Positions 1 to 64,000 of a stretch of DNA of 64,000 nt are shown piece by piece (the first letter of the stretch is position 1; every line of letters begins with the position of its first letter). This DNA comes from Vibrio sp. PID17_43 (GTDB lineage: Bacteria > Pseudomonadota > Gammaproteobacteria > Enterobacterales > Vibrionaceae). The translations under genes and the position numbers were made by a program. The stretch spans positions 1-64,000 of the forward strand of contig NZ_LIXM01000006.1 of assembly GCF_002608565.1 (NCBI RefSeq). The letters run 5' to 3'. The notes under the pieces are model-generated. The model made no database searches and was not told the origin of the DNA. It worked only from the letters and a program-made list of their open reading frames with translations.

Positions 1-18
1 GTGGTTAATTGCAAAATA

Positions 19-51
19 AAAGGCTCTAAGTTTTGGGAACTTAGAGCCTTT
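19..51 (+). terminator. Rho-independent terminator of a gene left of the window
   Basis: A perfect 14-bp inverted repeat (19-32 with 38-51) encloses a 5-nt loop and is flanked by A and T runs. No gene in the window ends here, so it probably serves a gene just outside the left edge. Confidence 0.7.
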
Positions 52-234
52 ATAAGCCATCTGTAGGATCGTTCAACCGATCATTTATCTCTTAACTGAT
101 CGGCATTAGACGTTGGTCTGCTTTTTTTTACAAATGTCTAATTTGTAAGTAAATTAACTGCAATTGTTATGGAAGTATGAATTTAATTCATCTACCTTTA
201 GGGTAATAAATAAAGGATAAATGGATGAATTCAA

Positions 235-1266
235 ATGAGAAAAGCGCTCATTCCTATTGCCGCAATCACGATATTGGTTGGATGTGGTAAAGAGCTCCCT
301 CCGGTCCCTGAACCCGAGTCTCGCCCTGCCAAGCTCTTTACCGTCTCTGTTGGCAACGCCCAGTTTGAACGCCAATTTCCTGCTACAACAGAAGCTGGAG
401 ATCGAGCCGTGTTGGCTTTCCGTGTTCCAGGTTTACTTCAATCTATTGACGTAAACGCTGGGCAAGCCGTCAATAAAGGGGATGTGTTAGCCACGCTCAA
501 TCCCGACGAATATACCCTCCTTGAAAGGCAAGCCAGAGCAAATTTCATGCTCGCAGATGTTCAATACAAACGTTATAAGAAACTCAGCAAAGACAAAGTG
601 GTTTCTGAACAAGATTTTGATCGCGCCAAAGCAAACCATAATTCAGCTAAAGCACAATGGGACCAAGCAAAAGCGAACTTAAGGTACACCAAACTAGTCG
701 CCCCTTATGATGGTACGATCTCTTACCTACCTGCCGAAAATCATGAATATGTGGCTGCGAAAGCAGGGGTCATGAACATTCAAACAAACCAGGTGTTGAA
801 AGTTATTTTTCAGTTGCCTGACCATTTGTTGACCCGTTTTTCTCAAGGTGCAGATGCTTCTGCATCCATGACATTTGATGCGTTTCCCGAACAAGCTTTT
901 GAACTTACTTTTCAAGAAATAGACACCGAAGCCGATCCTAAAACCGGAAGTTACAAGGTGACCATGGTAATGGCGCGCCCAGAAGACATTGGTATTCTTC
1001 CTGGTATGTCAGGTACTGCACATCTGGTCTCTGCAAATGCGAGTGCAACTAAGATCCCTGACTCTGCATTATTTGAGCAGGAGGGTAAAACGTATGTATG
1101 GCGCGTTAATGACCAAGGCCTTATTGAGAAAGCAGTGGTGACGTTAAACGAGAAACAGCAAGTAATTGAGGGATTAGAGGACGGTGATCAAATCATTATT
1201 TCCGGCGTCAACGCGATTGAACCTGGTATCAAAGTGCGAGAATGGATTAAAGAACGAGGATTGTAG
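235..1266 (+). CDS. RND efflux periplasmic adaptor lipoprotein (first of two)
   Basis: A 343-aa membrane-fusion protein that would link an inner-membrane RND pump to an outer-membrane channel. The N-terminus is a lipoprotein signal with lipobox LVGC (Cys17). Biotinyl-lipoyl-like and alpha-hairpin regions follow (residues about 60-170; AGQAVNKGDVLATL is the typical adaptor lipoyl half), then beta-barrel and membrane-proximal domains. It is the first gene of a three-gene operon; the second adaptor starts 2 nt after its stop. Two adaptors with one pump recalls Vibrio vexIJK/vmeGHI systems; that orthology is inferred from layout only. Substrate unknown. Confidence 0.88.
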   Translation: MRKALIPIAAITILVGCGKELPPVPEPESRPAKLFTVSVGNAQFERQFPATTEAGDRAVLAFRVPGLLQSIDVNAGQAVNKGDVLATLNPDEYTLLERQARANFMLADVQYKRYKKLSKDKVVSEQDFDRAKANHNSAKAQWDQAKANLRYTKLVAPYDGTISYLPAENHEYVAAKAGVMNIQTNQVLKVIFQLPDHLLTRFSQGADASASMTFDAFPEQAFELTFQEIDTEADPKTGSYKVTMVMARPEDIGILPGMSGTAHLVSANASATKIPDSALFEQEGKTYVWRVNDQGLIEKAVVTLNEKQQVIEGLEDGDQIIISGVNAIEPGIKVREWIKERGL

Positions 1267-1267
1267 A

Positions 1268-2353
1268 ATGAAAGGAACCGTTACTTTAACAAGTCTGTGC
1301 TCTCTTCTATTGCTTGCCGGGTGTGGTGATCCGGCTCCAGAAAGAGCGCTCGATACCCCCCTCGTACGTGTGGTGTCACTGGAAGGAAAAAAAGTGAATG
1401 ATAACTTGTACTTTCCTGCCGTTGCTAATGCAGCAGACCGTTCTCACCTGAGTTTTCGCGTCGCTGGGGAGATCAGTCGCGTATTGGTAAGAGAAGGGGA
1501 TAGAGTACAAAAAGGGGACGTGATCGCAACGCTTGACCCAACGGATTATCAGCTCGCCGTCGACAATGCCACGGCAAGGTTTTCGGTTATTGATAGCCAA
1601 TATCGCCGCTCAAGTCCGTTAGTCGAAAAAGGACTATTGGCAAAGTCTCAATTTGATGAGATTGCCGCACAGAGACAAATTGCCTTGGCAGAGCTTGACT
1701 TAGCAAAATTACATTTGTCTTTTACTACGCTCAAAGCGCCAGTGGATGGAATTATTTCTCGAGTAAATGCGGAGCAGCATGAAAATATACAAGTCGGTCA
1801 ATATATTGTAAATATCCATAGCGTAAATCGGGTAGAAGTATTGATTCAACTTCCTGACAGAATTTATGTAAGGCAACCCAAAAAAGAAGAGGCGCTCACT
1901 GCAATTAATGCCATGGTACGTGTTCCAAGTGGCAATGAATATAGTGCGAGCATAAAAGAATTTACCACCGAGCCAGATCCCTCGACGGGTACTTTTACCG
2001 TGACGCTCTCGTTACCGATGCCTGAGCAAGAATACATACTCGATGGTATGGCTGTTGAGGTGACATCTAAAGATGAAAACGTAGGTTTAGAGTTGAACGT
2101 CGGTATTGACGTACCGATTGAGGCTATTTTTAACGCTGACGGAGATGAGTTAGGCCGTAAAAATAAGTTTGTTTGGGTTCTTAATGATGATAGTACCGTT
2201 AGCCGTAAGCAAGTTCTGGTAGGCAAAGCATCAAGAACGTCAATTCAGATTCTTGATGGCTTAAAACTCAATGATAAAGTCGTCGTGGCAGGGATATCTC
2301 GTTTAAGAGAGGGCATGAAAGTAGACGTGGTTAAGCAGGAGATAAGCCAATGA
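1268..2353 (+). CDS. RND efflux periplasmic adaptor lipoprotein (second)
   Basis: A 361-aa membrane-fusion protein paralogous to the upstream gene. The ATG at 1268 is preferred over an in-frame start 28 codons upstream, because it opens directly onto a lipoprotein signal with lipobox LLAGC and follows the preceding stop by 1 nt. The lipoyl half REGDRVQKGDVIATL and the hairpin region are clear. Its stop overlaps the pump start as ATGA, a sign of translational coupling. It may form mixed adaptor hexamers with the first protein, which is an inference. Confidence 0.88.
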   Translation: MKGTVTLTSLCSLLLLAGCGDPAPERALDTPLVRVVSLEGKKVNDNLYFPAVANAADRSHLSFRVAGEISRVLVREGDRVQKGDVIATLDPTDYQLAVDNATARFSVIDSQYRRSSPLVEKGLLAKSQFDEIAAQRQIALAELDLAKLHLSFTTLKAPVDGIISRVNAEQHENIQVGQYIVNIHSVNRVEVLIQLPDRIYVRQPKKEEALTAINAMVRVPSGNEYSASIKEFTTEPDPSTGTFTVTLSLPMPEQEYILDGMAVEVTSKDENVGLELNVGIDVPIEAIFNADGDELGRKNKFVWVLNDDSTVSRKQVLVGKASRTSIQILDGLKLNDKVVVAGISRLREGMKVDVVKQEISQ

Positions 2354-5300
2354 GTGAAAATAATCACACTACGCCGCAAGATGACGAAAACATAACGGGT
2401 ATCGCCGCGTATTTCATTCGTAATCGAGTCATTAGTTGGATGGTGGCTCTGATCTTTTTGATTGGGGGTGTCGCCTCTTTCTTTGGCTTAGGTCGCTTAG
2501 AAGATCCGGCCTTTACAATCAAAGATGCGATGATTGTAACGTCTTATCCAGGCGCAACTCCGCAACAGGTAGAGGAGGAAGTGACCTATCCGATCGAGAA
2601 GGCGATTCAACAACTGACTTATGTTGACGAGGTAAATTCGATATCTAGCCGTGGTTTGTCTCAAATTACAGTAACGATGAAGAATAACTATGGCCCAAAC
2701 GACTTACCTCAAATTTGGGATGAGCTGCGTCGTAAGGTGAACGACTTACAAGGCACCTTGCCTCCGGGGGTAAATACGCCCCAAGTGATTGATGACTTTG
2801 GTGATGTATATGGCATCTTACTGGCAGTCACTGGCGATGGTTACAGCTACAAAGAATTACTGGATTATGTTGATTATCTTAGGCGAGAACTAGAACTTGT
2901 TGATGGCGTAAGCAAAGTATCAGTTTCTGGTGAGCAGCAAGAGCAAGTTTTCATTGAAATTTCAATGAAAAAACTCAGCAGCATTGGTCTTTCTCCAAAT
3001 ACGGTTTTCAACTTATTGTCTACGCAAAATGTAGTTTCCAATGCAGGTGCGATTCGAATTGGCGACGAGTACATTCGGATTCAACCGACGGGGGAATTTC
3101 AGAGTGTCAATGAGTTGGGAGATTTATTAATCACCGAATCAGGGGCACAAGGACTGATCTTCCTTAAAGATGTCGCAGATATTAAGCGTGGTTATGTCGA
3201 AGTACCGAGCAATATTATTAATTTTAACGGCAGCCTAGCGCTGAATGTCGGTGTTTCATTTTCCCAAGGTGTGAACGTGGTGGAAGTGGGCAAAGCCTTT
3301 GATCGCCGCTTAGCTGAACTCAAATACCAGCAACCAGTAGGCGTACAAATTTCTGAGATTTACAGTCAACCCAAAGAGGTCGACAAATCCGTCAGCGGCT
3401 TCGTTGTTAGCTTGGCGCAAGCAGTTGGGATTGTCATCATTGTATTGCTGTTCTTCATGGGACTTCGATCTGGTCTGCTAATTGGCCTCATTCTGCTATT
3501 GACCGTGCTTGGTACTTTCATTTTCATGAAGTATTTGGCGATAGATTTACAACGAATATCACTTGGCGCTTTAGTTATCGCTTTGGGTATGCTGGTGGAT
3601 AACGCCATCGTTGTGGTGGAAGGGATACTGATCGGTACCCAAAAAGGGCGAACGAGGCTGCAAGCCGCGACCGATATCGTGACGCAAACGAAGTGGCCGC
3701 TACTTGGTGCCACGGTGATTGCGGTAACCGCTTTTGCTCCGATCGGCTTATCAGAAGATGCAACCGGTGAATACTGTGGCACTTTGTTTACAGTATTGCT
3801 GATCTCTCTAATGCTGAGTTGGTTTACTGCGATCTCATTGACGCCATTCTTTGCTGATATTTTCTTCAAAGGGCAAAAAATAAAAAGTAGTGAAGGCAAA
3901 GATAATGATCCGTATAACGGAATTATCTTCATGATGTATAAGAAATTCTTAGAATTTTGCATGCGTCGTGCATGGATTACGGTTTTGGTTTTAGTTGCAG
4001 GTCTGGCCGCGAGTGTTTATGGCTTTACTCATGTTAAACAATCGTTTTTTCCGTCATCTACTACGCCAATTTTCCAATTGGATATGTGGCTGCCCGAAGG
4101 CACTGATATTCGAGCGACGAATGATAAGCTTAAAGAGCTCGAACACTGGTTGTCAGAGCAAGATAACGTAGAACATATCACCACCACCGCTGGTAGAGGT
4201 TTGCAACGTTTCATGCTTACTTATGCACCTGAGAAGAGTTATGCCGCTTATGGTGAGATCACGACTCGAGTAAACAACTATGAAGCGTTGGCGCCACTTA
4301 TGCAGCGTTTTCGAGAGCATATAAAAGCGAATTATCCAGAGATAAATTACAAGTTGAAACAGATAGAATTGGGACCTGGTGGTGGTGCAAAAATCGAAGC
4401 GCGCATCATTGGTTCTGATCCGACGGTATTGCGAACTATCGCTGCACAAGTGATGGATATCATGTATGCCGATCCTGGTGCGACAAATATTCGCCATGAT
4501 TGGCGTGAACGAACTCAGGTGTTGGAACCTCAGTTTAATGAAAGTCAGGCGCGTCGCTACGGTATTACTAAGTCTGATGTTGACGACTTCTTGTCGATGT
4601 CTTTCTCTGGTATGACTATCGGTCTATATCGTGATGGCACCACGTTGATGCCAATTGTCGCTCGTTTGCCCGAAGACGAACGAATTGATATTCGAAACAT
4701 TGAAGGTATGAAAATTTGGAGCCCGGCACAAACGGAGTTCATTCCGTTACAACAAGTGACTATGGGCTACGACATGCGCTGGGAAGACCCGATTATCGTA
4801 CGTAAGAATCGTAAACGCATACTCACAATCATGGCTGACCCTGACTTATTGGGTGAAGAAACCGCGTCGACGTTACAGAAGCGTTTGCAAACTCAAATCG
4901 AAGCTATCGAGTTACCGCCTGGCTACTCACTAGAGTGGGGGGGAGAGTACGAGTCTTCGGGAGATGCGCAAGCGTCGCTATTTACGACGATGCCAATGGG
5001 CTACCTATTCATGTTCTTGATTACGGTGTTCCTATTTAATTCTTTGAAAGAGCCATTGATTGTTTGGTTAACGGTCCCGCTTGCACTGATTGGTGTTACG
5101 ATAGGCCTACTCGCATTGAACACACCATTTGGCTTTATGGCGTTACTTGGTTTCTTGAGTTTGTCTGGTATGGTGTTGAAAAACGGTATTGTATTGCTGG
5201 ACCAGATTGAGATTGAAATCAAGTCAGGAAAAGAAGCTTACAGTGCGGTGGTCGACGCAGCAGTTAGTCGTGTCCGTCCTGTTTGTATGGCTGCGATCAC

Positions 5301-5454
5301 GACAATTCTTGGTATGATTCCACTTCTACCTGATATTTTCTTCAAACCCATGGCGGTAACCATCATGTTTGGTTTAGGTTTCGCGACGGTTCTGACGCTT
5401 ATTGTCGTACCCGTGTTGTATCGTCTTTTCCACAAAGTGGCAGTGCCAAAGTAA
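2350..5454 (+). CDS. RND efflux pump, AcrB/HAE family inner-membrane transporter
   Basis: A 1034-aa proton-driven resistance-nodulation-division pump of usual family length. TM1 is near residues 28-48, followed by a large periplasmic porter domain, TM2-6 at about 350-510, TM7 near 540, a second porter domain and TM8-12 at the C-terminus. The TM4 region carries GMLVDNAIVVVEG, but only one Asp of the AcrB Asp-Asp proton-relay pair is visible there. It starts in an ATGA overlap with the second adaptor and ends 27 nt before a terminator, so the operon is adaptor-adaptor-pump with no outer-membrane channel gene. It probably uses a TolC elsewhere. Confidence 0.92.
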   Translation: MSENNHTTPQDDENITGIAAYFIRNRVISWMVALIFLIGGVASFFGLGRLEDPAFTIKDAMIVTSYPGATPQQVEEEVTYPIEKAIQQLTYVDEVNSISSRGLSQITVTMKNNYGPNDLPQIWDELRRKVNDLQGTLPPGVNTPQVIDDFGDVYGILLAVTGDGYSYKELLDYVDYLRRELELVDGVSKVSVSGEQQEQVFIEISMKKLSSIGLSPNTVFNLLSTQNVVSNAGAIRIGDEYIRIQPTGEFQSVNELGDLLITESGAQGLIFLKDVADIKRGYVEVPSNIINFNGSLALNVGVSFSQGVNVVEVGKAFDRRLAELKYQQPVGVQISEIYSQPKEVDKSVSGFVVSLAQAVGIVIIVLLFFMGLRSGLLIGLILLLTVLGTFIFMKYLAIDLQRISLGALVIALGMLVDNAIVVVEGILIGTQKGRTRLQAATDIVTQTKWPLLGATVIAVTAFAPIGLSEDATGEYCGTLFTVLLISLMLSWFTAISLTPFFADIFFKGQKIKSSEGKDNDPYNGIIFMMYKKFLEFCMRRAWITVLVLVAGLAASVYGFTHVKQSFFPSSTTPIFQLDMWLPEGTDIRATNDKLKELEHWLSEQDNVEHITTTAGRGLQRFMLTYAPEKSYAAYGEITTRVNNYEALAPLMQRFREHIKANYPEINYKLKQIELGPGGGAKIEARIIGSDPTVLRTIAAQVMDIMYADPGATNIRHDWRERTQVLEPQFNESQARRYGITKSDVDDFLSMSFSGMTIGLYRDGTTLMPIVARLPEDERIDIRNIEGMKIWSPAQTEFIPLQQVTMGYDMRWEDPIIVRKNRKRILTIMADPDLLGEETASTLQKRLQTQIEAIELPPGYSLEWGGEYESSGDAQASLFTTMPMGYLFMFLITVFLFNSLKEPLIVWLTVPLALIGVTIGLLALNTPFGFMALLGFLSLSGMVLKNGIVLLDQIEIEIKSGKEAYSAVVDAAVSRVRPVCMAAITTILGMIPLLPDIFFKPMAVTIMFGLGFATVLTLIVVPVLYRLFHKVAVPK

Positions 5455-5481
5455 AAACTCCCAATTAGCAAGGATATTCAA

Positions 5482-5514
5482 AGCGCCTCTGGCTAACTGT
5501 TAGGGGCGTTTTTA
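5482..5514 (+). terminator. Rho-independent terminator of the RND operon
   Basis: The stem AGCGCCTCT/AGGGGCGTT (with imperfect pairing) is followed by a T run, 27 nt after the pump stop and 14 nt before the tag start. Confidence 0.7.
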
Positions 5515-5527
5515 TAAGGAGCAAATT

Positions 5528-6085
5528 ATGGAACAGAAAACTTGTGCATGGGCGATGAATCACCCCCTTGAGCGAGAGTATCATGATAAAGAGTGGGGGG
5601 TGCCAGTTTATGATGACAAGGTACTATTTGAATTTATTACCCTTGAAGGCGCTCAGGCAGGGTTGAGTTGGATAACCATTCTTAAGAAGCGCGAAGGGTA
5701 CCGAAAAGCATTTGAGCACTATGATCTCAATGCCTTGGCTGTGCGAGACGAAGCGCGTGCGGAGTATATTGTTGAGAACTTTGATGTGGTGAGGCATCGA
5801 GGAAAAATCAATTCAGTATTCAGTAATGCAAAAGCAGCAAATCAATTAATTGAGGAGTATGGTAGCTTATCGCAAGCGCTATGGCAGTTTGTTGATGGGA
5901 AGCCAATCATTAATCATTGGCAAGATATGAGTGAAGTACCTGTATCTACTGAGCAATCCAAAGCGATGAGCAAGTTCCTCAAAAAGAAAGGCTTTAAGTT
6001 TGTTGGTGAAACGATTTGTTATGCGTTTATGCAGGCAGTCGGCATGGTGGATGATCACGTTATCGGTTGTCCCCAAAAGCAATAA
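5528..6085 (+). CDS. tag: DNA-3-methyladenine glycosylase I
   Basis: A 185-aa base-excision repair glycosylase that removes 3-methyladenine from alkylated DNA. The family signature is present throughout: CAWAMNHPLEREYHDKEWG at the N-terminus, then LEGAQAGLSWITILKKR, and INHW further in. The zinc-binding Cys/His residues expected near both ends are visible (Cys near residue 6; His and Cys in DDHVIGCP at the C-terminus). Length matches E. coli Tag. It is monocistronic, with an AAGGAG ribosome site before the ATG. Confidence 0.95.
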   Translation: MEQKTCAWAMNHPLEREYHDKEWGVPVYDDKVLFEFITLEGAQAGLSWITILKKREGYRKAFEHYDLNALAVRDEARAEYIVENFDVVRHRGKINSVFSNAKAANQLIEEYGSLSQALWQFVDGKPIINHWQDMSEVPVSTEQSKAMSKFLKKKGFKFVGETICYAFMQAVGMVDDHVIGCPQKQ

Positions 6086-6125
6086 CGCCCCAAGCATTGA
6101 GGACATTATTGCTAGATGGATAGGA

Positions 6126-7331
6126 TTATAAGGACCTTTCTTTCTCTAGCGCTAAAGCGTTGTATCGAGCAAAGCCCGCTTCTAAATCGGCTATCAAGTC
6201 ATTCACATCTTCCAGACCGATATGCAGACGAATCAAGGTGCCTTCAAAGTTGGGATTTGCAACCGTACGCAAACTGTTGAAGCTCTTTGGTTCATTGGCG
6301 AGAATCAAGCTTTCGAAACCACCCCATGAGTAACCCATGCTGAAATGTTTCATACCATCAAGTAAAGCGGTGGTGGCTTTTGGGTAAGAGGACTTAAGCA
6401 CGAATGAAAATAGACCGTTCCCACCAGTGAAGTCACGCTTGAAGAATTCATGTCCAGGGCAGGTCTCCAAAGCAGGGTGGCGGACATGATCCACTTCAGG
6501 GCGGCTTTCTAGCCACTGAGCTATTTTCAGACTGCTCTCTGCATGCTGGCGTAAACGTACATCCAGAGTACGAATACCACGCAAGCCAAGGTAGGCGTCA
6601 TCAGGAGAAACGCACTGTCCCATTAGGTAACTTTGTTCGCGCAGCTGCGGCCAGTACTTTTCTGAGGCTACCGCCGTGCCGAGCATGACATCTGAGTGAC
6701 CAACAATGTATTTGGTTGCCGCTTGAATTGAAATATCCACACCGTGTTCAAATGGAGCAAAATTCACGCCTGCTCCCCACGTGTTGTCGAGCATCACAAT
6801 GATGTTTTGTTCATGGGCAATGTCAGCTAGGGTCGGGACATCGATCACTTCCATGGTGATCGAGCCTGGAGACTCCAAGAAAAGTATTTTGGTGTTTGGT
6901 TGGATCAGTTCTCGAATGTCTTCTCCGATCATTGGGTCGAAGTAAGTGGTTTCGACGCCCATTTTTTTCATAATGGTGTCACAGAAATCACGGGTTGGTT
7001 CGTAACAGGTATCTACCATAAGAATGTGATCACCCGTTTCGACAAAAGACAGAATGGCATTAGAAATAGCAGCAGTACCACAAGGGTAAAGCGCACAACC
7101 TGCACCACCTTCGATTTCGACCATGGCATCTTGAAAAGCAAAATGTGTGTGGGTGCCGCGACGACCGTAAAACAATGTTTTGTTAGCACGGTTAATCATC
7201 GCTTGGTTTTTTTCCGCGACCGTATCAAATACGACGGTAGACGCACGTTGCACGGGTGGATTTACCACCCCGTTGGTCCATTTCTTATTGCGGCCTGCGG
7301 TGACGAATTTCGTCTTTTTGCCCTCTGACAT
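6126..7331 (-). CDS. metC: Cystathionine beta-lyase
   Basis: A 401-aa PLP enzyme of the Cys/Met metabolism family that cleaves cystathionine to homocysteine, pyruvate and ammonia in methionine synthesis. The PLP lysine lies in [18 protein letters not shown] (about residue 216); the cofactor loop [14 protein letters not shown] and the aspartate in [10 protein letters not shown] are also present. Length and sequence fit MetC rather than MetB. It faces the tag gene convergently across a 40-bp gap. Confidence 0.92.
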
Positions 7332-7463
7332 AAAATTTCCCTGTCTAATTAACGATTTTTATTATTTAAAACATGGACTCGCTGTGCTTGGCAAGGGAAA
7401 AGTCAAATCTGCGTCACTTGTCAGAGGATTTGGGTGGATGAAACCGAGGGGGAGGGAGGAGAC

Positions 7464-7492
7464 AAAACCGACCGCTTGTGGCCGTCGGTTTT
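7464..7492 (-). terminator. Terminator downstream of cls
   Basis: A 9-bp perfect inverted repeat (AAAACCGAC with GTCGGTTTT) with an 11-nt loop lies 28 nt past the cls stop. The T run is short but present on either strand. Confidence 0.6.
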
Positions 7493-7519
7493 GAAATGAT
7501 CTAAGTGAGTGGATAGTTT

Positions 7520-8974
7520 CTAAAGTAATGGGTTAAATAGGTAGAAAATGCGCTCTAAGAAGTGAGAAAAGATAGTGCGTTTTTTCCATTCATCTAACTG
7601 AACCGTATGAGACTGATTGATATAGCGATCTTGAAGTGTGGACATCTGTTTTGTGAACGCTTCATCATCTACTGCTAGCGTTACCTCAAAGTTTAACCAC
7701 AAACTGCGCATGTCCATATTGACGGTACCGACAAGACAGAACTGATTGTCGATTACCACCGATTTGGTGTGGAGTAATCCACCGTAGAATTCGTAGATTT
7801 TTACTCCGGCAGTAAGTAGTTCGCTGTAAAACGCGCGTGATGCCCACTGCACCATCATTGAGTCATTTTTATGTGGAATAATCAGTTCGACATTAATCCC
7901 ACGTTGAGCCGTCATCTTAAGTGTTTCTAGCAGGTCGGCACTTGGCACAAAGTAAGGTGTGGTAATCCTTACGGAATGGTTCGCTTGGTTAATCGCCAAC
8001 GTTAATACCTGATAAATGAGATACTCAGGCATCCCGGGTCCTGATGGCACAACTTGGATAGGGTGCTGAAACTCCTCACTATCAATTCGGCATTCTGGGT
8101 GTTTAGGCAGCGCTCTCTCTCCCGTTTCTACTTCCCAATCCCAGCAATGAATCGCACTTAACACGTTTACCGTCGGTCCTGTGATACGCACCATTATATC
8201 AATCCATTGACCAACGCCACTGTCCTGTTTGAAAAACGCAGGGTCGACTAAGTTCATTGAACCGGTATAAGCAATCTCATCATCAATGACGATGATTTTG
8301 CGGTGTTGCCTTAGATCTAAGCGGCGTAAGAACATACGCCACATTTTAACTTCTAGCGCTTGCACAACATCGATTCCAGCTTCCTTCATCATTTTGTACC
8401 AAGGACTGCGGAAGAAACGAGGGCTACCAGCGGAATCGAGCAGTAGCTTTACATCGACGCCACGTTTAGAGGCCTGGATTAAAGCGGATGCAACCCCGTC
8501 AGCCAGACCACCAGGATGCCAAATGTAGAAAACCATGCGAATGCTGAATTGTGCGTGTTCAATGTCATGAATGATAGAACGCAGAATCTCATCAGGGGAT
8601 TGCTGAAGTGAAAGTGTGTTGCCGCTCAATCCAGGTAAACCAAGACGGTTATTACACAGTTCGTCAATACGGTAAATATGACGGCCCATGGATTCCGGTG
8701 TATGGGCATTACAATCGTTTAGCTGGGTAAACCATTGTTGAAATGGTTTGAACATCTCTTTCGCGCGTTCTGCACGCTTGCGACCCAGATTAAGTTCACC
8801 AAATAGGAAATAGCAGCCGACGCCAAGTACTGGAAGTATGTAAATAATCATGAGCCAGGCAAGAGAAACGCTGACAGCGCGACGCTTTAAAACCACGCGA
8901 ATCGTGACACCAGCGACGAGGAGCCAGTACAGGGCAATACCAACAAGGGTAAGAAAGTGATAGAACTTGTCCAT
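7520..8974 (-). CDS. cls: Cardiolipin synthase (PLD family)
   Basis: A 484-aa inner-membrane enzyme that condenses phosphatidylglycerol to cardiolipin. Two N-terminal transmembrane segments (about residues 5-25 and 38-58) precede two phospholipase-D HKD motifs: HRKIIVIDDEIAYTGSMN near residue 225 and HTKSVVIDNQFCLVGTVN near residue 403. Length equals ClsA of enterobacteria. It is transcribed alone, with its own terminator. Confidence 0.92.
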   Translation of the reverse strand: MDKFYHFLTLVGIALYWLLVAGVTIRVVLKRRAVSVSLAWLMIIYILPVLGVGCYFLFGELNLGRKRAERAKEMFKPFQQWFTQLNDCNAHTPESMGRHIYRIDELCNNRLGLPGLSGNTLSLQQSPDEILRSIIHDIEHAQFSIRMVFYIWHPGGLADGVASALIQASKRGVDVKLLLDSAGSPRFFRSPWYKMMKEAGIDVVQALEVKMWRMFLRRLDLRQHRKIIVIDDEIAYTGSMNLVDPAFFKQDSGVGQWIDIMVRITGPTVNVLSAIHCWDWEVETGERALPKHPECRIDSEEFQHPIQVVPSGPGMPEYLIYQVLTLAINQANHSVRITTPYFVPSADLLETLKMTAQRGINVELIIPHKNDSMMVQWASRAFYSELLTAGVKIYEFYGGLLHTKSVVIDNQFCLVGTVNMDMRSLWLNFEVTLAVDDEAFTKQMSTLQDRYINQSHTVQLDEWKKRTIFSHFLERIFYLFNPLL

Positions 8975-9350
8975 ATATGCTCAAAATAGAAACCTTAATA
9001 TGAATATTAAGCGTAAATCATGCTTCTGGAAACTGTTATTACGTTATGAAGGAAAAGGGCCGTTGGTGTTGATAGGTGAAGTAATTTTTCGACATGTTGT
9101 GTCATCAAATGATGACAATTTGAACAAAATGTTAAGAAATGAGCAAAATTTCAGCATTTAACCTGAATAATGAAACATTTTTTCGATAAATATGCTAAGT
9201 GGGGTTTCAATTTTAAATTGAAACTGTTTTACTGGCCATATATAGAGCGTTATACAAACTTTGCACAAGGTGTACATTTATTTTTACACTAACATATTTT
9301 AGACGCCTATTCAGTCTGCAAACACAACAAACATTTTTCGGAGAAAAAGC
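8975..9350. promoter_or_regulatory. Divergent intergenic region between cls and the NSS transporter
   Basis: 376 bp, AT-rich, no credible gene. It holds two near-perfect palindromes: GTCATCA-AA-TGATGAC at 9101-9116, and 10-bp arms GTTTCAATTT/AAATTGAAAC around one central base at 9204-9224. A possible sigma-70 promoter for the transporter has -35 TTGCAC at 9261-9266 and -10 TACACT at 9285-9290, with 18-bp spacing. The palindromes look like repressor or activator sites, but no cognate protein can be named. Confidence 0.4.
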
Positions 9351-10781
9351 GTGGCTACAACTAATACAGCAGCACCACGTGATACGTGGGGGTCTAAACT
9401 AGGCTTCGTAATGGCAGCAGCGGGTTCCGCTGTTGGTTTAGGCAATATATGGAAATTCCCTTACACAGCAGGTGAGAGTGGCGGTGGCGCATTCGTTGCT
9501 ATCTACTTGCTCTTTGTTATTTTTATTGGCTTTAGCGTAATGCTCACTGAATTCGCTATTGGTCGTAAGACAGGACTCTCGGCAGTAGGCGCTTTTAAAT
9601 CAACTGATCGCCGCTGGACATTTACTGGTGTCCTAGGAGTATTTAGTGGCCTATTGATCATGGGTTTCTATCCTGTGGTAGGTGGCTGGGCGTTGGCTTA
9701 CATCTTTAAAGTGGCTGGCGGTCTTCTAAGCACACCGGATGCCATTGGTGACAGTTTCGGTAGTTTCATTTCTGCACCGCTACAACCACTAATGTGGATG
9801 GGTATTTACCTCTTCCTAAACATCCTAATTGTAATGAAAGGCATTTCTGGGGGGATCGAGAAGGCAGGTAAAATTTTGATGCCGCTGCTATTCCTTATCC
9901 TGATTGTCGTATCAGTGAAAGGTCTGATGCTACCAGGCGCGATGGCAGGCCTTGAGTTCCTGTTCATGCCGGACTTTTCTAAAGTAGACAGCAGTGTTGT
10001 TCTTGCAGCACTTGGCCAAGCATTCTTCTCGCTCAGTCTTGGTATGGGTTGTATGCTGACATACGGCTCGTACCTTAAGAAGAAAGAGAACCTGGTTCAA
10101 ACTACCGGTATGGTGACAGCGATGGATACTGGCGTTGCGATCCTTGCGGGTGTGGCGATGTTCCCAGCAATGTTCGCATTCGGGATGGAGCCTGCAGCCG
10201 GTCCTGGTCTAGTCTTTGTGGTTGTTCCTCAGTTATTTGCTGAAATGGGCGGCGTAATTGGTCTTCTATTTGCTCTTATGTTCTTCGTCGGTCTAACGGT
10301 AGCGGCACTCACTTCTTCGGTATCGTTACTTGAAGTGGTGGTTTCTTACCTAATCGACGAAAAAGGCATGAAGCGCCCAACAGCGGTGCTGTCAGCAAGT
10401 GCGGTTATGGCAACCCTTTGTGTATTCGCATCGCTATCACTGGGCGGCGTTGGTCCGACACTGTTTGGTACAGGCGCATTCGATATCTTCGACTTACTCA
10501 CGGATAAGATCTTCCTAGCGGTTGGCGGTATGTTAGTGTGTATCTTTGCAGGTTGGCGTCTAAACCGTGCAGACTTAGAGAAGGAAATCACAAACGATGG
10601 TGAAGTATCTTTCCCACTATTTGGTCTATGGTACAACCTAGTTAAATACATTATTCCTTTTGCTATCGCTATTGTGGCATTCATGGGAATTAAGTCTGGA
10701 TTCGACAGTGGCAAAGGCGAAATCATGATGTTGGGTATCGCTATCATTGCATTGGCTGGCGTGTTCTCGAAGAAGCTATAG
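9351..10781 (+). CDS. Sodium-dependent transporter, NSS (neurotransmitter:sodium symporter) family
   Basis: A 476-aa polytopic membrane protein of the LeuT fold. TM1 carries the family signature GSAVGLGNIWKFPY with the unwound sodium/substrate-binding segment, and ESGGGAFVAIYLLF follows. About 11-12 hydrophobic segments are visible. It uses a GTG start with GGAG 7-10 nt upstream. Related bacterial proteins carry amino acids or similar solutes by sodium symport; the substrate here cannot be told from sequence. Confidence 0.9.
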   Translation: MATTNTAAPRDTWGSKLGFVMAAAGSAVGLGNIWKFPYTAGESGGGAFVAIYLLFVIFIGFSVMLTEFAIGRKTGLSAVGAFKSTDRRWTFTGVLGVFSGLLIMGFYPVVGGWALAYIFKVAGGLLSTPDAIGDSFGSFISAPLQPLMWMGIYLFLNILIVMKGISGGIEKAGKILMPLLFLILIVVSVKGLMLPGAMAGLEFLFMPDFSKVDSSVVLAALGQAFFSLSLGMGCMLTYGSYLKKKENLVQTTGMVTAMDTGVAILAGVAMFPAMFAFGMEPAAGPGLVFVVVPQLFAEMGGVIGLLFALMFFVGLTVAALTSSVSLLEVVVSYLIDEKGMKRPTAVLSASAVMATLCVFASLSLGGVGPTLFGTGAFDIFDLLTDKIFLAVGGMLVCIFAGWRLNRADLEKEITNDGEVSFPLFGLWYNLVKYIIPFAIAIVAFMGIKSGFDSGKGEIMMLGIAIIALAGVFSKKL

Positions 10782-10802
10782 TGAGTAAATTTTAAGTAAG
10801 TG

Positions 10803-10828
10803 AGGGCCTCTGTTGAGGCCCTTTTTTG
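10803..10828 (+). terminator. Rho-independent terminator of the NSS transporter gene
   Basis: GGGCCTC-tgtt-GAGGCCC followed by six T residues, 22 nt after the stop. Confidence 0.85.
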
Positions 10829-10928
10829 TTGATAAGCTTACGGTCACAAAGATGGAGCTAGAAAGTTTAAGTTCGCCTAATCAATTAGAATAGGTATACT
10901 TCTGGCTCCAACGGAGAGCCAGTTTTTT

Positions 10929-11621
10929 ATGTTCGATATCCTATATACCCATCCAGATTTTCTTGTCATTAACAAGCACCCAAACGTCTCGGTCCACAAA
11001 GATGACGGGGACACGATGTTGCTTCAAGAAGTCACAAAGCAGAGTGGGGATGAGCAGCTCTACCTCGTTCACCGACTGGATAAGATGACGTCGGGTATTT
11101 TGCTGCTCGCACGCAACGCTAAAGCTGCCAGCGCATTATCTCAAGCCTTTGCTCAGCGCAAAGTTGAAAAATACTATTTGGCGATCAGTTCGAAAAAACC
11201 AAAGAAAAAGCAAGGGTTAGTTGTTGGCGATATGGAGCGATCACGCCGTTCGTCCTGGAAGCTGGTTAACAGCAAGCAAAATCCTGCTATTACACAGTTT
11301 TTCTCCTTAGCCGCAGAACCGGGTGAACGTCTGTTTTTATGTAAACCTCATACCGGTAAAACACACCAAATTCGAGTGGCATTAAAGTCTGTTGGTTCAG
11401 GCATTGTTGGTGATGCTATCTATAATGCAGGTAATGAAGCTGATCGTGGTTACCTACATGCATTCTCATTATGCTTTAGTTTTCAAGATGAACAATTTCG
11501 CTTTGTTTGCGACCCTCGTGATTACCAAGCGCTAGGCAGTAAGTGGCACTCTGAGATTGTTGTTCAGGGCATTGATAGCTGGTTGTGTCCGTGGGAATTG
11601 AACTGGCCAACGATCAAATAA
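10929..11621 (+). CDS. RluA-family pseudouridine synthase
   Basis: A 230-aa enzyme that isomerises uridine in RNA. The catalytic motif HRLDKMTSGILLLARN (about residues 45-60, with the invariant Asp) and the late HQIRVALKSVG...GDAIY block identify the RluA family. It lacks an N-terminal S4 domain, so it resembles the short single-domain Vibrio/Shewanella members. The RNA target is unknown. The methyltransferase gene 30 nt downstream on the same strand suggests a shared RNA-modification operon. Confidence 0.85.
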   Translation: MFDILYTHPDFLVINKHPNVSVHKDDGDTMLLQEVTKQSGDEQLYLVHRLDKMTSGILLLARNAKAASALSQAFAQRKVEKYYLAISSKKPKKKQGLVVGDMERSRRSSWKLVNSKQNPAITQFFSLAAEPGERLFLCKPHTGKTHQIRVALKSVGSGIVGDAIYNAGNEADRGYLHAFSLCFSFQDEQFRFVCDPRDYQALGSKWHSEIVVQGIDSWLCPWELNWPTIK

Positions 11622-11651
11622 ACTTAGAAATAAGATAGATAAGAGATTTCG

Positions 11652-12584
11652 ATGCAAGCATCACAACTTCCGCTGTTTTTTCAGCACCTTGAAGCGGAGC
11701 TGGCACAAGCTCCGAATGAAATTCGTCGACTGTTTCATGGTCGCGGTCGCCGTTTTGAAGGCCTAGAACAAATTACTTGTGATTGGTTGCAAGGGCAATT
11801 GATCATTAACTTATTTAAACCGGTGGATGAGATTTTTCTTACCGAGTTGAAAAGTGGCCTACATGCGCTTGCTCAGTCCCAACGGTGGTCGGACAAACAA
11901 GGTTGCGCAATAGTGATTCAGCATCGCTATGCGGATGGGACTCCTTCAGAAGCGCTAGTTGGGGAGCTAAACTCGCGACCTATCGTGGAAGAGAGTGGGC
12001 TTAAATACCAACTGGATATCGGGCGTAACCAAAATTTTGGCCTGTTCTTAGATATGCGCTATGGGCGCGATTGGGTGCGTGAACATGCGAAGCATAAGAA
12101 TGTACTAAATTTGTTTGCTTACACTTGTGGCTTCTCGGTCGCTGCTATTGCGGGTGGCGCGGATAAAGTGGTTAACGTGGATATGGCAAGAGCATCATTG
12201 TCGAAAGGCCGTGAAAATCATCTTCTTAATGACCACAACATTAGCCAAGTCAGTTTTTTGGGCCATGATATCTTCAAATCGTGGGGAAAAATCAAGAAAG
12301 CAGGACAATATGATTTGATCATCATTGATCCGCCATCATTCCAAAAAGGCAGCTTTGCTCTGACGAAAGACTACAAAAAAATTCTACGTCGTTTGCCTGA
12401 TTTGTTGGCAGACGGTGGTCAGGTGCTTGCGTGTGTGAACTCTCCGTCGGTAACCAGCGACTTCTTAATTGAAAGTATGAAGGAAGAAGCGCCGGCGCTA
12501 ACGTTCCGTGAGCGTTTGGATAATCCACCCGAGTTTATGGATGTCGATAGCGAAGCGGCTTTAAAAGTGCTGCTGTTCAGCTGA
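11652..12584 (+). CDS. Class I SAM-dependent methyltransferase, RlmI/RlmK-like
   Basis: A 310-aa predicted RNA methyltransferase. Motif I (NLFAYTCGFSVAAIAGGA, about residues 155-172) and the acidic SAM-ribose contact VNVDMA are clear. The motif IV tetrapeptide lies in IIIDPPSFQKGSF (about residues 222-234), as in RlmI and the C-terminal half of RlmL. N-terminal PUA or THUMP domains are not evident, so it is a minimal relative and its rRNA site cannot be assigned. It sits just downstream of the pseudouridine synthase. Confidence 0.82.
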   Translation: MQASQLPLFFQHLEAELAQAPNEIRRLFHGRGRRFEGLEQITCDWLQGQLIINLFKPVDEIFLTELKSGLHALAQSQRWSDKQGCAIVIQHRYADGTPSEALVGELNSRPIVEESGLKYQLDIGRNQNFGLFLDMRYGRDWVREHAKHKNVLNLFAYTCGFSVAAIAGGADKVVNVDMARASLSKGRENHLLNDHNISQVSFLGHDIFKSWGKIKKAGQYDLIIIDPPSFQKGSFALTKDYKKILRRLPDLLADGGQVLACVNSPSVTSDFLIESMKEEAPALTFRERLDNPPEFMDVDSEAALKVLLFS

Positions 12585-12648
12585 GTTTAACGCCTCTTTA
12601 GTTGGTCATCCCTTCTTTTAGGGAATCTCTAGGAGCACTCTGGCCATC

Positions 12649-12673
12649 AAAAGCGCCGTTCGCGGCGCTTTTT
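12649..12673. terminator. Bidirectional terminator between the methyltransferase gene and hcr
   Basis: AAGCGCCG-ttcg-CGGCGCTT with flanking A and T runs, placed between the convergent ends at 12584 and 12692. Confidence 0.85.
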
Positions 12674-12691
12674 GATCGATGAAATAGGGGC

Positions 12692-13735
12692 TTAACTAAT
12701 TTGTACTTCAAGATCGGACTCAATCGTAGAAGAGCAAGCCAATACATAGCCTTGTTCAATCTCTTCCAGTGTTAGAGTCTCAAGGCTGGTGGAAGAAACG
12801 CTACCTTTATGAACTTTACACTTACAAGAGCCACAAATACCGCTTCGACACGCGACTATCAAAGGCAACGCCGCACTTTCTAACGCCTCCGCTAACACCT
12901 GGCCTTTTTTCGCATTGATACTTTGAGCGAAATCAGGCACGGATACGGTCGCTTTTTCGTCAGATACTTCAGTATCTTCATTTCGTGCTGGGGTAAAGCT
13001 CTCTTGATAGAAGTTTTCTATATCGAAACTGAGTTCATTTAAATAGCCTTGAACGTCGAGCATGAACTGGTTCGGGCCACAAAGGTAGACAGTGCGTTGC
13101 TTAACATCTGGCACTAGCTTTAATAACCACTCGACATTTAAACGCCCTTCAGGGTATGGGGTTTCACCGCCATGTTTAAGTAGCAGCTTCAAGTGGAAAT
13201 TGGGGTAAGCAGCGTGGTAGGTTTCTAACAAATCAAAGTAGATGGTCTCCTGCCGAGAACGCGCGATATGCAAGAACTCAACGTCAACCTCTTCATTATT
13301 GTTCAGCCAATGCTTTGCCATTGCGAACACTGGGGTAATGCCACAGCCTACACTGATGAGTAATGCTTTCTTTTTCCCATCATAAAAAGCCGGTGGATGG
13401 TCAATACAGTTGAATTCCCCCGTCGGTGGCAAGGCCTGAAGGGTATCGCCAATCAGAAGTTTATCGACAATGTAATTGGATACTTTACCCCCTTCGACGC
13501 GTTTAATCGTGAGTTGCAGGCAATCTTCACCAGAACGAGAGCTAAGCGAGTAGGCGCGAAATTCCATTTTTCCGTCAATCTCAACACCCAGATTAATGAA
13601 TTGACCCGGTTTAAATTCGAATAGAAGTGACTCAGATAAATCTGCCAGCTTTAAACTCACTGCATCCGGTGTTTCATGGTATTTATCAACACAGCGTAAC
13701 GTGACAGGTTGACTGCCTTGCCATTCAAAAAACAT
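12692..13735 (-). CDS. hcr: NADH oxidoreductase partner of hybrid-cluster protein
   Basis: A 347-aa flavo-iron-sulfur reductase that passes electrons from NADH to Hcp. The N-terminal FAD-binding domain contains RAYSLSSRSG (about residues 60-69), the NAD domain contains SVGCGITPVFAMAKHW, and the C-terminal plant-type [2Fe-2S] domain has CRSGICGSCKCKVHKG followed by a distal Cys near the end. It lies 85 bp downstream of hcp on the same strand. A GC-rich hairpin in that gap may lower its expression relative to hcp. Confidence 0.93.
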   Translation of the reverse strand: MFFEWQGSQPVTLRCVDKYHETPDAVSLKLADLSESLLFEFKPGQFINLGVEIDGKMEFRAYSLSSRSGEDCLQLTIKRVEGGKVSNYIVDKLLIGDTLQALPPTGEFNCIDHPPAFYDGKKKALLISVGCGITPVFAMAKHWLNNNEEVDVEFLHIARSRQETIYFDLLETYHAAYPNFHLKLLLKHGGETPYPEGRLNVEWLLKLVPDVKQRTVYLCGPNQFMLDVQGYLNELSFDIENFYQESFTPARNEDTEVSDEKATVSVPDFAQSINAKKGQVLAEALESAALPLIVACRSGICGSCKCKVHKGSVSSTSLETLTLEEIEQGYVLACSSTIESDLEVQIS

Positions 13736-13782
13736 AAAAATCTCTTTGGTTATGACTATTTTCTACAGTTAATTCTATTAAA

Positions 13783-13800
13783 AGGCCCCCAACGAAGGGG
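13783..13800 (-). terminator. Hairpin between hcp and hcr (possible partial terminator)
   Basis: GCCCCC-N6-GGGGGC; read on the minus strand it is followed by CTTTTAATAG, a weak T tract. It could terminate part of the hcp transcripts before hcr or stabilise the hcp mRNA 3' end. Confidence 0.55.
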
Positions 13801-13820
13801 GCGTGTTATAGACGGGAGAA

Positions 13821-15482
13821 TTACGCCGCTAAAATGGCTTTTAGATCATCCTGAACGTTACTGATGCTACGCATGTCAAATTTCTCTTGAATGATAGCAA
13901 TCAAGTTAGGCGTCAGGAATGCTGGCGCCGTAGGGCCTGTGTAAATGCCTTTTACGCCTAGCGCGAATAGCGTTAGCAGAATAACAATCGCTTTTTGTTC
14001 AAACCAAGATAATACAAGTGTTAGCGGCAGCTCGTTGATATCACAGTCGAACTCTTTAGCCAACGCCAGTGCAAGTTGGATTGCTGAGTAAGCATCGTTA
14101 CATTGACCAACGTCTAATAGACGAGGGATACCATTGATGTCGCCGAACGTGTTTTTGTTGAAGCGGAATTTACCACACGCAAGTGTCAGAATAAGCGTGT
14201 CTTCTGGTGCTTCGGCAGTGAAATCTGTGTAGTAACTACGTTCTGATTTATCGCCATCACACCCACCGACTAGGAAGAAGTGTTTGATGTTGCCTTGCTT
14301 CACTTGATCGATAACAGCAGGTGCAGCGTTCATTAATGCATTGCGGCCAAAACCGACCGTGATGTTGTGCTCGATTTCATCGTGTTGGAAGCCCGGTTGT
14401 GCAAGTGCACACTCAATCACAGCACTGAAATCGTCACCTTCAAGATGCGCGATACCTGGCCAGCCAACAATGCTACGAGTGAATAGACGATCTGCATATT
14501 GACCTACATTTGGGTTAAGCAGACAGTTAGATGTCATCACAATGGCACCAGGGAAGTTAGCAAATTCCTTCTGTTGGTTTTGCCATGCGCTGCCGTAGTT
14601 GCCAACTAAATGAGGGTATTTCTTCAGTTCTGGGTAGCCGTGTGCAGGCAGCATTTCACCATTGGTATATACATTGATGCCTTTGCCTTCCGTTTGTTGA
14701 AGAATTTTTTCAAGGTCATGCAGATCGTGGCCAGAAACAAGGATACATTTTCCTTTCACTGGTTTAACGTTAACGGTTGTCGGCTCAGGGTGACCAAAGG
14801 TCGCTGTCTCACCTAGGTCTAGCATTTCCATCACTTTGTAGTTCATCAGACCAATGCGCATTGAGCAATCAAGCAGTGCACCTAAATCTTCAGGGTCGGT
14901 ACCTAACCACGCCATGATCTCATGGTACTCTGCGTAGATGTCGTTGCTTGTTTGATCAAGAACGCGAGCATGCTCCATGTAAGCTGCCGCGCCTTTTAGG
15001 CCGTATAGACAAAGCAAGCGTAATCCGATCACGTCTTCATGTACTTGGTCTTTACCACGGTTAACCGCCACCTGTGGTGCGAATGTTAATATTTCCGTGA
15101 CTGAGGCTGGTAGCTCGAAATTCGCTACGGCAGGAATGTCCGAAAGAGGCTGATTCGCTAACGTTGCAGCGGCCATGACTTCCGTCTTTAGTAGAGACTT
15201 GTATGCTTCTGCGTCTGATGTCAGTTTTAGAATACGTTCTGGGTCGAAGTTAACATTCGTTAGGGTTGAGAAGAATGCTCGCGGTGCCCATTGGTTGATT
15301 TCATCATTGATGATGTTGAATTCAAGTGCGCGTGACGCCCAAAAAGAAACCCCTTGCAGAGCGTAAACAAGCACGTCTTGTAGATCAGAAACCTCTGCCG
15401 TTTTACCACACATACCTTGTGCGAAAGAACAGCCTTTTACAGCTGGGGTTTGGATTGTCTGTTCACATTGAATACAGAACAT
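13821..15482 (-). CDS. hcp: Hydroxylamine reductase / hybrid-cluster protein
   Basis: A 553-aa Fe-S protein that reduces hydroxylamine and, in E. coli, nitric oxide at low levels. The ATG at 15482 is chosen over a start 36 codons upstream because it begins MFCIQCEQT and has GGAG 9 nt before it. The N-terminal cysteines follow C-x2-C-x11-C-x6-C, the class II ([2Fe-2S]) pattern of facultative enterics. Hybrid-cluster cysteines appear later ([33 protein letters not shown]). It is divergence-free from norR, which lies upstream on the same strand, and is followed by hcr. Confidence 0.95.
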
Positions 15483-15533
15483 ATTGGGTTCTCCAGTGAG
15501 TATCGTAATAGTCGTTTTATTTATCACTAGATA

Positions 15534-15548
15534 GCAGAATGCGTGCCA
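15534..15548 (-). promoter_or_regulatory. Sigma-54 promoter of hcp
   Basis: On the minus strand the sequence reads TGGCACGCATTCTGC. It matches the sigma-54 consensus TGGCACG-N4-TTGC at all but one specified base, with the GG and GC dinucleotides correctly spaced. Transcription would start near 15522, leaving a leader of about 40 nt before the hcp ATG. Confidence 0.8.
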
Positions 15549-15600
15549 GACTTTAAGTTTTTGAAATATAACAACAAACTTTACTAGCAAATAAGGGGTT

Positions 15601-15640
15601 GATGTAATTAATACAACATGAGTGATGTTATAATCACATC
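15601..15640. promoter_or_regulatory. Two NorR-type enhancer sites upstream of hcp
   Basis: Two copies of the NorR core GT-N7-AC lie 55-105 bp upstream of the sigma-54 core. One has GT at 15604 and AC at 15613; the other has GT at 15627 and AC at 15636 inside the larger palindrome GATGT-N7-ACATC. The half-site layout and the upstream position fit an enhancer-binding activator. Confidence 0.65.
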
Positions 15641-15656
15641 GTGCTTTGCGGGCTGC

Positions 15657-17186
15657 TTATTTATTGATTCCGAGTTTTTTACCCATTCGATACAAATTAC
15701 CACGATCCATCTGTAAAAATTCGGCGGCTTTTGCCCACACTCCACCCGTTTGGTTTAAAGCATGTTCAATTAAATCACGTTGATAGCGTTCCACCAGCTC
15801 TCTCATTGGTTGACTTTTTTGGGGGAAATGGCTTGATGTGTTTTTTACATCATTAAGTGCAGTGGAGGTATCAAAGTGATTCAACATGATGGTACTTGCG
15901 CCTTGTTGAATGGAATGTAAAGCGGCGCGGGTCAATGTATGTTCGAGTTCACGAACATTACCATACCAAGGTAAAGACTCTAATTGGCTCAACACTTTAG
16001 GGTGTACATGAAGATTTGGTGCGTTGAACTGTTGACGGACTTTTTCCAACAGGTAACCCGCTAAAACCGGAATGTCACCATCACGATTGCGTAATGGCGG
16101 CACTTTAATCGGAAATACGTTTAAACGGTGGAATAAGTCAGCTCTGAAGGTGCCCGCTTCGACTTCTTTCTCTAATTGCCGATTGGTCGCTGCGATAATG
16201 CGTACGTTGACCAGTAAATGTTGATCGCTACCTACGCGTTGCAGTTCGCCTTGCTGAATCACACGCAGTAGTTTTGCTTGTAAAATTAACGGTAATTCAC
16301 CGACTTCATCAAGAAAAATCGTACCACCGTCGGCCAGTTCAAACTTACCTGCTCGGTGACCATTTGCGCCGGTAAACGCCCCTTTGACGTGGCCGAATAA
16401 TTCACTCTCTGCGAGCCCCTCGGGCAGTGCTGCACAGTTTACGTAAATCATCGGCTTGTCGCTGCGATGAGATTGCGCATGCACCGAGTGCGCCACTAGT
16501 TCCTTACCTGTTCCCGTTTCTCCTGTGATTAAAACGGCATAATCTGATTGAGCAACGGTGGCAATGTTATTACGCAGTTGATTGATTTGCGGGCTTAATC
16601 CCACCATTTCGCCATGTTGTGAGCGTGCTTGCTGGATCAGTGTTTGAGTGACACTTTTTTGCTTTTGGTTCTGTGCTTTGAGTGCTTTTAACTGAGAAAT
16701 ATTGCGCAAGGTTGCAGCGGTTAAAGCGGCAAAAGTTTCCATGGTGACGGGGTCGATATCATCAAACGCGCCGATCGCAAGCGCATCCATCGTGAGCGCA
16801 CCGACAAGTTGTCCATCAACATATAAGCTGCACCCCATACAATCGTGGACATCGATACACTGGTTTTGTGCTAGTAGGGTGCCATCAAAAGGATCGGGGA
16901 GTGAACAATCTGCATCAAAACGTACGGGCTCACGGCTTTGTATTATTGCCTCCAGCCTAGGATGTGCTTTGGGAAAGAAACGTCGCCCTAATACAGCAGG
17001 CGATAACCCCTTGACTGCGACGGGCGTAAGAAAGTCATCTTCGTCGAAGATAAACAGGCAACTTGCATCGCAAGGGAAAACCTGAGTGACACCATCAATT
17101 AAATTTTGATATTGCTGTTCATGAGAGCGATTTGAGCTGAGGTTTAAGGCGATATTCAGTAGAACTTGGTCGAAGGCTAGGGGCAT
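15657..17186 (-). CDS. norR: Nitric-oxide-responsive sigma-54 activator
   Basis: A 509-aa enhancer-binding protein. The N-terminal GAF domain (about 20-170) senses NO through a mononuclear iron in the family. The central AAA+ domain has Walker A GETGTGKE, the sigma-54 contact GAFTGA and Walker B TIFLDEVGELPL. The C-terminal Fis-type helix-turn-helix is GGVWAKAAEFLQMDRGNLYR. It is encoded directly upstream of hcp in the same direction, and a GATGT-N7-ACATC site precedes its own start, suggesting autoregulation. Confidence 0.93.
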   Translation of the reverse strand: MPLAFDQVLLNIALNLSSNRSHEQQYQNLIDGVTQVFPCDASCLFIFDEDDFLTPVAVKGLSPAVLGRRFFPKAHPRLEAIIQSREPVRFDADCSLPDPFDGTLLAQNQCIDVHDCMGCSLYVDGQLVGALTMDALAIGAFDDIDPVTMETFAALTAATLRNISQLKALKAQNQKQKSVTQTLIQQARSQHGEMVGLSPQINQLRNNIATVAQSDYAVLITGETGTGKELVAHSVHAQSHRSDKPMIYVNCAALPEGLAESELFGHVKGAFTGANGHRAGKFELADGGTIFLDEVGELPLILQAKLLRVIQQGELQRVGSDQHLLVNVRIIAATNRQLEKEVEAGTFRADLFHRLNVFPIKVPPLRNRDGDIPVLAGYLLEKVRQQFNAPNLHVHPKVLSQLESLPWYGNVRELEHTLTRAALHSIQQGASTIMLNHFDTSTALNDVKNTSSHFPQKSQPMRELVERYQRDLIEHALNQTGGVWAKAAEFLQMDRGNLYRMGKKLGINK

Positions 17187-17229
17187 AACATACTCATAAA
17201 AAATGTGGATGAGGCAATACTAACAGAGT

Positions 17230-17246
17230 GATGTTGTTTTTACATC
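17230..17246. promoter_or_regulatory. NorR-type site upstream of norR
   Basis: GATGT-N7-ACATC, with the same 5-bp arms and spacing as the second site before hcp. It lies 44 bp upstream of the norR ATG and suggests autoregulation. Confidence 0.5.
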
Positions 17247-17310
17247 GTTAGGCTTGTGTGATTGATGTCCCATTGACGACAGAGGAAAGGTGGTGAAACA
17301 TTGGAAAATG

Positions 17311-17351
17311 ACAACACAGACAAACGCAATAATGGCATTTGCCTGTGTTGT
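17311..17351 (-). terminator. Long-stem terminator of the glycine-zipper lipoprotein gene
   Basis: ACAACACAG (17311-17319) pairs with CTGTGTTGT (17343-17351), and the stem continues inward with mismatches. On the minus strand it is followed by CATTTTCC. Confidence 0.6.
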
Positions 17352-17389
17352 TTAGCTAATGAATGCAACTATCTTTGGTGTGATACGTA

Positions 17390-17869
17390 TTAACGTGGGA
17401 CCACTCTTGCGCTATCACCGGCTACGTTAACTTGTACTGCTTGGCCGGGCTGGAAAATCATGTTGGGGTCCACCTCTTGAACGATAGAAATGACTTTTCC
17501 ATCTTCCAAACGAATGGTTAGGTTTACACCGTTGCGTTTACCTGCTTCCCCTGCAATTTCACTACCCGCATATCCTCCGAGTAAGCCGCCGCCAATGGCC
17601 GCAATGTCAGAGCCTGAGCCACCACCAATCTTCGAACCTAAAATGCCGCCAATGGCTGCACCTGCAATGGTCCCAATGGTATTAGTTTGGGTCGACGCAT
17701 CAATCGTCACGGGGGCGACCTTTTCAATTGTGCCATAGTAAACTTGCTGTACGGTACGGGTTTCTTGCGACCCATAGGCGTCGCCATATGGGTTTGGCGA
17801 AGTACAGCCAGCTGCTAATGAAGCTAGGGAAAATATGAGAATTAAATGAAAACTATTGTGTCTTACCAT
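17390..17869 (-). CDS. Glycine-zipper (SlyB/Pcp-like) outer-membrane lipoprotein
   Basis: A 159-aa lipoprotein. The start at 17869 is chosen because GGAGG lies 6 nt upstream and the protein then begins with a signal peptide ending in the lipobox LAAGC. A glycine-zipper 2TM segment (IGTIAGAAIGGILGSKIGGG and GGGLLGGYAGSEIAG, about residues 65-105) is followed by a small beta domain. SlyB-type proteins stabilise the outer membrane under stress in enterics. It is a single gene with its own terminator. Confidence 0.85.
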   Translation of the reverse strand: MVRHNSFHLILIFSLASLAAGCTSPNPYGDAYGSQETRTVQQVYYGTIEKVAPVTIDASTQTNTIGTIAGAAIGGILGSKIGGGSGSDIAAIGGGLLGGYAGSEIAGEAGKRNGVNLTIRLEDGKVISIVQEVDPNMIFQPGQAVQVNVAGDSARVVPR

Positions 17870-18054
17870 GTAACCTCCAAATGATCGCATTACTCAAAGA
17901 GTATAGAAGTAAGATTTGCTTTCTGCTGCAATATCAAAGAGAAAGCGGTAAGTCATGGCAAACAATAACTTATATACAAGGGAGGTTTAATTTCAGTTTT
18001 AAGAGCGTTACATGGAATCCGCACATCGAGGAGGCTCAGGTATGAGCCATGACT

Positions 18055-18666
18055 TTATTCTGAGTTCAAAGTATGGAAGCCCGAATAAATACGAGTAAAT
18101 GTCGTAAACCAGCATGCGGTGCCAAAAATGTAGGCAATGACATCAAAATGTTGTGGGAACAAGCAGAGCAACGCAAAGCAGGCAATAGTCTCGGTACCTT
18201 CCGTTAAACCGCTCATATAGTAGAGAGACTTGTTCGTGTACACCGGATTATCGATACCGCGTTTGCTAGCCATGATGGCAAAGGCCAAGAAACTGCTGCC
18301 AGTGCCGATGAATGAAAAAATCAAAAACGCACCGGCAACGGCATTTTGCTCTGGGTTTGCCAGTACAAAGCCAAATGGGATCAGCGAATAAAATAGGAAA
18401 TCCAAGCTGATATCGAGGAAACCACCGGCATCGGTGATGCCTTGTATTCTCGCTAATGCGCCATCCAACCCATCGCAGACTCGATTGAGTAAAATGAACA
18501 GTAAAGCGAGCGTGTATTGTTCGGTGACCAATGCGGGTAGGGCAAAACAACCGAGTACAAATCCAAATAATGTGATTTGATTCGCGGTCACGCCGCGATT
18601 ATCGAGCAGTTTTGCACTTTGCGTTAATGGCCAACGAATAACTTTGATACTTAAACGATCAAGCAT
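18055..18666 (-). CDS. ynjF: CDP-alcohol phosphatidyltransferase, YnjF-like
   Basis: A 203-aa integral-membrane enzyme of the phospholipid CDP-alcohol transferase family. The catalytic signature DG-x2-AR-x8-G-x3-D-x3-D is complete, in DGLDGALARIQGITDAGGF followed by two spaced aspartates (about residues 66-93). Four or more further TM helices follow. It overlaps the ATPase gene by 8 bp at the end of the ynjBCD-like operon, as ynjF does in E. coli. The alcohol acceptor is unknown. Confidence 0.85.
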   Translation of the reverse strand: MLDRLSIKVIRWPLTQSAKLLDNRGVTANQITLFGFVLGCFALPALVTEQYTLALLFILLNRVCDGLDGALARIQGITDAGGFLDISLDFLFYSLIPFGFVLANPEQNAVAGAFLIFSFIGTGSSFLAFAIMASKRGIDNPVYTNKSLYYMSGLTEGTETIACFALLCLFPQHFDVIAYIFGTACWFTTFTRIYSGFHTLNSE

Positions 18667-19306
18667 TGTTCGTCTCCCAAGGCCAGTTTAGGCAACGACT
18701 GCCTTGTGGGATATCTTCTTTATCATGCGTCACCATTAAGGCTGGGATATTCGCATGTTGTAACTGTTCTACAACCCAGTTACGGAATTGAACGCGAAGA
18801 TCTTTATCTAGTTTGCTGTATGGCTCATCAAGTAGCGCAACTTTAGGTTTAGCCAGTAGCATACGTGTAAGAGCGATACGCGCTCTCTGACCGCCAGATA
18901 TTTGGTCAGGAAAAGACTCTGCGAGCTTAGTCAAAGAAAGGTGCTTAAGTGCCAGTATTGCACGCTCTTTACGCTCTGCACCTTTAATTGAGTTTGGTAG
19001 AGCAAACGCAATATTTTCCCATACGGTTAGGTGTGGGAATAGTAAATCATCCTGAAATAGAATTCCGACCTGGCGTTTGTGCGCTGGTAGAGCATCTAAG
19101 CGTTGATTATCCAGTGTGATCGAGCCTGAATAGTCGAACTCTGCTGATAAGTGCCCGGCAATGGCATCTAACAACGTTGATTTGCCACAACCACTTGGCC
19201 CCATTAGTGTCACAATTTCACCTTTCTCTACGGTAAGGTTGAAAGAAGAAAAAAGTATATCGCCATGGGATTTACGGATGGCGAGGTTTTCGAGACAAAG
19301 ACTCAT
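18659..19306 (-). CDS. ynjD: ABC transporter ATP-binding protein, YnjD-like
   Basis: A 215-aa importer ATPase. The ATG at 19306 (MSLCLENL) is preferred to an upstream in-frame start. It places Walker A GPSGCGKST at about residues 38-46, the signature SGGQRARIALTR near 133 and Walker B ALLDEPYSKLD near 156. It is short for a nutrient-import ATPase, with no C-terminal regulatory domain. It overlaps the permease gene by 35 bp and the phosphatidyltransferase gene by 8 bp, so the operon is tightly coupled. Confidence 0.88.
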   Translation of the reverse strand: MSLCLENLAIRKSHGDILFSSFNLTVEKGEIVTLMGPSGCGKSTLLDAIAGHLSAEFDYSGSITLDNQRLDALPAHKRQVGILFQDDLLFPHLTVWENIAFALPNSIKGAERKERAILALKHLSLTKLAESFPDQISGGQRARIALTRMLLAKPKVALLDEPYSKLDKDLRVQFRNWVVEQLQHANIPALMVTHDKEDIPQGSRCLNWPWETNNA

Positions 19307-20981
19307 TAGGCAGTAAACCTTTAATAGACAACCGGCGATACTTAACGTGTAAACGACTAAGTAGAATCGCAAAAGAGAAGAACATCAACGGCAATAGGGC
19401 TTGCCAAATTGCGTAAATAGCAGTGACGCGACGGTCAAAACCACTCGATAGAGCAACCGCTTCGGTGGTAATAGTGCTAATACGGCCAGCTCCCAGTACA
19501 AGAGTCGGTAAGTACTGAGCCAAGCTAACACTAATGCCGACAGCCCAAGCAAACGCAATCGCAGGTAAGAGAATCGGTAGCTTTACTTTTAACCAAGCTT
19601 GTAATGGTGATTTCCCCAAACTTAACGCTACTCGCGTTAAACCATTATCAAAGCTGCGCCATGGGCCATCAAGAGAGAGATAGACAAATGGGAAAGCGAA
19701 GAACACATGCGCCCAACATACCCAGAAGAAATAAGCATTGCTATCGAGGTACAGTGTCGCTACTTGCATGCCAAACAACACAGAAAGCTGAGGAATCAAC
19801 ATTGGTACCGCTATGATGTAGCCCGGCACTTGCCAGCGGTAACGCAGTCGGTATTCATGAGCAATCAGTGAAAGTAAAAGGGCGATCAACGCACTAATGA
19901 CAGCAATCAGCATACTTTGTTCTAGCGTACTAAGAATGTTTTGCCATTCGTATTCCCAAAAGCGTAGACTGTAGCGGCTTGGTAGTAAATCAGGGAAGCG
20001 CCAACGCTGAGAAAAGCTCCATACTACCATGAGTGGCACCTTTAACAGTGTGAGCAAGGCAATCACCGCGAACAAGGTTTTTCCTGGTAGACGGAAGCCG
20101 CTGCGACCTGAGTATTGCCAACGCTTGACGCCTTTGGTGATGCTCCATTCCACCAAGCGAGCAAAACCAATTAATAGAGTTGCGATGACAAAAAGAACGA
20201 CAGCGCCTGCCGCGGCTCTTGGTAACAAAGAGAGGTCAGGGTCATTAAACCATTGCCAAACTAGCACCGCAAACGTCGGAGGATTCGTTGGACCGATAAT
20301 CAGTGCGACATCAACAACCGATAAGCTGTAAGCAATGACGGCGAGCATAGGAAAGCGTAGCTTTGCAAACCATTGTGGGAACACGCATTTCCACCAAGCT
20401 TGTGCAGAGGTATAGCCCATGGAATGGCTGACTTTTTCGATTTTTTCTACTTTTAAATGCTGAAGAATTGGGATGCTCATCAGTAGTAGGAAAGGCACTT
20501 CTTTGAAAGCAAGCATAACGATAAGGCCAAGCGCATAAGGGTCTTTAATAAGCAACGCTAAGTCGTTAACGGTTTGCGCATTTGGGTCATATCCAAACAA
20601 TTGATTGAGTGTACGTATCCCCATGCCTGTTGGAGCAAATAGGAACGCAAAACCAATCGCGAAAGCCACGTGAGGTATAGCGAGAAGTGGGGAAAGGCTG
20701 AGTTCAATTTTACGCCAGAATTTGCTTCCCCAAGAGGCTTGCAGAATCGCAAACGTGATCAAGCAAGCTAGGTAGCTACTAAAAATAGCAGAATAAAAAG
20801 TCAGGCTAATTGACGTCCAAACGCCCTCCCAATCAAAGACCGCATTGAAGCCATCAAGAGAGAAGTGGTTCAAACCGATAGGCGGTACGTAACCGAGCGC
20901 AGAAACGATTACTCCTAGTAATCCAGGGATGGTCGGCAAAATACATACTGCGATAATAACTAGATACAGCGCTCTTAACAT
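19272..20981 (-). CDS. ynjC: ABC transporter permease with two fused MetI-like domains, YnjC-like
   Basis: A 569-aa inner-membrane permease with two consecutive binding-protein-dependent transport domains (about 50-270 and 330-545), as in ThiP and FbpB-type importers. EAA-like loops are visible at HSMGYTSAQAWWKCVFPQW and at ALSLGKSPLQAWLKVKLPIL. One protein supplying both permease halves fits with the single ATPase encoded next. Substrate unknown; the family relatives import thiamine, iron or other small ligands. Confidence 0.88.
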   Translation of the reverse strand: MLRALYLVIIAVCILPTIPGLLGVIVSALGYVPPIGLNHFSLDGFNAVFDWEGVWTSISLTFYSAIFSSYLACLITFAILQASWGSKFWRKIELSLSPLLAIPHVAFAIGFAFLFAPTGMGIRTLNQLFGYDPNAQTVNDLALLIKDPYALGLIVMLAFKEVPFLLLMSIPILQHLKVEKIEKVSHSMGYTSAQAWWKCVFPQWFAKLRFPMLAVIAYSLSVVDVALIIGPTNPPTFAVLVWQWFNDPDLSLLPRAAAGAVVLFVIATLLIGFARLVEWSITKGVKRWQYSGRSGFRLPGKTLFAVIALLTLLKVPLMVVWSFSQRWRFPDLLPSRYSLRFWEYEWQNILSTLEQSMLIAVISALIALLLSLIAHEYRLRYRWQVPGYIIAVPMLIPQLSVLFGMQVATLYLDSNAYFFWVCWAHVFFAFPFVYLSLDGPWRSFDNGLTRVALSLGKSPLQAWLKVKLPILLPAIAFAWAVGISVSLAQYLPTLVLGAGRISTITTEAVALSSGFDRRVTAIYAIWQALLPLMFFSFAILLSRLHVKYRRLSIKGLLPNESLSRKPRHP

Positions 20982-20990
20982 GTGCTCGTA

Positions 20991-22148
20991 TTAATTCCCG
21001 TAACGTTTCAACCATTCTTTTTCTAATGCAGCCTGCCAACTAGGGTGGGGCTCTGCGATAGATTTAAATTGTTGTGTGTTTTTAGCCGTACCTGTTAAGT
21101 ATTGGCTGTTTAGCACCGAAGGGTCACCCCAGATGTTGATGTCACCTTTACGAGATTGTGCTTCAGGACTCAATAAAAAGTTAATCGCAACTTGTGCTCC
21201 GGCAATTGCGTTTGCGTTCCATGGAATGGCTAAGAAGTGGATATTAGACAGTGCACCGGCGTCCATCGCGTATGCTTTGGTACTTTCCGCTAGATTACCG
21301 CTCGATTGTGCAGAAAACACTGCGTTCGGGTTGAATGTCACAGCAAGATCAATTTGGCCATCATCGAGTAATTGCACACTTTCTGCCGTACCTGCAGGGA
21401 ATTGCTTACCACCACGCCACGCCACACGATGGAACTCATCTAAGTAGCGCCAAAGTGGTTGAGTTACCGAAGCAAATGTTTCTTTTGTTACTGGTTGTTG
21501 TAGCTCTGGCGCATTGTTTGTCACTTCAATCAGCAGTGATTTAATAAAGCTGGTGCCGTGAAACTCGGGTGGGCGAGGGTAGGTTAAACGATTTGGAAAC
21601 GCTTTTGCGTAGCTCAGCATTTCAGAGAATGAACGTGGTGGATTATTAAGCGTGTCTTCATCATGGATAAAGACCAATTGACCGACACCCCAAGGTGCTT
21701 CTAAGCCATCTGTTGGTTCAGAAAAGTCTACATCAACCGGTAACGTTTTATCGACATATTGCCAGCTAGGTAGTTGGTCAACAAAAGGTCCAAACAACAG
21801 TTGGTTGTCTTTCATTGATTTGAAGTTTTCACCATTGATCCAAACCATGTCTACACTGCCGCCACTGTTTTTTCCTGCGGCTTTTTCTGCAATGATACGT
21901 GTTGTGGTTTCAGAAATATCGGTGACTTTGACATGGTTAAGGGTCACGTTGTAGCGAGACTTTAGCTCTTTTCCGGCCCACAGAATGTAGCGGTTGATTT
22001 CTTGGCTACCACCCCAAGCATGAAAATACACGACCTGTCCGTCTGCCTGCTGTTCAATGGCTTGCCATTTTTCCGGAATAGAAGATGCAAAAGAGGAAGT
22101 AGCGAAAGTGGCGGCTAAAATACCAAAAGTGCTCAGTAATTTTTTCAT
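20991..22148 (-). CDS. ynjB: ABC transporter substrate-binding protein, YnjB-like
   Basis: A 385-aa periplasmic binding protein. The start at 22148 (MKKLLSTFG) gives a canonical signal peptide with cleavage near Ala-Ser-Ser (about residue 22); the longer in-frame start adds a hydrophilic leader and is unlikely. The mature protein (VYFHAWGGSQEINRYILW early; PAGTAESVQLLDDGQIDLAVTFN late) fits the YnjB family of extracellular solute-binding proteins. It is first in the ynjBCD-ynjF operon, 9 bp before the permease. Confidence 0.87.
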   Translation of the reverse strand: MKKLLSTFGILAATFATSSFASSIPEKWQAIEQQADGQVVYFHAWGGSQEINRYILWAGKELKSRYNVTLNHVKVTDISETTTRIIAEKAAGKNSGGSVDMVWINGENFKSMKDNQLLFGPFVDQLPSWQYVDKTLPVDVDFSEPTDGLEAPWGVGQLVFIHDEDTLNNPPRSFSEMLSYAKAFPNRLTYPRPPEFHGTSFIKSLLIEVTNNAPELQQPVTKETFASVTQPLWRYLDEFHRVAWRGGKQFPAGTAESVQLLDDGQIDLAVTFNPNAVFSAQSSGNLAESTKAYAMDAGALSNIHFLAIPWNANAIAGAQVAINFLLSPEAQSRKGDINIWGDPSVLNSQYLTGTAKNTQQFKSIAEPHPSWQAALEKEWLKRYGN

Positions 22149-22483
22149 ACGTAATCCGTGTTTTTTATCTTTGTCTTTATTTTGGTGCTTTGTTTTTCTA
22201 TGCAATGAAAAACGCTTAATTTTGACAATTAATATAGGGCCTTAATAGTATGGACGATCCTTTTTCTCTATATGGATAGTAATCTATCTTGGTCTATTAT
22301 CAATGTGAATTTGATAATAGATTTAGAGAATTACTCGCCTTGTGAAGCTATACCAATCAACGCCTCATTTTAGCCGTAAACTTAATCAGAGGTGGCTTGA
22401 AGTATGACCAGACCGATATGAATGAAAAAGAGTGCGGCTCCTGATAAACCGCACTCTTAACGTTTCAATATGGATAGACCGGA
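22149..22483. promoter_or_regulatory. Intergenic region upstream of ynjB
   Basis: 335 bp with no gene. It holds the terminator of the TVP38 gene and, at 22293-22321, a perfect 11-bp inverted repeat (TCTATTATCAA-N7-TTGATAATAGA). A shorter one, GATAG-taat-CTATC, lies just beside it at about 22276-22289. The pair sits 128-173 bp upstream of the ynjB ATG. They look like operators; the binding protein is unknown. Confidence 0.45.
22428..22458 (-). terminator. Rho-independent terminator of the TVP38 gene
   Basis: A 10-bp perfect stem (AAGAGTGCGG/CCGCACTCTT) is followed on the minus strand by TTTTTCATT. It separates the rhodanese-to-TVP38 unit from the ynjB unit. Confidence 0.85.
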
Positions 22484-23161
22484 TTACTTCGCCAATTCTT
22501 CCATGTTGATGCCTTTTTTCTTCGCAATATATTTTGGAATCAGTGACATACCAAACAGGATAAGACCTGCCGCCGCGAACTTAACAAGCAGCATCGCTGA
22601 TACACCGTTGGTCGCGATATCACCCGCCATGTAAGCAAAGATGAAAGCACCTGGCGCCATGGTTAGTAGGGATACTAACGCGTAAGTTCCAAGGCTCAGG
22701 CTCGTTAGACCGTAAGCGTAGTTCTGCAGACTGAATGGGAATACCGGCACTAGACGAGTTAGGATCAAGAAGCTGGTGCCGTTTGCAGCAACGCCGTCGT
22801 CGATCTTTTTGAAGATTGGGTTATCACCAAATTTTTTCATGATTGTGTTACGTAGTAGGAAACGTGCCACAATGAATGCTACCACCGCACCAAGCGTTGC
22901 AGAAAACAGCGCTAACACACCGCCTTTGATAGGACCAAATACAATGCCCGCTACAATGGTGAACGCACTGCCCGGTAGTAGGAACACACATGCAAACACG
23001 AATGCTGCTACGAATACTGCGTAACCCCAAACACCAAAACTTGCGATCCACTCTTGTAGGCTCTTGATGTCAGTGATGATCTCAAGAATGCCAGTTTGTT
23101 TTGCTGCAAATAGTGCTAGCGCTACTACTGCGATTAATAAAGCAATTTTTACAAATTTCAT
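22484..23161 (-). CDS. TVP38/TMEM64 (SNARE-associated, DedA-like) membrane protein
   Basis: A 225-aa membrane protein with about six hydrophobic segments. The family core is visible as FVFACVFLLPGSAFTIVAGIVFG (about residues 55-77), followed by FLILTRLVPVFPFSLQNYAYG (about 130-150). E. coli YdjX and YdjZ, encoded beside ynjABCDEF, belong to this family. The biochemical role is unknown. It is the last gene of the rhodanese/oxidoreductase unit, 24 bp after the CCG-domain gene. Confidence 0.87.
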   Translation of the reverse strand: MKFVKIALLIAVVALALFAAKQTGILEIITDIKSLQEWIASFGVWGYAVFVAAFVFACVFLLPGSAFTIVAGIVFGPIKGGVLALFSATLGAVVAFIVARFLLRNTIMKKFGDNPIFKKIDDGVAANGTSFLILTRLVPVFPFSLQNYAYGLTSLSLGTYALVSLLTMAPGAFIFAYMAGDIATNGVSAMLLVKFAAAGLILFGMSLIPKYIAKKKGINMEELAK

Positions 23162-23185
23162 TGTTTTTACTTCACTTAAAGATGG

Positions 23186-23956
23186 TTATACATTCATACA
23201 CTTGATTAGACCCGCTTTTGATTTGTAGCGGTTGAACCAAGCTTTCACAGGGCTTGCTAGTACGTTTACTGGTGGCTCATCGTTTTGCATGATGACTGGA
23301 CCAAACATCAGATCCAGAATGTGCCAAGCTTTCTTGCCAACGCCCATCATAGAGCCACGACAAGCCGAGCAGTAAACCACCACATTATCAGTTTCAAACT
23401 CTTCTGCACGGCGTACTGCAACGCGGTTAGCAACATCTGGATTCGCAGGCACAACCATGCCACCAAAACCACAACAGCGAGTGTTTTCACGAGTATGCTC
23501 AGGCTCAGAAATTTTGTAGCCAAGCTCAGTTAGGATCCAGCGAATACCGTCCTGTAGCTCTTTTTCGTAGCGAGTTGAACAAGAGTCATGAATAGAGAAC
23601 ACCACATCACTGTGTTTCGCTTTGCCAACCAATTCTTTTGGTAGGCCAATTTCTGGTAGCAGCTTCCACAGAGATACTGGCTTTTGTTTACCGCCAGATT
23701 TTTTGATCATGCCGTAGCAGCTTTGACACGCGACAATCACTTCTTGGGCTTCTAACTTGTCGAAGTCTGCTTGCAGGTCGCCGTAACGTTCTTTGAACTT
23801 GTCGTATTGACCGATTGCTGCGGTTGGTTTACCACAGCACTTTTGCACCGCGCCCATCTCTGGGAACACGTTTTTTAGGTGCTGTGCAATTGCCGCTACA
23901 CCTTCAGGAGAGTAGGATGGCAGACTGCATCCTGGCATAAATACTTTATTGCTCAT
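23186..23956 (-). CDS. HdrB/GlpC-like CCG-domain iron-sulfur protein
   Basis: A 256-aa soluble protein with two cysteine-rich CCG domains. The first has Cys in MPGCSLPS, then KCCGKPT and CQSCYG; the second has DSCSTRYE, RCCGFGG and YCSACRG. Such domains bind non-cubane Fe-S clusters or carry electrons in heterodisulfide reductase HdrB, DsrK and GlpC. It is encoded 10 bp after a flavin/Fe-S oxidoreductase, so the two probably form a thiol/disulfide or sulfur-compound redox complex (inference). Confidence 0.85.
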   Translation of the reverse strand: MSNKVFMPGCSLPSYSPEGVAAIAQHLKNVFPEMGAVQKCCGKPTAAIGQYDKFKERYGDLQADFDKLEAQEVIVACQSCYGMIKKSGGKQKPVSLWKLLPEIGLPKELVGKAKHSDVVFSIHDSCSTRYEKELQDGIRWILTELGYKISEPEHTRENTRCCGFGGMVVPANPDVANRVAVRRAEEFETDNVVVYCSACRGSMMGVGKKAWHILDLMFGPVIMQNDEPPVNVLASPVKAWFNRYKSKAGLIKCMNV

Positions 23957-23966
23957 GTGTGTTTAC

Positions 23967-25748
23967 CTAGCGTTTAGCCATTGTGAAGAGTTTAGAGAAG
24001 CCCAGAAGCTGGTGCATATTGATTGCCTTGTGACCTTTGATTGGCGATTCGCCATTGTTCGCTTTAACAAAGTCGTTACGAGCGCCAAGGAAGATTTCTT
24101 TCATTGGGAAATCTTTTGGACAAACGATCGTACATTGGTCACAGGCGTTACATGAGTAAGCCAGTTGCGGATCCATTGTCTTGTTATTAACGAAATCAGA
24201 GAATGCCGTTTTCGGGCAATCCGTGAAGTCGTTCATCATGATACATTCGCTCATACATAGCTTACAGCTACATTGCAGACAGCGAGATGCTTCTTGCTTG
24301 ATCTGCTCTTCAGTGAAGCCTAAATCCACTTGTGCAAAATCTTGCTTGCGCTCTTCAGCGTCACGTAGTTCACCGTGTAGGCGAGGGGTATCTACTGTAC
24401 CTTTTGGAAGTGGTACATCTAGACGAGATTGGTAGCTGTATTCTTGCTCGAAGTCACGATCTTCAGTCAGTGGACGAGACGTTAGGAAGCGCTCAACACT
24501 CATTGCGGCTTTACGGCCTAGTGCCATCGCTTCAATCACGATGTTACCGCCGCACGCATCACCGGCTACGAATACGTCTTCTAGGCTAGAAGCCAGTGTT
24601 TGCTTGTCGACAACATAACGACCGCCACGAGTTTGCTCTAGTGCGCCGTCAGTGATGTCAGCGACGATTTGACCTGTTGCGAATACCACCGTATCCACTG
24701 CGATGGTTTTGCTTTCGTCGCTGTATTGAGGTGCAAAGTTGCCTTGCTCGTCAAAGATAGATAGCACTTTCTTAATGGTGATACCCGTTACTTTGCCGTT
24801 TTCATGTTCGATGGCAACCGGACCCCAGCCTGCGTTGAACACGACGTTTTCTTCTAGTGATTCGTCGATTTCGATTTGGCTAGCAGGTAGGTTTTCCATG
24901 CTCTCCAGAGAACATTGGTACACTTCGCTTGCACCGATGCGCCAAGAAGAGCGCGCACAGTCCATCGCTACGTCACCACCACCGATGACCATCACACGTT
25001 TACCGGCACGTGGGAATTGGCGGGTTTCAGAGATCTCTTTCAAGTATTCAACCGCAGAGAACACGCCGTCGTTGTCGTGACCTGGTAGAGGAATGATAGA
25101 GCCTACGTGTGCACCGTGAGCAAGAATCACCGCATCGTGCTCGTTTCGTAGTGCTTCAAAACTGATGTCTTTACCGATCTCAACGCCAAAACGGGTCTTA
25201 ATACCTAGCATGCCTAAGTAGCTGTATTCGAAGTCGATCACATCGCGAGGTAGACGGTATTCAGGAATACCCACGCGCATCATGCCGCCGTATACGTCTA
25301 ACTTTTCGTAGATCGTTACTTCGTGACCTTGGCGGCGAAGCTCAATTGCTGCTTGAGCACCAGCAGGGCCGGCACCAATGATAGCGATGTGCTTGTTGGT
25401 TAGTGGAGCGATGTTAAGATCCCAATGGTCTTGGCTATCTAACTTCTCAGCAACGAAACGTTTGATACCTGCAACACTGATCGGCTGACCGAACTCAGTG
25501 TTACGACGGCAAGACGCTTCACAAGGGTGTGCACAAATGCGGCCAAGTGTTTGAGGTAGGAATAGTTTGGTGCGGATAAGATCTAACGCACCTTGGAAGT
25601 CACCTTCACCCGCCATGCGAACGTATTGTTTTACATCCGTGTGCATTGGACATGCGGTTTGACATGCTGGATCAGAATCACCCATACAGCCATCGATGAT
25701 CATCTGGGCGGTGTCGTATAACTTTTGGCTAAAAATTACATTGTTCAT
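23967..25748 (-). CDS. GltD-like FAD/NAD(P) oxidoreductase with N- and C-terminal Fe-S domains
   Basis: A 593-aa protein. The N-terminal GltD-type helical Fe-S domain has CQTACPMHTDV, then GRICAHPCEASCRR (about residues 28-80). Next come two Rossmann nucleotide sites, IIGAGPAGAQAAIELRRQG (FAD) and VIGGGDVAMDCARSSWRIG (pyridine nucleotide). The C-terminal ferredoxin-like domain has CLQCSCKLCMSEC and CNACDQCTIVCPKDF. It probably takes electrons from NAD(P)H and passes them to the CCG-domain protein encoded next. This differs from true glutamate synthase small subunits, which lack the C-terminal ferredoxin region. Confidence 0.87.
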   Translation of the reverse strand: MNNVIFSQKLYDTAQMIIDGCMGDSDPACQTACPMHTDVKQYVRMAGEGDFQGALDLIRTKLFLPQTLGRICAHPCEASCRRNTEFGQPISVAGIKRFVAEKLDSQDHWDLNIAPLTNKHIAIIGAGPAGAQAAIELRRQGHEVTIYEKLDVYGGMMRVGIPEYRLPRDVIDFEYSYLGMLGIKTRFGVEIGKDISFEALRNEHDAVILAHGAHVGSIIPLPGHDNDGVFSAVEYLKEISETRQFPRAGKRVMVIGGGDVAMDCARSSWRIGASEVYQCSLESMENLPASQIEIDESLEENVVFNAGWGPVAIEHENGKVTGITIKKVLSIFDEQGNFAPQYSDESKTIAVDTVVFATGQIVADITDGALEQTRGGRYVVDKQTLASSLEDVFVAGDACGGNIVIEAMALGRKAAMSVERFLTSRPLTEDRDFEQEYSYQSRLDVPLPKGTVDTPRLHGELRDAEERKQDFAQVDLGFTEEQIKQEASRCLQCSCKLCMSECIMMNDFTDCPKTAFSDFVNNKTMDPQLAYSCNACDQCTIVCPKDFPMKEIFLGARNDFVKANNGESPIKGHKAINMHQLLGFSKLFTMAKR

Positions 25749-25769
25749 TGACTGCTATTTCCGTTTTAA

Positions 25770-26753
25770 TTAGCTCTTGACGTTGATAACGTTCACTTCA
25801 GGATTCTTTTGCTCGTAGTGAGCGTGGCTGTATTCAATCCATGAACCATCGTAGTTATAGACGCCTTCCGCACCTAGAACTTCGGTCAGAATCATGGTTG
25901 TGTGAGCCGAACGTACGCCGGATTGACAGTAAGCAATGACTTTCTTGCCTTTAATGATGTCACCGTAAAGTGCTTGCAGTTCTTCTGCTGATTTTAGTGT
26001 GGTGTCTTCGTTTAACGCTTTTGTCCAGTTGATATGAACACTGCTCGGGATTGTACCAGGGCCGAATGCGCCAGAAACTGCCACCTCACCGTTGAACTCG
26101 TCATTACTGCGAGTATCTAGGATTACCCAATCTGGGTTGTTTTGTGCTGCGATAACCATGTCTAGCGTTGCTAGTGCATTGTTTTCTTGTTTCGCATTTG
26201 GTGCGTCGTATTGGGTAGCAGCAACGCTTGGGTTTTCAGAACCAGTAGGGAAACCTGCACCCAACCAAGCATTTAAACCACCGTCTAGGTAACGAATGTC
26301 GTCGTGGCCTAAGTTGTAGATTTGCCAGTAAAGGCGAGCGGCATCGTGATGAGAGCTCGCAGCGTAAACCACGATCGTGCTGTCTGCTGTTGCGCCAAAG
26401 CGACCAAGGATGGTTTCCATTTCTTCAACGCTGTTGCTCATGCCCTCAAAGTCGTAAACACCTTCCGTTGCAGAGTAATCGTTGCGCCACATAGTGTAAG
26501 AACCAGAAATAGGACGATCCGGTTTGATAGGGTTTAGCGCACCGATCACGACCACATCTTTGTCTGCGTCCATCATTGCTTTGAGCTGTTGAGCTGAAAT
26601 GAAATGTTCTGGGTGAGCGTATTCTGTGAATTTCTGCTCTTGTGCAGCCGCATCCACAGTCACAGCCTCAGCAGAGAACATCGTATTGTAAGTTGAGTAA
26701 CCAACGGCTGCGACAGCCGCGAGCACACCCAACGCAATAGTCGACTTTTTCAT
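25770..26753 (-). CDS. Periplasmic double-rhodanese sulfurtransferase, YnjE-like
   Basis: A 327-aa protein with an N-terminal hydrophobic signal or anchor (residues 5-25) and two rhodanese domains (about 45-165 and 185-310). The active-site cysteine is in the second domain, AYCQSGVRSAH; the first lacks a catalytic Cys. E. coli YnjE is a related thiosulfate sulfurtransferase with more rhodanese modules, encoded in the same gene neighbourhood. It is the first gene of the unit leading to the FAD/Fe-S and CCG proteins, which suggests a role in periplasmic sulfane-sulfur handling. Confidence 0.87.
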   Translation of the reverse strand: MKKSTIALGVLAAVAAVGYSTYNTMFSAEAVTVDAAAQEQKFTEYAHPEHFISAQQLKAMMDADKDVVVIGALNPIKPDRPISGSYTMWRNDYSATEGVYDFEGMSNSVEEMETILGRFGATADSTIVVYAASSHHDAARLYWQIYNLGHDDIRYLDGGLNAWLGAGFPTGSENPSVAATQYDAPNAKQENNALATLDMVIAAQNNPDWVILDTRSNDEFNGEVAVSGAFGPGTIPSSVHINWTKALNEDTTLKSAEELQALYGDIIKGKKVIAYCQSGVRSAHTTMILTEVLGAEGVYNYDGSWIEYSHAHYEQKNPEVNVINVKS

Positions 26754-27062
26754 GAGTTGTTTCCATATTTTAATTTAAAGTTTTGCTGACGAGTCACTTA
26801 GCTCGGCAGTTAGAATCTGGTTGAAGCTAAGACGAAGACACATAAACTTAGTAATTTTTCATAAGTGTTCATGGCGTATTAACACTCTTAAATGAGTGAA
26901 CTTGCATCTAGCCCTTAGTGGGTAAGTATTTTGAGTAAATTGACACTTAGGAGGTATTGTGGTTTTCCACAATAATGAAGCCAACTTGATCTAAAGCAAC
27001 AAAGTTATTGGGGGAAGTGATGGTAAAATGTGCTACAGACAATTTTTAATATTATTTCGTAA
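26754..27062. promoter_or_regulatory. Divergent control region between the rhodanese unit and the TtrS-like kinase
   Basis: 309 bp with no gene. Inverted repeats are ATTGTGG-TTTT-CCACAAT at 26956-26973, AGTGTT-N11-AACACT at 26864-26886 and CACTC-N6-GAGTG at 26883-26898. Any of these could bind the adjacent LuxR-type response regulator; this is inference. Confidence 0.4.
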
Positions 27063-28868
27063 GTGATTAATAACCATTCTCAAAAAATTAAACTGTTTAT
27101 TTTTGTTATTTCAACAGTGTTCTCTTATGTTTCATTTGCGAACGAGCCTACAACTCAAAGAAAAGACTATGAAGTCGGGGTGTTGGCGTTGAGAGGGTAT
27201 GCTCACGCAAGGCAAGCTTGGCTACCCACACTGGATTGGCTAGAAGAACGAAATCCCGGCTACCAATTTAATTTACATACCTATGATTTTGACCAACTGG
27301 AAGATGCTTTTCTGCATGATAGGTTGGACTTTATATTGACCAGTCCAGGTCAGGCAACCAAGTTGGCGCGTGCATATCCTATAAACTGGGTGGCCACGCA
27401 AAAAACCGCGTATAGCAACTTGCCGAATAAGTCGATTGCGTCAGTGGTGGTGGTTCGTGGGGAATCGCCATATAAGACACTGAGAGACATAAATAAAGCG
27501 AAAGTGGCGGCGGTATCGGAAAAAGCATTTGGTGGCTTTATTGCCCTTCAATATGAATTGGATAAGTTAGGCTATTTCAATTCGTCTTTTTTTGAAAAGA
27601 TTCAGTTTACCGGACCGCCAACGGATCAGTTGATACTTGATGTAATAGGTAATGCTCTTGATGTGGCGATTGTACCTGCGTGTACATTGGAAAATATGGC
27701 GAAAGAAGGGCGTATTCAGTTACATGATTTACGAGTACTCAATGAAAAACGTCCAGCAGACTCAGTTTGCGCGGTGAGTACACCACTTTACCCAAACTGG
27801 ACGTTAGCAATGACGGAGCGTGCCCCTACCTATGTGGGTCAAATGGTCGCTCAGAGCCTATTTGCTATGCCTACTGACCATCCTGCGGCGATCGCTGCAA
27901 ATAATGTGGGCTGGATGCTACCTGCGCCAAGCATTAATGTTGATCAGGTATACAAACATCTCGATATGCACCCTTTACAAAAGTCTTGGGGGCAAAAAGT
28001 TAAAGAGTGGCTACACGAGAATCAAATCATTGCCATTGCTGCAATGCTGACGTTGTTATTGTTGACGGCTTATCACTTTTGGTTGCAGTGGAGATTTCAG
28101 CGCAGTCGCGAGGAACTGAAAAATGCAATGAATGATTTGCGCCGAAAAAGCACCATGTTGGAACATGCACAACGCATCACGATTGTTGGTGAACTTGGCA
28201 GTAGTATCGCGCATGAAATCAATCAACCACTTGCTGCGATAAAGAATTATAGTCAAGGCGCTAAAGTACGTATGAAGCGAGGTACAACACCTGAAGAGAT
28301 GTTGCCTATTATCGAAAAAATTCAACAACAAGTGACCTCTGCCAGCGATATTATCCAGCGTTTACGTAGCTTAATAAATAAAACACCGATAGAGAAAAAC
28401 TGGGTGGATTTACCGTCCCTGATTGAAGATGCAATGAAGTTGGTGGATTTCGAGTTTCAGCGTCATCGTATCCATTTGGGAGTGTTGTATTCTGGGGAGC
28501 CGCAAAAAATTTATGCAGATGTGACGGGCCTACAGCAGGTGATCTTAAATGTGCTCAATAACGCCAAAGACGCTTGCCTTAGCCACATGCCAAAACGCAC
28601 AGGTTTATTCGTTGATTTGCATGTCAGCTTTTGTGATGAGATGGTCATTGTTGATGTTACTGATAACGGCGTTGGTATTCAGCAGCAGGAGATCCCCCTT
28701 GACCAAGCATTCTACACCACGAAAGATAATGGCTTAGGACTAGGTTTGGCAATTTGTCGCGATGTCATAGAAGGGCATCACGGCAGTATTCGTTTTCGGT
28801 CAATTGAGCCTTCAGGTTGTCAAGTGACCATCATTTTACCGTATCAGGAGGCTTGTAGTGAGTCGTAA
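27063..28868 (+). CDS. TtrS-like sensor histidine kinase with PhnD-type periplasmic sensor
   Basis: A 601-aa membrane kinase with a GTG start. A signal peptide (1-26) is followed by a periplasmic phosphonate-binding-protein-like domain (about 35-290), a TM helix (about 319-340) and a HisKA domain. The phospho-accepting His is in SSIAHEINQPLAAIKNYS, followed by an ATPase domain with N-box LNNAKDACLS, DNGVGI and GLGLGLAIC. This is the architecture of TtrS, the tetrathionate sensor of Salmonella, but no tetrathionate reductase genes lie in the window. It is divergent from the rhodanese/HdrB unit, which it probably controls. Confidence 0.88.
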   Translation: MINNHSQKIKLFIFVISTVFSYVSFANEPTTQRKDYEVGVLALRGYAHARQAWLPTLDWLEERNPGYQFNLHTYDFDQLEDAFLHDRLDFILTSPGQATKLARAYPINWVATQKTAYSNLPNKSIASVVVVRGESPYKTLRDINKAKVAAVSEKAFGGFIALQYELDKLGYFNSSFFEKIQFTGPPTDQLILDVIGNALDVAIVPACTLENMAKEGRIQLHDLRVLNEKRPADSVCAVSTPLYPNWTLAMTERAPTYVGQMVAQSLFAMPTDHPAAIAANNVGWMLPAPSINVDQVYKHLDMHPLQKSWGQKVKEWLHENQIIAIAAMLTLLLLTAYHFWLQWRFQRSREELKNAMNDLRRKSTMLEHAQRITIVGELGSSIAHEINQPLAAIKNYSQGAKVRMKRGTTPEEMLPIIEKIQQQVTSASDIIQRLRSLINKTPIEKNWVDLPSLIEDAMKLVDFEFQRHRIHLGVLYSGEPQKIYADVTGLQQVILNVLNNAKDACLSHMPKRTGLFVDLHVSFCDEMVIVDVTDNGVGIQQQEIPLDQAFYTTKDNGLGLGLAICRDVIEGHHGSIRFRSIEPSGCQVTIILPYQEACSES

Positions 28869-29460
28869 TCTTTGTCCTCTTTATGTCGTTGATGATGAAG
28901 AGTCAGTGCTGGAATCGATGGCCTTCATGCTAGAGAGTTATGGTTATGAGGTAGAGGCCTATTCTAGTGGCGTCGATTTTTTAAATGACGCAGATTTGGC
29001 GTCTGCTGGTTGTGTATTGCTCGATAGTCGCATGCCAGAAATGCGCGGCCAAGATGTCCACCAAATCATGAATGAGCAATTTAGCCCGATCAGCGTCATT
29101 TACTTAACGGGGCACGGGGATATCCCGATGGCGGTAGAAGCATTAAAGAGTGGGGCATTAGATTTCTTCCAAAAGCCCGTCGATGGCAATGCGCTAGTTT
29201 CTGCAATCGAGTTAGCAATGGCAAAGTCATTGGGTAACCTTGATAAGTTGCACGCTAAGCACATACTACAAAATTTGACTAAGCGTGAGAGGGAAGTGCT
29301 CGATTTGGTTGTAAAAGGAATGAAAAACCAAGAGATGGCGAATCAGTTGTGTGTTTCTTTACGGACGATTGAAGTGCACCGCTCGAATGTCATGAGAAAA
29401 CTTGAGGCAGAGAGCGTCGCGACGCTTATTCGAAAAGTGGGGCATTTAATTGAAGCATAA
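28858..29460 (+). CDS. TtrR/FixJ-like response regulator
   Basis: A 200-aa regulator with an N-terminal receiver domain (phospho-Asp in VLLDSRMPEMRG, about residue 53) and a C-terminal LuxR-type helix-turn-helix (LTKREREVLDLVVKGM then SLRTIEVHRSNVMRKL). It overlaps the kinase by 11 bp. The GTG start at 28858 is supported by AGGAGG 6 nt upstream. It is partner to the TtrS-like kinase; the nearest plausible targets are the divergent rhodanese unit and the ynjBCD-ynjF operon. Confidence 0.9.
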   Translation: MSRNLCPLYVVDDEESVLESMAFMLESYGYEVEAYSSGVDFLNDADLASAGCVLLDSRMPEMRGQDVHQIMNEQFSPISVIYLTGHGDIPMAVEALKSGALDFFQKPVDGNALVSAIELAMAKSLGNLDKLHAKHILQNLTKREREVLDLVVKGMKNQEMANQLCVSLRTIEVHRSNVMRKLEAESVATLIRKVGHLIEA

Positions 29461-29487
29461 AAAAAGCAGCTAGATTAGCTGCTTTTT
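29460..29487. terminator. Bidirectional terminator between the response regulator and META-domain genes
   Basis: AGCAGCTA-gat-TAGCTGCT flanked by A and T runs, between convergent stops at 29460 and 29505. Confidence 0.85.
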
Positions 29488-29504
29488 CAATGATTCTATA
29501 TGGA

Positions 29505-29951
29505 TTAGTTTACCCAATCGCGCAGTGTAAACGTGAGTTCGTGGTCGGCATTTTTTAGCACTAGACCTTCATTTGTCAGTGTAATGTCGCTCCACTGAGT
29601 CAAAGTGTCTGCCATCACGCGTTCGATCTTCATTTGATCATCCATACACATTTTCATGGTCATGCCCATTTTCTCGATGCGCAGTTGATTGTCTTTCAAT
29701 TCAGCCTGGCCAAAGAATTCATTACAGCCAGCATTGCCGTTTGCGGTTAGGTTTTCACCCAACTCTAGGCGTGGGCCATATTCAGCGTCTTCAATTGCGA
29801 TGTTCTTGCCATCGATTTGAACCAACTCCCAATTGTGGTGCTGTAAGTCTTGAGCTGTAATTTCTTTCACATTGTCACCGTTGCTAGCGCATGCTGTCAT
29901 CAGGATTGGAAGTGAGATTGCTGCAACTAACGTTTTTAGGCTAAGCTTCAT
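29505..29951 (-). CDS. META-domain (HslJ-like) lipoprotein
   Basis: A 148-aa lipoprotein with lipobox LMTAC (Cys21) and one META domain. The family core GCNEFFGQAELKDNQL and MGMTMKMC is at about residues 78-111. HslJ-type proteins are heat-inducible envelope proteins linked to novobiocin resistance in E. coli. It is a single gene whose 3' end shares a bidirectional terminator with the response regulator. Confidence 0.85.
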   Translation of the reverse strand: MKLSLKTLVAAISLPILMTACASNGDNVKEITAQDLQHHNWELVQIDGKNIAIEDAEYGPRLELGENLTANGNAGCNEFFGQAELKDNQLRIEKMGMTMKMCMDDQMKIERVMADTLTQWSDITLTNEGLVLKNADHELTFTLRDWVN

Positions 29952-30183
29952 TTTATAGACTCCGTTTTAGAAAACGTGGTAAGTATAGGTAATAAAACAC
30001 TGTTTTTGTCAGTATACGGTTATGGTTTCGTATGTTTTTAGACACGGCGTATTTTATAACAGAGATCCCATTTCCGATATTGATATCTACCGAAAACATC
30101 TAAATTTCTTACAGTTATCGGATAGTTGATGCATTGGGCACAATGCGTCCGATGTTGTTGGACTAATTATAGAACGGTTACAC

Positions 30184-30432
30184 ATGGAGCAATTAGAATT
30201 TTTTTCTGTCCCAAGTCCTTGCGTTGGGGTTTGCACCTCTGACGAGAAAGGGTATTGCATAGGGTGTATGCGTAAAAGAGAGGAGCGCTTCAACTGGCTG
30301 AGCCTTACTTCTGCGCAGCAGTTGCATGTCATAAAGCTATGCCGACAAAGATATAGAAGAAAGTTATTAGCAGGAAAAACGAAGCCTGTGTTACCTGAAG
30401 AAACGCCTTCGCCACAACAGGATTTATTTTAG
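30184..30432 (+). CDS. DUF1289 small cysteine-rich protein
   Basis: An 82-aa protein with the DUF1289 signature near its N-terminus: SPCVGVCTSDEKGYCIGCMR, then an ERFNW segment. The four cysteines (C-x3-C, then C-x2-C) could bind a metal. Function unknown. It is monocistronic. Confidence 0.82.
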   Translation: MEQLEFFSVPSPCVGVCTSDEKGYCIGCMRKREERFNWLSLTSAQQLHVIKLCRQRYRRKLLAGKTKPVLPEETPSPQQDLF

Positions 30433-30463
30433 TCTGATGATTAGAGCGGTATTAACGGAGTGA

Positions 30464-30500
30464 TTCCCGACTCAATTGGCGATGTCAATGAAGTCGGGAA
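30464..30500. repeat. Inverted repeat downstream of the DUF1289 gene
   Basis: TTCCCGACT (30464-30472) pairs with AGTCGGGAA (30492-30500) around a 19-nt loop. There is no clear T run on either strand, so it is a weak terminator candidate at best, between the ends at 30432 and 30518. Confidence 0.45.
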
Positions 30501-30517
30501 AACGCTGACTTAAGCTG

Positions 30518-30742
30518 CTATTTCATTGACCAAAGGTCATCACTTACCCAACCTCCTGCTTGTTCGTCGAAGTGGCAACCGGCAAATCGGTGGTTTTGTT
30601 CAACATCCAATTTATTGCTGGGGCGTTCATCCATCAATTGATGGATATACTTTGCCATAGGGTCAGTACACGCTTCACGCTCTCTGCGTGTAACCACTTC
30701 CTTAATCATTTGCAGTCTGTAGCTTTTGCTGGCTCGTTTCAT
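30518..30742 (-). CDS. Small protein of unknown function
   Basis: A 74-aa charged protein, not recognised. It has GGAGG 6-10 nt before the ATG, a basic N-terminal half (SYRLQMIKEVVTRREREAC) and a C-terminal half with WVSDDLW. Its start overlaps the stop of a 30-codon upstream reading frame as ATGA. Coding is supported by the ribosome site and composition, not by homology. Confidence 0.55.
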   Translation of the reverse strand: MKRASKSYRLQMIKEVVTRREREACTDPMAKYIHQLMDERPSNKLDVEQNHRFAGCHFDEQAGGWVSDDLWSMK

Positions 30743-30831
30743 TTTTGACCTCCAGAACTCGATGGCAGCAGTTTGAACACATTGGCGCCAGATAGCTGCT
30801 CATCGACGTACACTTGGAGGTGCATCGCCAT
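30739..30831 (-). CDS. Possible 30-aa ORF coupled to the next gene
   Basis: It reads MAMHLQVYVDEQLSGANVFK and continues to LLPSSSGGQK before a TGA that overlaps the downstream ATG. Codon use looks natural, but no ribosome site precedes its ATG; an in-frame TTG 7 codons upstream is another possible start. It could be a leader ORF that couples translation of the 74-aa gene, or the remnant end of a longer gene. Confidence 0.3.
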   Translation of the reverse strand: MAMHLQVYVDEQLSGANVFKLLPSSSGGQK

Positions 30832-31162
30832 TGTTTGAAGTCTGGAAGACAAATTGTTTCAGAGCAGTGTTTGTAACGCCACCACCTTTCTTTGAATCAC
30901 TGGTAGAATTGCTAAAATACAAGCTTAAACACCAAGCAACTCATCTGTGTGTTGGAAAGGCTTTATCAAACATAGAAGCCCGGCATAAGGTCGTCAACAG
31001 TACCAATGAATATTTTTTTTCCTCCTTTTTTAGGTAGTTTATTTTCAGCTATTTAGCTTACCGATGCTAAAAATGTGAATCTATAAGCGATTTTTAAATA
31101 CAAAAAACCGGAGCGTTGATGCTTCGGTTTGAACTTAAGAGTGTTATTTAATCAATAAAATA
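30832..31162. other. Region without a credible gene
   Basis: 331 bp. Reading frames here are short and lack ribosome sites. The only element is the terminator of the 5'-nucleotidase fragment at 31103-31130. Confidence 0.5.
31103..31130 (-). terminator. Terminator retained downstream of the 5'-nucleotidase fragment
   Basis: On the minus strand, AAACCGAAGC and GCTCCGGTTT pair with one mismatch and are followed by TTTTG, 33 nt past the stop at 31163. Confidence 0.65.
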
Positions 31163-31384
31163 TTATTGTGGAGTATTGATTTTACAGCCGCCGAAATTTG
31201 GAACATCCGTATTGGTGTATACGATCTCACCTTGAGGCTCATAGTTAGCAACTGCAATGGTCTGTAAGGATTCTAAGTCATCTTTTAGAACTGCCGCGTC
31301 TACGTTGCCTGTATCAACGACATCAAGTTTAGGGTAACCATCGCCACCTCCAGCGTTATAGCTTGGAACTGTAAACTGATACAC
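31163..31384 (-). pseudogene. C-terminal remnant of a 5'-nucleotidase (NutA/UshA-like)
   Basis: A 73-residue frame reading YQFTVPSYNAGGGDGYPKL near its start, then TGNVDAAVLKDDLE and PQGEIVYTN. This is the typical C-terminal end of periplasmic 5'-nucleotidase/UDP-sugar hydrolases (GGDGY substrate loop). The metallophosphatase domain and all upstream sequence of a gene of roughly 550 residues are missing; further upstream the frame loses similarity and stops at about 31454. The natural stop and terminator are kept, so this is a truncated relic and not a new short gene. Confidence 0.7.
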
Positions 31385-31748
31385 CTTGATTGCAAAATTA
31401 TTGAAAATGCAAAAGACAAGCGTGCAGGCGATGTCGATAAATAAAAACGGTATTTAGAATTTATCCAAAGTCCATTTCAATATGAAACGCGATCAGTTTG
31501 GTTAATAGTATATTGACTTGTGAGTCGGTGTTTGATTTGTGAGCTTTACACACGAGTTTGACGAAGGATTGATCGATTTGGTTTCGTATCGCTTAAGTGA
31601 AATAATCGGTTAAGATTTTTCTACCTACGGTGTTAAGAGATAAGGAGTATAAGCAACATGCTTGCTTAAAGTTGGGGTAATTGTGGATTTACAGTTGCTT
31701 GCAAGCTTTTGGATGGGCTAAACAAGTGATTTCAGAACGCCTTAAATA
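31385..31748. other. Intergenic region left of rplY
   Basis: 364 bp with no gene supported. A short plus-strand stretch ending near 31442 reads like a protein tail (ENAKDKRAGDVDK then stop), but nothing upstream supports a frame. The sequence probably marks the site of an old deletion. Confidence 0.4.
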
Positions 31749-31750
31749 GT

Positions 31751-31783
31751 AAAACCCCGGAGGTGGTAAGTCTCCGGGGTTTT
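31751..31783 (-). terminator. Terminator downstream of rplY
   Basis: A 12-bp perfect stem (AAAACCCCGGAG/CTCCGGGGTTTT) with a 9-nt loop, 88 nt past the rplY stop. It is symmetric and could work on both strands. Confidence 0.8.
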
Positions 31784-31870
31784 GAAATTTTTTAGATATC
31801 TCGGCTGGTAAGTCCGATAATCTTGTATGCAAAAGGTTTGGATTTTATCCGTTAATTCCTTGGTAGGGAA

Positions 31871-32149
31871 TTAGATACGGATGAAGTCCATGTGCTCAAC
31901 TTTTGGCTTGTAAGCGTGACGTTGAACGTCTTGTGGCTTAACTTTAACTTCAGCGCCGTCGATAACTAGAACGATGCTTTCGTAGAACGCTGGCTTGTCC
32001 ATTTGGTTAACGATGTCGTCGTGGTTAAGAACGATAGCAACTGCTGCTTCTTCACCGCCGTATACAACTGCAGGGAATTTGCCAGCGTGACGTAGGCGGC
32101 GGCTCGCACCTTTACCTAGTTCAGTACGTACTACTGCTTCGAATTTCAT
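31871..32149 (-). CDS. rplY: 50S ribosomal protein L25
   Basis: A 92-aa single-domain L25 that binds 5S rRNA. The start at 32149 ([20 protein letters not shown]) fits the family and has a GAGAG ribosome site; an in-frame start 5 codons earlier is rejected. Length matches enterobacterial L25, not the longer CTC form. Single gene with its own terminator. Confidence 0.95.
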
Positions 32150-32395
32150 AGTATTTACTCTCAAATTAGTAAAAATAAAATTTCACGACACAATGCGACC
32201 TTGTGTTCGTGGTAAAGCTTGAATCAGTAACTGTTCAAGCGAGCGCGGATACTAGCATCCAGTTCTGTATTCAGCAACAAAAATTGTCTATAAACCAATA
32301 AAAAAACGCCATTCTTTTGGGGGGAACCTTCTGTTTTTTTAAGCTGGATGAAAGTTTGCTCATTTTGTGCTGATTTTAACCTTTTTTGCTGCCCG

Positions 32396-33745
32396 TTAAG
32401 CACGGCTTCGCTGCAGTATCAGCGTCGCTTTTAAACCACCCATTTTGCTTTCCTCGAGGCTTAATTGACCGCGATAGCTGTGTGCCATTTCACTGACGAT
32501 GTTTAACCCAAGGCCAGAACCTGGGCTGGTTTCATCGAGCCTATAGCCTCTTTTCGTTACCTGATTAAGTTGCTCCCGTGGAATGCCTGGACCATCGTCT
32601 TCAATCATGATGTAAATGTTGTTTTTATCTTGCGTAGCGTGAACGCGAATAATACAGTTTGCCCATTTGTAGCTATTTTCTAGTAGATTACCGACCATTT
32701 CGTCTAAGTCGGTTTTTTCTACCGCGACACTCAACTCAGAATCTAATTCGTTGATCAAAGAGATCTCACGATGAGCATAGACTTTATCAAACGCCATTGA
32801 GATGGCATCTACCCGTTCAGACGGGTTTGATTTTACTGAGAGAATATTCATCGAGCCTGCCATACGAGCGCGGCCTAAGTGATAGTCGATGTGTTGCTGA
32901 ATCTGGGAAATTGGCGCATTTAAGCGATTTTGCTCTTCAGGCGTTAAGTTCTGCACTTCGTTTTTCAAAACCGAGAGCGGCGTTTTTAGCGCATGAGATA
33001 AATTCCCAGCATGATTTCGAGCTCGCTCTAAGAGTTCTTGGTAGTGAAATAGCAGGGCGTTGAGGTCAGTGATCAGCGGTGAAATTTCTTTTGGGTATTC
33101 TTCTTCTAAGCCTTTTTTGTGACCTGATTTAAGCTCTCCGAGCTCTCTTTGCAGCTTGGTAAGCGGACTTAATGACCAGGCAATTTGCAGCAAGATAACC
33201 GCAAGTACGCCAGCAAATAGCAAGCCTAATATGATCCACAGTCGTCCGGTCAAAGATTGAATTGTGCCTTCGATTGGCTCTTCGTCGATGCCGATGATGA
33301 CATCAATGGGACCGTCATAATCGGGTAGATAAAGGGTCTTCTTCAACGTGATGAGCTTTTCATCTCGTGCGCCAAAGGCATCTTTGTCCAATCCCTTGTA
33401 TTCAATCTTCTTGTCCCACAGAGAACGTGAACGTTCTAGGCTGTTTTCTGTGGATGCACTCCAATATAAACCACTATAAGGGCGGTTAAAGCGTGGATCG
33501 GACAGCTGAGAAGTGAGAGAGAGCTTACCGTCATTGTCGACTTCTAATTGTGCGGCTATCTCATCCATGAATATATTCAACTGCGCGCGAGTTTCATCCA
33601 CCATGTAATGGTATACCTGAGTTGGGATAGTCACCCCCGCAGCTAGGATCATCGCGGTTAACCACACCACAGCGGCGAGCACTAAGCGACTTTTAATACT
33701 TAGTCGCTTAAGTGTGTGCAGTGGGAGTTTATTCCTACCCGGCAT
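32396..33745 (-). CDS. PhoQ-like sensor histidine kinase
   Basis: A 449-aa membrane kinase. TM1 (about 17-37) and TM2 (about 170-190) bracket a periplasmic sensor. The H-box is NLSHALKTPLSVLKNE (about residue 253), close to the PhoQ form, and the ATPase has EDDGPGI and GSGLGLNIV. It overlaps the regulator gene by 11 bp. V. cholerae CarRS/VprAB, which responds to calcium and controls lipid A glycylation, has a similar make-up; orthology is not proved here. Confidence 0.85.
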   Translation of the reverse strand: MPGRNKLPLHTLKRLSIKSRLVLAAVVWLTAMILAAGVTIPTQVYHYMVDETRAQLNIFMDEIAAQLEVDNDGKLSLTSQLSDPRFNRPYSGLYWSASTENSLERSRSLWDKKIEYKGLDKDAFGARDEKLITLKKTLYLPDYDGPIDVIIGIDEEPIEGTIQSLTGRLWIILGLLFAGVLAVILLQIAWSLSPLTKLQRELGELKSGHKKGLEEEYPKEISPLITDLNALLFHYQELLERARNHAGNLSHALKTPLSVLKNEVQNLTPEEQNRLNAPISQIQQHIDYHLGRARMAGSMNILSVKSNPSERVDAISMAFDKVYAHREISLINELDSELSVAVEKTDLDEMVGNLLENSYKWANCIIRVHATQDKNNIYIMIEDDGPGIPREQLNQVTKRGYRLDETSPGSGLGLNIVSEMAHSYRGQLSLEESKMGGLKATLILQRSRA

Positions 33746-34394
33746 TAAGTTGGTATCCTAAACCACGGACGGTCTTAATGATTTTGGGTGCAATTTTTTT
33801 TCGAATGCGGCCAATAAACACTTCGATCGTGTTGGAATCTCGGTCGAAATCTTGTTTATAAATGTGCTCGACAAGTTCAGTACGAGAAATAACTTTCTCG
33901 GGGTTGTGCATAAAATACGCCACGACTTTGTATTCTAGTGCTGTCAAACTTATCGGCTGCCCTTGCCATAGTACTTTGGATGAACGGGTATCTAAGCTTA
34001 AGTCGCCAACATGCATGACCGGCGATGTATTGCCCGATGCTCGGCGTAGTTGAGCGCGAAGGCGTGCAGTCAACTCAACCATTTCAAATGGCTTGGTCAG
34101 ATAATCATCTGCGCCTGCATTCAAACCTTCTACACGCTGGGAAAGTGTGTCTCGTGCACTTAGAATAACGACAGGGGTATTAATGTTTTCATCTCGTATA
34201 CCTTTCAGTACCGTTAAACCATCAAGTTTTGGAAGGCCAAGATCGAGTACTATCGCATCCCACTCTTCAGAAGTGGCGCGATAAAGGGCATCGATACCAT
34301 CTTGGGAAAGCTCTGGCACCCATCCGCTGTTTTCTAGTGTTTCAACGATTTGTTCACCTAGACGAGGTTCATCTTCGACAACAAGTATTTTCAT
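33735..34394 (-). CDS. OmpR/PhoP-family response regulator
   Basis: A 219-aa regulator with a receiver domain (phospho-Asp in IVLDLGLPKLDGL, about residue 51; switch Lys in DDYLTKPFE). The winged-helix DNA-binding domain ends VFIGRIRKKI...TVRGLGYQL. It lies between a PepSY protein gene and the partner kinase in one operon. The target genes are probably envelope-related, by analogy with PhoP and CarR/VprA. Confidence 0.9.
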   Translation of the reverse strand: MKILVVEDEPRLGEQIVETLENSGWVPELSQDGIDALYRATSEEWDAIVLDLGLPKLDGLTVLKGIRDENINTPVVILSARDTLSQRVEGLNAGADDYLTKPFEMVELTARLRAQLRRASGNTSPVMHVGDLSLDTRSSKVLWQGQPISLTALEYKVVAYFMHNPEKVISRTELVEHIYKQDFDRDSNTIEVFIGRIRKKIAPKIIKTVRGLGYQLNAG

Positions 34395-34418
34395 GCTAAT
34401 TCTTCTTATTGTGTCTGG

Positions 34419-34838
34419 TTATTGTGGCTTTAATGCTTTGTTGAAGTTACGCCCCTTAATTTCGAGCATTTCAAGCGTGGCCGCATCGTATTCAACTTTT
34501 ATGACACTATCGTTGAACAAAATTTTCAGTTCGTAAATCCATTCGTCGTCATCTTCTTCAAGTTCAACTTTAATAATACGCCCATAGAGATCATTCTCCA
34601 CTGCGGTATACATATCGGAAAAGGGACGAATATAGCCGTTCTGAACCGCACGGTAGACTTCATCCTGATCTTCAGCGAATTCAATGCGTGTTCCCGGTTT
34701 CTCAACGTCACAAACGATGGCATGACCATCTTTATTGTCATGATGGTCATGGTGAGACGCGAAGCTTGGCGCTGATAATAACAGCGGCACTAAACTTAGC
34801 AGCACGAAAAGTTTACGCGGAGTGGCGGAGGTCGACAT
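34419..34838 (-). CDS. Periplasmic PepSY-domain protein
   Basis: A 139-aa exported protein with a signal peptide (about 1-27) and a His/Asp-rich start to the mature part (HHDHHDNKDGHA) that could bind metal. A PepSY domain (about 55-135) follows, with IIKVELEEDDDEWIYELKIL and VKVEYDAATLEMLEIKG-like beta strands. It is encoded 24 bp before the PhoP-like regulator, so it probably modulates or is controlled by that two-component system. Confidence 0.82.
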   Translation of the reverse strand: MSTSATPRKLFVLLSLVPLLLSAPSFASHHDHHDNKDGHAIVCDVEKPGTRIEFAEDQDEVYRAVQNGYIRPFSDMYTAVENDLYGRIIKVELEEDDDEWIYELKILFNDSVIKVEYDAATLEMLEIKGRNFNKALKPQ

Positions 34839-34915
34839 AGCAAAGCCTTTTTCAATGAATTGTAATGATTATATCGAGCTGTACATGAACAGAGAGTGAA
34901 TTAATGAGCGCTCGG

Positions 34916-36667
34916 CTACTTTAACTCGTCTTCGAAAATCCTATCCCGCAATTTCCAAAAGCGTCCTGATTTTCGAGCGATAACAAACTGGGGCAAACGG
35001 AAGCGATGTTGATTCGCCACAACCTTGGTTGGTGATGCTGCTTCAAAAGGACGATGTTTGTCGGCTAGATGAGGGCGGACGAACTGGTCTTTGAAGGTTT
35101 GCTTCTGCTTTTTGGTATTCAATGACCAGAACTCATGCACTAATGCATTACCTTCGCCTTGATATGTCTCACCAGAATACGTCACTTTCAGTTGCGATTT
35201 ACCATCACTGGATTTGAATACCGATAAGTCCATTTCTGTGCACTCAAAGATAAGCGCGTCTTTAAGGTTTAATGCTTCTTTAAGTTTTTTATCAGGATCG
35301 ACGAGCGTCGCGTCGCATTCATGGCAAATACGCGCTGCGATGTCGTTATCCGCGCCGCATTCACCGCAGTATTTGGCACGAAAGCGGTAACCACAATGCT
35401 CACGCTCTCCGGTTTCATCGTCTTCGAAGTAGCCCTGACAGCGTCGGCCAAAGTGCTCCAATAAGAAACCATTACTGTCTAGCTTGCCCCAAAAGTTATT
35501 ATTGAAGCCACAAGCGGGGCAAGGAATGGTGATGATTTCGCTGTTCGAGTCGGGTTTCGGGTCGCCGACCTCTGGCTGGTACAAGTCGTAGCTGTTACCT
35601 GCATAGTCAAGCACCAAACACTCTGTTTTACCCTCAGATAACCGTAAGCCACGGCCAACAATTTGTTGATATAAGCTGACGGATTCCGTTGGGCGCAAAA
35701 TTGCGATCAAATCCACATGAGGTGCATCGAATCCGGTGGTAAGAACAGACACGTTGACGAGGTATTTTATCTCACGATTTTTGAACGACTGAATGATTGC
35801 ATCGCGCTCAGGTGTAGGCGTGTCACCAATGACAATAGCGGTTTCGCCTTCAGGCAGTAAGCCATGGATTTCTTGCGCATGGCGAACGGTGGCGGCAAAT
35901 ACCATGACACCTTTACGTTCTTTGGCGTATTGAATGATTTGCTCAACGATTTGTGGCGTGGCACGTTTGGCTTTGTCTATCACCATGTCCATTTCGGCTT
36001 CTTTGTATCGCCCGGTATTGGCTGGTTTTAATTGTGAGAAGTCATAAGATAAGACCGGGGCGTCCATCATACGTGCTGGCGTTAAGAAGTTTTCGTCTAG
36101 CAAATAACGAATAGGGAGTTCGAAGATACAGTCACGGAAAAAGCGTGACTCTTCAGTCCGAACTTGTCCACGGGTGTGATACTGGTATATCCAGCCCATG
36201 CCTAAGCGGTAGGGCGTTGCGGTTAAACCCAAAACTTTAATGCCTGGGTTGAGTTCTCTTAGGTGAGAGATCACTTTTTGATAGCTGCTGGTTTTTTCAT
36301 CTGGCACGCGATGGCATTCATCAATGACGAGCAACGAAAACTGATTTTTAAATGAATCTAAGTTTCTCACCACAGATTGAACGGAGGCAAACACCACTTG
36401 TTGGTCGGTCTCTTTTCGACCCAAGCCGGCGGAGAATATCGATCCTTTTAACCCATACCCTTCGTATTTGGCATGGTTTTGTTCCACCAGCTCTTTTACG
36501 TGAGCGAGCACCAGCACTCGGCCTTTAGCCAGCCTTGCCAGTTCTGCGATAACCAAGCTTTTACCCGCGCCAGTTGGCAAGACAATCACTGCGGGTGTTG
36601 AGTGCTTACGAAAATAGTGAATGACCGCTTTTACAGAGTCGGCTTGATAAGGGCGAAGGATGTACAT
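34916..36667 (-). CDS. radD: DEAD/DEAH-box repair helicase RadD
   Basis: A 583-aa SF2 helicase-like ATPase. Motif I is PTGAGKSLVIAE (about residue 32), motif II DECH, motif III GLTATPYRLG, and motif VI QIVGRGLRL. The C-terminal part has several zinc-type cysteine pairs (CPACGFNN, HCGYRF, YCGECGAD, CHECD). Length and sequence match E. coli RadD (YejH), which acts with RecA/SSB in recombination repair. It is divergent from rsuA, the same neighbourhood as in E. coli. Confidence 0.93.
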   Translation of the reverse strand: MYILRPYQADSVKAVIHYFRKHSTPAVIVLPTGAGKSLVIAELARLAKGRVLVLAHVKELVEQNHAKYEGYGLKGSIFSAGLGRKETDQQVVFASVQSVVRNLDSFKNQFSLLVIDECHRVPDEKTSSYQKVISHLRELNPGIKVLGLTATPYRLGMGWIYQYHTRGQVRTEESRFFRDCIFELPIRYLLDENFLTPARMMDAPVLSYDFSQLKPANTGRYKEAEMDMVIDKAKRATPQIVEQIIQYAKERKGVMVFAATVRHAQEIHGLLPEGETAIVIGDTPTPERDAIIQSFKNREIKYLVNVSVLTTGFDAPHVDLIAILRPTESVSLYQQIVGRGLRLSEGKTECLVLDYAGNSYDLYQPEVGDPKPDSNSEIITIPCPACGFNNNFWGKLDSNGFLLEHFGRRCQGYFEDDETGEREHCGYRFRAKYCGECGADNDIAARICHECDATLVDPDKKLKEALNLKDALIFECTEMDLSVFKSSDGKSQLKVTYSGETYQGEGNALVHEFWSLNTKKQKQTFKDQFVRPHLADKHRPFEAASPTKVVANQHRFRLPQFVIARKSGRFWKLRDRIFEDELK

Positions 36668-36724
36668 GAAATTCTGTGAAATTGCTCAACTATTTTTATT
36701 AGGATGGCTATAATACCTGACTTT

Positions 36725-36804
36725 TATACCCAAGTGACTTTTGAATGCGCCATTCTCGGTCTGACTTGGGCTCAATAGGCTGGTAAAGAAGTCATTTGGG
36801 TATA
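36725..36804. repeat. Inverted-repeat element between radD and rsuA
   Basis: Arms TATACCCAAGTGACTT (36725-36740) and AAGTCATTTGGGTATA (36789-36804) match at 15 of 16 positions around a 48-bp centre. The TACCCAAGTGACTT core resembles a repeat seen between genes in many Vibrio genomes. The right arm runs into TATAAT (36801-36806), a good -10 hexamer about 15 bp before the rsuA ATG. Confidence 0.6.
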
Positions 36805-36820
36805 ATTCAATGAGGTATTC

Positions 36821-37522
36821 ATGCGTTTAGATAAATATTTGTGTGATGGTCTGGGTGCGACTCGCAAGCAGGCAACAAAGATCATCAAAAGTGGCCTTGT
36901 CACCGTTGATGGCGAAGTACAAAAAAGTGGCGCGTTTAAAGTGTCAGAAGGCAGTGTGGTTGAGTGGGAGGGGCGTGAAGTTGGCATGCCTGGGCCTCGT
37001 TTCATCATGCTGTACAAACCTGCGGATTTTGTTTGTTCACACGAAGATGGCTACAACCCAACCGCATTTGTGCTGCTTGATGAGCCAAAGGTTGAAAATT
37101 TGCATTTTGCAGGCCGCTTAGATGTGGACACGACAGGTTTGGTATTAATCACCGATGATGGTCAATGGTCTCACCGCATTACGTCTCCAAAACACAAGTG
37201 TGAAAAAACCTATCGAGTTTGGCTCGCTGACGCGATTCAGCCAGATTACGTAGAAAAGTTTGCTGAGGGTATTGAACTGCGTAATGAGCGGGAAGCCACA
37301 TTGCCTGCGCATCTCGAAATTGTTAACGAAGCAGAAAACGAAGTGCTGCTGACCATCGTGGAAGGTAAGTACCATCAAGTTAAACGTATGTTTGCCGCTT
37401 TAGGCAATAAAGTTGAGCAATTACATCGTGAACGGATTGGTGCAATACAATTGGATGACACCTTAGAACCAGGGGACTACCGTTACCTGACGCAAGAAGA
37501 AATTGATTCTGTTTGGAAATGA
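36821..37522 (+). CDS. rsuA: 16S rRNA pseudouridine(516) synthase
   Basis: A 233-aa enzyme with an N-terminal S4 RNA-binding domain (MRLDKYLCDGLGATRKQATK) and a catalytic domain with GRLDVDTTGLVLITDDG (catalytic Asp about residue 102). It modifies U516 of 16S rRNA. Length fits RsuA. The order radD-rsuA-bcr is conserved with E. coli. Confidence 0.94.
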   Translation: MRLDKYLCDGLGATRKQATKIIKSGLVTVDGEVQKSGAFKVSEGSVVEWEGREVGMPGPRFIMLYKPADFVCSHEDGYNPTAFVLLDEPKVENLHFAGRLDVDTTGLVLITDDGQWSHRITSPKHKCEKTYRVWLADAIQPDYVEKFAEGIELRNEREATLPAHLEIVNEAENEVLLTIVEGKYHQVKRMFAALGNKVEQLHRERIGAIQLDDTLEPGDYRYLTQEEIDSVWK

Positions 37523-37712
37523 TCATTTTTACAGGAAATGGTTTTAGTTCCGAATAAGAACTGGATTTTTGGTCGGAATCTCCTCAAACTGGTGGTTCCT
37601 GCCAATACTGCTCGGTGTCTAAATAGCGGCTAATCAGTGGTTTTGGCGAAAGCAGCAATCAGTCTCAATCAATGCAGAATATTGGTGGGAGGACCACAAC
37701 AAGAGGTAAACA

Positions 37713-38915
37713 ATGACCGAGAAAGCCCTTAGTACTCCCCAGTCTCAAATTAGCTTTTTATTATTCCTTGTACTCGGTGCCATTGGTGCGTTGACACCGT
37801 TAGCCATCGACATGTATTTGCCAGCAATGCCAACTATCGCCAAAGATTTGGGGGTAGCGGCTGGCGCGGTGCAAATTACGTTAACGGCTTATACTGCTGG
37901 TTTTGCGTTAGGCCAGCTGATTCATGGCCCCTTGGCTGATAGCTATGGTCGACGCCCAGTTCTTATTTTTGGCGTGTTCTTTTTTGGGTTGGCAGCGGTT
38001 GTCAGTGCAACCACGAACGGCATTGATGCGTTAACTTATGTGCGCATGGCTCAAGGTTTTGCAGGGGCCGCAGCGGCAGTTATTATTCAAGCGATCGTTC
38101 GTGATATGTTTGATCGTGAAGACTTTGCGCGTGCGATGTCTTTCGTCACTTTAGTGATTACCATTGCCCCACTTGTTGCCCCAATGATTGGCGGCTACCT
38201 TGCGGTATGGTTTGGGTGGCGCTCAATTTTTTGGGTACTCGCGATTTCCGCGGTGATTGTTATTTTGTTAGTGCTATGGAGGATTCCAGAGACATTAACA
38301 CCGGAAAATCGACAGTCGCTTAGATTTGGAACCACGATTCGTAACTATGCGCGTTTATGCTCAAACCCAGAGGCATTAGGATTAATGCTATCAGGGGCGT
38401 TTTCATTCTCCGGGATGTTTGCTTTCTTGACGGCTGGCTCGTTTGTCTACATTGATTTATATGGGGTTCAACCTAACCATTTTGGCTATCTGTTTGGCCT
38501 AAATATTATTGCGATGATCATCATGACGAGCATCAACGGTCGCTTGGTGAAAAAGGTTGGATCACACGCTATGCTTCGTTTTGGGCTCTTGATGCAACTG
38601 AGCGCAGGCATTGGACTGTTTGTAGGTTGGCTATTGAATCTAGGCCTATGGGGTATGGTGCCATTTGTCGTGATGTTTATTGGCACACTGTCAACCATTG
38701 GTAGTAACTCAATGGCGCTATTATTAAGTGGTTACCCAAGTATGGCGGGGACAGCTTCTTCTTTAGCGGGGACGCTGCGCTTTGGGACGGGATCCCTAAT
38801 TGGGGTATTCGTTGCCTCGCTGCCTGATGGCGTGGCATGGCCAATGATCATCGTAATGTTTGCTTGTTCAGTGCTATCTGCACTGTTTTATTGGACTTTA
38901 GGAAGAAAGGCGTAA
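37713..38915 (+). CDS. bcr: Bcr/CflA-family multidrug MFS efflux transporter
   Basis: A 400-aa major facilitator with 12 TM segments. The N-terminal ALTPLAIDMYLPAMPTIAKDL and the motif A loop GPLADSYGRRPVL (about residues 70-82) mark the Bcr/CflA drug/proton antiporter family. Members export bicyclomycin, sulfonamides or chloramphenicol; the specific substrate is unknown. Its stop overlaps the next start as TAATG. Confidence 0.9.
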   Translation: MTEKALSTPQSQISFLLFLVLGAIGALTPLAIDMYLPAMPTIAKDLGVAAGAVQITLTAYTAGFALGQLIHGPLADSYGRRPVLIFGVFFFGLAAVVSATTNGIDALTYVRMAQGFAGAAAAVIIQAIVRDMFDREDFARAMSFVTLVITIAPLVAPMIGGYLAVWFGWRSIFWVLAISAVIVILLVLWRIPETLTPENRQSLRFGTTIRNYARLCSNPEALGLMLSGAFSFSGMFAFLTAGSFVYIDLYGVQPNHFGYLFGLNIIAMIIMTSINGRLVKKVGSHAMLRFGLLMQLSAGIGLFVGWLLNLGLWGMVPFVVMFIGTLSTIGSNSMALLLSGYPSMAGTASSLAGTLRFGTGSLIGVFVASLPDGVAWPMIIVMFACSVLSALFYWTLGRKA

Positions 38916-39574
38916 TGTCTAATTACACCACAGAAATTCAAAAATTGGTTAATGCTGCTCTGAGCGAACTTGAGCAGGAACATCGTTCGGGTAAACTGGC
39001 GAATGCGCCAATAGCGAACAATCTATACTTGGTTCGTTGGGTAACAAAAGCATTGAAATCCCAACAATTTGATCGCAGTGTTGTTGATGACTTAACTCGT
39101 TGGCAAAAAGCGGGTCGTTCAAAAGGTAACGACGCAGGGTTGTTGTTTATCTTCAAACGTATTTCTGCATACTACGCCCAGAGCTTCCCTCAGGGAAAAG
39201 AGGCGAGGGTGATTAAAGATTCAGAAATCGACGCGTTTCTTGATTATATGGAACAAGAAGGCTGGGAAGTGTCAACATCCGAGTCGTTGATTGGTTTCGG
39301 TAAGGTACAAATCTTTACCGAAGGTCAAAACTCATTGGCATTGTGCGCTGATCAATGTGACAGCTGCTTTGATGGCGAACGCTTAGTGAAGCCTATGAGT
39401 TGGTTTGTTCGTGGCAATCATGCGGATTTTGTTGAGAAAGCGGCTAAAGCCGGCTTTATGGTTCATAAGGTGACGGATTACAAATCGTTAGTGAAGTACC
39501 ACGGTGAGTACCTGATCTACCCAGGGAACGAAGGTAATCAGTTGGCTGAAATTCCTCTGAATTTCCAAGCTTAA
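38915..39574 (+). CDS. DUF2913 family protein
   Basis: A 219-aa cytosolic protein. The ATG at 38915 overlaps the bcr stop by 1 nt and is preferred to an in-frame start 26 codons upstream inside bcr. The segment NLYLVRWVTKALKSQQF and the following QKAGRSKGNDAGL resemble the DUF2913 core. Function is unknown; translational coupling to bcr suggests co-expression only. Confidence 0.72.
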   Translation: MSNYTTEIQKLVNAALSELEQEHRSGKLANAPIANNLYLVRWVTKALKSQQFDRSVVDDLTRWQKAGRSKGNDAGLLFIFKRISAYYAQSFPQGKEARVIKDSEIDAFLDYMEQEGWEVSTSESLIGFGKVQIFTEGQNSLALCADQCDSCFDGERLVKPMSWFVRGNHADFVEKAAKAGFMVHKVTDYKSLVKYHGEYLIYPGNEGNQLAEIPLNFQA

Positions 39575-39587
39575 TTCCCTCGTTCTG

Positions 39588-39677
39588 AAAACATCAGGTG
39601 ATATATTCAGTAACCTCAGGTGTACTGAATTCAGCATCTTGAGGTCACTTACTTTGTATATCTAAGCCTGATGTTTT
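39588..39677. terminator. Nested hairpin between convergent DUF2913 and mtrB genes
   Basis: The outer 11-bp perfect stem AAAACATCAGG/CCTGATGTTTT encloses an inner stem ACCTCA/TGAGGT (39613-39618 with 39650-39655) and the palindrome CTGAATTCAG. A and T runs at the stem ends fit a bidirectional terminator, but the 68-nt enclosed segment is longer than usual. Confidence 0.55.
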
Positions 39678-39695
39678 GTTTATGCAATGACGAAG

Positions 39696-41678
39696 CTAAA
39701 AGCGGTATTTCCAATATACAGAGCCGTAGAAGCCTTCATAGCTTTGCAGAACTTCGCTCATATTGGCTGCCTCATCATTGAAGAGATAATCTTCTTCTGA
39801 ATAATCCTCATAGCGGATGTTAAATTCAACGCTCTGATTCTCTGTCATTTCATAGTCTCCACTAAACTCATATCGGTATGAGGTGGACTCGTTATCTGGG
39901 TATTGATACCCATCTGATGAGACTGAAGATTTGCCTTTTCCTTGGTTATAACTGTAATCAAAAGAGAGTGATAGCTTTTCATCAAGAAGCCGATCTTTGC
40001 TGATCCCGAAGCCAATAGTGGCAATGTCGTCTTTCAACTTAGTTGTGTAACGGTCCCACCCTACCACGTCAGAGTTAGCGAGTTGTTGCTCAGTACTGAT
40101 GGTTTGCTGGTTGTAAAAGACATGGCCGCTTACCCCATCGGATAGGTAGAAGTTGACGCTGACGTCATAGCCGTAATCCTCGCCTTCGCTAAGGCCAATA
40201 TCAGGCTTAGGATAATCGTCATTGGCATACCAGACTTCAGCGACGAGCTGAATATTGTCATTTATGTCGTAATAGCCGCCTCCTCGAACCTCCAGGCGCT
40301 CTCTGTCCGCTAAGTAGTACTGTCGTAAGTTGGGGGAATCATAACTAGAAGGTAACCAGTCAGACCCATCTCGCTGAGAATAGGAAATTTGACCTCCAAT
40401 ATACCACGGGGCGTCAGGGCGATACTGTGAACCGAGAGAAAATCGATGCTCATCAGTTCGTTTTCTGTCGGCGTATTCGCGTTTATCTTGTTTATAACGG
40501 TACCCGGCATTCACACTGACATCAGGATTGAAGTGATGGTCGAGTTTGGCCTCTAGTTTTGTTTTGGTGCGGTCATATTCTTCACGCGTGAAGCCAATGA
40601 GGGTATTTCGGTCTGACTTATCGTCTTTATCTAGATAATTTGCAGATAACGCTAATGCGGTCTGACGTGAGAGCTTGTTATGGTAATCCGCGTTCACTAG
40701 AAGCGAATTCATCTCACCATGAAATGTATCTGAGTTGACGGGGGATTGAGGGAAAGGGTTTAGCCCACCTTCTGAAGTGGCTTGAGACCAGAGTACACGT
40801 CCACTTATGGTGTGCTGTTCCATTCGATAGTTGCCGGATATGGCGAACTGATGGAAGTCATTATCAGGTTCATAGGCAAGGTGGTTTGCATATGGATTAT
40901 TGGCGCTACCGTAATAGAGTGCGGACTGATCATTACGAAAGAATGAACCACGATAGGCGATATCAATAAGCCAATTATCTTCTATGTAGCTGACACCGGC
41001 TTGTGTATTTAGCGTTTCATTGTCGATTGTTTTGGGGATAAAACCAGGGGCACTGATGAGATTCGGAATGTTTGGTGAATAGAGCGATAGAGTTCCTTCC
41101 TTACGTTCATGTTTCATCGATACATAAGGCTTCCATGGCGTATGTGGCGTATATTCGAGCTCTAGCTTAAGAGTTTCACGCTTTACCTCATTCTCATACT
41201 GAGATAGCTCGCCACTTATTAGTGTGTTGTCAGTACCGTTATAGGCACTTAAAGATGAACGATTCCAAAAGTAGGGGGTCTCACGATAACTGATAAGCAG
41301 TTGAAAACCGTCAAATTGCCCGACCTCCCATTGCAGCAAAAAGCGTTGTAAGCCAAGATCTTCAACAATAAAACGTTGGAAGAAACCATTATCTTGATAC
41401 TGTGCCATATTAACGTTTAGGCTCGCGTTAAAATGTCTATTATCGTTCGTGGTTCCGTAAAGAGGCGGGATCCAATTATAAAACCTTGAAGAACCACCGT
41501 TGTCTAAAAATCCAGCACCAATGCTAGCGTCGCCTTCCCATTGTCCAATGCTGCTGCATTCACTGCAGTTCCAACGAGTTTTGTCAGCGGGCATGCTGTT
41601 TTGAAGTGCATAATCATTCGCCTGTACTTGCAAGGTGAGAATGCAAGAAATGACTACATAGAGTTGTGTTGATCTCAT
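39696..41678 (-). CDS. mtrB: MtrB/PioB-family outer-membrane porin for decaheme electron conduit
   Basis: A 660-aa outer-membrane beta-barrel. A signal peptide (1-20) is followed by an N-terminal C-x2-C (WNCSECSS, about residues 37-44), a feature of MtrB, then many amphipathic strands and a final aromatic ending (YWKYRF). In Shewanella, MtrB forms the barrel in which MtrA sits. It is encoded 10 bp after mtrA; the order mtrC-mtrA-mtrB matches Shewanella. Confidence 0.9.
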   Translation of the reverse strand: MRSTQLYVVISCILTLQVQANDYALQNSMPADKTRWNCSECSSIGQWEGDASIGAGFLDNGGSSRFYNWIPPLYGTTNDNRHFNASLNVNMAQYQDNGFFQRFIVEDLGLQRFLLQWEVGQFDGFQLLISYRETPYFWNRSSLSAYNGTDNTLISGELSQYENEVKRETLKLELEYTPHTPWKPYVSMKHERKEGTLSLYSPNIPNLISAPGFIPKTIDNETLNTQAGVSYIEDNWLIDIAYRGSFFRNDQSALYYGSANNPYANHLAYEPDNDFHQFAISGNYRMEQHTISGRVLWSQATSEGGLNPFPQSPVNSDTFHGEMNSLLVNADYHNKLSRQTALALSANYLDKDDKSDRNTLIGFTREEYDRTKTKLEAKLDHHFNPDVSVNAGYRYKQDKREYADRKRTDEHRFSLGSQYRPDAPWYIGGQISYSQRDGSDWLPSSYDSPNLRQYYLADRERLEVRGGGYYDINDNIQLVAEVWYANDDYPKPDIGLSEGEDYGYDVSVNFYLSDGVSGHVFYNQQTISTEQQLANSDVVGWDRYTTKLKDDIATIGFGISKDRLLDEKLSLSFDYSYNQGKGKSSVSSDGYQYPDNESTSYRYEFSGDYEMTENQSVEFNIRYEDYSEEDYLFNDEAANMSEVLQSYEGFYGSVYWKYRF

Positions 41679-41688
41679 ACTTCCCTCC

Positions 41689-42663
41689 TTAATAGCTTAG
41701 CGCTTGGCCACGTGGATGGTTGGAACCATGTACTTGATTGTGACAGTTGAGACAACTTCCACCACGAACTCTAAGGTCATTTTCAGGTATGGAAACATTC
41801 GCGTGCGGAATGCGATGACACTCTTGGCACAGCATCGGTAAGCGCCTGTTAAGAAGCGCTTTGTTTATCGAACCGTGAGGTTTATGGCAGGTCGTGCAGT
41901 CCTCGACAACGGGCTCGTGCTCCCATAAGAAGGGGCCTCGTTTTTCTGCGTGACATTCGTAACAAGAATCATTGATGGATGACCATTTCAAACTGTAGTC
42001 GTTCAGTGTTTGGTGAGGGTTGTGGCAGCTGGAACATGTCATCACACCATCGAGGATAGGATGGCTCGTGCGCTTGTGGATATCGGATTTTGTTTTTGGA
42101 TGACAATCGGTACATTTCTCTGCTTGAAGCTCAGCGAACATCATGGGGTCGTCTTTTTGGTGCAATTGGTGGCAACTCGAGCAGGTGAGCCCTTCGAAAG
42201 CATGTTCACTGCTGTGCCAAGTCGTGCGATCTGCATCTTGGTGGCATGACAAACAAACGCTATTTTGCTTTTCCGCCGGAACAGGAGAATCGGGACCAAA
42301 TGTGATCATGGGTTCACGAGCCTGTCCTTTACGTGGATTGCGCTCATGGTTGTTGGCAGGTCCATGACAAGCTTCACATTGCTTGTCACTGATTGGGCCA
42401 TGAATATTGGCAGCCTTACCATGGATGTTGTCAAAAATTCCCGTGGCTGGTTTATCTGATGTGTCATCATGGCAACGTAAACAACCATCTGGCCCACGAC
42501 GAGAGTATTTTCCTTCAGAAAACTTAGTATCTAATATCTGTTCGATTTCTTCTTGGCTCAACGTTGTGGTTTCAGATTTTGTCGTGTCGTTTGAATACAC
42601 CGTAAAGGTAAATCCGATGCAAAGTATGCCAGCCAAAAACCACCGCTGAATCATTGTTTTCAT
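41689..42663 (-). CDS. mtrA: MtrA/DmsE-family periplasmic decaheme cytochrome c
   Basis: A 324-aa secreted multiheme cytochrome. Ten CxxCH heme sites are present (CLRCH, CEACH, CLSCH, CSSCH, CTDCH, CSSCH, CYECH, CTTCH, CQECH, CLNCH). The ATG at 42663 is chosen over starts 14 codons upstream because AGGA lies 5 nt before it and a clean signal peptide follows (MKTMIQRWFLAGILCIGF). It would carry electrons from periplasmic donors through MtrB to MtrC. Confidence 0.93.
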   Translation of the reverse strand: MKTMIQRWFLAGILCIGFTFTVYSNDTTKSETTTLSQEEIEQILDTKFSEGKYSRRGPDGCLRCHDDTSDKPATGIFDNIHGKAANIHGPISDKQCEACHGPANNHERNPRKGQAREPMITFGPDSPVPAEKQNSVCLSCHQDADRTTWHSSEHAFEGLTCSSCHQLHQKDDPMMFAELQAEKCTDCHPKTKSDIHKRTSHPILDGVMTCSSCHNPHQTLNDYSLKWSSINDSCYECHAEKRGPFLWEHEPVVEDCTTCHKPHGSINKALLNRRLPMLCQECHRIPHANVSIPENDLRVRGGSCLNCHNQVHGSNHPRGQALSY

Positions 42664-42713
42664 AAGAATCCTTTTCTTCATTTTAAACATCGTTTTTATT
42701 ATCAATGCCTTAA

Positions 42714-44975
42714 TCAGCGGTAGTCATAAACACGGTGAACTTTATCCACTCCTTGTGATTGCCCTATTGCGTGGCATGTTGCGCATTGTTCGGTCCCCGT
42801 GGCCTCAGGTGCTGTTGCTGCGCCCCAAATGGCTCCATGATTTAGCATATGGTTTAAAGCCGAGTCTCCTGCGATGGTATCAGGGTCCGCGTTTGCCAGT
42901 GATGATTCGAGGTGACATGCGCCACAAGCGACTAATGCTGGGCTAAAGTATTGACCACTGGCCAAGGAAGGACGAGGATTGTTCTGGCTTGGTAAGTTGT
43001 ATTGCGACTGACTATGGCAGGCTTCACAATTGTTTATTGTACCAGGGTATGGGGCGTTCCCTGTACGTCGAGAGCCAAACGCATGGAATGAATGAACATG
43101 GTATTTGAGATCGGCTGCCATGCCTGAGAAAAAGGCGGAGCGCTCAGAGTTGTGGCAGTTCTTACACTGTTGGAAGTCCGTCGCTGCATGAGGATGTTGG
43201 CCGAATAAATGAATGGAGAGCTCCTTATGACAGTCATTGCATAATGCGAGTTCGGCACCCACAGGGATACTATGTTGTTTCACGATGCCTCCGATATCAA
43301 AAGACGCGGTTGCATTGTTCGAGGCAATAACAAAAGGCGAGTTAATCAGGTCGATGCCCTCGAAGATGTGGCAGTCGGCAAGCTCTCCGCTCTTTCTATC
43401 CGCACAAAGTGGAGCGTCAGCGATGTTGACAGTAAGAATGGAGGTGGCATTAGGCTGTAACAGTGTGTCGCTAAAATTCTTATGGCACAGAAATAATCCT
43501 TCACCTTGGGCAATACAACCATCACCTGTTTGACCATCATCAGCAAGGTTTAAACTGTTGTTCGCAAGTACGGGACCATCTCCGTTATCCCAGTTGAGCA
43601 ATAGGTTTAAGTGACCAGGTTCATTGATGTAAGGGGAAAGCTCAGCGATTGATGTTATTCCAAGACCATCTTTCGAGACCTTCAGTTCAATTTCAAACTG
43701 ATTGTCAGTGAACCTGGCGTGTTTTATATCAATCACTAAAGAGTTTCTTGCGGTAGCGAGATTATCTAGACGAGTAAGATGGACGGTTTTTGCACTCCGC
43801 TCCGCATCCTCTCCAACAATTGGGTTGCCCTCGTCGTCTCGCTCATAAGGGCGATGGCAGCCGGAACAAGTATTTTGTGGTTCGCCATTGCGTAGCCATA
43901 CATTACCAACTTGGTTGTCATGTGCGCCCCGATCTCGATATAAATGGCAAGTTTCACAGGCCACTTGGCTAGGGTGCTCAAACCAATTATTCGCATCTGA
44001 TGCCAGTGTAATGTCAGTAGAATGGCAAGTGGTACAGTTTCGAGCATCTTGAGGGAACGGATTGTCTTCAACAATGAGTCCATTAATATCGGTAACCAGC
44101 ATATCGTTTTCATCGATGGGCTGCTTGTAAGTGGTGCTGTCACCTCTATCGCTACCAAGTTTAAATACGTTGCCATGATACTGATGAATGATTGCGGCTA
44201 ACGGACGTCTGGCTGGTGCCGCACCTGGGTTGCTGTCATTGTGGCAAGCGGTACATACGGCAATATTATTGTCAATGGAGCGATAGCCGGGGCTATGGAA
44301 AAGCGGCTCTTCCATATGACAACTTTCACACTTCCCTTTCTCAATCACGTTTCGTGAGACTGATGGGCTGGTGTTCCCACTCGGTATCCACTCGTAAGTG
44401 TGAGTGAATCCAAGTTCTTTGTCGCCATACGCCATAACAATTCGGTGTAACGTATCTTCATCCCATGCGATATAACCACTGTTATTTACTGAGTCGCTAG
44501 GATAAGGATCCTGAATTTTAAACAGATCTGCTATGGCAAAGGTGTATCGATATCCCTCATCCGTTTCTAGCAAATGACCATCCCAAACACTTTCCATGCT
44601 TGCGCGATTAGTGGGAGTGTTGCTCGAGTGATGAAAGCTCTTCCAATACGTGTTGCCATGACGTCCGTTAAATGCGAATGCGGGATCGGTTGTATCTTCA
44701 ATATTCTCGCGAGAAGGCATCGCTTTTAATAAGGCGATGCGAAATTCTCTATTTTCATCAAAGCGGTACGACTGCCCACTGCCATCATATATAGAGAAGT
44801 CGATGACGAGTTTCGTTTCACCGCTATCAAGAGAAACTAATCTAGGTGGTTGGATATTAACGCGAAAATCACCCAAGTTAGGAGGAGGGGTATTTTGGTC
44901 ATTCTTGCTGTCTGGTCCGCAAGCGATAAGTAGTGACCCTAAGATGACAATAATAGTCGACTTGAAACAGTTCAT
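42714..44975 (-). CDS. mtrC: MtrC/OmcA-family outer-surface decaheme cytochrome c lipoprotein
   Basis: A 753-aa lipoprotein (lipobox LLIAC, Cys19). Its heme sites fall in two groups of five: CESCH, CTACH, CTTCH, CETCH, CSGCH (about residues 215-375), and CNDCH, CKNCH, CEACH, CGACH, CATCH (about 580-740). Each follows a beta-rich domain, the I-II-III-IV layout of MtrC. Extra cysteine pairs C-x9-C and C-x10-C in the third domain recall the conserved disulfide of the family. It is first in the mtrCAB operon, with GAGAGG before the ATG. Confidence 0.92.
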   Translation of the reverse strand: MNCFKSTIIVILGSLLIACGPDSKNDQNTPPPNLGDFRVNIQPPRLVSLDSGETKLVIDFSIYDGSGQSYRFDENREFRIALLKAMPSRENIEDTTDPAFAFNGRHGNTYWKSFHHSSNTPTNRASMESVWDGHLLETDEGYRYTFAIADLFKIQDPYPSDSVNNSGYIAWDEDTLHRIVMAYGDKELGFTHTYEWIPSGNTSPSVSRNVIEKGKCESCHMEEPLFHSPGYRSIDNNIAVCTACHNDSNPGAAPARRPLAAIIHQYHGNVFKLGSDRGDSTTYKQPIDENDMLVTDINGLIVEDNPFPQDARNCTTCHSTDITLASDANNWFEHPSQVACETCHLYRDRGAHDNQVGNVWLRNGEPQNTCSGCHRPYERDDEGNPIVGEDAERSAKTVHLTRLDNLATARNSLVIDIKHARFTDNQFEIELKVSKDGLGITSIAELSPYINEPGHLNLLLNWDNGDGPVLANNSLNLADDGQTGDGCIAQGEGLFLCHKNFSDTLLQPNATSILTVNIADAPLCADRKSGELADCHIFEGIDLINSPFVIASNNATASFDIGGIVKQHSIPVGAELALCNDCHKELSIHLFGQHPHAATDFQQCKNCHNSERSAFFSGMAADLKYHVHSFHAFGSRRTGNAPYPGTINNCEACHSQSQYNLPSQNNPRPSLASGQYFSPALVACGACHLESSLANADPDTIAGDSALNHMLNHGAIWGAATAPEATGTEQCATCHAIGQSQGVDKVHRVYDYR

Positions 44976-45618
44976 GGCCTCTCTCGATTCTTCCTTAAAG
45001 TAAGTGGGATTGAGTTAGCTTTGATGAAGTTTGCTATATATAACCTACTGATTAAGTTATTTATCCTTTATCGAGACCGAGTTTAGATGTCCGTATATCC
45101 ACTCATTTCCAAGGAATTGAAACTTACTGGTCTGGTATGAGTATAGACGTAAAGATAAATGTTAAAAAATAATACGCACTTTTATTATGGTAAATGGTTG
45201 ATTTTGTAACAATGAATAAATAAAACAGCGACTTAACCTTTAAATGTTATAAAGGAGTGTTAAGCGTGAAAACTAAAAAATTAGATTTATTTGAACTACG
45301 CTAAAATTCACAAACAAAGAATCTCACCACTTTTATAAAGTTCATTCTGCCCACGTTGTCGGAATGACAAATGTTTTTATTGTTTTGATTCGGCTATCGA
45401 TGCACGGTCAACCGTAAGATACTCGCAGGAATAGAGGTTTGACTGGTGTGTTGCACGATGTGTAGAGTCAGGAAGCATATAAACGTGGTGTACGCGCTGT
45501 AATACCTCTTTAGTCATGCGGCAAGGAATTAACCGTCACTGTGGGTATAAAAATCTGATTTTTCGTTGGAATTAATGATAAGACTTTATCAAAGATGGTT
45601 TTACGGAGGGATGAATTA
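44976..45618. promoter_or_regulatory. Divergent intergenic region between mtrC and the diheme cytochrome gene
   Basis: 643 bp, AT-rich, no ORF of normal length. Visible items are a 12-codon ORF with a strong ribosome site at 45266-45304, a hairpin TCATTC-N14-GAATGA at about 45344-45369, and TGATAA-GACT-TTATCA at 45576-45591 near the cytochrome start. No FNR or CRP site of good quality was found by eye. The region should hold promoters for both halves of the Mtr locus. Confidence 0.4.
45266..45304 (+). CDS. Possible 12-aa leader peptide upstream of the cytochrome genes
   Basis: GTG start with AAGGAG 8 nt upstream, coding MKTKKLDLFELR and then a stop. The ribosome site is better than chance, but a frame this short cannot be confirmed by reading alone. 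It could be a regulatory leader or a relic. Confidence 0.2.
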   Translation: MKTKKLDLFELR

Positions 45619-46242
45619 ATGATTCTCATTTCAAAGTTTCTTTTAAATATATTTACCATATCACTTTTAAGTTTGATGTCTATTTCTTGGGGCTGGGCAT
45701 CTACCGAAGATTTAATTATTAAAAATCAATGTGAATCTTGTCACGGACCTAAAGGTGTGAGCTCTAATACTAATATTCCCTCTATTGCGGGGATACCAGA
45801 GTTTAATCACGTTGATCAAATGTTGAGATATTTAGAGGGTAGGCCAGCTGCCACAGTGAATTTTGTTTATGGAGATACTAGCCAAAAAGGTGACATGGTT
45901 GGCGTTGTGAAATCCCTAACTGAAGCACAGATAGAGAATATTGCTAAGCATTATTCTAGCATCGAGTTTGTCCGTGCTGACCAACCGTTTGACGCAGCGC
46001 TCGCGGCAAAAGGGAAAGCTGTTCACCTTAAAAGCTGTGAAAATTGCCATGCTGAAGGAGGGAGTGACCCGTTCGATGAAGCCTCCATCTTAGCTGGTCA
46101 GCAAAAAGGTTACCTTTTAACAACATTGCAGCAATTTAATCAGGGAAAGCGCTCGGTTGACAAACAAATGGATGATGCGATTAAGAGTTTGAGTTCAGAG
46201 GACTTGCGGGCACTCTCCGAATATTATGCCAGCTTCCGTTAA
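45619..46242 (+). CDS. Periplasmic diheme cytochrome c (c4-like)
   Basis: A 207-aa exported cytochrome with a signal peptide (1-28) and two tandem class I cytochrome domains with CESCH and CENCH heme sites (about residues 38 and 143 of the mature frame). The ATG at 45619 is chosen for GGAGGG 8 nt upstream; an in-frame start 8 codons earlier lacks a site. It probably shuttles electrons between the CymA-like protein encoded next and periplasmic MtrA or other acceptors. Confidence 0.87.
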   Translation: MILISKFLLNIFTISLLSLMSISWGWASTEDLIIKNQCESCHGPKGVSSNTNIPSIAGIPEFNHVDQMLRYLEGRPAATVNFVYGDTSQKGDMVGVVKSLTEAQIENIAKHYSSIEFVRADQPFDAALAAKGKAVHLKSCENCHAEGGSDPFDEASILAGQQKGYLLTTLQQFNQGKRSVDKQMDDAIKSLSSEDLRALSEYYASFR

Positions 46243-46264
46243 ACTAAGTTGGAGATGACTGGAC

Positions 46265-46819
46265 ATGAGTCTATGGCGAAAACCCAACAAAAAATGGATG
46301 CTAGGTGTGCCGATAGGGGGCATATTGGCTTTTGTGATTGGTGTTGGGGCAGTGATGAGTTTCCATGTTGGTATGCAATACACAAATAGCAATGCATTCT
46401 GCTATCGCTGCCATATTGGCATGGATACCATCGTAGAGGAGTATCAACAATCATCCCATTTTAACAATGCAAAGGGGGTAGTCGCAGCGACGTGCAGCGA
46501 CTGCCATGTGCCACGAGAATTTTTGGCGAAGCTTGGGTTAAAAATTCGCGCTACGGCGGATATTTACCATAAGTTGATGGGTGATATTACACTCGAAAAT
46601 TTTGAAGAAGAGCACCGACCCCGTTTAGCTGAGGTGGTAACAGCCGAGTATGTGGGCAACAAGTCAAAGCAATGTCGATATTGCCACTCTATCGAACGGA
46701 TGGATTTTGAAAAACAAAGCCGCACTGTTGCTCGTCGGCATGAAATGATGGAAAGTAGAAATCAATCGTGCATTGATTGCCATGCAGGGATTGCACATAA
46801 GCTTCCTACTCAAGACTAG
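46265..46819 (+). CDS. cymA: CymA/NapC/NirT-family tetraheme quinol dehydrogenase
   Basis: A 184-aa membrane-anchored tetraheme cytochrome. An N-terminal TM helix (about 14-34) is followed by four heme sites CYRCH, CSDCH, CRYCH and CIDCH. In Shewanella, CymA oxidises menaquinol and feeds MtrCAB. It is encoded 22 bp after the diheme cytochrome, opposite mtrCAB, so the window holds a full path from quinol pool to cell surface. Its last 14 bases overlap the convergent SDR gene. Confidence 0.88.
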   Translation: MSLWRKPNKKWMLGVPIGGILAFVIGVGAVMSFHVGMQYTNSNAFCYRCHIGMDTIVEEYQQSSHFNNAKGVVAATCSDCHVPREFLAKLGLKIRATADIYHKLMGDITLENFEEEHRPRLAEVVTAEYVGNKSKQCRYCHSIERMDFEKQSRTVARRHEMMESRNQSCIDCHAGIAHKLPTQD

Positions 46820-48248
46820 CTGATCTTTCGGCTTCCTTGACCATCGCTCTCACCATGCCTTTGAAGATAAATAGGTGAGCTGGCATCATGGCAAACCAAT
46901 AAAGCAGCCCCAAAAAACCTTGTGGGTGCCACCAGGCTCTGATGTCTAATTCCCTCTGGATTCCGTCGTCTTTGATGGTTATTTCTAAACGACCAAGGCC
47001 AGGACCTTTCATGCCGAAGAATAAAGAAAGAAAGTGATTCTCTTCACATCGAATAACTTTCCAGGAATCAATAAAATCACCGACTTTCAACTCCGGCCCG
47101 GGAGGCGATACTCGAATTGGTTTTCCTCCACCAAAAAAGATATCGAGCCATTCACGTGTGCGCCACAAGACATTGGCAAAGTAATAGCCTTTCTCTTTGC
47201 TACCGATCTTTTGCGCGACTTCCCATAAGGACGCAGCGGAAGCTTTGGTCTTGATACTTGTTCCAGCTTGTTTTGGGTAGTAGCCATACCCTGGTTGCCA
47301 ACGATTCAGCGCTGCTGGCTCAAATCCCCAAACGTTACTGCGGACAAAAGTCCCTTCTGCTGCGATGGTGTCTGTGACGGACTGTTTATAGCTGATCAGC
47401 TTTTGTGGGAATCGTTCGTGTATGGGTTTGGCATCAGCAATGTAATCGTGCTCCAAACCTGCAAGTAGCGCTTTACCAATACTTGCGGGAACTGATGTCA
47501 CAATGGCTAACCAATATGAGGCCATGTTGGGTGTTAGCAGTGGCGTTGACCAAAGTCGGTAAGGTTTCTTGGTGATCTTAGAAATGACTTCAAATTGCTC
47601 ACGATAACTTAATGTATCAGGACCGCCAACCTCGTAGATCTCGCTTTTGGTCGGGGTGACTTCCGCTAATTCAAGCAAGTAGTGATTGAGATTGGGCAGG
47701 GCAATTGGGTTGGCTTTGGAATCCACCCATTTTGGTGTGATCAGCACTGGAAGGTTGTAAACAAAGTCTCTCATGATCTCGAAGGCTGCTGATCCTGGCC
47801 CGATGATCACACCAGCACGCAATTCCGTTACGGGTACGCCCGTTTGGCGAATGATTTTTCCCGTAGCTTTACGAGCAGCAAGATGTGGTGAGTTTCCGGT
47901 TCGTGGCTGGATAGCACTCAAATAAATGACGTGCCCTATATGGTTTTTCTCTAGTGCTTGTTTAAAGTTTTCTGCGAGATTCACTTCATATTCGACGAAA
48001 TCATGCCCTTGAGCCATACCATGAACTAAAAAATACACCAGATCAAAGTTGTTAACGAGTGACAGTGTTGTATCTATGTCGGCTAAATCAAAGTAAGTGA
48101 TCGTGAGATTTGGATGCGGCTGCGTTCTGGCCTTCAAATAATCAATATGACGCGCCGCTGCCGTGACGGTGTAACCTTTATCAAGCAGTAACGGAAGCAG
48201 TTGAGATCCAATGTACCCTGAAGCGCCAAGTACCAACACCTTTTTCAT
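46806..48248 (-). CDS. NAD(P)-binding SDR protein with C-terminal DUF2867
   Basis: A 480-aa protein. The start at 48248 is preferred, as AAGGA lies 7 nt before an ATG that opens onto the nucleotide-binding motif (KKVLVLGASGYIGSQLLPLL); an upstream ATG has no ribosome site. An NmrA-like Rossmann domain spans about 1-290 and a DUF2867 domain about 310-470. Such proteins are widespread in marine gammaproteobacteria; substrate unknown. Confidence 0.82.
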   Translation of the reverse strand: MKKVLVLGASGYIGSQLLPLLLDKGYTVTAAARHIDYLKARTQPHPNLTITYFDLADIDTTLSLVNNFDLVYFLVHGMAQGHDFVEYEVNLAENFKQALEKNHIGHVIYLSAIQPRTGNSPHLAARKATGKIIRQTGVPVTELRAGVIIGPGSAAFEIMRDFVYNLPVLITPKWVDSKANPIALPNLNHYLLELAEVTPTKSEIYEVGGPDTLSYREQFEVISKITKKPYRLWSTPLLTPNMASYWLAIVTSVPASIGKALLAGLEHDYIADAKPIHERFPQKLISYKQSVTDTIAAEGTFVRSNVWGFEPAALNRWQPGYGYYPKQAGTSIKTKASAASLWEVAQKIGSKEKGYYFANVLWRTREWLDIFFGGGKPIRVSPPGPELKVGDFIDSWKVIRCEENHFLSLFFGMKGPGLGRLEITIKDDGIQRELDIRAWWHPQGFLGLLYWFAMMPAHLFIFKGMVRAMVKEAERSASLE

Positions 48249-48342
48249 TTTGAATCCTTGTATTGCTGGTGGATTATTCATCACAAAGTATAATCATGGT
48301 GCACTTTTCCATTTCTATCAATAGGTTGTCGTTGGAGCGAGG

Positions 48343-49719
48343 ATGTCTTTTTTCTCACAATTGTTTATTCACGCCGATAAATCGTTTTTACGTCGATTGT
48401 TCGTCATTGCTCTTCCCATTACTTTACAAAGTATGATGTTCTCTAGCCGAGGCTTGGTGGATGTACTGATGCTAGGGCAACTTGGAGAAGCTGAAATCGC
48501 TGCGGTTGGTGTGGCTGCAAGGGCGACCTTTGTTACGACCATCATGCTCCTTGGCGTAACAACTGGCGGAGCGTTGTTAACAGCGCAGTACTGGGGAGCG
48601 GGAAACAAAGTAGGTGTAAGGCAAAGCACATCGCTGACGTGGATGATTTCCATGGTATTTGCGGTCCTAACGGTGGTGTTATTCGTTCTGTTCCCAGAAC
48701 CAATCATGCGCTTAACGACGGATTCAGAAGAGGTGATTCGGCTTGGTGCTGATTATCTCGTTATTTCATCGGTTAGCATGTTTGCTGTTGCCTGTGTCGC
48801 AAGTATGGCAGTGGGTCTGCGTGCTATGCATCAACCGGGTCTAAGTACGTTTTTTAGCGGAATCGGCATTCTGTCTAATATCTTCCTTAACTGGGTGCTT
48901 ATTTTTGGGCAATTCGGCTTTCCTGCGATGGGTATTAAAGGGGCTGCCATTGCCACCGTCATCAGTGGTGCTATTGAAGTAACTTGTTTATTCAGTTACC
49001 TGTGGTTTAAAAAGCACATCATTGCTTTCGGTTTGGACGACATTTGTGCCAGCTTAGTGTTGGATAAAATCACCCGTTTCTTAAAACTTTCCCTTCCGAC
49101 AACATTTAACTTCCTAGCATGGGCGGGCGGCTTATTTGCTTATCACGCGATTATGGGACAAGCAGGCGTGCAGGGCTTAGCTGCATTGTCAGTAATGACG
49201 CCGGTAGAGTCGATTGCTCTTGCTATGATGATCGGTTCATCCAACGCTGCTGCGGTATTGGTGGGAAATCAATTAGGCGCCAAGAACTTTGGTCCGGTTT
49301 ACTATCAAGCGTGGGCAACCGTGATTCTCAATGTATTGATAGCCGTCGTTGTCGCGATTTTACTTCTGCTCTCAAACCAACTTATTCTCGATGCCTTTAG
49401 TGCTCTGACGCCAGAAACGCGCCACCTAGCTGAACAGTTTATGGTGATTCTTGCTGTCGGGGTGGTACTTCGTTCTGTTCCTATGATGGCTATTGTCGGT
49501 GTGCTTCGCGCAGGTGGGGATGTGAAGTTCTGTTTGTACCAAGATCTGATCGCGCAATGGGTAATAAGTATTCCATTAGCCGCCTTTGGTGCTATCTACC
49601 TAGGCTTTGAGCCTCAATGGGTTTATTTACTGTTTTTGACCGAAGAAGTCGTGAAGTGGGGGACATGCCTACACCGCATGGCGAGCAAGAAATGGATGAA
49701 AAATTTGATCGATGCTTAG
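48343..49719 (+). CDS. MATE-family multidrug efflux transporter
   Basis: A 458-aa cation-coupled efflux protein with 12 TM segments in two homologous halves. MATE features include ALPITLQSMMFSSRGLVDVLMLG at the N-terminus and LSVMTPVESIALAMMIGSSNAAAVLVGNQLGA in the second half. Its last 45 codons and the following 23 bp are duplicated at 52901-53060, bracketing an accessory insert. The gene itself is intact. Confidence 0.9.
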   Translation: MSFFSQLFIHADKSFLRRLFVIALPITLQSMMFSSRGLVDVLMLGQLGEAEIAAVGVAARATFVTTIMLLGVTTGGALLTAQYWGAGNKVGVRQSTSLTWMISMVFAVLTVVLFVLFPEPIMRLTTDSEEVIRLGADYLVISSVSMFAVACVASMAVGLRAMHQPGLSTFFSGIGILSNIFLNWVLIFGQFGFPAMGIKGAAIATVISGAIEVTCLFSYLWFKKHIIAFGLDDICASLVLDKITRFLKLSLPTTFNFLAWAGGLFAYHAIMGQAGVQGLAALSVMTPVESIALAMMIGSSNAAAVLVGNQLGAKNFGPVYYQAWATVILNVLIAVVVAILLLLSNQLILDAFSALTPETRHLAEQFMVILAVGVVLRSVPMMAIVGVLRAGGDVKFCLYQDLIAQWVISIPLAAFGAIYLGFEPQWVYLLFLTEEVVKWGTCLHRMASKKWMKNLIDA

Positions 49720-49742
49720 GAAGGGTCGCGAGACAAGTTGCA
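49583..49742. repeat. Direct repeat, left copy (3' end of the MATE gene)
   Basis: 160 bp identical to 52901-53060 at 154 positions, with no gaps and a constant offset of 3318. It covers the last 45 codons of the MATE gene plus 23 bp beyond the stop. Confidence 0.93.
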
Positions 49743-49813
49743 CTAATGGGTGAAAGCAATTCAGCGGTTTCCGTTGATAATCGGTCAAAAACCAAACTAA
49801 TGATTAAGGATGA

Positions 49814-49966
49814 ATGCAAATAATATTGTATCCACATACAGTGCTTTGTATATTTGGCTTACTATTTATGTGTATCGGTACGTATTGTGAGAGACATTCA
49901 AAACAGCAACGTGTAGAGTCATCACGAGAACAAACACAGAATCTGATAGATGTCAGAACGAAATAA
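49814..49966 (+). CDS. Small single-pass membrane protein (50 aa), unknown
   Basis: A 50-codon ORF with a hydrophobic helix (residues 3-22, VLCIFGLLFMCIGTYC) followed by a charged tail (RHSKQQRVESSREQTQ). AAGG lies a few bases before the ATG. The pattern of one TM helix plus a polar tail is more orderly than expected by chance. It lies in the accessory insert just right of the left direct repeat; a terminator follows at 50063. Not recognised. Confidence 0.42.
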   Translation: MQIILYPHTVLCIFGLLFMCIGTYCERHSKQQRVESSREQTQNLIDVRTK

Positions 49967-50062
49967 GAGCTGAATGATCGAACGGTTCCATTGGTTTGAA
50001 TCGTGTTCTCATTGCTTATGTTCTGCCACAGCATCCATCGCTCATATTAACCAATGTTAATA

Positions 50063-50088
50063 AAGCCTCCCAGACGGAGGTTTTTTTA
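50063..50088 (+). terminator. Terminator upstream of the TetR-type gene
   Basis: AAGCCTCC-cagac-GGAGGTTT followed by a T run. It probably ends a transcript from the MATE gene or the 50-aa ORF. Confidence 0.75.
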
Positions 50089-50119
50089 CATGATAATACC
50101 GGAAACCTCAGGAGGATTT

Positions 50120-50602
50120 ATGGCACGTATAACTGCAGAGCAAAGAGCTTCGAATAAAGCGGAGTATGACGCGCTCGTACTCCGTATATTTATGGAAGAG
50201 GGATGGGATCACGTCACTTATGACAGGCTATCCAAAGAGCTAGGCATCCGCAAAAGTACGTTGCAAGGCTACTACGAGAATAGGTTAATGTTTGCTACGG
50301 CCTTGCAGGGGAAAATATTACCCCATGTGATGCAAAAGCTTGATGTGAACAGTAGTGAAGGATTCATCAGAAGTTGGTTTGATGCTTACTGGGATCATGA
50401 GGATCACGTGTTCCGTGAAGTTGTTAGAATGTTAGTAACGAGTGTCGTGGATTCTGGCAGCGGTGCAGTGCAGATTAAGAGGGCGATTAATCAGATTGAA
50501 TTGGTCTTGTCTAACAATATCGGTAAGGAAGAGTCTAGAAAGACAATGGAAATAGTCTTCGGGAAGATAATTTTTCTCTATATGGAACAGTTGGTTAGTA
50601 AA
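50120..50602 (+). CDS. TetR-type transcriptional regulator
   Basis: A regulator of about 161 aa. The ATG at 50120 has AGGAGG 5 nt upstream; an in-frame start 22 codons earlier runs through the terminator and is rejected. The N-terminal helix-turn-helix is TYDRLSKELGIRKSTLQGYYENR (about residues 35-57), typical of TetR proteins. The C-terminal domain is short and not assignable. It lies directly before the adhesin gene, whose promoter is flanked by twin 12-bp sites. Stop lies at the end of the frame near 50605. Confidence 0.75.
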
Positions 50603-50616
50603 TAATTAAATTAATT

Positions 50617-50628
50617 CGTACTAATACG
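50617..50628. promoter_or_regulatory. Operator-like site 1 (upstream of adhesin -35)
   Basis: CGTACTAATACG, with CGTA/TACG arms, ends 1 bp before the -35 hexamer. An identical 12-mer lies at 50720-50731, 103 bp away. Confidence 0.5.
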
Positions 50629-50629
50629 C

Positions 50630-50657
50630 TTGACGGTTTTTGCTGAATCTTTATAAT
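50630..50657 (+). promoter_or_regulatory. Sigma-70 promoter of the adhesin gene
   Basis: -35 TTGACG (50630-50635) and -10 TATAAT (50652-50657) with a 16-bp spacer. The leader begins near 50664 and contains a hairpin at 50673-50700 (GCGAACG/CGTTCGC). Confidence 0.75.
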
Positions 50658-50719
50658 GCCCACCTGTAGATAGCGAACGGCATTCTTTAAGTGCGTTCGC
50701 CTTTATTTTGAAATAAAAG

Positions 50720-50731
50720 CGTACTAATACG
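50720..50731. promoter_or_regulatory. Operator-like site 2 (adhesin leader)
   Basis: Second exact copy of CGTACTAATACG, 16 bp before the adhesin ATG. A repressor bound at both copies could loop out the promoter. Confidence 0.5.
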
Positions 50732-50747
50732 ATATAGGTAAAGTATT

Positions 50748-52619
50748 ATGAAAAAGACAATTCTCTCTGTAGCAGTAGCAACAACACTTGGTTTGGCAAT
50801 GGGCGCGGCACAAGCTGATATGGGCATCCCTTCACCAGATCCAATCAGCCCAATTACTCCGCCGGACGCAGTTGTTCCATCTCCAGAGCCAACTAAGCCA
50901 CAAACTGGCGCAGATTTCATGGATGCATTCAACAAGCGTTTTAGTGAATTTGGCTACGAAATCGTTATCAACGATAAAAACTACGTACAGCTAGTAGATA
51001 AGGATGGCAATACACACGCTCTTGCACAAATTCAACCTAAATCTGGTAAGTGGAAGCAGAACGACAAGCAGAAAGAGAACGCTATTATTCTTAAATCTGA
51101 TGTTCGTCGAGCTATCACGGCTTACATGGAGCACAACAACGGTGATGTAGTTCTTCCAACTCCGAAAACTCCAGACCAAATCAAAGATATGGCTAAGTCT
51201 AAAGTTCTTGTTTGGAAAGGTGATTTGACTAACAAGCAGAAGGGCGGCCTAATCGAAAATGTGGCGGCAAACAAAGATATTGTAGTTAAGTTCAATGACG
51301 CTACTACTGACGGTATGGCTACTATGGAGTTTTCGCTGCCAGATGGTTCTACTTATGAAGTGACAGCCGCAGAGTTCAACTCTTGGATGCTGACTAAACA
51401 GGAAGCGCGTGCAGATGAGCGTAACAACCAAATTGGTATCCCTACTCCGCCTGTAGAAGATATGCCAATTATCGAGCCTATCGACTCCCGTGAAAAAGCT
51501 AAACAACACGCTACTGAAGTTGCTAAAGAATGGCAAGCTGGCCTGACTGATGGACAGAAAGCTACAATCGTTGCTGACCGAGCAGATGCAGCAGGATTCA
51601 CTTTCGATGCGTACGAGAACGCGAACGGTGAGACTGTTCTTACATTCACTAACCAAGAAACTGGTGAGGCACAAGGCGCTACTGTAGAGCAGTTCAAAAG
51701 ATGGGCTATCAACAAGCAGGTTGAGCGCAAGACAGAGCGTGACCTAAACCGAGCTCCAGTAATTGTCCCACCTGTTGAAGATGCGCCTATCATTGAACCG
51801 GATGTTGAGAAGTTCAAGGCTGCTATCAACAACCTGCAAGAATCAGGTGAGAATCTGAAGACTGATCTTACTGCTGGTAAGAGAGAGCTAGAAGTAGCTG
51901 CACAAAGTGCAACTGAACAGATGGTCGCGCAGTTCGCAGCGATGCAAAAACAGCTAGACGAACAGGCTAAATTAATTGCTGAACTTCAGAACGGTGAAAA
52001 CCCTTCAGTACCTAGCACTGGTATCTCTCCAGAAGCAGAATCAGCACTACGTGATGCGTCAGCTACTCTACAAGCTAAGATGGACGTTGCAGTTAACAAG
52101 CTACAAGGCGCTGCTAAGACTCTTCAAGAGAAAGGTTCTAAGCTTGCACCGCAAGACCCAGACTTTGGTATCAACCCACCATCACAGGGTGTCCCGACTC
52201 ATGAGCTTGGCTCAATTGGTGAAGGTCAAGCAGTCGCTTATGTGCAAAATGGTCTTGAAGAGCTATACAATACTGGTAACGAGCAGGCACAACAATACGC
52301 AGATAAGGCATTGAGTGATGCTAAATCGTACACTGATACTCAAATTGCTGGTATTAACTCACGTATCGACGGGATCGAAGAAGACTTAGAAACAGTGATG
52401 GCAACATCACAAGCAGTAACAGCGGCGCGTCCATACCTGTCTTCAAACCAGACTAACGCAATTGGTGTTGGCTTGGGTAACTCAGGTTCACAAAACGCGA
52501 TTGCAGTAGGTTATGCTCATCGCATCAACGAGAACTGGACTGCCAATGCGAACCTATCTGGTACGAGCGGCAACGAAGTAGACTACTCTGTAGGTGCAGG
52601 TCTGTCATACGCTTGGTAA
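50748..52619 (+). CDS. Trimeric-autotransporter-like adhesin with YadA C-terminal anchor
   Basis: A 623-aa secreted protein. A signal peptide (1-23) leads to a Pro-rich segment (PSPDPISPITPPD). Two related modules of about 95 residues follow, each ending in a PPVED-x-PIIEP linker (about 150-245 and 255-350). A coiled-coil-rich stalk (about 355-530) and a C-terminal YadA-type membrane anchor (about 535-623, starting SRIDGIEEDLETVMATSQA and ending LSYAW) complete it. The anchor predicts a trimer displayed on the surface. The ligand is unknown. It is the main cargo of the repeat-bracketed insert. Confidence 0.85.
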   Translation: MKKTILSVAVATTLGLAMGAAQADMGIPSPDPISPITPPDAVVPSPEPTKPQTGADFMDAFNKRFSEFGYEIVINDKNYVQLVDKDGNTHALAQIQPKSGKWKQNDKQKENAIILKSDVRRAITAYMEHNNGDVVLPTPKTPDQIKDMAKSKVLVWKGDLTNKQKGGLIENVAANKDIVVKFNDATTDGMATMEFSLPDGSTYEVTAAEFNSWMLTKQEARADERNNQIGIPTPPVEDMPIIEPIDSREKAKQHATEVAKEWQAGLTDGQKATIVADRADAAGFTFDAYENANGETVLTFTNQETGEAQGATVEQFKRWAINKQVERKTERDLNRAPVIVPPVEDAPIIEPDVEKFKAAINNLQESGENLKTDLTAGKRELEVAAQSATEQMVAQFAAMQKQLDEQAKLIAELQNGENPSVPSTGISPEAESALRDASATLQAKMDVAVNKLQGAAKTLQEKGSKLAPQDPDFGINPPSQGVPTHELGSIGEGQAVAYVQNGLEELYNTGNEQAQQYADKALSDAKSYTDTQIAGINSRIDGIEEDLETVMATSQAVTAARPYLSSNQTNAIGVGLGNSGSQNAIAVGYAHRINENWTANANLSGTSGNEVDYSVGAGLSYAW

Positions 52620-52900
52620 GAATTACCTATAAACGTAACGTTTACCCTGAACACCTAGGTTAGTAGGGGGTTTTTACTCAGTAGGCTCATCTTAGGATGA
52701 GCCTCTTTTCGTAAGAGAATATTATAGCCACCCATAATGAGCATCATAATGTGTTCTGACCTACATTCATTAGCTACCGCGGTTGCTATCGACGTGGACA
52801 AGTAGATTGCATCCAATAATAACTAAGATAGATTCTGTCTAGTTGTTTCACTTCAATGCCTCCGTTTCATGAACTTGCGAACCAGAAAAGCTAAACGTAA
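52620..52900. other. Intergenic region right of the adhesin gene
   Basis: 281 bp; holds the adhesin terminator at 52683-52710 and no credible gene. Confidence 0.6.
52683..52710 (+). terminator. Rho-independent terminator of the adhesin gene
   Basis: AGGCTCATC-ttag-GATGAGCCT, a 9-bp perfect stem, followed by CTTTTC. Confidence 0.8.
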
Positions 52901-53037
52901 CCTTTAGCGCTACCTACCTAGGCTTTGAGCCGCAATGGGTTTATTTACTGTTTTTGACCGAAGAAGTCGTGAAGTGGGGGACATACCTACACCGCATGGC
53001 GAGCAAGAAATGGATGAAAAATTTGATCGATGCTTAG
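52901..53037 (+). pseudogene. 3' fragment of a MATE transporter gene
   Basis: It encodes the last 45 residues of the MATE protein in frame through the stop (FEPQWVYLLFLTEEVVKWGT then LHRMASKKWMKNLIDA), with one Cys-to-Tyr change and two changes at the extreme left. There is no start or upstream MATE sequence. It is a duplicated gene end, not a functional gene. Confidence 0.88.
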
Positions 53038-53060
53038 GAAGGCTCGCGAGACAAGTTGCA
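52901..53060. repeat. Direct repeat, right copy (MATE gene 3' end)
   Basis: 160 bp matching 49583-49742 with six substitutions and no indels. Similarity stops abruptly at both ends. Confidence 0.93.
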
Positions 53061-53165
53061 TTTGTACTCTGATAGTGTGATCAACTATTCAAAATACTTC
53101 CTACCAACAGGATTTTAGTGTAGATTCTGACTCCGAATTTAAACACCATTTGAGCGGCAAAATCA

Positions 53166-53837
53166 ATGTTAAAACTGTCAGACCTATGTAAAGGCTATGT
53201 AGACGGGGGGGAATTTCATCCTGTACTACAAGGGGCAGAATTGACATTGCAACAAGGTGAACAAGTTGCGTTAATGGGAGAGAGTGGCTCCGGAAAAAGT
53301 ACGTTGCTTAATTTGATTGCGGGGCTTGATACCGCGGATTCCGGTGAAATTCAGTACTCCAATTTTGCGATGCACAGTGCACCAGAACGCCTAAGAACAC
53401 TCTACCGTCGCAACAATATTGGTAATATCTTCCAACAGTTCAATCTATTACCTACTCTGAATATTGCTGACAATATTCGTTTTTGCCGTCAACTCAAAGG
53501 TTTACCAGAAGATAAGGGGTTGTGGCGTCAAATTTTATCCGCACTCGATCTTATGCCGCTTTTAGGTCGCTATCCTGAAGAGGTCTCTGGTGGACAGCAG
53601 CAACGCGCTGCTATTGCACGTGCGCTTTATATGGAACCTAAAATTCTATTGGCTGATGAACCGACGGGCAGTCTTGATGAACGCAATGCGGAAGCGGTAA
53701 TGCGCTTGCTCACCAGTCTAGCGCGCCAACTTGATTGTACGCTGTTACTCGTCACACACAGTGAAAAAGTAGCAGAGCACATGGAAGGTCGAATTCGTCT
53801 TCAAGGAGGGCAGCTACATGTTATGGCCCGTAGTTAA
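53166..53837 (+). CDS. ABC transporter ATPase, LolD/MacB type (AttE-like)
   Basis: A 223-aa ATPase with Walker A GESGSGKST (about residues 38-46), Q-loop FQQFNLLPTLN, signature VSGGQQQRAAIARAL and Walker B ILLADEPTGSLDE. The LLADEPTG form is typical of the MacB/LolD/FtsE group that works with FtsX-like permeases. It overlaps the permease gene by 20 bp. The trio resembles the annotated AttEFGH system; substrate unknown. Confidence 0.88.
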   Translation: MLKLSDLCKGYVDGGEFHPVLQGAELTLQQGEQVALMGESGSGKSTLLNLIAGLDTADSGEIQYSNFAMHSAPERLRTLYRRNNIGNIFQQFNLLPTLNIADNIRFCRQLKGLPEDKGLWRQILSALDLMPLLGRYPEEVSGGQQQRAAIARALYMEPKILLADEPTGSLDERNAEAVMRLLTSLARQLDCTLLLVTHSEKVAEHMEGRIRLQGGQLHVMARS

Positions 53838-56271
53838 GGCACTACTCGGTCACTACCGTCGCTACCCACTACAAATTATTCTTGTTTGGCTTGGTTTAAC
53901 CCTAGGCGTATCGCTTCTTGTTGGGGTTACCTCTATTAACCAACATGCTAAGCAAAGTTATGAAACGGGTGAAAAGCTTTTTTCAAACCCTTTGCCGTAT
54001 CGAATTCGCACTAAACACTCCGCCAATAAAATTCCCCAAGGTTTTTATATTCAACTTCGTCGAGCAGGGTTCCATCAGTGCGCCCCTTTTGACGTCTTGC
54101 ACCTTGATACCAAAAACGATTTGGGACTCATGCTGGTTGGCGTTGATCCTGTGGCCTTGTTACCTTTACATCAGGGTAAGTCACTGGGCGATCTACCACT
54201 GCTTTCATTGATGAAACCCCCTTATCCCACGCTCATTAGCCAAGACTTGGCGTCTCACATGGAATTGAAAAATGGCGATTTTATCGAGTTAAATGACGGC
54301 AGTAGACTGGGACCTGTAAAGGTCGATACCGATCAGATGTTATCTGGCACTCGGTTGGTTACTGATATTTCCCTTTTACGAATGTTAAAGCGCAGTTCTG
54401 GTCTTTCTGCAATTTCTTGTGGAGAAATGCCTGAAGAGAAAGTATTAGCACTGAAGAAACTGCTGCCAAATGGAATGGTGCTGGTACGAAACAGCCGTAG
54501 TGAACTGGAATCTCTTACCAAAGCGTTTCATTTGAATTTAACCGCAATGGGAATGTTATCGTTCCTAGTGGGGTTGTTCATTTTCTATCAAGCTATGTCG
54601 CTTTCTTTTATTCAACGTCAACGACTGGTTGGGATCTTGCGTCAAGCAGGTGTGACGGGTACGCAGCTCACGCAAGCGCTGCTGCTCGAGTTGTGTCTAC
54701 TAGTTCTGTTGGCGTGGGGATGCGGTAATTTTTTTGGTTTAATTTTGGCCAATGAACTTATTCCTGCAGTGTCATCGAGCTTGAGCGATCTTTATAATGC
54801 GAATGTTGGCCTTGCGATTGGTTGGTCATGGGAATCGAGTCTGTACAGTTTGGCGATGTCTGCATTAGGTGCATTGCTATCGTGTCTGTGGCCGTTGATT
54901 CGCTTACTTAAGTCACAGCCTATTCGCCTTTCTTCTCGCTTATCATTAATGCGTTTTGCGGGTCGTGAATTTTCTTGGCAAGCACTTGCGGCGTGTGCTT
55001 TTTGTGTTGCTGCTGTCGCGGTGTATCAGGCGCCTAAGACTCAGGAGTCAGGTTTTACTATCATTGCGTTAATGTTAGTCAGTGTTGCGCTGTTTATGCC
55101 GTTCATTATGTGGCATGTGTTCCAGAGCCTTTCATACTCTATGCGTTGGGTTCGGGTTCGTTGGTTCTTTGCTGATTCAGCGGCAAGCATGAGTTATCGT
55201 GGTGTGGCAACCATGGCATTTATGCTTGCGTTAGCGGCAAACATTGGCGTGGAAACCATGGTGGGTAGCTTTCGTGATACCACCGATAAATGGTTAAGTC
55301 AGCGTTTGGCGGCGGATTTGTATGTTTACCCAACCAATAGTTCAGCCGCGCGTATGAGTGCTTGGTTGAAAAAACAACCAGAGGTGGATGCGGTTTGGTG
55401 GCGTTGGGAGAAAGATTTTCCAACTGAACGCGGTTCGCTACAAGTTGTGAGTACTGGGGCTTCAGAAGGTGAGTTAGATGCACTGACGGTGAAGCTGGGG
55501 ATTCCGAATTATTGGTACCATTTACATCATGCTAAGAGTTTGATGATCAGTGAATCCATGGCGCTAAAACTGGATATTCGGCCTGGTGATTATATTGATT
55601 TGCTCTCTCCGCTCGGTAGTGGTTGGCAGGTCGTTGGCGTTTACTTCGATTACGGTAATCCATATAACCAAATCATGATGTCTCATAGGAATTGGCTGTA
55701 TGCATTTGCTGGTTCTGGCAACGTTGGCTTGGGCGTGTTGCTCAAAGAAAACGTGAATGGCGAAGGGCTTAAAGGACGGTTGGAAAGTGTATACCGTCTG
55801 CCACAAGATCGTGTGTTCGATAATAGCAATATTTACAATCAAGCAATGCGGGTCTTTGATCATACGTTTGCCATTGCAGGAACGCTCGGCAATATCACGT
55901 TGATTATTGCGGTATTCGGCCTGTTTTTTGCAACTTTAGCGGGTGAGTTGTCTCGTCAACGACATTTTTCTTTGCTTCGCTGTATGGGCGTGTCAGGTAA
56001 AGAGCTAGTAGCACTAGGTGGCTTGCAGTTGTTTGTCTTTGGCACTATCTCGGCAATTATTGCCGTTCCGCTGGGTTTGGCATTAGCGAACTTGATCGTC
56101 GACATCATTATTAAACAATCTTTTGGTTGGTCGTTAGAGTTGCAAATCATTCCGTGGGAGTACGTACAGACCATTGCCTGGGCAATGTTGGCTATTATGA
56201 TTGCCGGAGCCTTACCTGTTATCCGAATGATTAAGAGCACACCAATGAAGTCACTGAGGGATGCGTTGTAG
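53818..56271 (+). CDS. FtsX-like ABC permease, fused AttF/AttG type
   Basis: An 817-aa membrane protein with two FtsX/MacB-type permease units. TM1 is near residues 18-38, a periplasmic domain follows, then TM clusters at about 240-380 and 390-460, and a C-terminal triple at about 690-800 (GMLSFLVGLFIFYQAMSLSF in the first half, LLRCMGVSGKELVALGGLQL in the second). It overlaps both neighbours, so the three genes form one operon. Confidence 0.87.
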   Translation: MLWPVVKALLGHYRRYPLQIILVWLGLTLGVSLLVGVTSINQHAKQSYETGEKLFSNPLPYRIRTKHSANKIPQGFYIQLRRAGFHQCAPFDVLHLDTKNDLGLMLVGVDPVALLPLHQGKSLGDLPLLSLMKPPYPTLISQDLASHMELKNGDFIELNDGSRLGPVKVDTDQMLSGTRLVTDISLLRMLKRSSGLSAISCGEMPEEKVLALKKLLPNGMVLVRNSRSELESLTKAFHLNLTAMGMLSFLVGLFIFYQAMSLSFIQRQRLVGILRQAGVTGTQLTQALLLELCLLVLLAWGCGNFFGLILANELIPAVSSSLSDLYNANVGLAIGWSWESSLYSLAMSALGALLSCLWPLIRLLKSQPIRLSSRLSLMRFAGREFSWQALAACAFCVAAVAVYQAPKTQESGFTIIALMLVSVALFMPFIMWHVFQSLSYSMRWVRVRWFFADSAASMSYRGVATMAFMLALAANIGVETMVGSFRDTTDKWLSQRLAADLYVYPTNSSAARMSAWLKKQPEVDAVWWRWEKDFPTERGSLQVVSTGASEGELDALTVKLGIPNYWYHLHHAKSLMISESMALKLDIRPGDYIDLLSPLGSGWQVVGVYFDYGNPYNQIMMSHRNWLYAFAGSGNVGLGVLLKENVNGEGLKGRLESVYRLPQDRVFDNSNIYNQAMRVFDHTFAIAGTLGNITLIIAVFGLFFATLAGELSRQRHFSLLRCMGVSGKELVALGGLQLFVFGTISAIIAVPLGLALANLIVDIIIKQSFGWSLELQIIPWEYVQTIAWAMLAIMIAGALPVIRMIKSTPMKSLRDAL

Positions 56272-57395
56272 TGAAAGATATGAAAAACAAAAAGATTTTC
56301 TCTATTTCTGCTTTGCTCTTTCTAGCATTTATCTTTTTGACTGGCGCCGCGCTTTATTGGACTCATTGGGACGAAGCAACAGCAACAGAAGAAAATGAGA
56401 TCAATCACGTGCTACAACGTGAAAGTAAGACGGTCTTTGATCCAGTTTTACCAGATGAACATGTCTCTTTGCCTAAAGACTTTCGTTTTCACCTAGGCTA
56501 TCAACACGAATGGTGGAATTATTTTGCGAAATTGCAGGATAAAAATGGTCAAGTATACAACGTGCAATGGAGCTACTTTAGGGTTGCGACGGATGAACGA
56601 GATACGCATGGATGGCAAAATCCACAGCTCTATCTATCTCATGTGGTAATAAGCAGTGGCTCTCAAGTATGGCGAGAGCAGCGTGTTGCTCGTGGCGGAA
56701 TTGGCCAAGCAGGAATGACTAACCACCCATTTCGCTTATGGATAGACAATTGGAACTGGCGCTCGCTGGGCTTGACGCCATTTCCTGGTCAACTTGATGT
56801 GTCAACGGATGCATTTGGACTTGAACTCAACACCATAACCAATGGCCCATTTGTGGTAAATGGTGATAAGGGCTTTCAAATTAAACACGCATTGCAATCG
56901 GTCGCTTCTTTTAGCTTTAGTGCGCCGTTCCTAAATGTGAAAGGGACACTTACCCTCAATGGTCAGCTTATATCTGTTTCTGGCTCTGCATGGGCTCAGA
57001 AGGAATGGGGAAGTGGTATGATCGGAGAAGGTCAGCAAGGTTGGGACTGGCTTGTCTTTAACTTCGATGATGGTAGAGCGCTTACCGTGAGTCGCTATCG
57101 TCATAATGGCCAGTTACCACACATCTTTGGGACTCTGTCTACTCGCTCTGGGGCGGTATTTAATTTGACTGAGAAGGATTTTAGTATTACCCCAATGCAG
57201 GTGACGAGCTTACCTAATGGTCGACGATTACCTCTGCAATGGATCATTAATGTGCCCGAGCATGGTATTAACTTAACGACGAGAATCACCAAGTCAGATA
57301 TGTGGCAGCCTTTTTTGATTCCTTACTGGGAAGGACCTATACAAGCTTCTGGCTCTAACGAAGCATGGGGATTTATGCAGCTTACGGGTTACTAA
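56271..57395 (+). CDS. Lipocalin-like (AttH/CrtC-type) exported protein
   Basis: A 374-aa protein with an N-terminal hydrophobic anchor (about residues 9-30) and an AttH/hydroxyneurosporene-synthase-like double lipocalin fold. Marker segments are HLGYQHEWWNYFAKLQDKNG, SWAQKEWGSGMIG and WDWLVFNFDDGRAL. The GTG at 56271 overlaps the permease stop by 1 nt; an ATG 3 codons later is an alternative start. It probably works in the periplasm with the ABC system, perhaps binding a lipid-like ligand (inference). Confidence 0.85.
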   Translation: MKDMKNKKIFSISALLFLAFIFLTGAALYWTHWDEATATEENEINHVLQRESKTVFDPVLPDEHVSLPKDFRFHLGYQHEWWNYFAKLQDKNGQVYNVQWSYFRVATDERDTHGWQNPQLYLSHVVISSGSQVWREQRVARGGIGQAGMTNHPFRLWIDNWNWRSLGLTPFPGQLDVSTDAFGLELNTITNGPFVVNGDKGFQIKHALQSVASFSFSAPFLNVKGTLTLNGQLISVSGSAWAQKEWGSGMIGEGQQGWDWLVFNFDDGRALTVSRYRHNGQLPHIFGTLSTRSGAVFNLTEKDFSITPMQVTSLPNGRRLPLQWIINVPEHGINLTTRITKSDMWQPFLIPYWEGPIQASGSNEAWGFMQLTGY

Positions 57396-57407
57396 ATACG
57401 ATATAAA

Positions 57408-57432
57408 AACCGCCGAGAAAGGCGGCTTTTTT
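57408..57432 (+). terminator. Rho-independent terminator of the AttEFGH-like operon
   Basis: CCGCC-gagaaa-GGCGG followed by C and six T residues, 14 nt after the stop. Confidence 0.8.
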
Positions 57433-57724
57433 GGGCAGGGATAGCATCATGCTTGTCTCAAAATAACATGGATATTACGAAAATTAATCTCATATTACAC
57501 TATGTTAATAGTGGTCTCAGTGAGTATTTCGACTTATTAGGAGATGAAAAGGACTTTTACGTATTTATTCTTCTGTTGGAAAATTCGATGTGTCGTTTAG
57601 TTTGTATCGGAAATAACGAAGTTTATACTCTGAACAAGCGATTATTCTTAAATTTTCCACAGATATACACTCTCATCATTCTTTGTTACTCGTTTATTAA
57701 GATAATAAATATAAGGGCGAAACC
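57433..57724. promoter_or_regulatory. Leader region of nhaA
   Basis: 292 bp, strongly AT-rich, presumably containing the nhaA promoter. A 91-codon frame runs through it, but it uses a TTG start without a ribosome site and its composition follows base bias; it is not accepted as a gene. Confidence 0.4.
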
Positions 57725-58882
57725 ATGAACGATGTCATTCGTGACTTTTTCAAAATGGAATCTGCAGGTGGTATTCTTTTAGTGATTGCAGCGGCAATCG
57801 CAATGACCATTGCCAACTCACCATTTGGTGAGACTTATCAAGCAATGCTGCATACTTATGTATTGGGTATGTCAGTTTCTCATTGGATCAATGATGGCCT
57901 GATGGCCGTGTTTTTCATGCTCATTGGTCTTGAAGTAAAGCGTGAACTGCTTGAAGGTGCATTAAAATCGAAAGAAACGGCGATTTTCCCAGCAATTGCC
58001 GCGGTAGGTGGTATGTTAGCGCCAGCTCTAGTTTATGTTGCTTTTAATGCGGGCGATCCGGAAGCAATTTCTGGTTGGGCTATTCCTGCAGCAACCGATA
58101 TTGCATTTGCGCTAGGTATTATGGCGCTATTAGGCAAGCGTGTACCTATTAGCTTGAAAGTATTTTTGTTGGCATTAGCGATCATCGATGACCTTGGTGT
58201 GGTTGTGATCATTGCATTGTTTTATACCAGTGATCTATCAACAACGGCACTTGTGGTTGGCTTTATTATGACCGGTGTGTTGTTCATGTTGAATTCTAAA
58301 AATGTTACCAAACTTACGCCTTATATGATTGTCGGCGCGATTCTTTGGTTTGCGGTATTGAAATCGGGTGTTCACGCCACCTTGGCGGGTGTTGTGATCG
58401 GTTTTGCTATCCCATTAAAAGGCAAAAAAGGTGAGCATTCGCCACTCAAACACATGGAGCACGCACTGCATCCATACGTTGCCTTTGGTATTCTTCCTAT
58501 ATTTGCTTTTGCAAACGCGGGCATCTCACTGGAGGGTGTGTCACTGGCTGGTTTAACGTCAATGCTGCCTCTTGGTATCGCTCTAGGTCTATTGGTAGGT
58601 AAACCACTTGGCATCTTTACGTTCAGTTGGGTAGCGGTAAAAGCGGGTATTGCAAAGCTGCCTCAAGGTGTGAATTTTGTACATATCTTTGCGGTGTCAG
58701 TACTGTGTGGTATCGGCTTTACCATGTCGATTTTCATCTCATCACTGGCATTTGGTAACGTAAGTCCTGAGTTCGACACCTATGCTCGACTTGGAATCTT
58801 AATGGGATCAACAACTGCCGCGATCATTGGTTATGCACTGCTGCATTTCTCATTACCAAAGACGCCTGCTCAAGATGCATAA
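57725..58882 (+). CDS. nhaA: Na+/H+ antiporter NhaA
   Basis: A 385-aa inner-membrane antiporter with 12 TM segments. The paired aspartates of the ion site are in [19 protein letters not shown] (about residues 155-160), and [17 protein letters not shown] carries the TM4 unwound segment. It exports sodium at alkaline pH. AAGGG lies 8 nt before the ATG. Confidence 0.95.
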
Positions 58883-58900
58883 GTCTTAGACAGTCTAGTT

Positions 58901-58932
58901 ATATGAGAAGCCTCCCTACCGGGAGGTTTTTT
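58901..58932 (+). terminator. Rho-independent terminator of nhaA
   Basis: AAGCCTCCC-tacc-GGGAGGTTT followed by a T run, about 20 nt after the stop. Confidence 0.85.
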
Positions 58933-59033
58933 TATGTATTGAATTACGCGCTGCTAGGCATTCACGCGATCCCGTGACATTGATGAAGAAGGGGGCTTAG
59001 AGCAGAAGAAGGAGCTGTACAAAATCGAGGGCG

Positions 59034-59163
59034 AAAAAAAGCCCAGATTAAAAAGTGTCTGGGCGGATACAAACATAGGAGTTAATAAGAAAAAGCAGCA
59101 ATACAACAACTAGATGGAAACAAGTTTGACGGCCAGTAAAACTTAAAATGCACTAGTTGTTAC
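59034..59163 (-). ncRNA. vrrA: VrrA-like sigma-E-dependent small RNA
   Basis: About 130 nt on the minus strand. The 5' part folds as AACAACTAG/CTAGTTGTT (59105-59113 with 59153-59161) enclosing AAGTTT/AAACTT. A single-stranded stretch with CUCCU (anti-ribosome-site) follows, then the terminator GCCCAGA/TCTGGGC with seven T residues at 59040-59034. It lies next to psrA-fadE; from memory V. cholerae vrrA, a sigma-E-driven 140-nt sRNA that represses porins, sits beside the same genes (VC1741 region). Sequence identity to VrrA was not checked. Confidence 0.65.
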
Positions 59164-59169
59164 ATACAT

Positions 59170-59198
59170 TCAGACCAGGCCAATTCCAATCAGTTCCA
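59170..59198 (-). promoter_or_regulatory. Sigma-E promoter of the VrrA-like sRNA
   Basis: On the minus strand, GGAACTG (59197-59191), a 15-bp spacer and GTCTGA (59175-59170) fit the sigma-E consensus GGAACTT-N15-GTCTAA. Transcription would begin near 59163. Confidence 0.7.
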
Positions 59199-59272
59199 TT
59201 TTTTTTTCAAAGTTTTTTTGCACCCAGATATTTCTGCAAATTCATTCCCTTAATGGCTCACGCTCCTCAATC

Positions 59273-59283
59273 TGGTCAGACCA
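59273..59283. promoter_or_regulatory. FadR-like operator upstream of psrA-fadE
   Basis: TGGTCAGACCA is a perfect palindrome matching the core of the FadR consensus (CTGGTCNGACC). It lies about 86 bp before the psrA ATG, which fits repression of beta-oxidation genes by FadR. Confidence 0.6.
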
Positions 59284-59339
59284 ATGACTAAAAATGTGAT
59301 GTTAATCATTTGTTAACTTAAGGTTTCGGAGGTATATTT

Positions 59340-59353
59340 CAAACAGTTGTTTA
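59340..59353. promoter_or_regulatory. PsrA-like operator in front of psrA
   Basis: CAAAC-AGTT-GTTTA, close to the Pseudomonas PsrA box (C/G)AAAC-N2-4-GTTT(C/G). It lies 16 bp before the psrA ATG, which suggests autorepression. Confidence 0.5.
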
Positions 59354-59368
59354 ATACGAGTGATTGAA

Positions 59369-59995
59369 ATGGCCCCGAGAAGTACAACAAAAGAAAAAAT
59401 ACTCGACATAGCCGAAGGGCTATTTGCGGAATATGGCTTCAATGACACTTCACTACGAACGATAACTGGCAAAGCGAATGTGAATCTAGCTTCGGTTAAC
59501 TATCATTTCGGTGATAAAAAAACATTAGTAAGAGCCGTGCTTGACCGATATCTCGAGGCACTTATGCCTAGTATTAAGACATCATTAGTCGAATTGAATA
59601 CGCGCGATGACTACAACATGGACGAAGTGTTTGAATCGCTACGCTTGCCTTTACGTGCGTTGAATGAGGTACGCCCGAATGGTACCGCATTATTCATGCT
59701 TTTGATTGGACGCGGTTATACCGATGTACAAGGGCATCTGCGGTGGTTCATTAGCACCAGATATGAAGAAGTATTAAACCTTTTCATATCCTCGATTATG
59801 AAAGCCAACCCAAGTTTGACGGAAGAGCAATTGTTCTGGCGCTTGCATTTCACATTAGGTACATGTGTTTTTACCATGGCGTCAAGTCAGGCACTAACAG
59901 AATTAGCAGAAAGTAAATTTGAGAAGGAAGTGGACATAAAGTCCGTTGTTGATTTACTGATTCCTTACTTGTCGGCTGGCATGTCGACCAAGTAG
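59369..59995 (+). CDS. psrA: TetR-family fatty-acid regulator PsrA
   Basis: A 208-aa regulator. The N-terminal helix-turn-helix DTSLRTITGKANVNLASVNYHFGDKKTLVRAVLDRYLE matches the PsrA form in Pseudomonas, Shewanella and Vibrio. The ATG at 59369 (MAPRSTTKEKIL) fits family N-termini; an in-frame GTG 3 codons earlier is possible. PsrA proteins bind long-chain fatty acids and control beta-oxidation genes. It lies 62 bp before fadE on the same strand. Confidence 0.85.
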   Translation: MAPRSTTKEKILDIAEGLFAEYGFNDTSLRTITGKANVNLASVNYHFGDKKTLVRAVLDRYLEALMPSIKTSLVELNTRDDYNMDEVFESLRLPLRALNEVRPNGTALFMLLIGRGYTDVQGHLRWFISTRYEEVLNLFISSIMKANPSLTEEQLFWRLHFTLGTCVFTMASSQALTELAESKFEKEVDIKSVVDLLIPYLSAGMSTK

Positions 59996-60057
59996 ACATT
60001 GATAATGAATAAGAAAATTTAATCACCTGCGGTGAAGTGAACAAAAGGATCTGAACT

Positions 60058-62340
60058 ATGAGCTCTCTACGAAGAAAATGGATTAGTGACCCAGCATTCA
60101 AAGTATTCAAAAAAGTACTCCCTCCACTATCGAGTACCGAAAAAGAAGCAATGGAAGCGGGGAGTGTATGGTGGGATGCTGAATTGTTTTCCGGCAAACC
60201 AGACTTTACAACACTGCATCATTATCCTAAGCCTGCCCTGTCATCAGAAGAGCAAGCGTTCATGGATAACGAACTGGAAACCTTACTAGAAATGTTGGAT
60301 GACCAGAAAATCGTTAAGGATGACCGTGACCTACCACCACAGGTATGGGAATACCTACGTAAAGAGCGTTTTTTCTCACTGATCATTTCAAAAGAATATG
60401 GTGGTCGTGCGTTTTCTGCATTAGCAAACTCGACCATCGTCACTCGCATCGCAACTCGTAGCATTAGTGCAGCGGTATCAGTTATGGTGCCAAACTCACT
60501 TGGCCCGGGTGAACTACTGACCCACTATGGTACACAAGAGCAGAAAGATTACTGGTTACCACGCCTAGCCGACGGTACTGATATTCCTTGTTTTGCGTTA
60601 ACAGGTCCAGAAGCAGGTTCAGATGCTGGCGGTATCCCCGATCAAGGTGTGGTTTGTTATGGCTCGCATGAAGGGAAAGAGGTACTGGGTGTTCGAGTAA
60701 GTTGGAATAAACGCTATATTACACTTGCACCAGTGGCGAGCGTACTTGGTCTCGCTTTTAAGCTACAAGATCCAGATGGGTTACTTGGTGATCAGAAAGA
60801 TATTGGTATTACGTGTGCGCTTATTCCAGCGGATCACGAGGGCGTTGAAATTGGTGAGCGACACGATCCTCTAGGCTCTGCGTTCATGAATGGTCCAACT
60901 CGTGGTAATGATGTATTTATTCCAATGGACTGGCTGATTGGTGGCTCTGAATACGCAGGTAAAGGCTGGCGTATGCTGGTGGAATGCTTGTCGGCTGGAC
61001 GAGGTATTTCTCTTCCTGCGCTAGGGACGGCGATTGGTCACCTTACTACACGCACAACAGGTGCCTACGCATACGTTCGTAAGCAGTTTGGTATGTCGAT
61101 CGGTAAGTTTGAAGGTGTTGCCGAAGCCATGGGGCGTATCGGTGGCTTAACTTATTTATTAGAGGCGACTCGTACGTTGACAACCACTTCTCTTGATATG
61201 AAGGAGAAGCCCGGCATTGTAACCGCAATTGCTAAGTACCACATGACAGAGATCGCACGTACGATCTTAAATGACTCCTTTGACATTCATGCGGGGCGGG
61301 CGATTCAAGACGGTCCGATGAACTACCTAGCTAAGCATTATCTTGGTATTCCGGTCGCCATCACAGTGGAAGGCGCAAATATTTTGACTCGTAATCTAAT
61401 GATCTTCGGTCAAGGTGCGACACGCTGTCATCCATACGTGTTGAAAGAAATGGAAGCCGCAGCAAACCCGGATACTAACCAAGGTGCGAAAGCATTTGAT
61501 GATCTGCTGTTTAAACACATTAAACACGCAATGGGCAATACATTTGGCGCATTTGGAGCAGCATTAACGGGGGCACGTTTTGTCAAGGCTCACATGAGTG
61601 GTCCTACGCAGCAGTACTACAAAGACATCACACGTTTGAGCAGAGCTTTAGCAGTGAGTGCAGACTTTGCAATGTTAACGCTAGGGGGGGATTTAAAGCG
61701 TAAGGAGATGATTTCTGCGCGTCTTGGTGATGGTTTGAGTTATTTGTATATGGCTTCAGCAGCTCTGAAGAAGTACGAAGATGAAGGTCGTCAGCAAGGT
61801 GATTTAAATTTTGTTCACTATGCGGTGCAGCACTGTTTGTACAATGTATCAAAGTCATTGAATGAAGCTTACTCAAATTTTCCAGTGAAATATGTGGGTG
61901 GTGTACTAAAAGGCTTACTGTTCCCTCTAGGTAATCATTTTAAAGCGCCGAGCGACGAGCTATGTGTTGGTCTCGCGGAAGCAATGATGACGCCAGGGGT
62001 GCAACGTGACAGACTGACCAATTTGTGTTACATCGGAAAGGGTGAGGATGATAGCGTTGGTTTGATGGAGAACGCGTTCCTAGCGATGTATGATATCAAA
62101 CCGCTTGAGCGAAAATTAATGAAGGCGGCGAAAGACGGCAAAGTGGCCCGTAAAGGCATATTGCATGACCGTTTACAGCAAGCCTTTGAAGCTGGTGTGT
62201 TAACAGAGCAAGAAATTGATCAAATTCTGGCTGCGGATAAATTGCGTAACAAAGCGATTCAAGTTGATCATTTTAGCCACGATTTCTCAGAAGTACGTAC
62301 CAATAGCTCGAAGGGATCGAAATTAAACTCGGTTGCATAA
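60058..62340 (+). CDS. fadE: Acyl-CoA dehydrogenase FadE
   Basis: A 760-aa flavoprotein that performs the first step of fatty-acid beta-oxidation. Acyl-CoA dehydrogenase features include CFALTGPEAGSDAGG (flavin-binding, about residues 180-195), KRYITLAPVASVLGLAF and AKYHMTEIARTILNDSFDIHAGRAIQDGP. A long C-terminal extension (about 500-760) is typical of FadE rather than of short acyl-CoA dehydrogenases. Probably controlled by FadR and PsrA through the upstream sites. Confidence 0.93.
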   Translation: MSSLRRKWISDPAFKVFKKVLPPLSSTEKEAMEAGSVWWDAELFSGKPDFTTLHHYPKPALSSEEQAFMDNELETLLEMLDDQKIVKDDRDLPPQVWEYLRKERFFSLIISKEYGGRAFSALANSTIVTRIATRSISAAVSVMVPNSLGPGELLTHYGTQEQKDYWLPRLADGTDIPCFALTGPEAGSDAGGIPDQGVVCYGSHEGKEVLGVRVSWNKRYITLAPVASVLGLAFKLQDPDGLLGDQKDIGITCALIPADHEGVEIGERHDPLGSAFMNGPTRGNDVFIPMDWLIGGSEYAGKGWRMLVECLSAGRGISLPALGTAIGHLTTRTTGAYAYVRKQFGMSIGKFEGVAEAMGRIGGLTYLLEATRTLTTTSLDMKEKPGIVTAIAKYHMTEIARTILNDSFDIHAGRAIQDGPMNYLAKHYLGIPVAITVEGANILTRNLMIFGQGATRCHPYVLKEMEAAANPDTNQGAKAFDDLLFKHIKHAMGNTFGAFGAALTGARFVKAHMSGPTQQYYKDITRLSRALAVSADFAMLTLGGDLKRKEMISARLGDGLSYLYMASAALKKYEDEGRQQGDLNFVHYAVQHCLYNVSKSLNEAYSNFPVKYVGGVLKGLLFPLGNHFKAPSDELCVGLAEAMMTPGVQRDRLTNLCYIGKGEDDSVGLMENAFLAMYDIKPLERKLMKAAKDGKVARKGILHDRLQQAFEAGVLTEQEIDQILAADKLRNKAIQVDHFSHDFSEVRTNSSKGSKLNSVA

Positions 62341-62366
62341 GCTTTCTTCTTCCACCAACATAATCA

Positions 62367-62392
62367 AAGCACCTCCCAAGAGGTGCTTTTTT
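62367..62392 (+). terminator. Rho-independent terminator of fadE
   Basis: AAGCACCTC-ccaa-GAGGTGCTT followed by a T run, 26 nt after the stop. Confidence 0.88.
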
Positions 62393-62522
62393 ATGTCCTT
62401 TGGCCAGAGATTGACGATTGAGTGCTCCAACCACTTGCATTTTCGATGCCTTTTTACAGAAATTAGATGCGAAGTTACGACGAAACTTTTATCCTAGCAA
62501 GGTTGTTTAAAGGAAGTTGAAT

Positions 62523-63725
62523 ATGATCATCAAACCTAGAATTCGTGGATTTATCTGTACTACTACGCACCCAGTGGGTTGTGAAGCTAACGTAAAAGAA
62601 CAAATTGCTTACACTAAAGCACAAGGCCAAATCAAGAACGCGCCAAAACGCGTACTGGTTGTGGGTGCATCAAGTGGCTATGGCCTATCTTCTCGTATCG
62701 CTGCGGCATTTGGTGGCGGCGCTTCAACTATCGGTGTGTTTTTCGAAAAAGAAGGCACAGAGAAGAAACCTGGTACTGCCGGTTTCTACAACTCAGTTGC
62801 ATTCGAAAAGCTAGCTCGTGAAGAGGGCTTGTACGCGAAAAGCCTAAACGGGGACGCGTTCTCAAATGAAGCAAAACAGAAAACAATTGATTTGATCAAA
62901 GCAGACCTTGGTCAGGTAGATATGGTGGTTTACTCTCTGGCTTCTCCAGTACGTAAAATGCCAGAAACCGGCGAACTTATCCGTTCTGCTCTGAAGCCTA
63001 TCGGTGAGACTTACATATCTACTGCTGTTGATACCAACAAAGACGTGATCATCGAAGCAAGCGTAGAACCTGCAACTGAGCAGGAAATTCAAGACACAGT
63101 AACCGTAATGGGCGGCGAAGACTGGGAACTTTGGATCAATGCACTCTCAGAAGCTGGCGTTCTAGCAGATGGTTGTAAAACAGTGGCATACAGCTACATC
63201 GGTACTGAGTTGACTTGGCCTATCTACTGGGATGGCGCACTAGGTAAAGCGAAAATGGACCTAGATCGTGCAGCAGCAGCGTTAAACGAGAAGCTTTCAG
63301 CTACTGGTGGTACAGCAAATGTTGCTGTGCTTAAGTCAGTTGTGACACAAGCAAGTTCTGCAATTCCTGTGATGCCTCTTTACATCGCAATGGTATTTAA
63401 GAAAATGCGTGAAGAAGGCGTACACGAAGGTTGTATGGAACAGATTTTCCGTATGTTCAGCCAACGTCTATATAAAGAAGACGGCAGTGCACCCGAAGTA
63501 GATAAAGTGAATCGTTTACGTCTGGATGACTGGGAACTACGTGAAGACATCCAGCAACACTGCCGTGACCTATGGCCACAAATCACATCTGAAAACCTGA
63601 AAGAGCTAACGGACTACGTTGAGTACAAAGAAGAGTTCTTGAAGTTATTCGGCTTTGGTGTTGACGGTGTGGACTACGAAGCAGACGTTAACCCAGCAGT
63701 AGAAACAGATTTCACTCAAATCTAA
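62523..63725 (+). CDS. fabV: Trans-2-enoyl-ACP/CoA reductase FabV
   Basis: A 400-aa single-chain enoyl reductase that completes fatty-acid elongation; FabV enzymes are naturally tolerant of triclosan. The N-terminus [20 protein letters not shown] matches V. cholerae FabV. The nucleotide site is [15 protein letters not shown] and the catalytic Y-x8-K is in [10 protein letters not shown] (about residue 233). The ATG at 62523 (AGGA 8 nt upstream) is preferred to a TTG 2 codons earlier. Confidence 0.94.
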
Positions 63726-63743
63726 GCTACTTCTAATTGAATT

Positions 63744-63772
63744 AAAAAAGGCGCTCATTGAGCGCCTTTTTT
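63744..63772. terminator. Bidirectional terminator between fabV and the AspT-like gene
   Basis: AAAAAAGGCGCTC-att-GAGCGCCTTTTTT, a long perfect stem with A and T runs, between convergent genes. Confidence 0.9.
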
Positions 63773-63832
63773 GTGTCTTAAATCTTTGAGGTGAATGGTA
63801 CTACGTTGTCAGCAAAACTCTTTCAAAAGAGA

Positions 63833-64000
63833 TTAACTCAGAATAATCAGAACAGTACCTGCGAGAGTCATTAAGATATTGGCAATCGCGTACGTACCAG
63901 CATACCCCAGTGCTGGGATTGTTGACTTCGCGTATTCGTTTACCACATCCATCGCTGGCGCACATGTTCGAGCTCCGATGATAGCACCAAAGAGTAGGGC
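63833..64000 (-). CDS. C-terminal part of an AspT/YbjL-family transporter (cut by window edge)
   Basis: The last 55 residues of a minus-strand membrane protein whose start lies beyond position 64000. They read [20 protein letters not shown], then [18 protein letters not shown] and a final hydrophobic helix. The P-A-x2-x-V-N-E and PALGYAxxYAIANILxT pattern matches the AspT/YidE/YbjL duplication domain of aspartate:alanine-type exchangers. Substrate unknown. Confidence 0.75.

Follow-up and report, generated by a model that had tools for sequence, protein, structure and literature searches.

A Vibrio gene cluster that joins a redox-type half to an importer-type half and may act on a sulfur or selenium compound

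The window, which is the whole stretch of 64,000 nucleotides analysed from Vibrio sp. PID17_43, carries ten open reading frames between positions 18055 and 29460. All of them and their domains were confirmed by domain search, and the rhodanese, FAD/Fe-S, CCG, TVP38, YnjBCDF and TtrS/TtrR-like genes of the preliminary description all lie where it had placed them. They form two minus-strand units, separated by a gap of 335 bases (22149-22483), and a plus-strand sensor/regulator pair that is divergent from them.

18055..18666, minus strand: ynjF-like CDP-alcohol phosphatidyltransferase (Pfam PF01066)
18659..19306, minus strand: ynjD-like ABC ATPase (PF00005; 47% identity with E. coli YnjD)
19272..20981, minus strand: ynjC-like permease, two halves in one protein (weak permease matches in both halves)
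20991..22148, minus strand: ynjB-like periplasmic binding protein (NF008633)
22293..22321, minus strand: inverted repeat TCTATTATCAA-7 bases-TTGATAATAGA, upstream of ynjB
22484..23161, minus strand: TVP38-type VTT membrane protein, a candidate lipid flippase (PF09335)
23186..23956, minus strand: HdrB-like protein with two CCG domains (PF02754 twice)
23967..25748, minus strand: GltD/PRK12771-like NAD(P)H-FAD protein with N- and C-terminal Fe-S domains (PF07992, PF14691, PF13534)
25770..26753, minus strand: two-domain rhodanese (PF00581 twice)
26955..26974, no strand assigned: perfect palindrome TATTGTGGTTTTCCACAATA, candidate operator of the FixJ-type regulator
26986..26999, minus strand: FNR-like box TTGCTTTAGATCAA, 11 bases from the palindrome
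27063..28868, plus strand: PhnD-type sensor histidine kinase (PF12974, PF00512, PF02518)
28858..29460, plus strand: FixJ/TtrR-like response regulator (PF00072, PF00196)

The redox half comprises the rhodanese, the FAD/Fe-S protein, the HdrB-like protein and TVP38. The rhodanese has the active loop CQSGVRS at Cys276, a residue present in 56 of 56 aligned rows, and a hydrophobic N-terminus (export or anchor) that is found likewise in 67 of 67 relatives. Fifteen cysteines are invariant in the FAD/Fe-S protein (72 of 72 rows), which would give room for up to four [4Fe-4S] clusters. Measured against the HdrB ligand pattern, both five-cysteine sets of the HdrB-like protein (C10, C40, C41, C77, C80 and C126, C161, C162, C196, C199) are complete, and they are invariant in 38 of 38 rows. 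Its fold matches EtfD, LutA and HdrB, with a TM score of 0.59 by query length for the HdrB structure 8rwn_B. The two sets and the fold are common to HdrB of the methanogen heterodisulfide reductase, whereas the partner differs, being a PRK12771/GltD-like FAD/Fe-S protein in Vibrio and HdrA/HdrC in methanogens; CoM and CoB are not known from hosts of this kind. The FAD and HdrB-like parts are one open frame in five loci (L067, L088, L090, L091, L095). Furthermore, the Vibrio FAD protein (261.5 bits) and CCG protein (212.5 bits) match opposite ends of NCBIfam NF045663 (pyridine nucleotide-disulfide oxidoreductase/dicluster-binding protein, short name diclust_near_Sec), which has the same two parts but is a single chain with a cut-off of 530, whereas Vibrio has two genes, each scoring below it, in a genome without SelD. 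TVP38 has no conserved cysteine among its aligned relatives. In the gammaproteobacterial locus L107 it is fused to a MerA/lipoamide-dehydrogenase-like flavoprotein and adjoins YnjBCDF, and in L109, also gammaproteobacterial, such a fusion lies near YnjB, YnjC and YnjF. Fusions of TVP38 (COG0398) to pyridine-nucleotide disulfide-type flavoproteins (PF07992/PF02852) are reported in PMC10127716, whereas the Vibrio flavoprotein belongs to another family and is encoded by a separate gene.

The importer-type half consists of YnjBCD and YnjF. At 541.3 bits against the NF008633 cut-off of 203, the YnjB-like protein belongs to the YnjB family. Its predicted structure (pLDDT 91.4) is closest to STM0429, FutA1 and a thiamine-binding protein, and the proteins of nearest fold bind 2-aminoethylphosphonate, ferric iron, thiamine, polyamines and sugar phosphates. 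As this fold group binds such molecules, the modelled structure suggests that the cargo of this half may contain neither sulfur nor selenium. The ynjC-like permease gave no match in the Pfam search but is 31% identical to E. coli YnjC. CDP-alcohol phosphatidyltransferases carry the motif D-xx-DG-xx-AR...G-xxx-D-xxx-D with eight residues between R and G; the YnjF-like protein has it as D65xxD68G69xxA72R73...G81xxxD85xxxD89, with a spacing of seven, and at least 95% of 42 aligned rows keep these residues. The preliminary description had given this transferase no role. A close form of the inverted repeat upstream of ynjB occurs in four of eight Vibrionaceae loci examined (L018, L019, L022, L047).

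The sensor/regulator pair resembles TtrSR and ThsSR, which combine a PhnD-type sensor kinase with a FixJ-type regulator and adjoin their target genes (PMC5408782). Unlike those systems, the ten cluster genes include no Mo reductase. The sensor scores 366.7 bits against the TtrS cut-off of 750 (NF040750), a strict test given that none of 247 genomes exceeded it, and the regulator scores 212.8 bits against the TtrR cut-off of 290 (NF040749). In the tree, nine cluster sensors form their own clade (100/100), apart from TtrA-linked and PhsA-linked sensors; five PhsA-linked sensors form a second clade (100/100) together with that of L171, none of whose neighbour genes is PhsA-sized, and the TtrA-linked rows are not one clade. 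Two sensor cysteines are kept in 28 of 28 rows. In TSPGQ the cluster sensors have S, against N in all 19 others, and their GPP corresponds to GFP or GYP elsewhere. The sensor is not TtrS, as judged from the tree, the score and the absence of TtrBCA among the ten genes, nor is it ThsS, since the tree places it apart from the PhsA-linked sensors. Together with the YnjB fold neighbours, which do not favour polythionate uptake, these results lend no support to the earlier proposal that the importer takes up a polythionate.

The palindrome TATTGTGGTTTTCCACAATA lies in the divergent promoter region beside the sensor gene. It is exact in 21 of 22 Vibrionaceae loci and is the sole exact copy in the 4.2-Mb assembly, which makes it a candidate operator of the FixJ-type regulator. 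The FNR-like box, identified with the FNR consensus, is strict in 14 of these 22 loci and present as a one- or two-letter variant in 7 more, with L025 unmatched; wherever present in Vibrionaceae, it is spaced exactly 11 bases from the palindrome. When up to two mismatches are allowed, such boxes are no commoner in the window than chance predicts (3 against 1.76 expected), so that only conservation lends this one weight.

The E. coli region ydjXYZ-ynjABCD-ynjE-ynjF holds homologues of the Vibrio YnjB, YnjC, YnjD, YnjF, TVP38 (YdjX) and rhodanese (YnjE, also with a hydrophobic N-terminus) at 28-61% identity. YnjF is the nearest of all parts to its E. coli relative (61%), and YnjB reaches 46%. 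The E. coli region carries YdjY, YdjZ and YnjA, and the FAD/Fe-S gene, the HdrB-like gene and the TtrSR-like pair are absent from that stretch. YdjY and YnjA have no match below E 0.1 among the ten Vibrio proteins, and the single Vibrio TVP38 is nearer to YdjX (40%) than to YdjZ (26%), so the ten include no second DedA protein. The E. coli genes are activated by FNR (PMC3688515), and the Vibrionaceae loci have an FNR-like box. Moreover, ydjXYZ-ynjABCD, ynjE, yedEF and yjiLM, which include selenium-linked genes, are co-expressed, and PMC7888660 presents the ydj-ynj genes as an anaerobic co-expression group left uncharacterised by its describers.

Gene neighbourhoods were compared at 80 loci reached via the CCG protein in named genomes (22 Vibrionaceae, 58 others). 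TtrS/R, rhodanese, FAD, CCG, TVP38 and YnjC are present in all 22 Vibrionaceae loci, and YnjB and YnjF in 19 each. The 58 other loci, many on short contigs, include rhodanese in 47, TVP38 in 47, YnjB in 35 and YnjF in 25, and among the 42 non-Vibrionaceae loci of more than 17 kb to which the HdrB-like gene led, 28 have rhodanese, TVP38 and YnjB together. The neighbourhood is kept in Vibrionaceae, Bacilli, Clostridia, Halanaerobia, Spirochaetes and Fusobacteria. A lack of co-occurrence beyond close relatives had been set beforehand as a refuting outcome; the genes do co-occur in distantly related bacteria, and their association exceeds chance and marks the cluster as a co-assembled system. Its parts can nevertheless stand apart, as YnjB was not in the stretch seen at 11 of the 42 longer loci, six of which had FAD and CCG only. 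Neither FAD nor CCG was found in seven loci of six other gammaproteobacterial genomes or in the E. coli region; of these seven, only L106, L107 and L108 have full YnjBCDF, L110 and L111 lack both YnjF and the glycosyltransferase-kinase trio TIGR04283-TIGR04282-kinase, and L105 has YnjB alone. Among the 58 non-Vibrionaceae loci, 25 carry YnjF, 7 the trio and none both, and the replacement required at least four changes on the tree. Median identities between Vibrio and non-Vibrionaceae relatives are 29% for YnjF, 33% for YnjB and 40% for YnjD, and 45-60% for rhodanese, FAD, TVP38 and CCG. Judged by these values and the E. coli comparison, the redox half of the Vibrio cluster is Bacillota-like and its import half E. 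coli-like, and this difference in ancestry implies that the same combination was assembled more than once.

We tentatively propose, at somewhat less than even probability, that the two halves form one system which serves, under low oxygen, to import and reduce a compound containing sulfur or selenium. A small oxyanion of sulfur or selenium would be the signal for the sensor, which together with an FNR-type activator would switch the genes on through the conserved sites. Outside the cytoplasmic membrane, Cys276 of the rhodanese may pick up sulfane sulfur or selenium. Inside, NAD(P)H would donate electrons to FAD, and a chain of at most four [4Fe-4S] clusters would carry them on to two non-cubane clusters in the HdrB-like protein, whose cysteine ligands could support cleavage of a disulfide, persulfide or selenotrisulfide. 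Judging from the protein families, YnjBCD may import an organic molecule of alcohol type; YnjF would then attach it to a phospholipid, with TVP38 moving the product across the membrane, as the gene swaps also suggest. Against this proposal, rhodanese and HdrB-like domains serve many reactions.

The sulfur-redox reading of the preliminary description is supported in part, by the cysteine sets, the co-occurrence, the palindrome in the divergent promoter region and the FNR activation and selenium-linked co-expression of the E. coli relatives, but sulfur alone is too narrow given the selenium links in Bacillota. Neighbours of selenium or sulfur type there are LysR group (8), YedE/FdhT-like (7) and TusA/YedF-like (3 of 58 loci), assignments for which one member each was checked by family, all below cut-offs. 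It might be asked whether the cluster is a selenium supply, taking in and reducing a selenium compound for use by selenophosphate synthetase (SelD) and in selenoproteins, which we consider rather unlikely. The LysR_Sec-like and YedE-like neighbours would fit, as would selD, which exceeds its cut-off in 41 of 50 hosts outside Vibrionaceae and mostly has an in-frame TGA, and the position of E. coli ynjE and ydjX near selD and their co-expression with yedEF (PMC7888660). Among 291 Clostridia genomes, 66 have selD, 6 the HdrB-like gene and 5 both (Fisher p = 0.0026; p = 0.0097 without the centre genome, a known carrier), but three of the six HdrB-like matches are weaker (236-338 bits) and were assigned by match score. 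Moreover, SelD is missing from the window's genome (best match 51 bits, cut-off 125), from all 22 Vibrionaceae hosts and, at scores above cut-off, from 9 of the 50 others, and in a sample of 61 relatives the four cluster carriers all lack selD while three same-genus genomes with selD lack the cluster. Since none of the 22 Vibrionaceae hosts has it, selenium for selenoproteins cannot be the whole story.

The cluster could also be two unrelated units, on one side a thiol-redox enzyme of the cytoplasm together with an exported rhodanese, on the other an ordinary amine, thiamine-like or phosphonate importer with its own lipid use. The YnjB fold neighbours suit an ordinary nutrient importer, parts of either half occur without the other, and the halves differ in ancestry in Vibrio. 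However, the halves are found together in many lineages with different YnjBCDF versions, E. coli homologues of the parts are co-expressed (PMC7888660), and L107 sets YnjBCDF beside TVP38 fused to a disulfide-reductase-type flavoprotein. We give this explanation a fairly low probability.

Within the two-half system proposed here, it may be speculated, as a quite improbable extension, that sulfur or selenium travels on a lipid. YnjBCD would import a headgroup alcohol, and either YnjF or the glycosyltransferase trio would attach it to a membrane lipid. This lipid would receive a sulfur or selenium atom from the exported rhodanese outside, TVP38 would flip the loaded lipid, and the FAD/HdrB-like pair, or the MerA-like flavoprotein fused to TVP38, would unload it by reduction inside. 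If so, every gene and both swaps would share one reason to be together.

New here are the cysteine sets with the FAD/HdrB-like fusion, the YnjF/trio swap, the TVP38-MerA-like fusion beside YnjBCDF, the mixed-ancestry Vibrio cluster, the separate sensor clade and the palindrome with one exact genome copy. The comparison recasts the E. coli ydj-ynj group as a two-half system with replaceable parts. For biosensors of the TtrS type it also offers a possible new class of ligand together with a mapped candidate operator, and it predicts a lipid that depends on YnjF and, outside methanogens, an HdrB-type enzyme driven by NAD(P)H. If TVP38 acts with a thiol-redox enzyme, this would bear on the cargo of TVP38/TMEM41B-type proteins.

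An organoarsenic (arsenosugar) system, suggested by NCBIfam, which calls the trio members TIGR04282 and TIGR04283 arsenosugar glycosyltransferases, by their joint presence in 4 of 15 ArsS loci drawn from 91 genomes with an ArsS match and by TVP38 fused to or beside a MerA-like flavoprotein in 3 of these 15 (L117, L119, L126), is very improbable and largely refuted, as the radical SAM protein ArsS is missing from the window's genome and from 47 of 50 non-Vibrionaceae hosts, including all nine with a TIGR04283-type gene at the locus. The host of L090, with a TIGR04282-like gene alone at its locus, has ArsS.

The ten genes of the cluster were confirmed where the preliminary description had placed them, and in the arrangement it gave, in a 4.2 Mb assembly of 54 contigs whose nearest named relatives are Vibrio. 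They are listed here together with two features of the divergent promoter.

Minus strand: rhodanese, FAD/Fe-S protein (FAD), HdrB-like two-CCG protein (CCG) and TVP38, in that order
Minus strand, 335 bases beyond TVP38: YnjB, YnjC, YnjD and YnjF
Plus strand, divergent from rhodanese: PhnD-type sensor kinase and FixJ-type regulator
26955-26974, between the divergent units: perfect 20-base palindrome, 88 bases before the sensor start and 201 bases before the rhodanese start
26986-26999: candidate FNR-like box, 11 bases from the palindrome

The most economical reading is a two-half system predicted to take up and reduce a sulfur or selenium compound under low oxygen, with a chemistry that would follow from its parts; we regard it as plausible, somewhat short of an even chance. 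Literature searches, which covered few subscription papers, found no description of the combined gene set. Just beyond YnjF and on its strand, separated from it by one 166-aa ORF, lie genes for a hybrid cluster protein (hydroxylamine reductase) and a NorR-type regulator (13821-17186). About 10 kb from the ten genes, an extracellular electron transfer cluster (39696-44975) encodes an MtrB-type outer-membrane protein and an OmcA/MtrC-type decaheme cytochrome (TIGR03509, TIGR03507) with a 338-aa protein between them.

Using an alignment of 38 HdrB-like sequences as seed, we fetched the best 80 of 120 loci in named genomes encoding an HdrB-like relative, 22 from Vibrionaceae and 58 from Bacilli, Clostridia, Halanaerobia, Spirochaetes, Fusobacteria, two other genera of Proteobacteria and various MAGs. 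The genes thus co-occur far beyond close relatives, and the initial observation is correct and broader than the sequence alone could reveal. Among the 58 loci, many of them short contigs, FAD was labelled in 57, rhodanese and TVP38 in 47 each, YnjB in 35 and YnjF in 25. Rhodanese, TVP38 and YnjB occur together in 28 of the 42 such loci longer than 17 kb; no YnjB was seen in 11 of the 42, and six of these have FAD and CCG alone (L042, L044, L048, L072, L082, L094). The system is rare within a class: the HdrB-like gene was detected in 6/291 Clostridia genomes (three via weaker matches), the YnjB family in 7/185 Gammaproteobacteria, and close HdrB-like matches in 4/61 relatives of the window's genome, that genome counted. 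A family of 109-133-aa proteins, one member of which was checked and had no Pfam or NCBIfam match, is found within the cluster or next to it at six Bacillota loci (L042, L044, L048, L054, L057, L066).

The HdrB-like protein keeps C10, C40, C41, C77 and C80 as well as C126, C161, C162, C196 and C199 in 38/38 rows, the two five-cysteine sets which bind the non-cubane clusters in HdrB. Its predicted structure (pLDDT 91) matches EtfD, LutA and HdrB. In the FAD protein, 15 cysteines, arranged as two groups at the N-terminus and two at the C-terminus, are kept in 72/72 rows. The two proteins are fused as one open frame of 850-883 residues in five loci and match opposite ends of the single NCBIfam model NF045663, direct evidence that the pair act together. 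The rhodanese keeps one cysteine in 56/56 rows within a CQSGVRS-type loop (CQSGVRS 57, CQGGVRS 3, CQSAVRS 3, pattern absent 4; n = 67); its N-terminus is hydrophobic in 67/67 sequences, and 11 of these also carry a lipobox-like motif. No conserved cysteine was found in the TVP38 alignment, so a cysteine relay through this protein is unsupported.

On the import side, YnjF carries the CDP-alcohol phosphotransferase motif. Non-Vibrionaceae loci with YnjB had YnjF without the trio (TIGR04283, TIGR04282 and a kinase weakly like thiamine kinase) in 25 cases, the trio without YnjF in seven, both in none and neither in three, in which the contigs end early. This exclusion (Fisher p = 3e-7, relatedness of the loci ignored) refers to 10-kb flanks, and YnjF may lie elsewhere in trio hosts; the names of the trio, and of the LysR, YedE and TusA groups treated below, rest on one member each. 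A nucleoside hydrolase accompanies 5/9 loci with a TIGR04283-type gene and also one YnjF locus. On the FAD tree, the swap of YnjF for the trio requires at least four changes, forced by the starred branches, and is seen within the sister pair L054/L066. From Vibrionaceae, this tree takes in 6/22 loci and the window. L076 and L081, whose visible stretch has the trio but no YnjB, are among its rows; L067 and L091, in which FAD is fused to CCG, L087, with an incomplete FAD, and L092, which lacks FAD, are not. Something done by a lipid-forming alcohol transferase can thus be taken over by a kinase together with a nucleotidyltransferase-like protein and a glycosyltransferase. From this we infer that YnjF and the trio would both act on the hydroxyl of the molecule that is imported. 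There are exceptions to this pattern: the gammaproteobacterial loci L110 and L111 have YnjB and YnjD but lack both YnjF and the trio within their visible stretch, and L105 has YnjB alone.

A second swap concerns the redox half. TVP38 fused to a MerA/lipoamide-dehydrogenase-like flavoprotein, a type named in PMC10127716 as the most frequent fusion of COG0398 proteins, adjoins or lies near YnjBCDF in L107 and YnjB, YnjC and YnjF in L109. In two further loci with YnjBCDF (L106, L108), no redox partner was recognised. YnjB itself has conserved aromatic and acidic residues and a predicted fold (pLDDT 91.4) nearest to proteins binding 2-aminoethylphosphonate, ferric iron, thiamine, polyamines and sugar phosphates. 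These span many ligand types, and a sequence search found no solved relative; polythionate, one of the compounds first proposed, is not indicated. L110 and L111, two diverged YnjB-family loci of one gammaproteobacterial genome, each have a TonB-dependent siderophore-type receptor beside them (L110 7059-9482, L111 10267-12669), a hint that the ligand in this host is too large or too rare for porins.

The two halves appear to differ in ancestry. Median identities between the window and non-Vibrionaceae relatives are 55% for FAD, 60% for CCG, 56% for TVP38 and 45% for rhodanese, and 33% for YnjB, 40% for YnjD and 29% for YnjF. Identities to E. coli K-12 are 61% for YnjF, 47% for YnjD, 46% for YnjB, 31% for YnjC, 40% for TVP38 (YdjX) and 28% for rhodanese (YnjE); for YnjD the two values differ little. 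The E. coli K-12 ydj-ynj region contains no relative of FAD or CCG, and neither was seen in the seven loci from six further gammaproteobacterial genomes. In a quick YnjF tree with long-branch warnings, 11/11 gammaproteobacterial rows lie to the same side of a branch with SH-aLRT 90. On this evidence, the Vibrio cluster seems to combine an E. coli-like import half with a Bacillota-like redox half. Bacillota possess an import half of their own, and the same combination was probably assembled more than once, an observation that, in our view, speaks most strongly for a shared function.

This repeated assembly argues against the view that redox half and importer are two unrelated units, which we consider unlikely. 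That view draws on the six long loci with FAD and CCG alone and on the non-polythionate binders nearest to the YnjB fold; L105, L110 and L111 made it slightly weightier and slightly lowered our confidence in a joint uptake and reduction system. The boldest form of the joint system would have the sulfur or selenium atom cross the membrane on a lipid, which would explain the presence of YnjF and TVP38.

With regard to the substrate, selenium for selenoproteins is kept as a rival route in Bacillota. SelD scored over its cut-off in 41/50 non-Vibrionaceae hosts and, in a Clostridia sample, in 5/6 HdrB-like carriers versus 61/285 others (p = 0.0026; 0.0097 without the centre genome). Neighbours among the 58 loci include LysR_Sec (8; 232 bits, cut-off 250), YedE/FdhT (7) and TusA/YedF (3) types, all scoring below their cut-offs; YedE, YedF and LysR_Se are proposed as selenium genes in PMC5322559. 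In PMC7888660, E. coli ydjXYZ-ynjABCD, ynjE, yedEF and yjiLM are co-expressed anaerobically as a single group, and the authors link this group to the use of molybdenum and selenium. An E. coli K-12 table in the YgfI section of PMC9068703 gives negative values for ynjE, ydjY and yjiL, which it lists together; this would fit a single co-regulated set. However, SelD is absent from the window's genome and from 22/22 Vibrionaceae hosts, which counts against selenium as the only substrate and excludes selenoprotein supply as the whole story in Vibrionaceae. Evidence for sulfur comes from the sensor family, the rhodanese and an E. coli interaction screen in which ynjABCDEFI grouped with Suf genes (PMC3930520). 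Because there is evidence for both elements, we commit to a chalcogen compound, sulfur or selenium.

The pair described initially as TtrS/TtrR-like has that family likeness, but TtrSR or ThsSR proper is rejected by the sensor tree and by low TtrS and TtrR scores. The sensor reaches half of the TtrS cut-off, which 0/247 genomes of the order attain. TtrS-model matches lie at 47 places in 38/247 genomes, of which 20 places were fetched and their neighbours labelled TtrA or PhsA by gene size and order; seven neighbours were checked by family, of which four were PhsA and three TtrA-like with scores below the TtrA cut-off. The sensor tree, of 28 domains, comprised the window, 8/22 cluster sensors and 19/20 fetched places; L175 was left out because its identities equal those of L016. 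The nine cluster sensors form one clade (100/100), five PhsA-linked rows and L171 another (100/100), and twelve TtrA-linked rows, not one clade, lie apart from the cluster sensors. While two cysteines are common to all 28, the cluster sensors are set apart by S in the TNPGQ-type motif (N in all 19 others) and by GPP instead of GFP or GYP. As PMC5408782 describes, ThsS senses thiosulfate and a Shewanella TtrS tetrathionate; for the cluster sensor, a third ligand of this general type would be the natural prediction.

The palindrome is exact in 21/22 Vibrionaceae loci, and its 11-base spacing to the box holds in all 21 where both matched; the strict FNR-like box occurs in 14/22. The window's genome has no second exact copy, for example upstream of ynjB. 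Allowing up to two mismatches adds a single further place, and a reversed control pattern gave as many places in total; what stands out is therefore the exact copy only. Taken by itself and with two mismatches allowed, the box occurs no more often in the window than in shuffled sequence. A distinct inverted repeat (22293-22321) lies upstream of ynjB, and four Vibrio loci have a close form of it.

An arsenosugar reading, which arose from the trio's NCBIfam names and the recurrence of its parts beside ArsS, is rejected because ArsS is absent from 47/50 hosts. ArsS loci of Proteobacteria (L112-L126) contain the TIGR04282/TIGR04283 pair in 4/15 and TVP38 with a MerA-like flavoprotein in 3/15. Because the same fusion family adjoins YnjBCDF in L107, these parts are common to arsenic-linked loci and this system.
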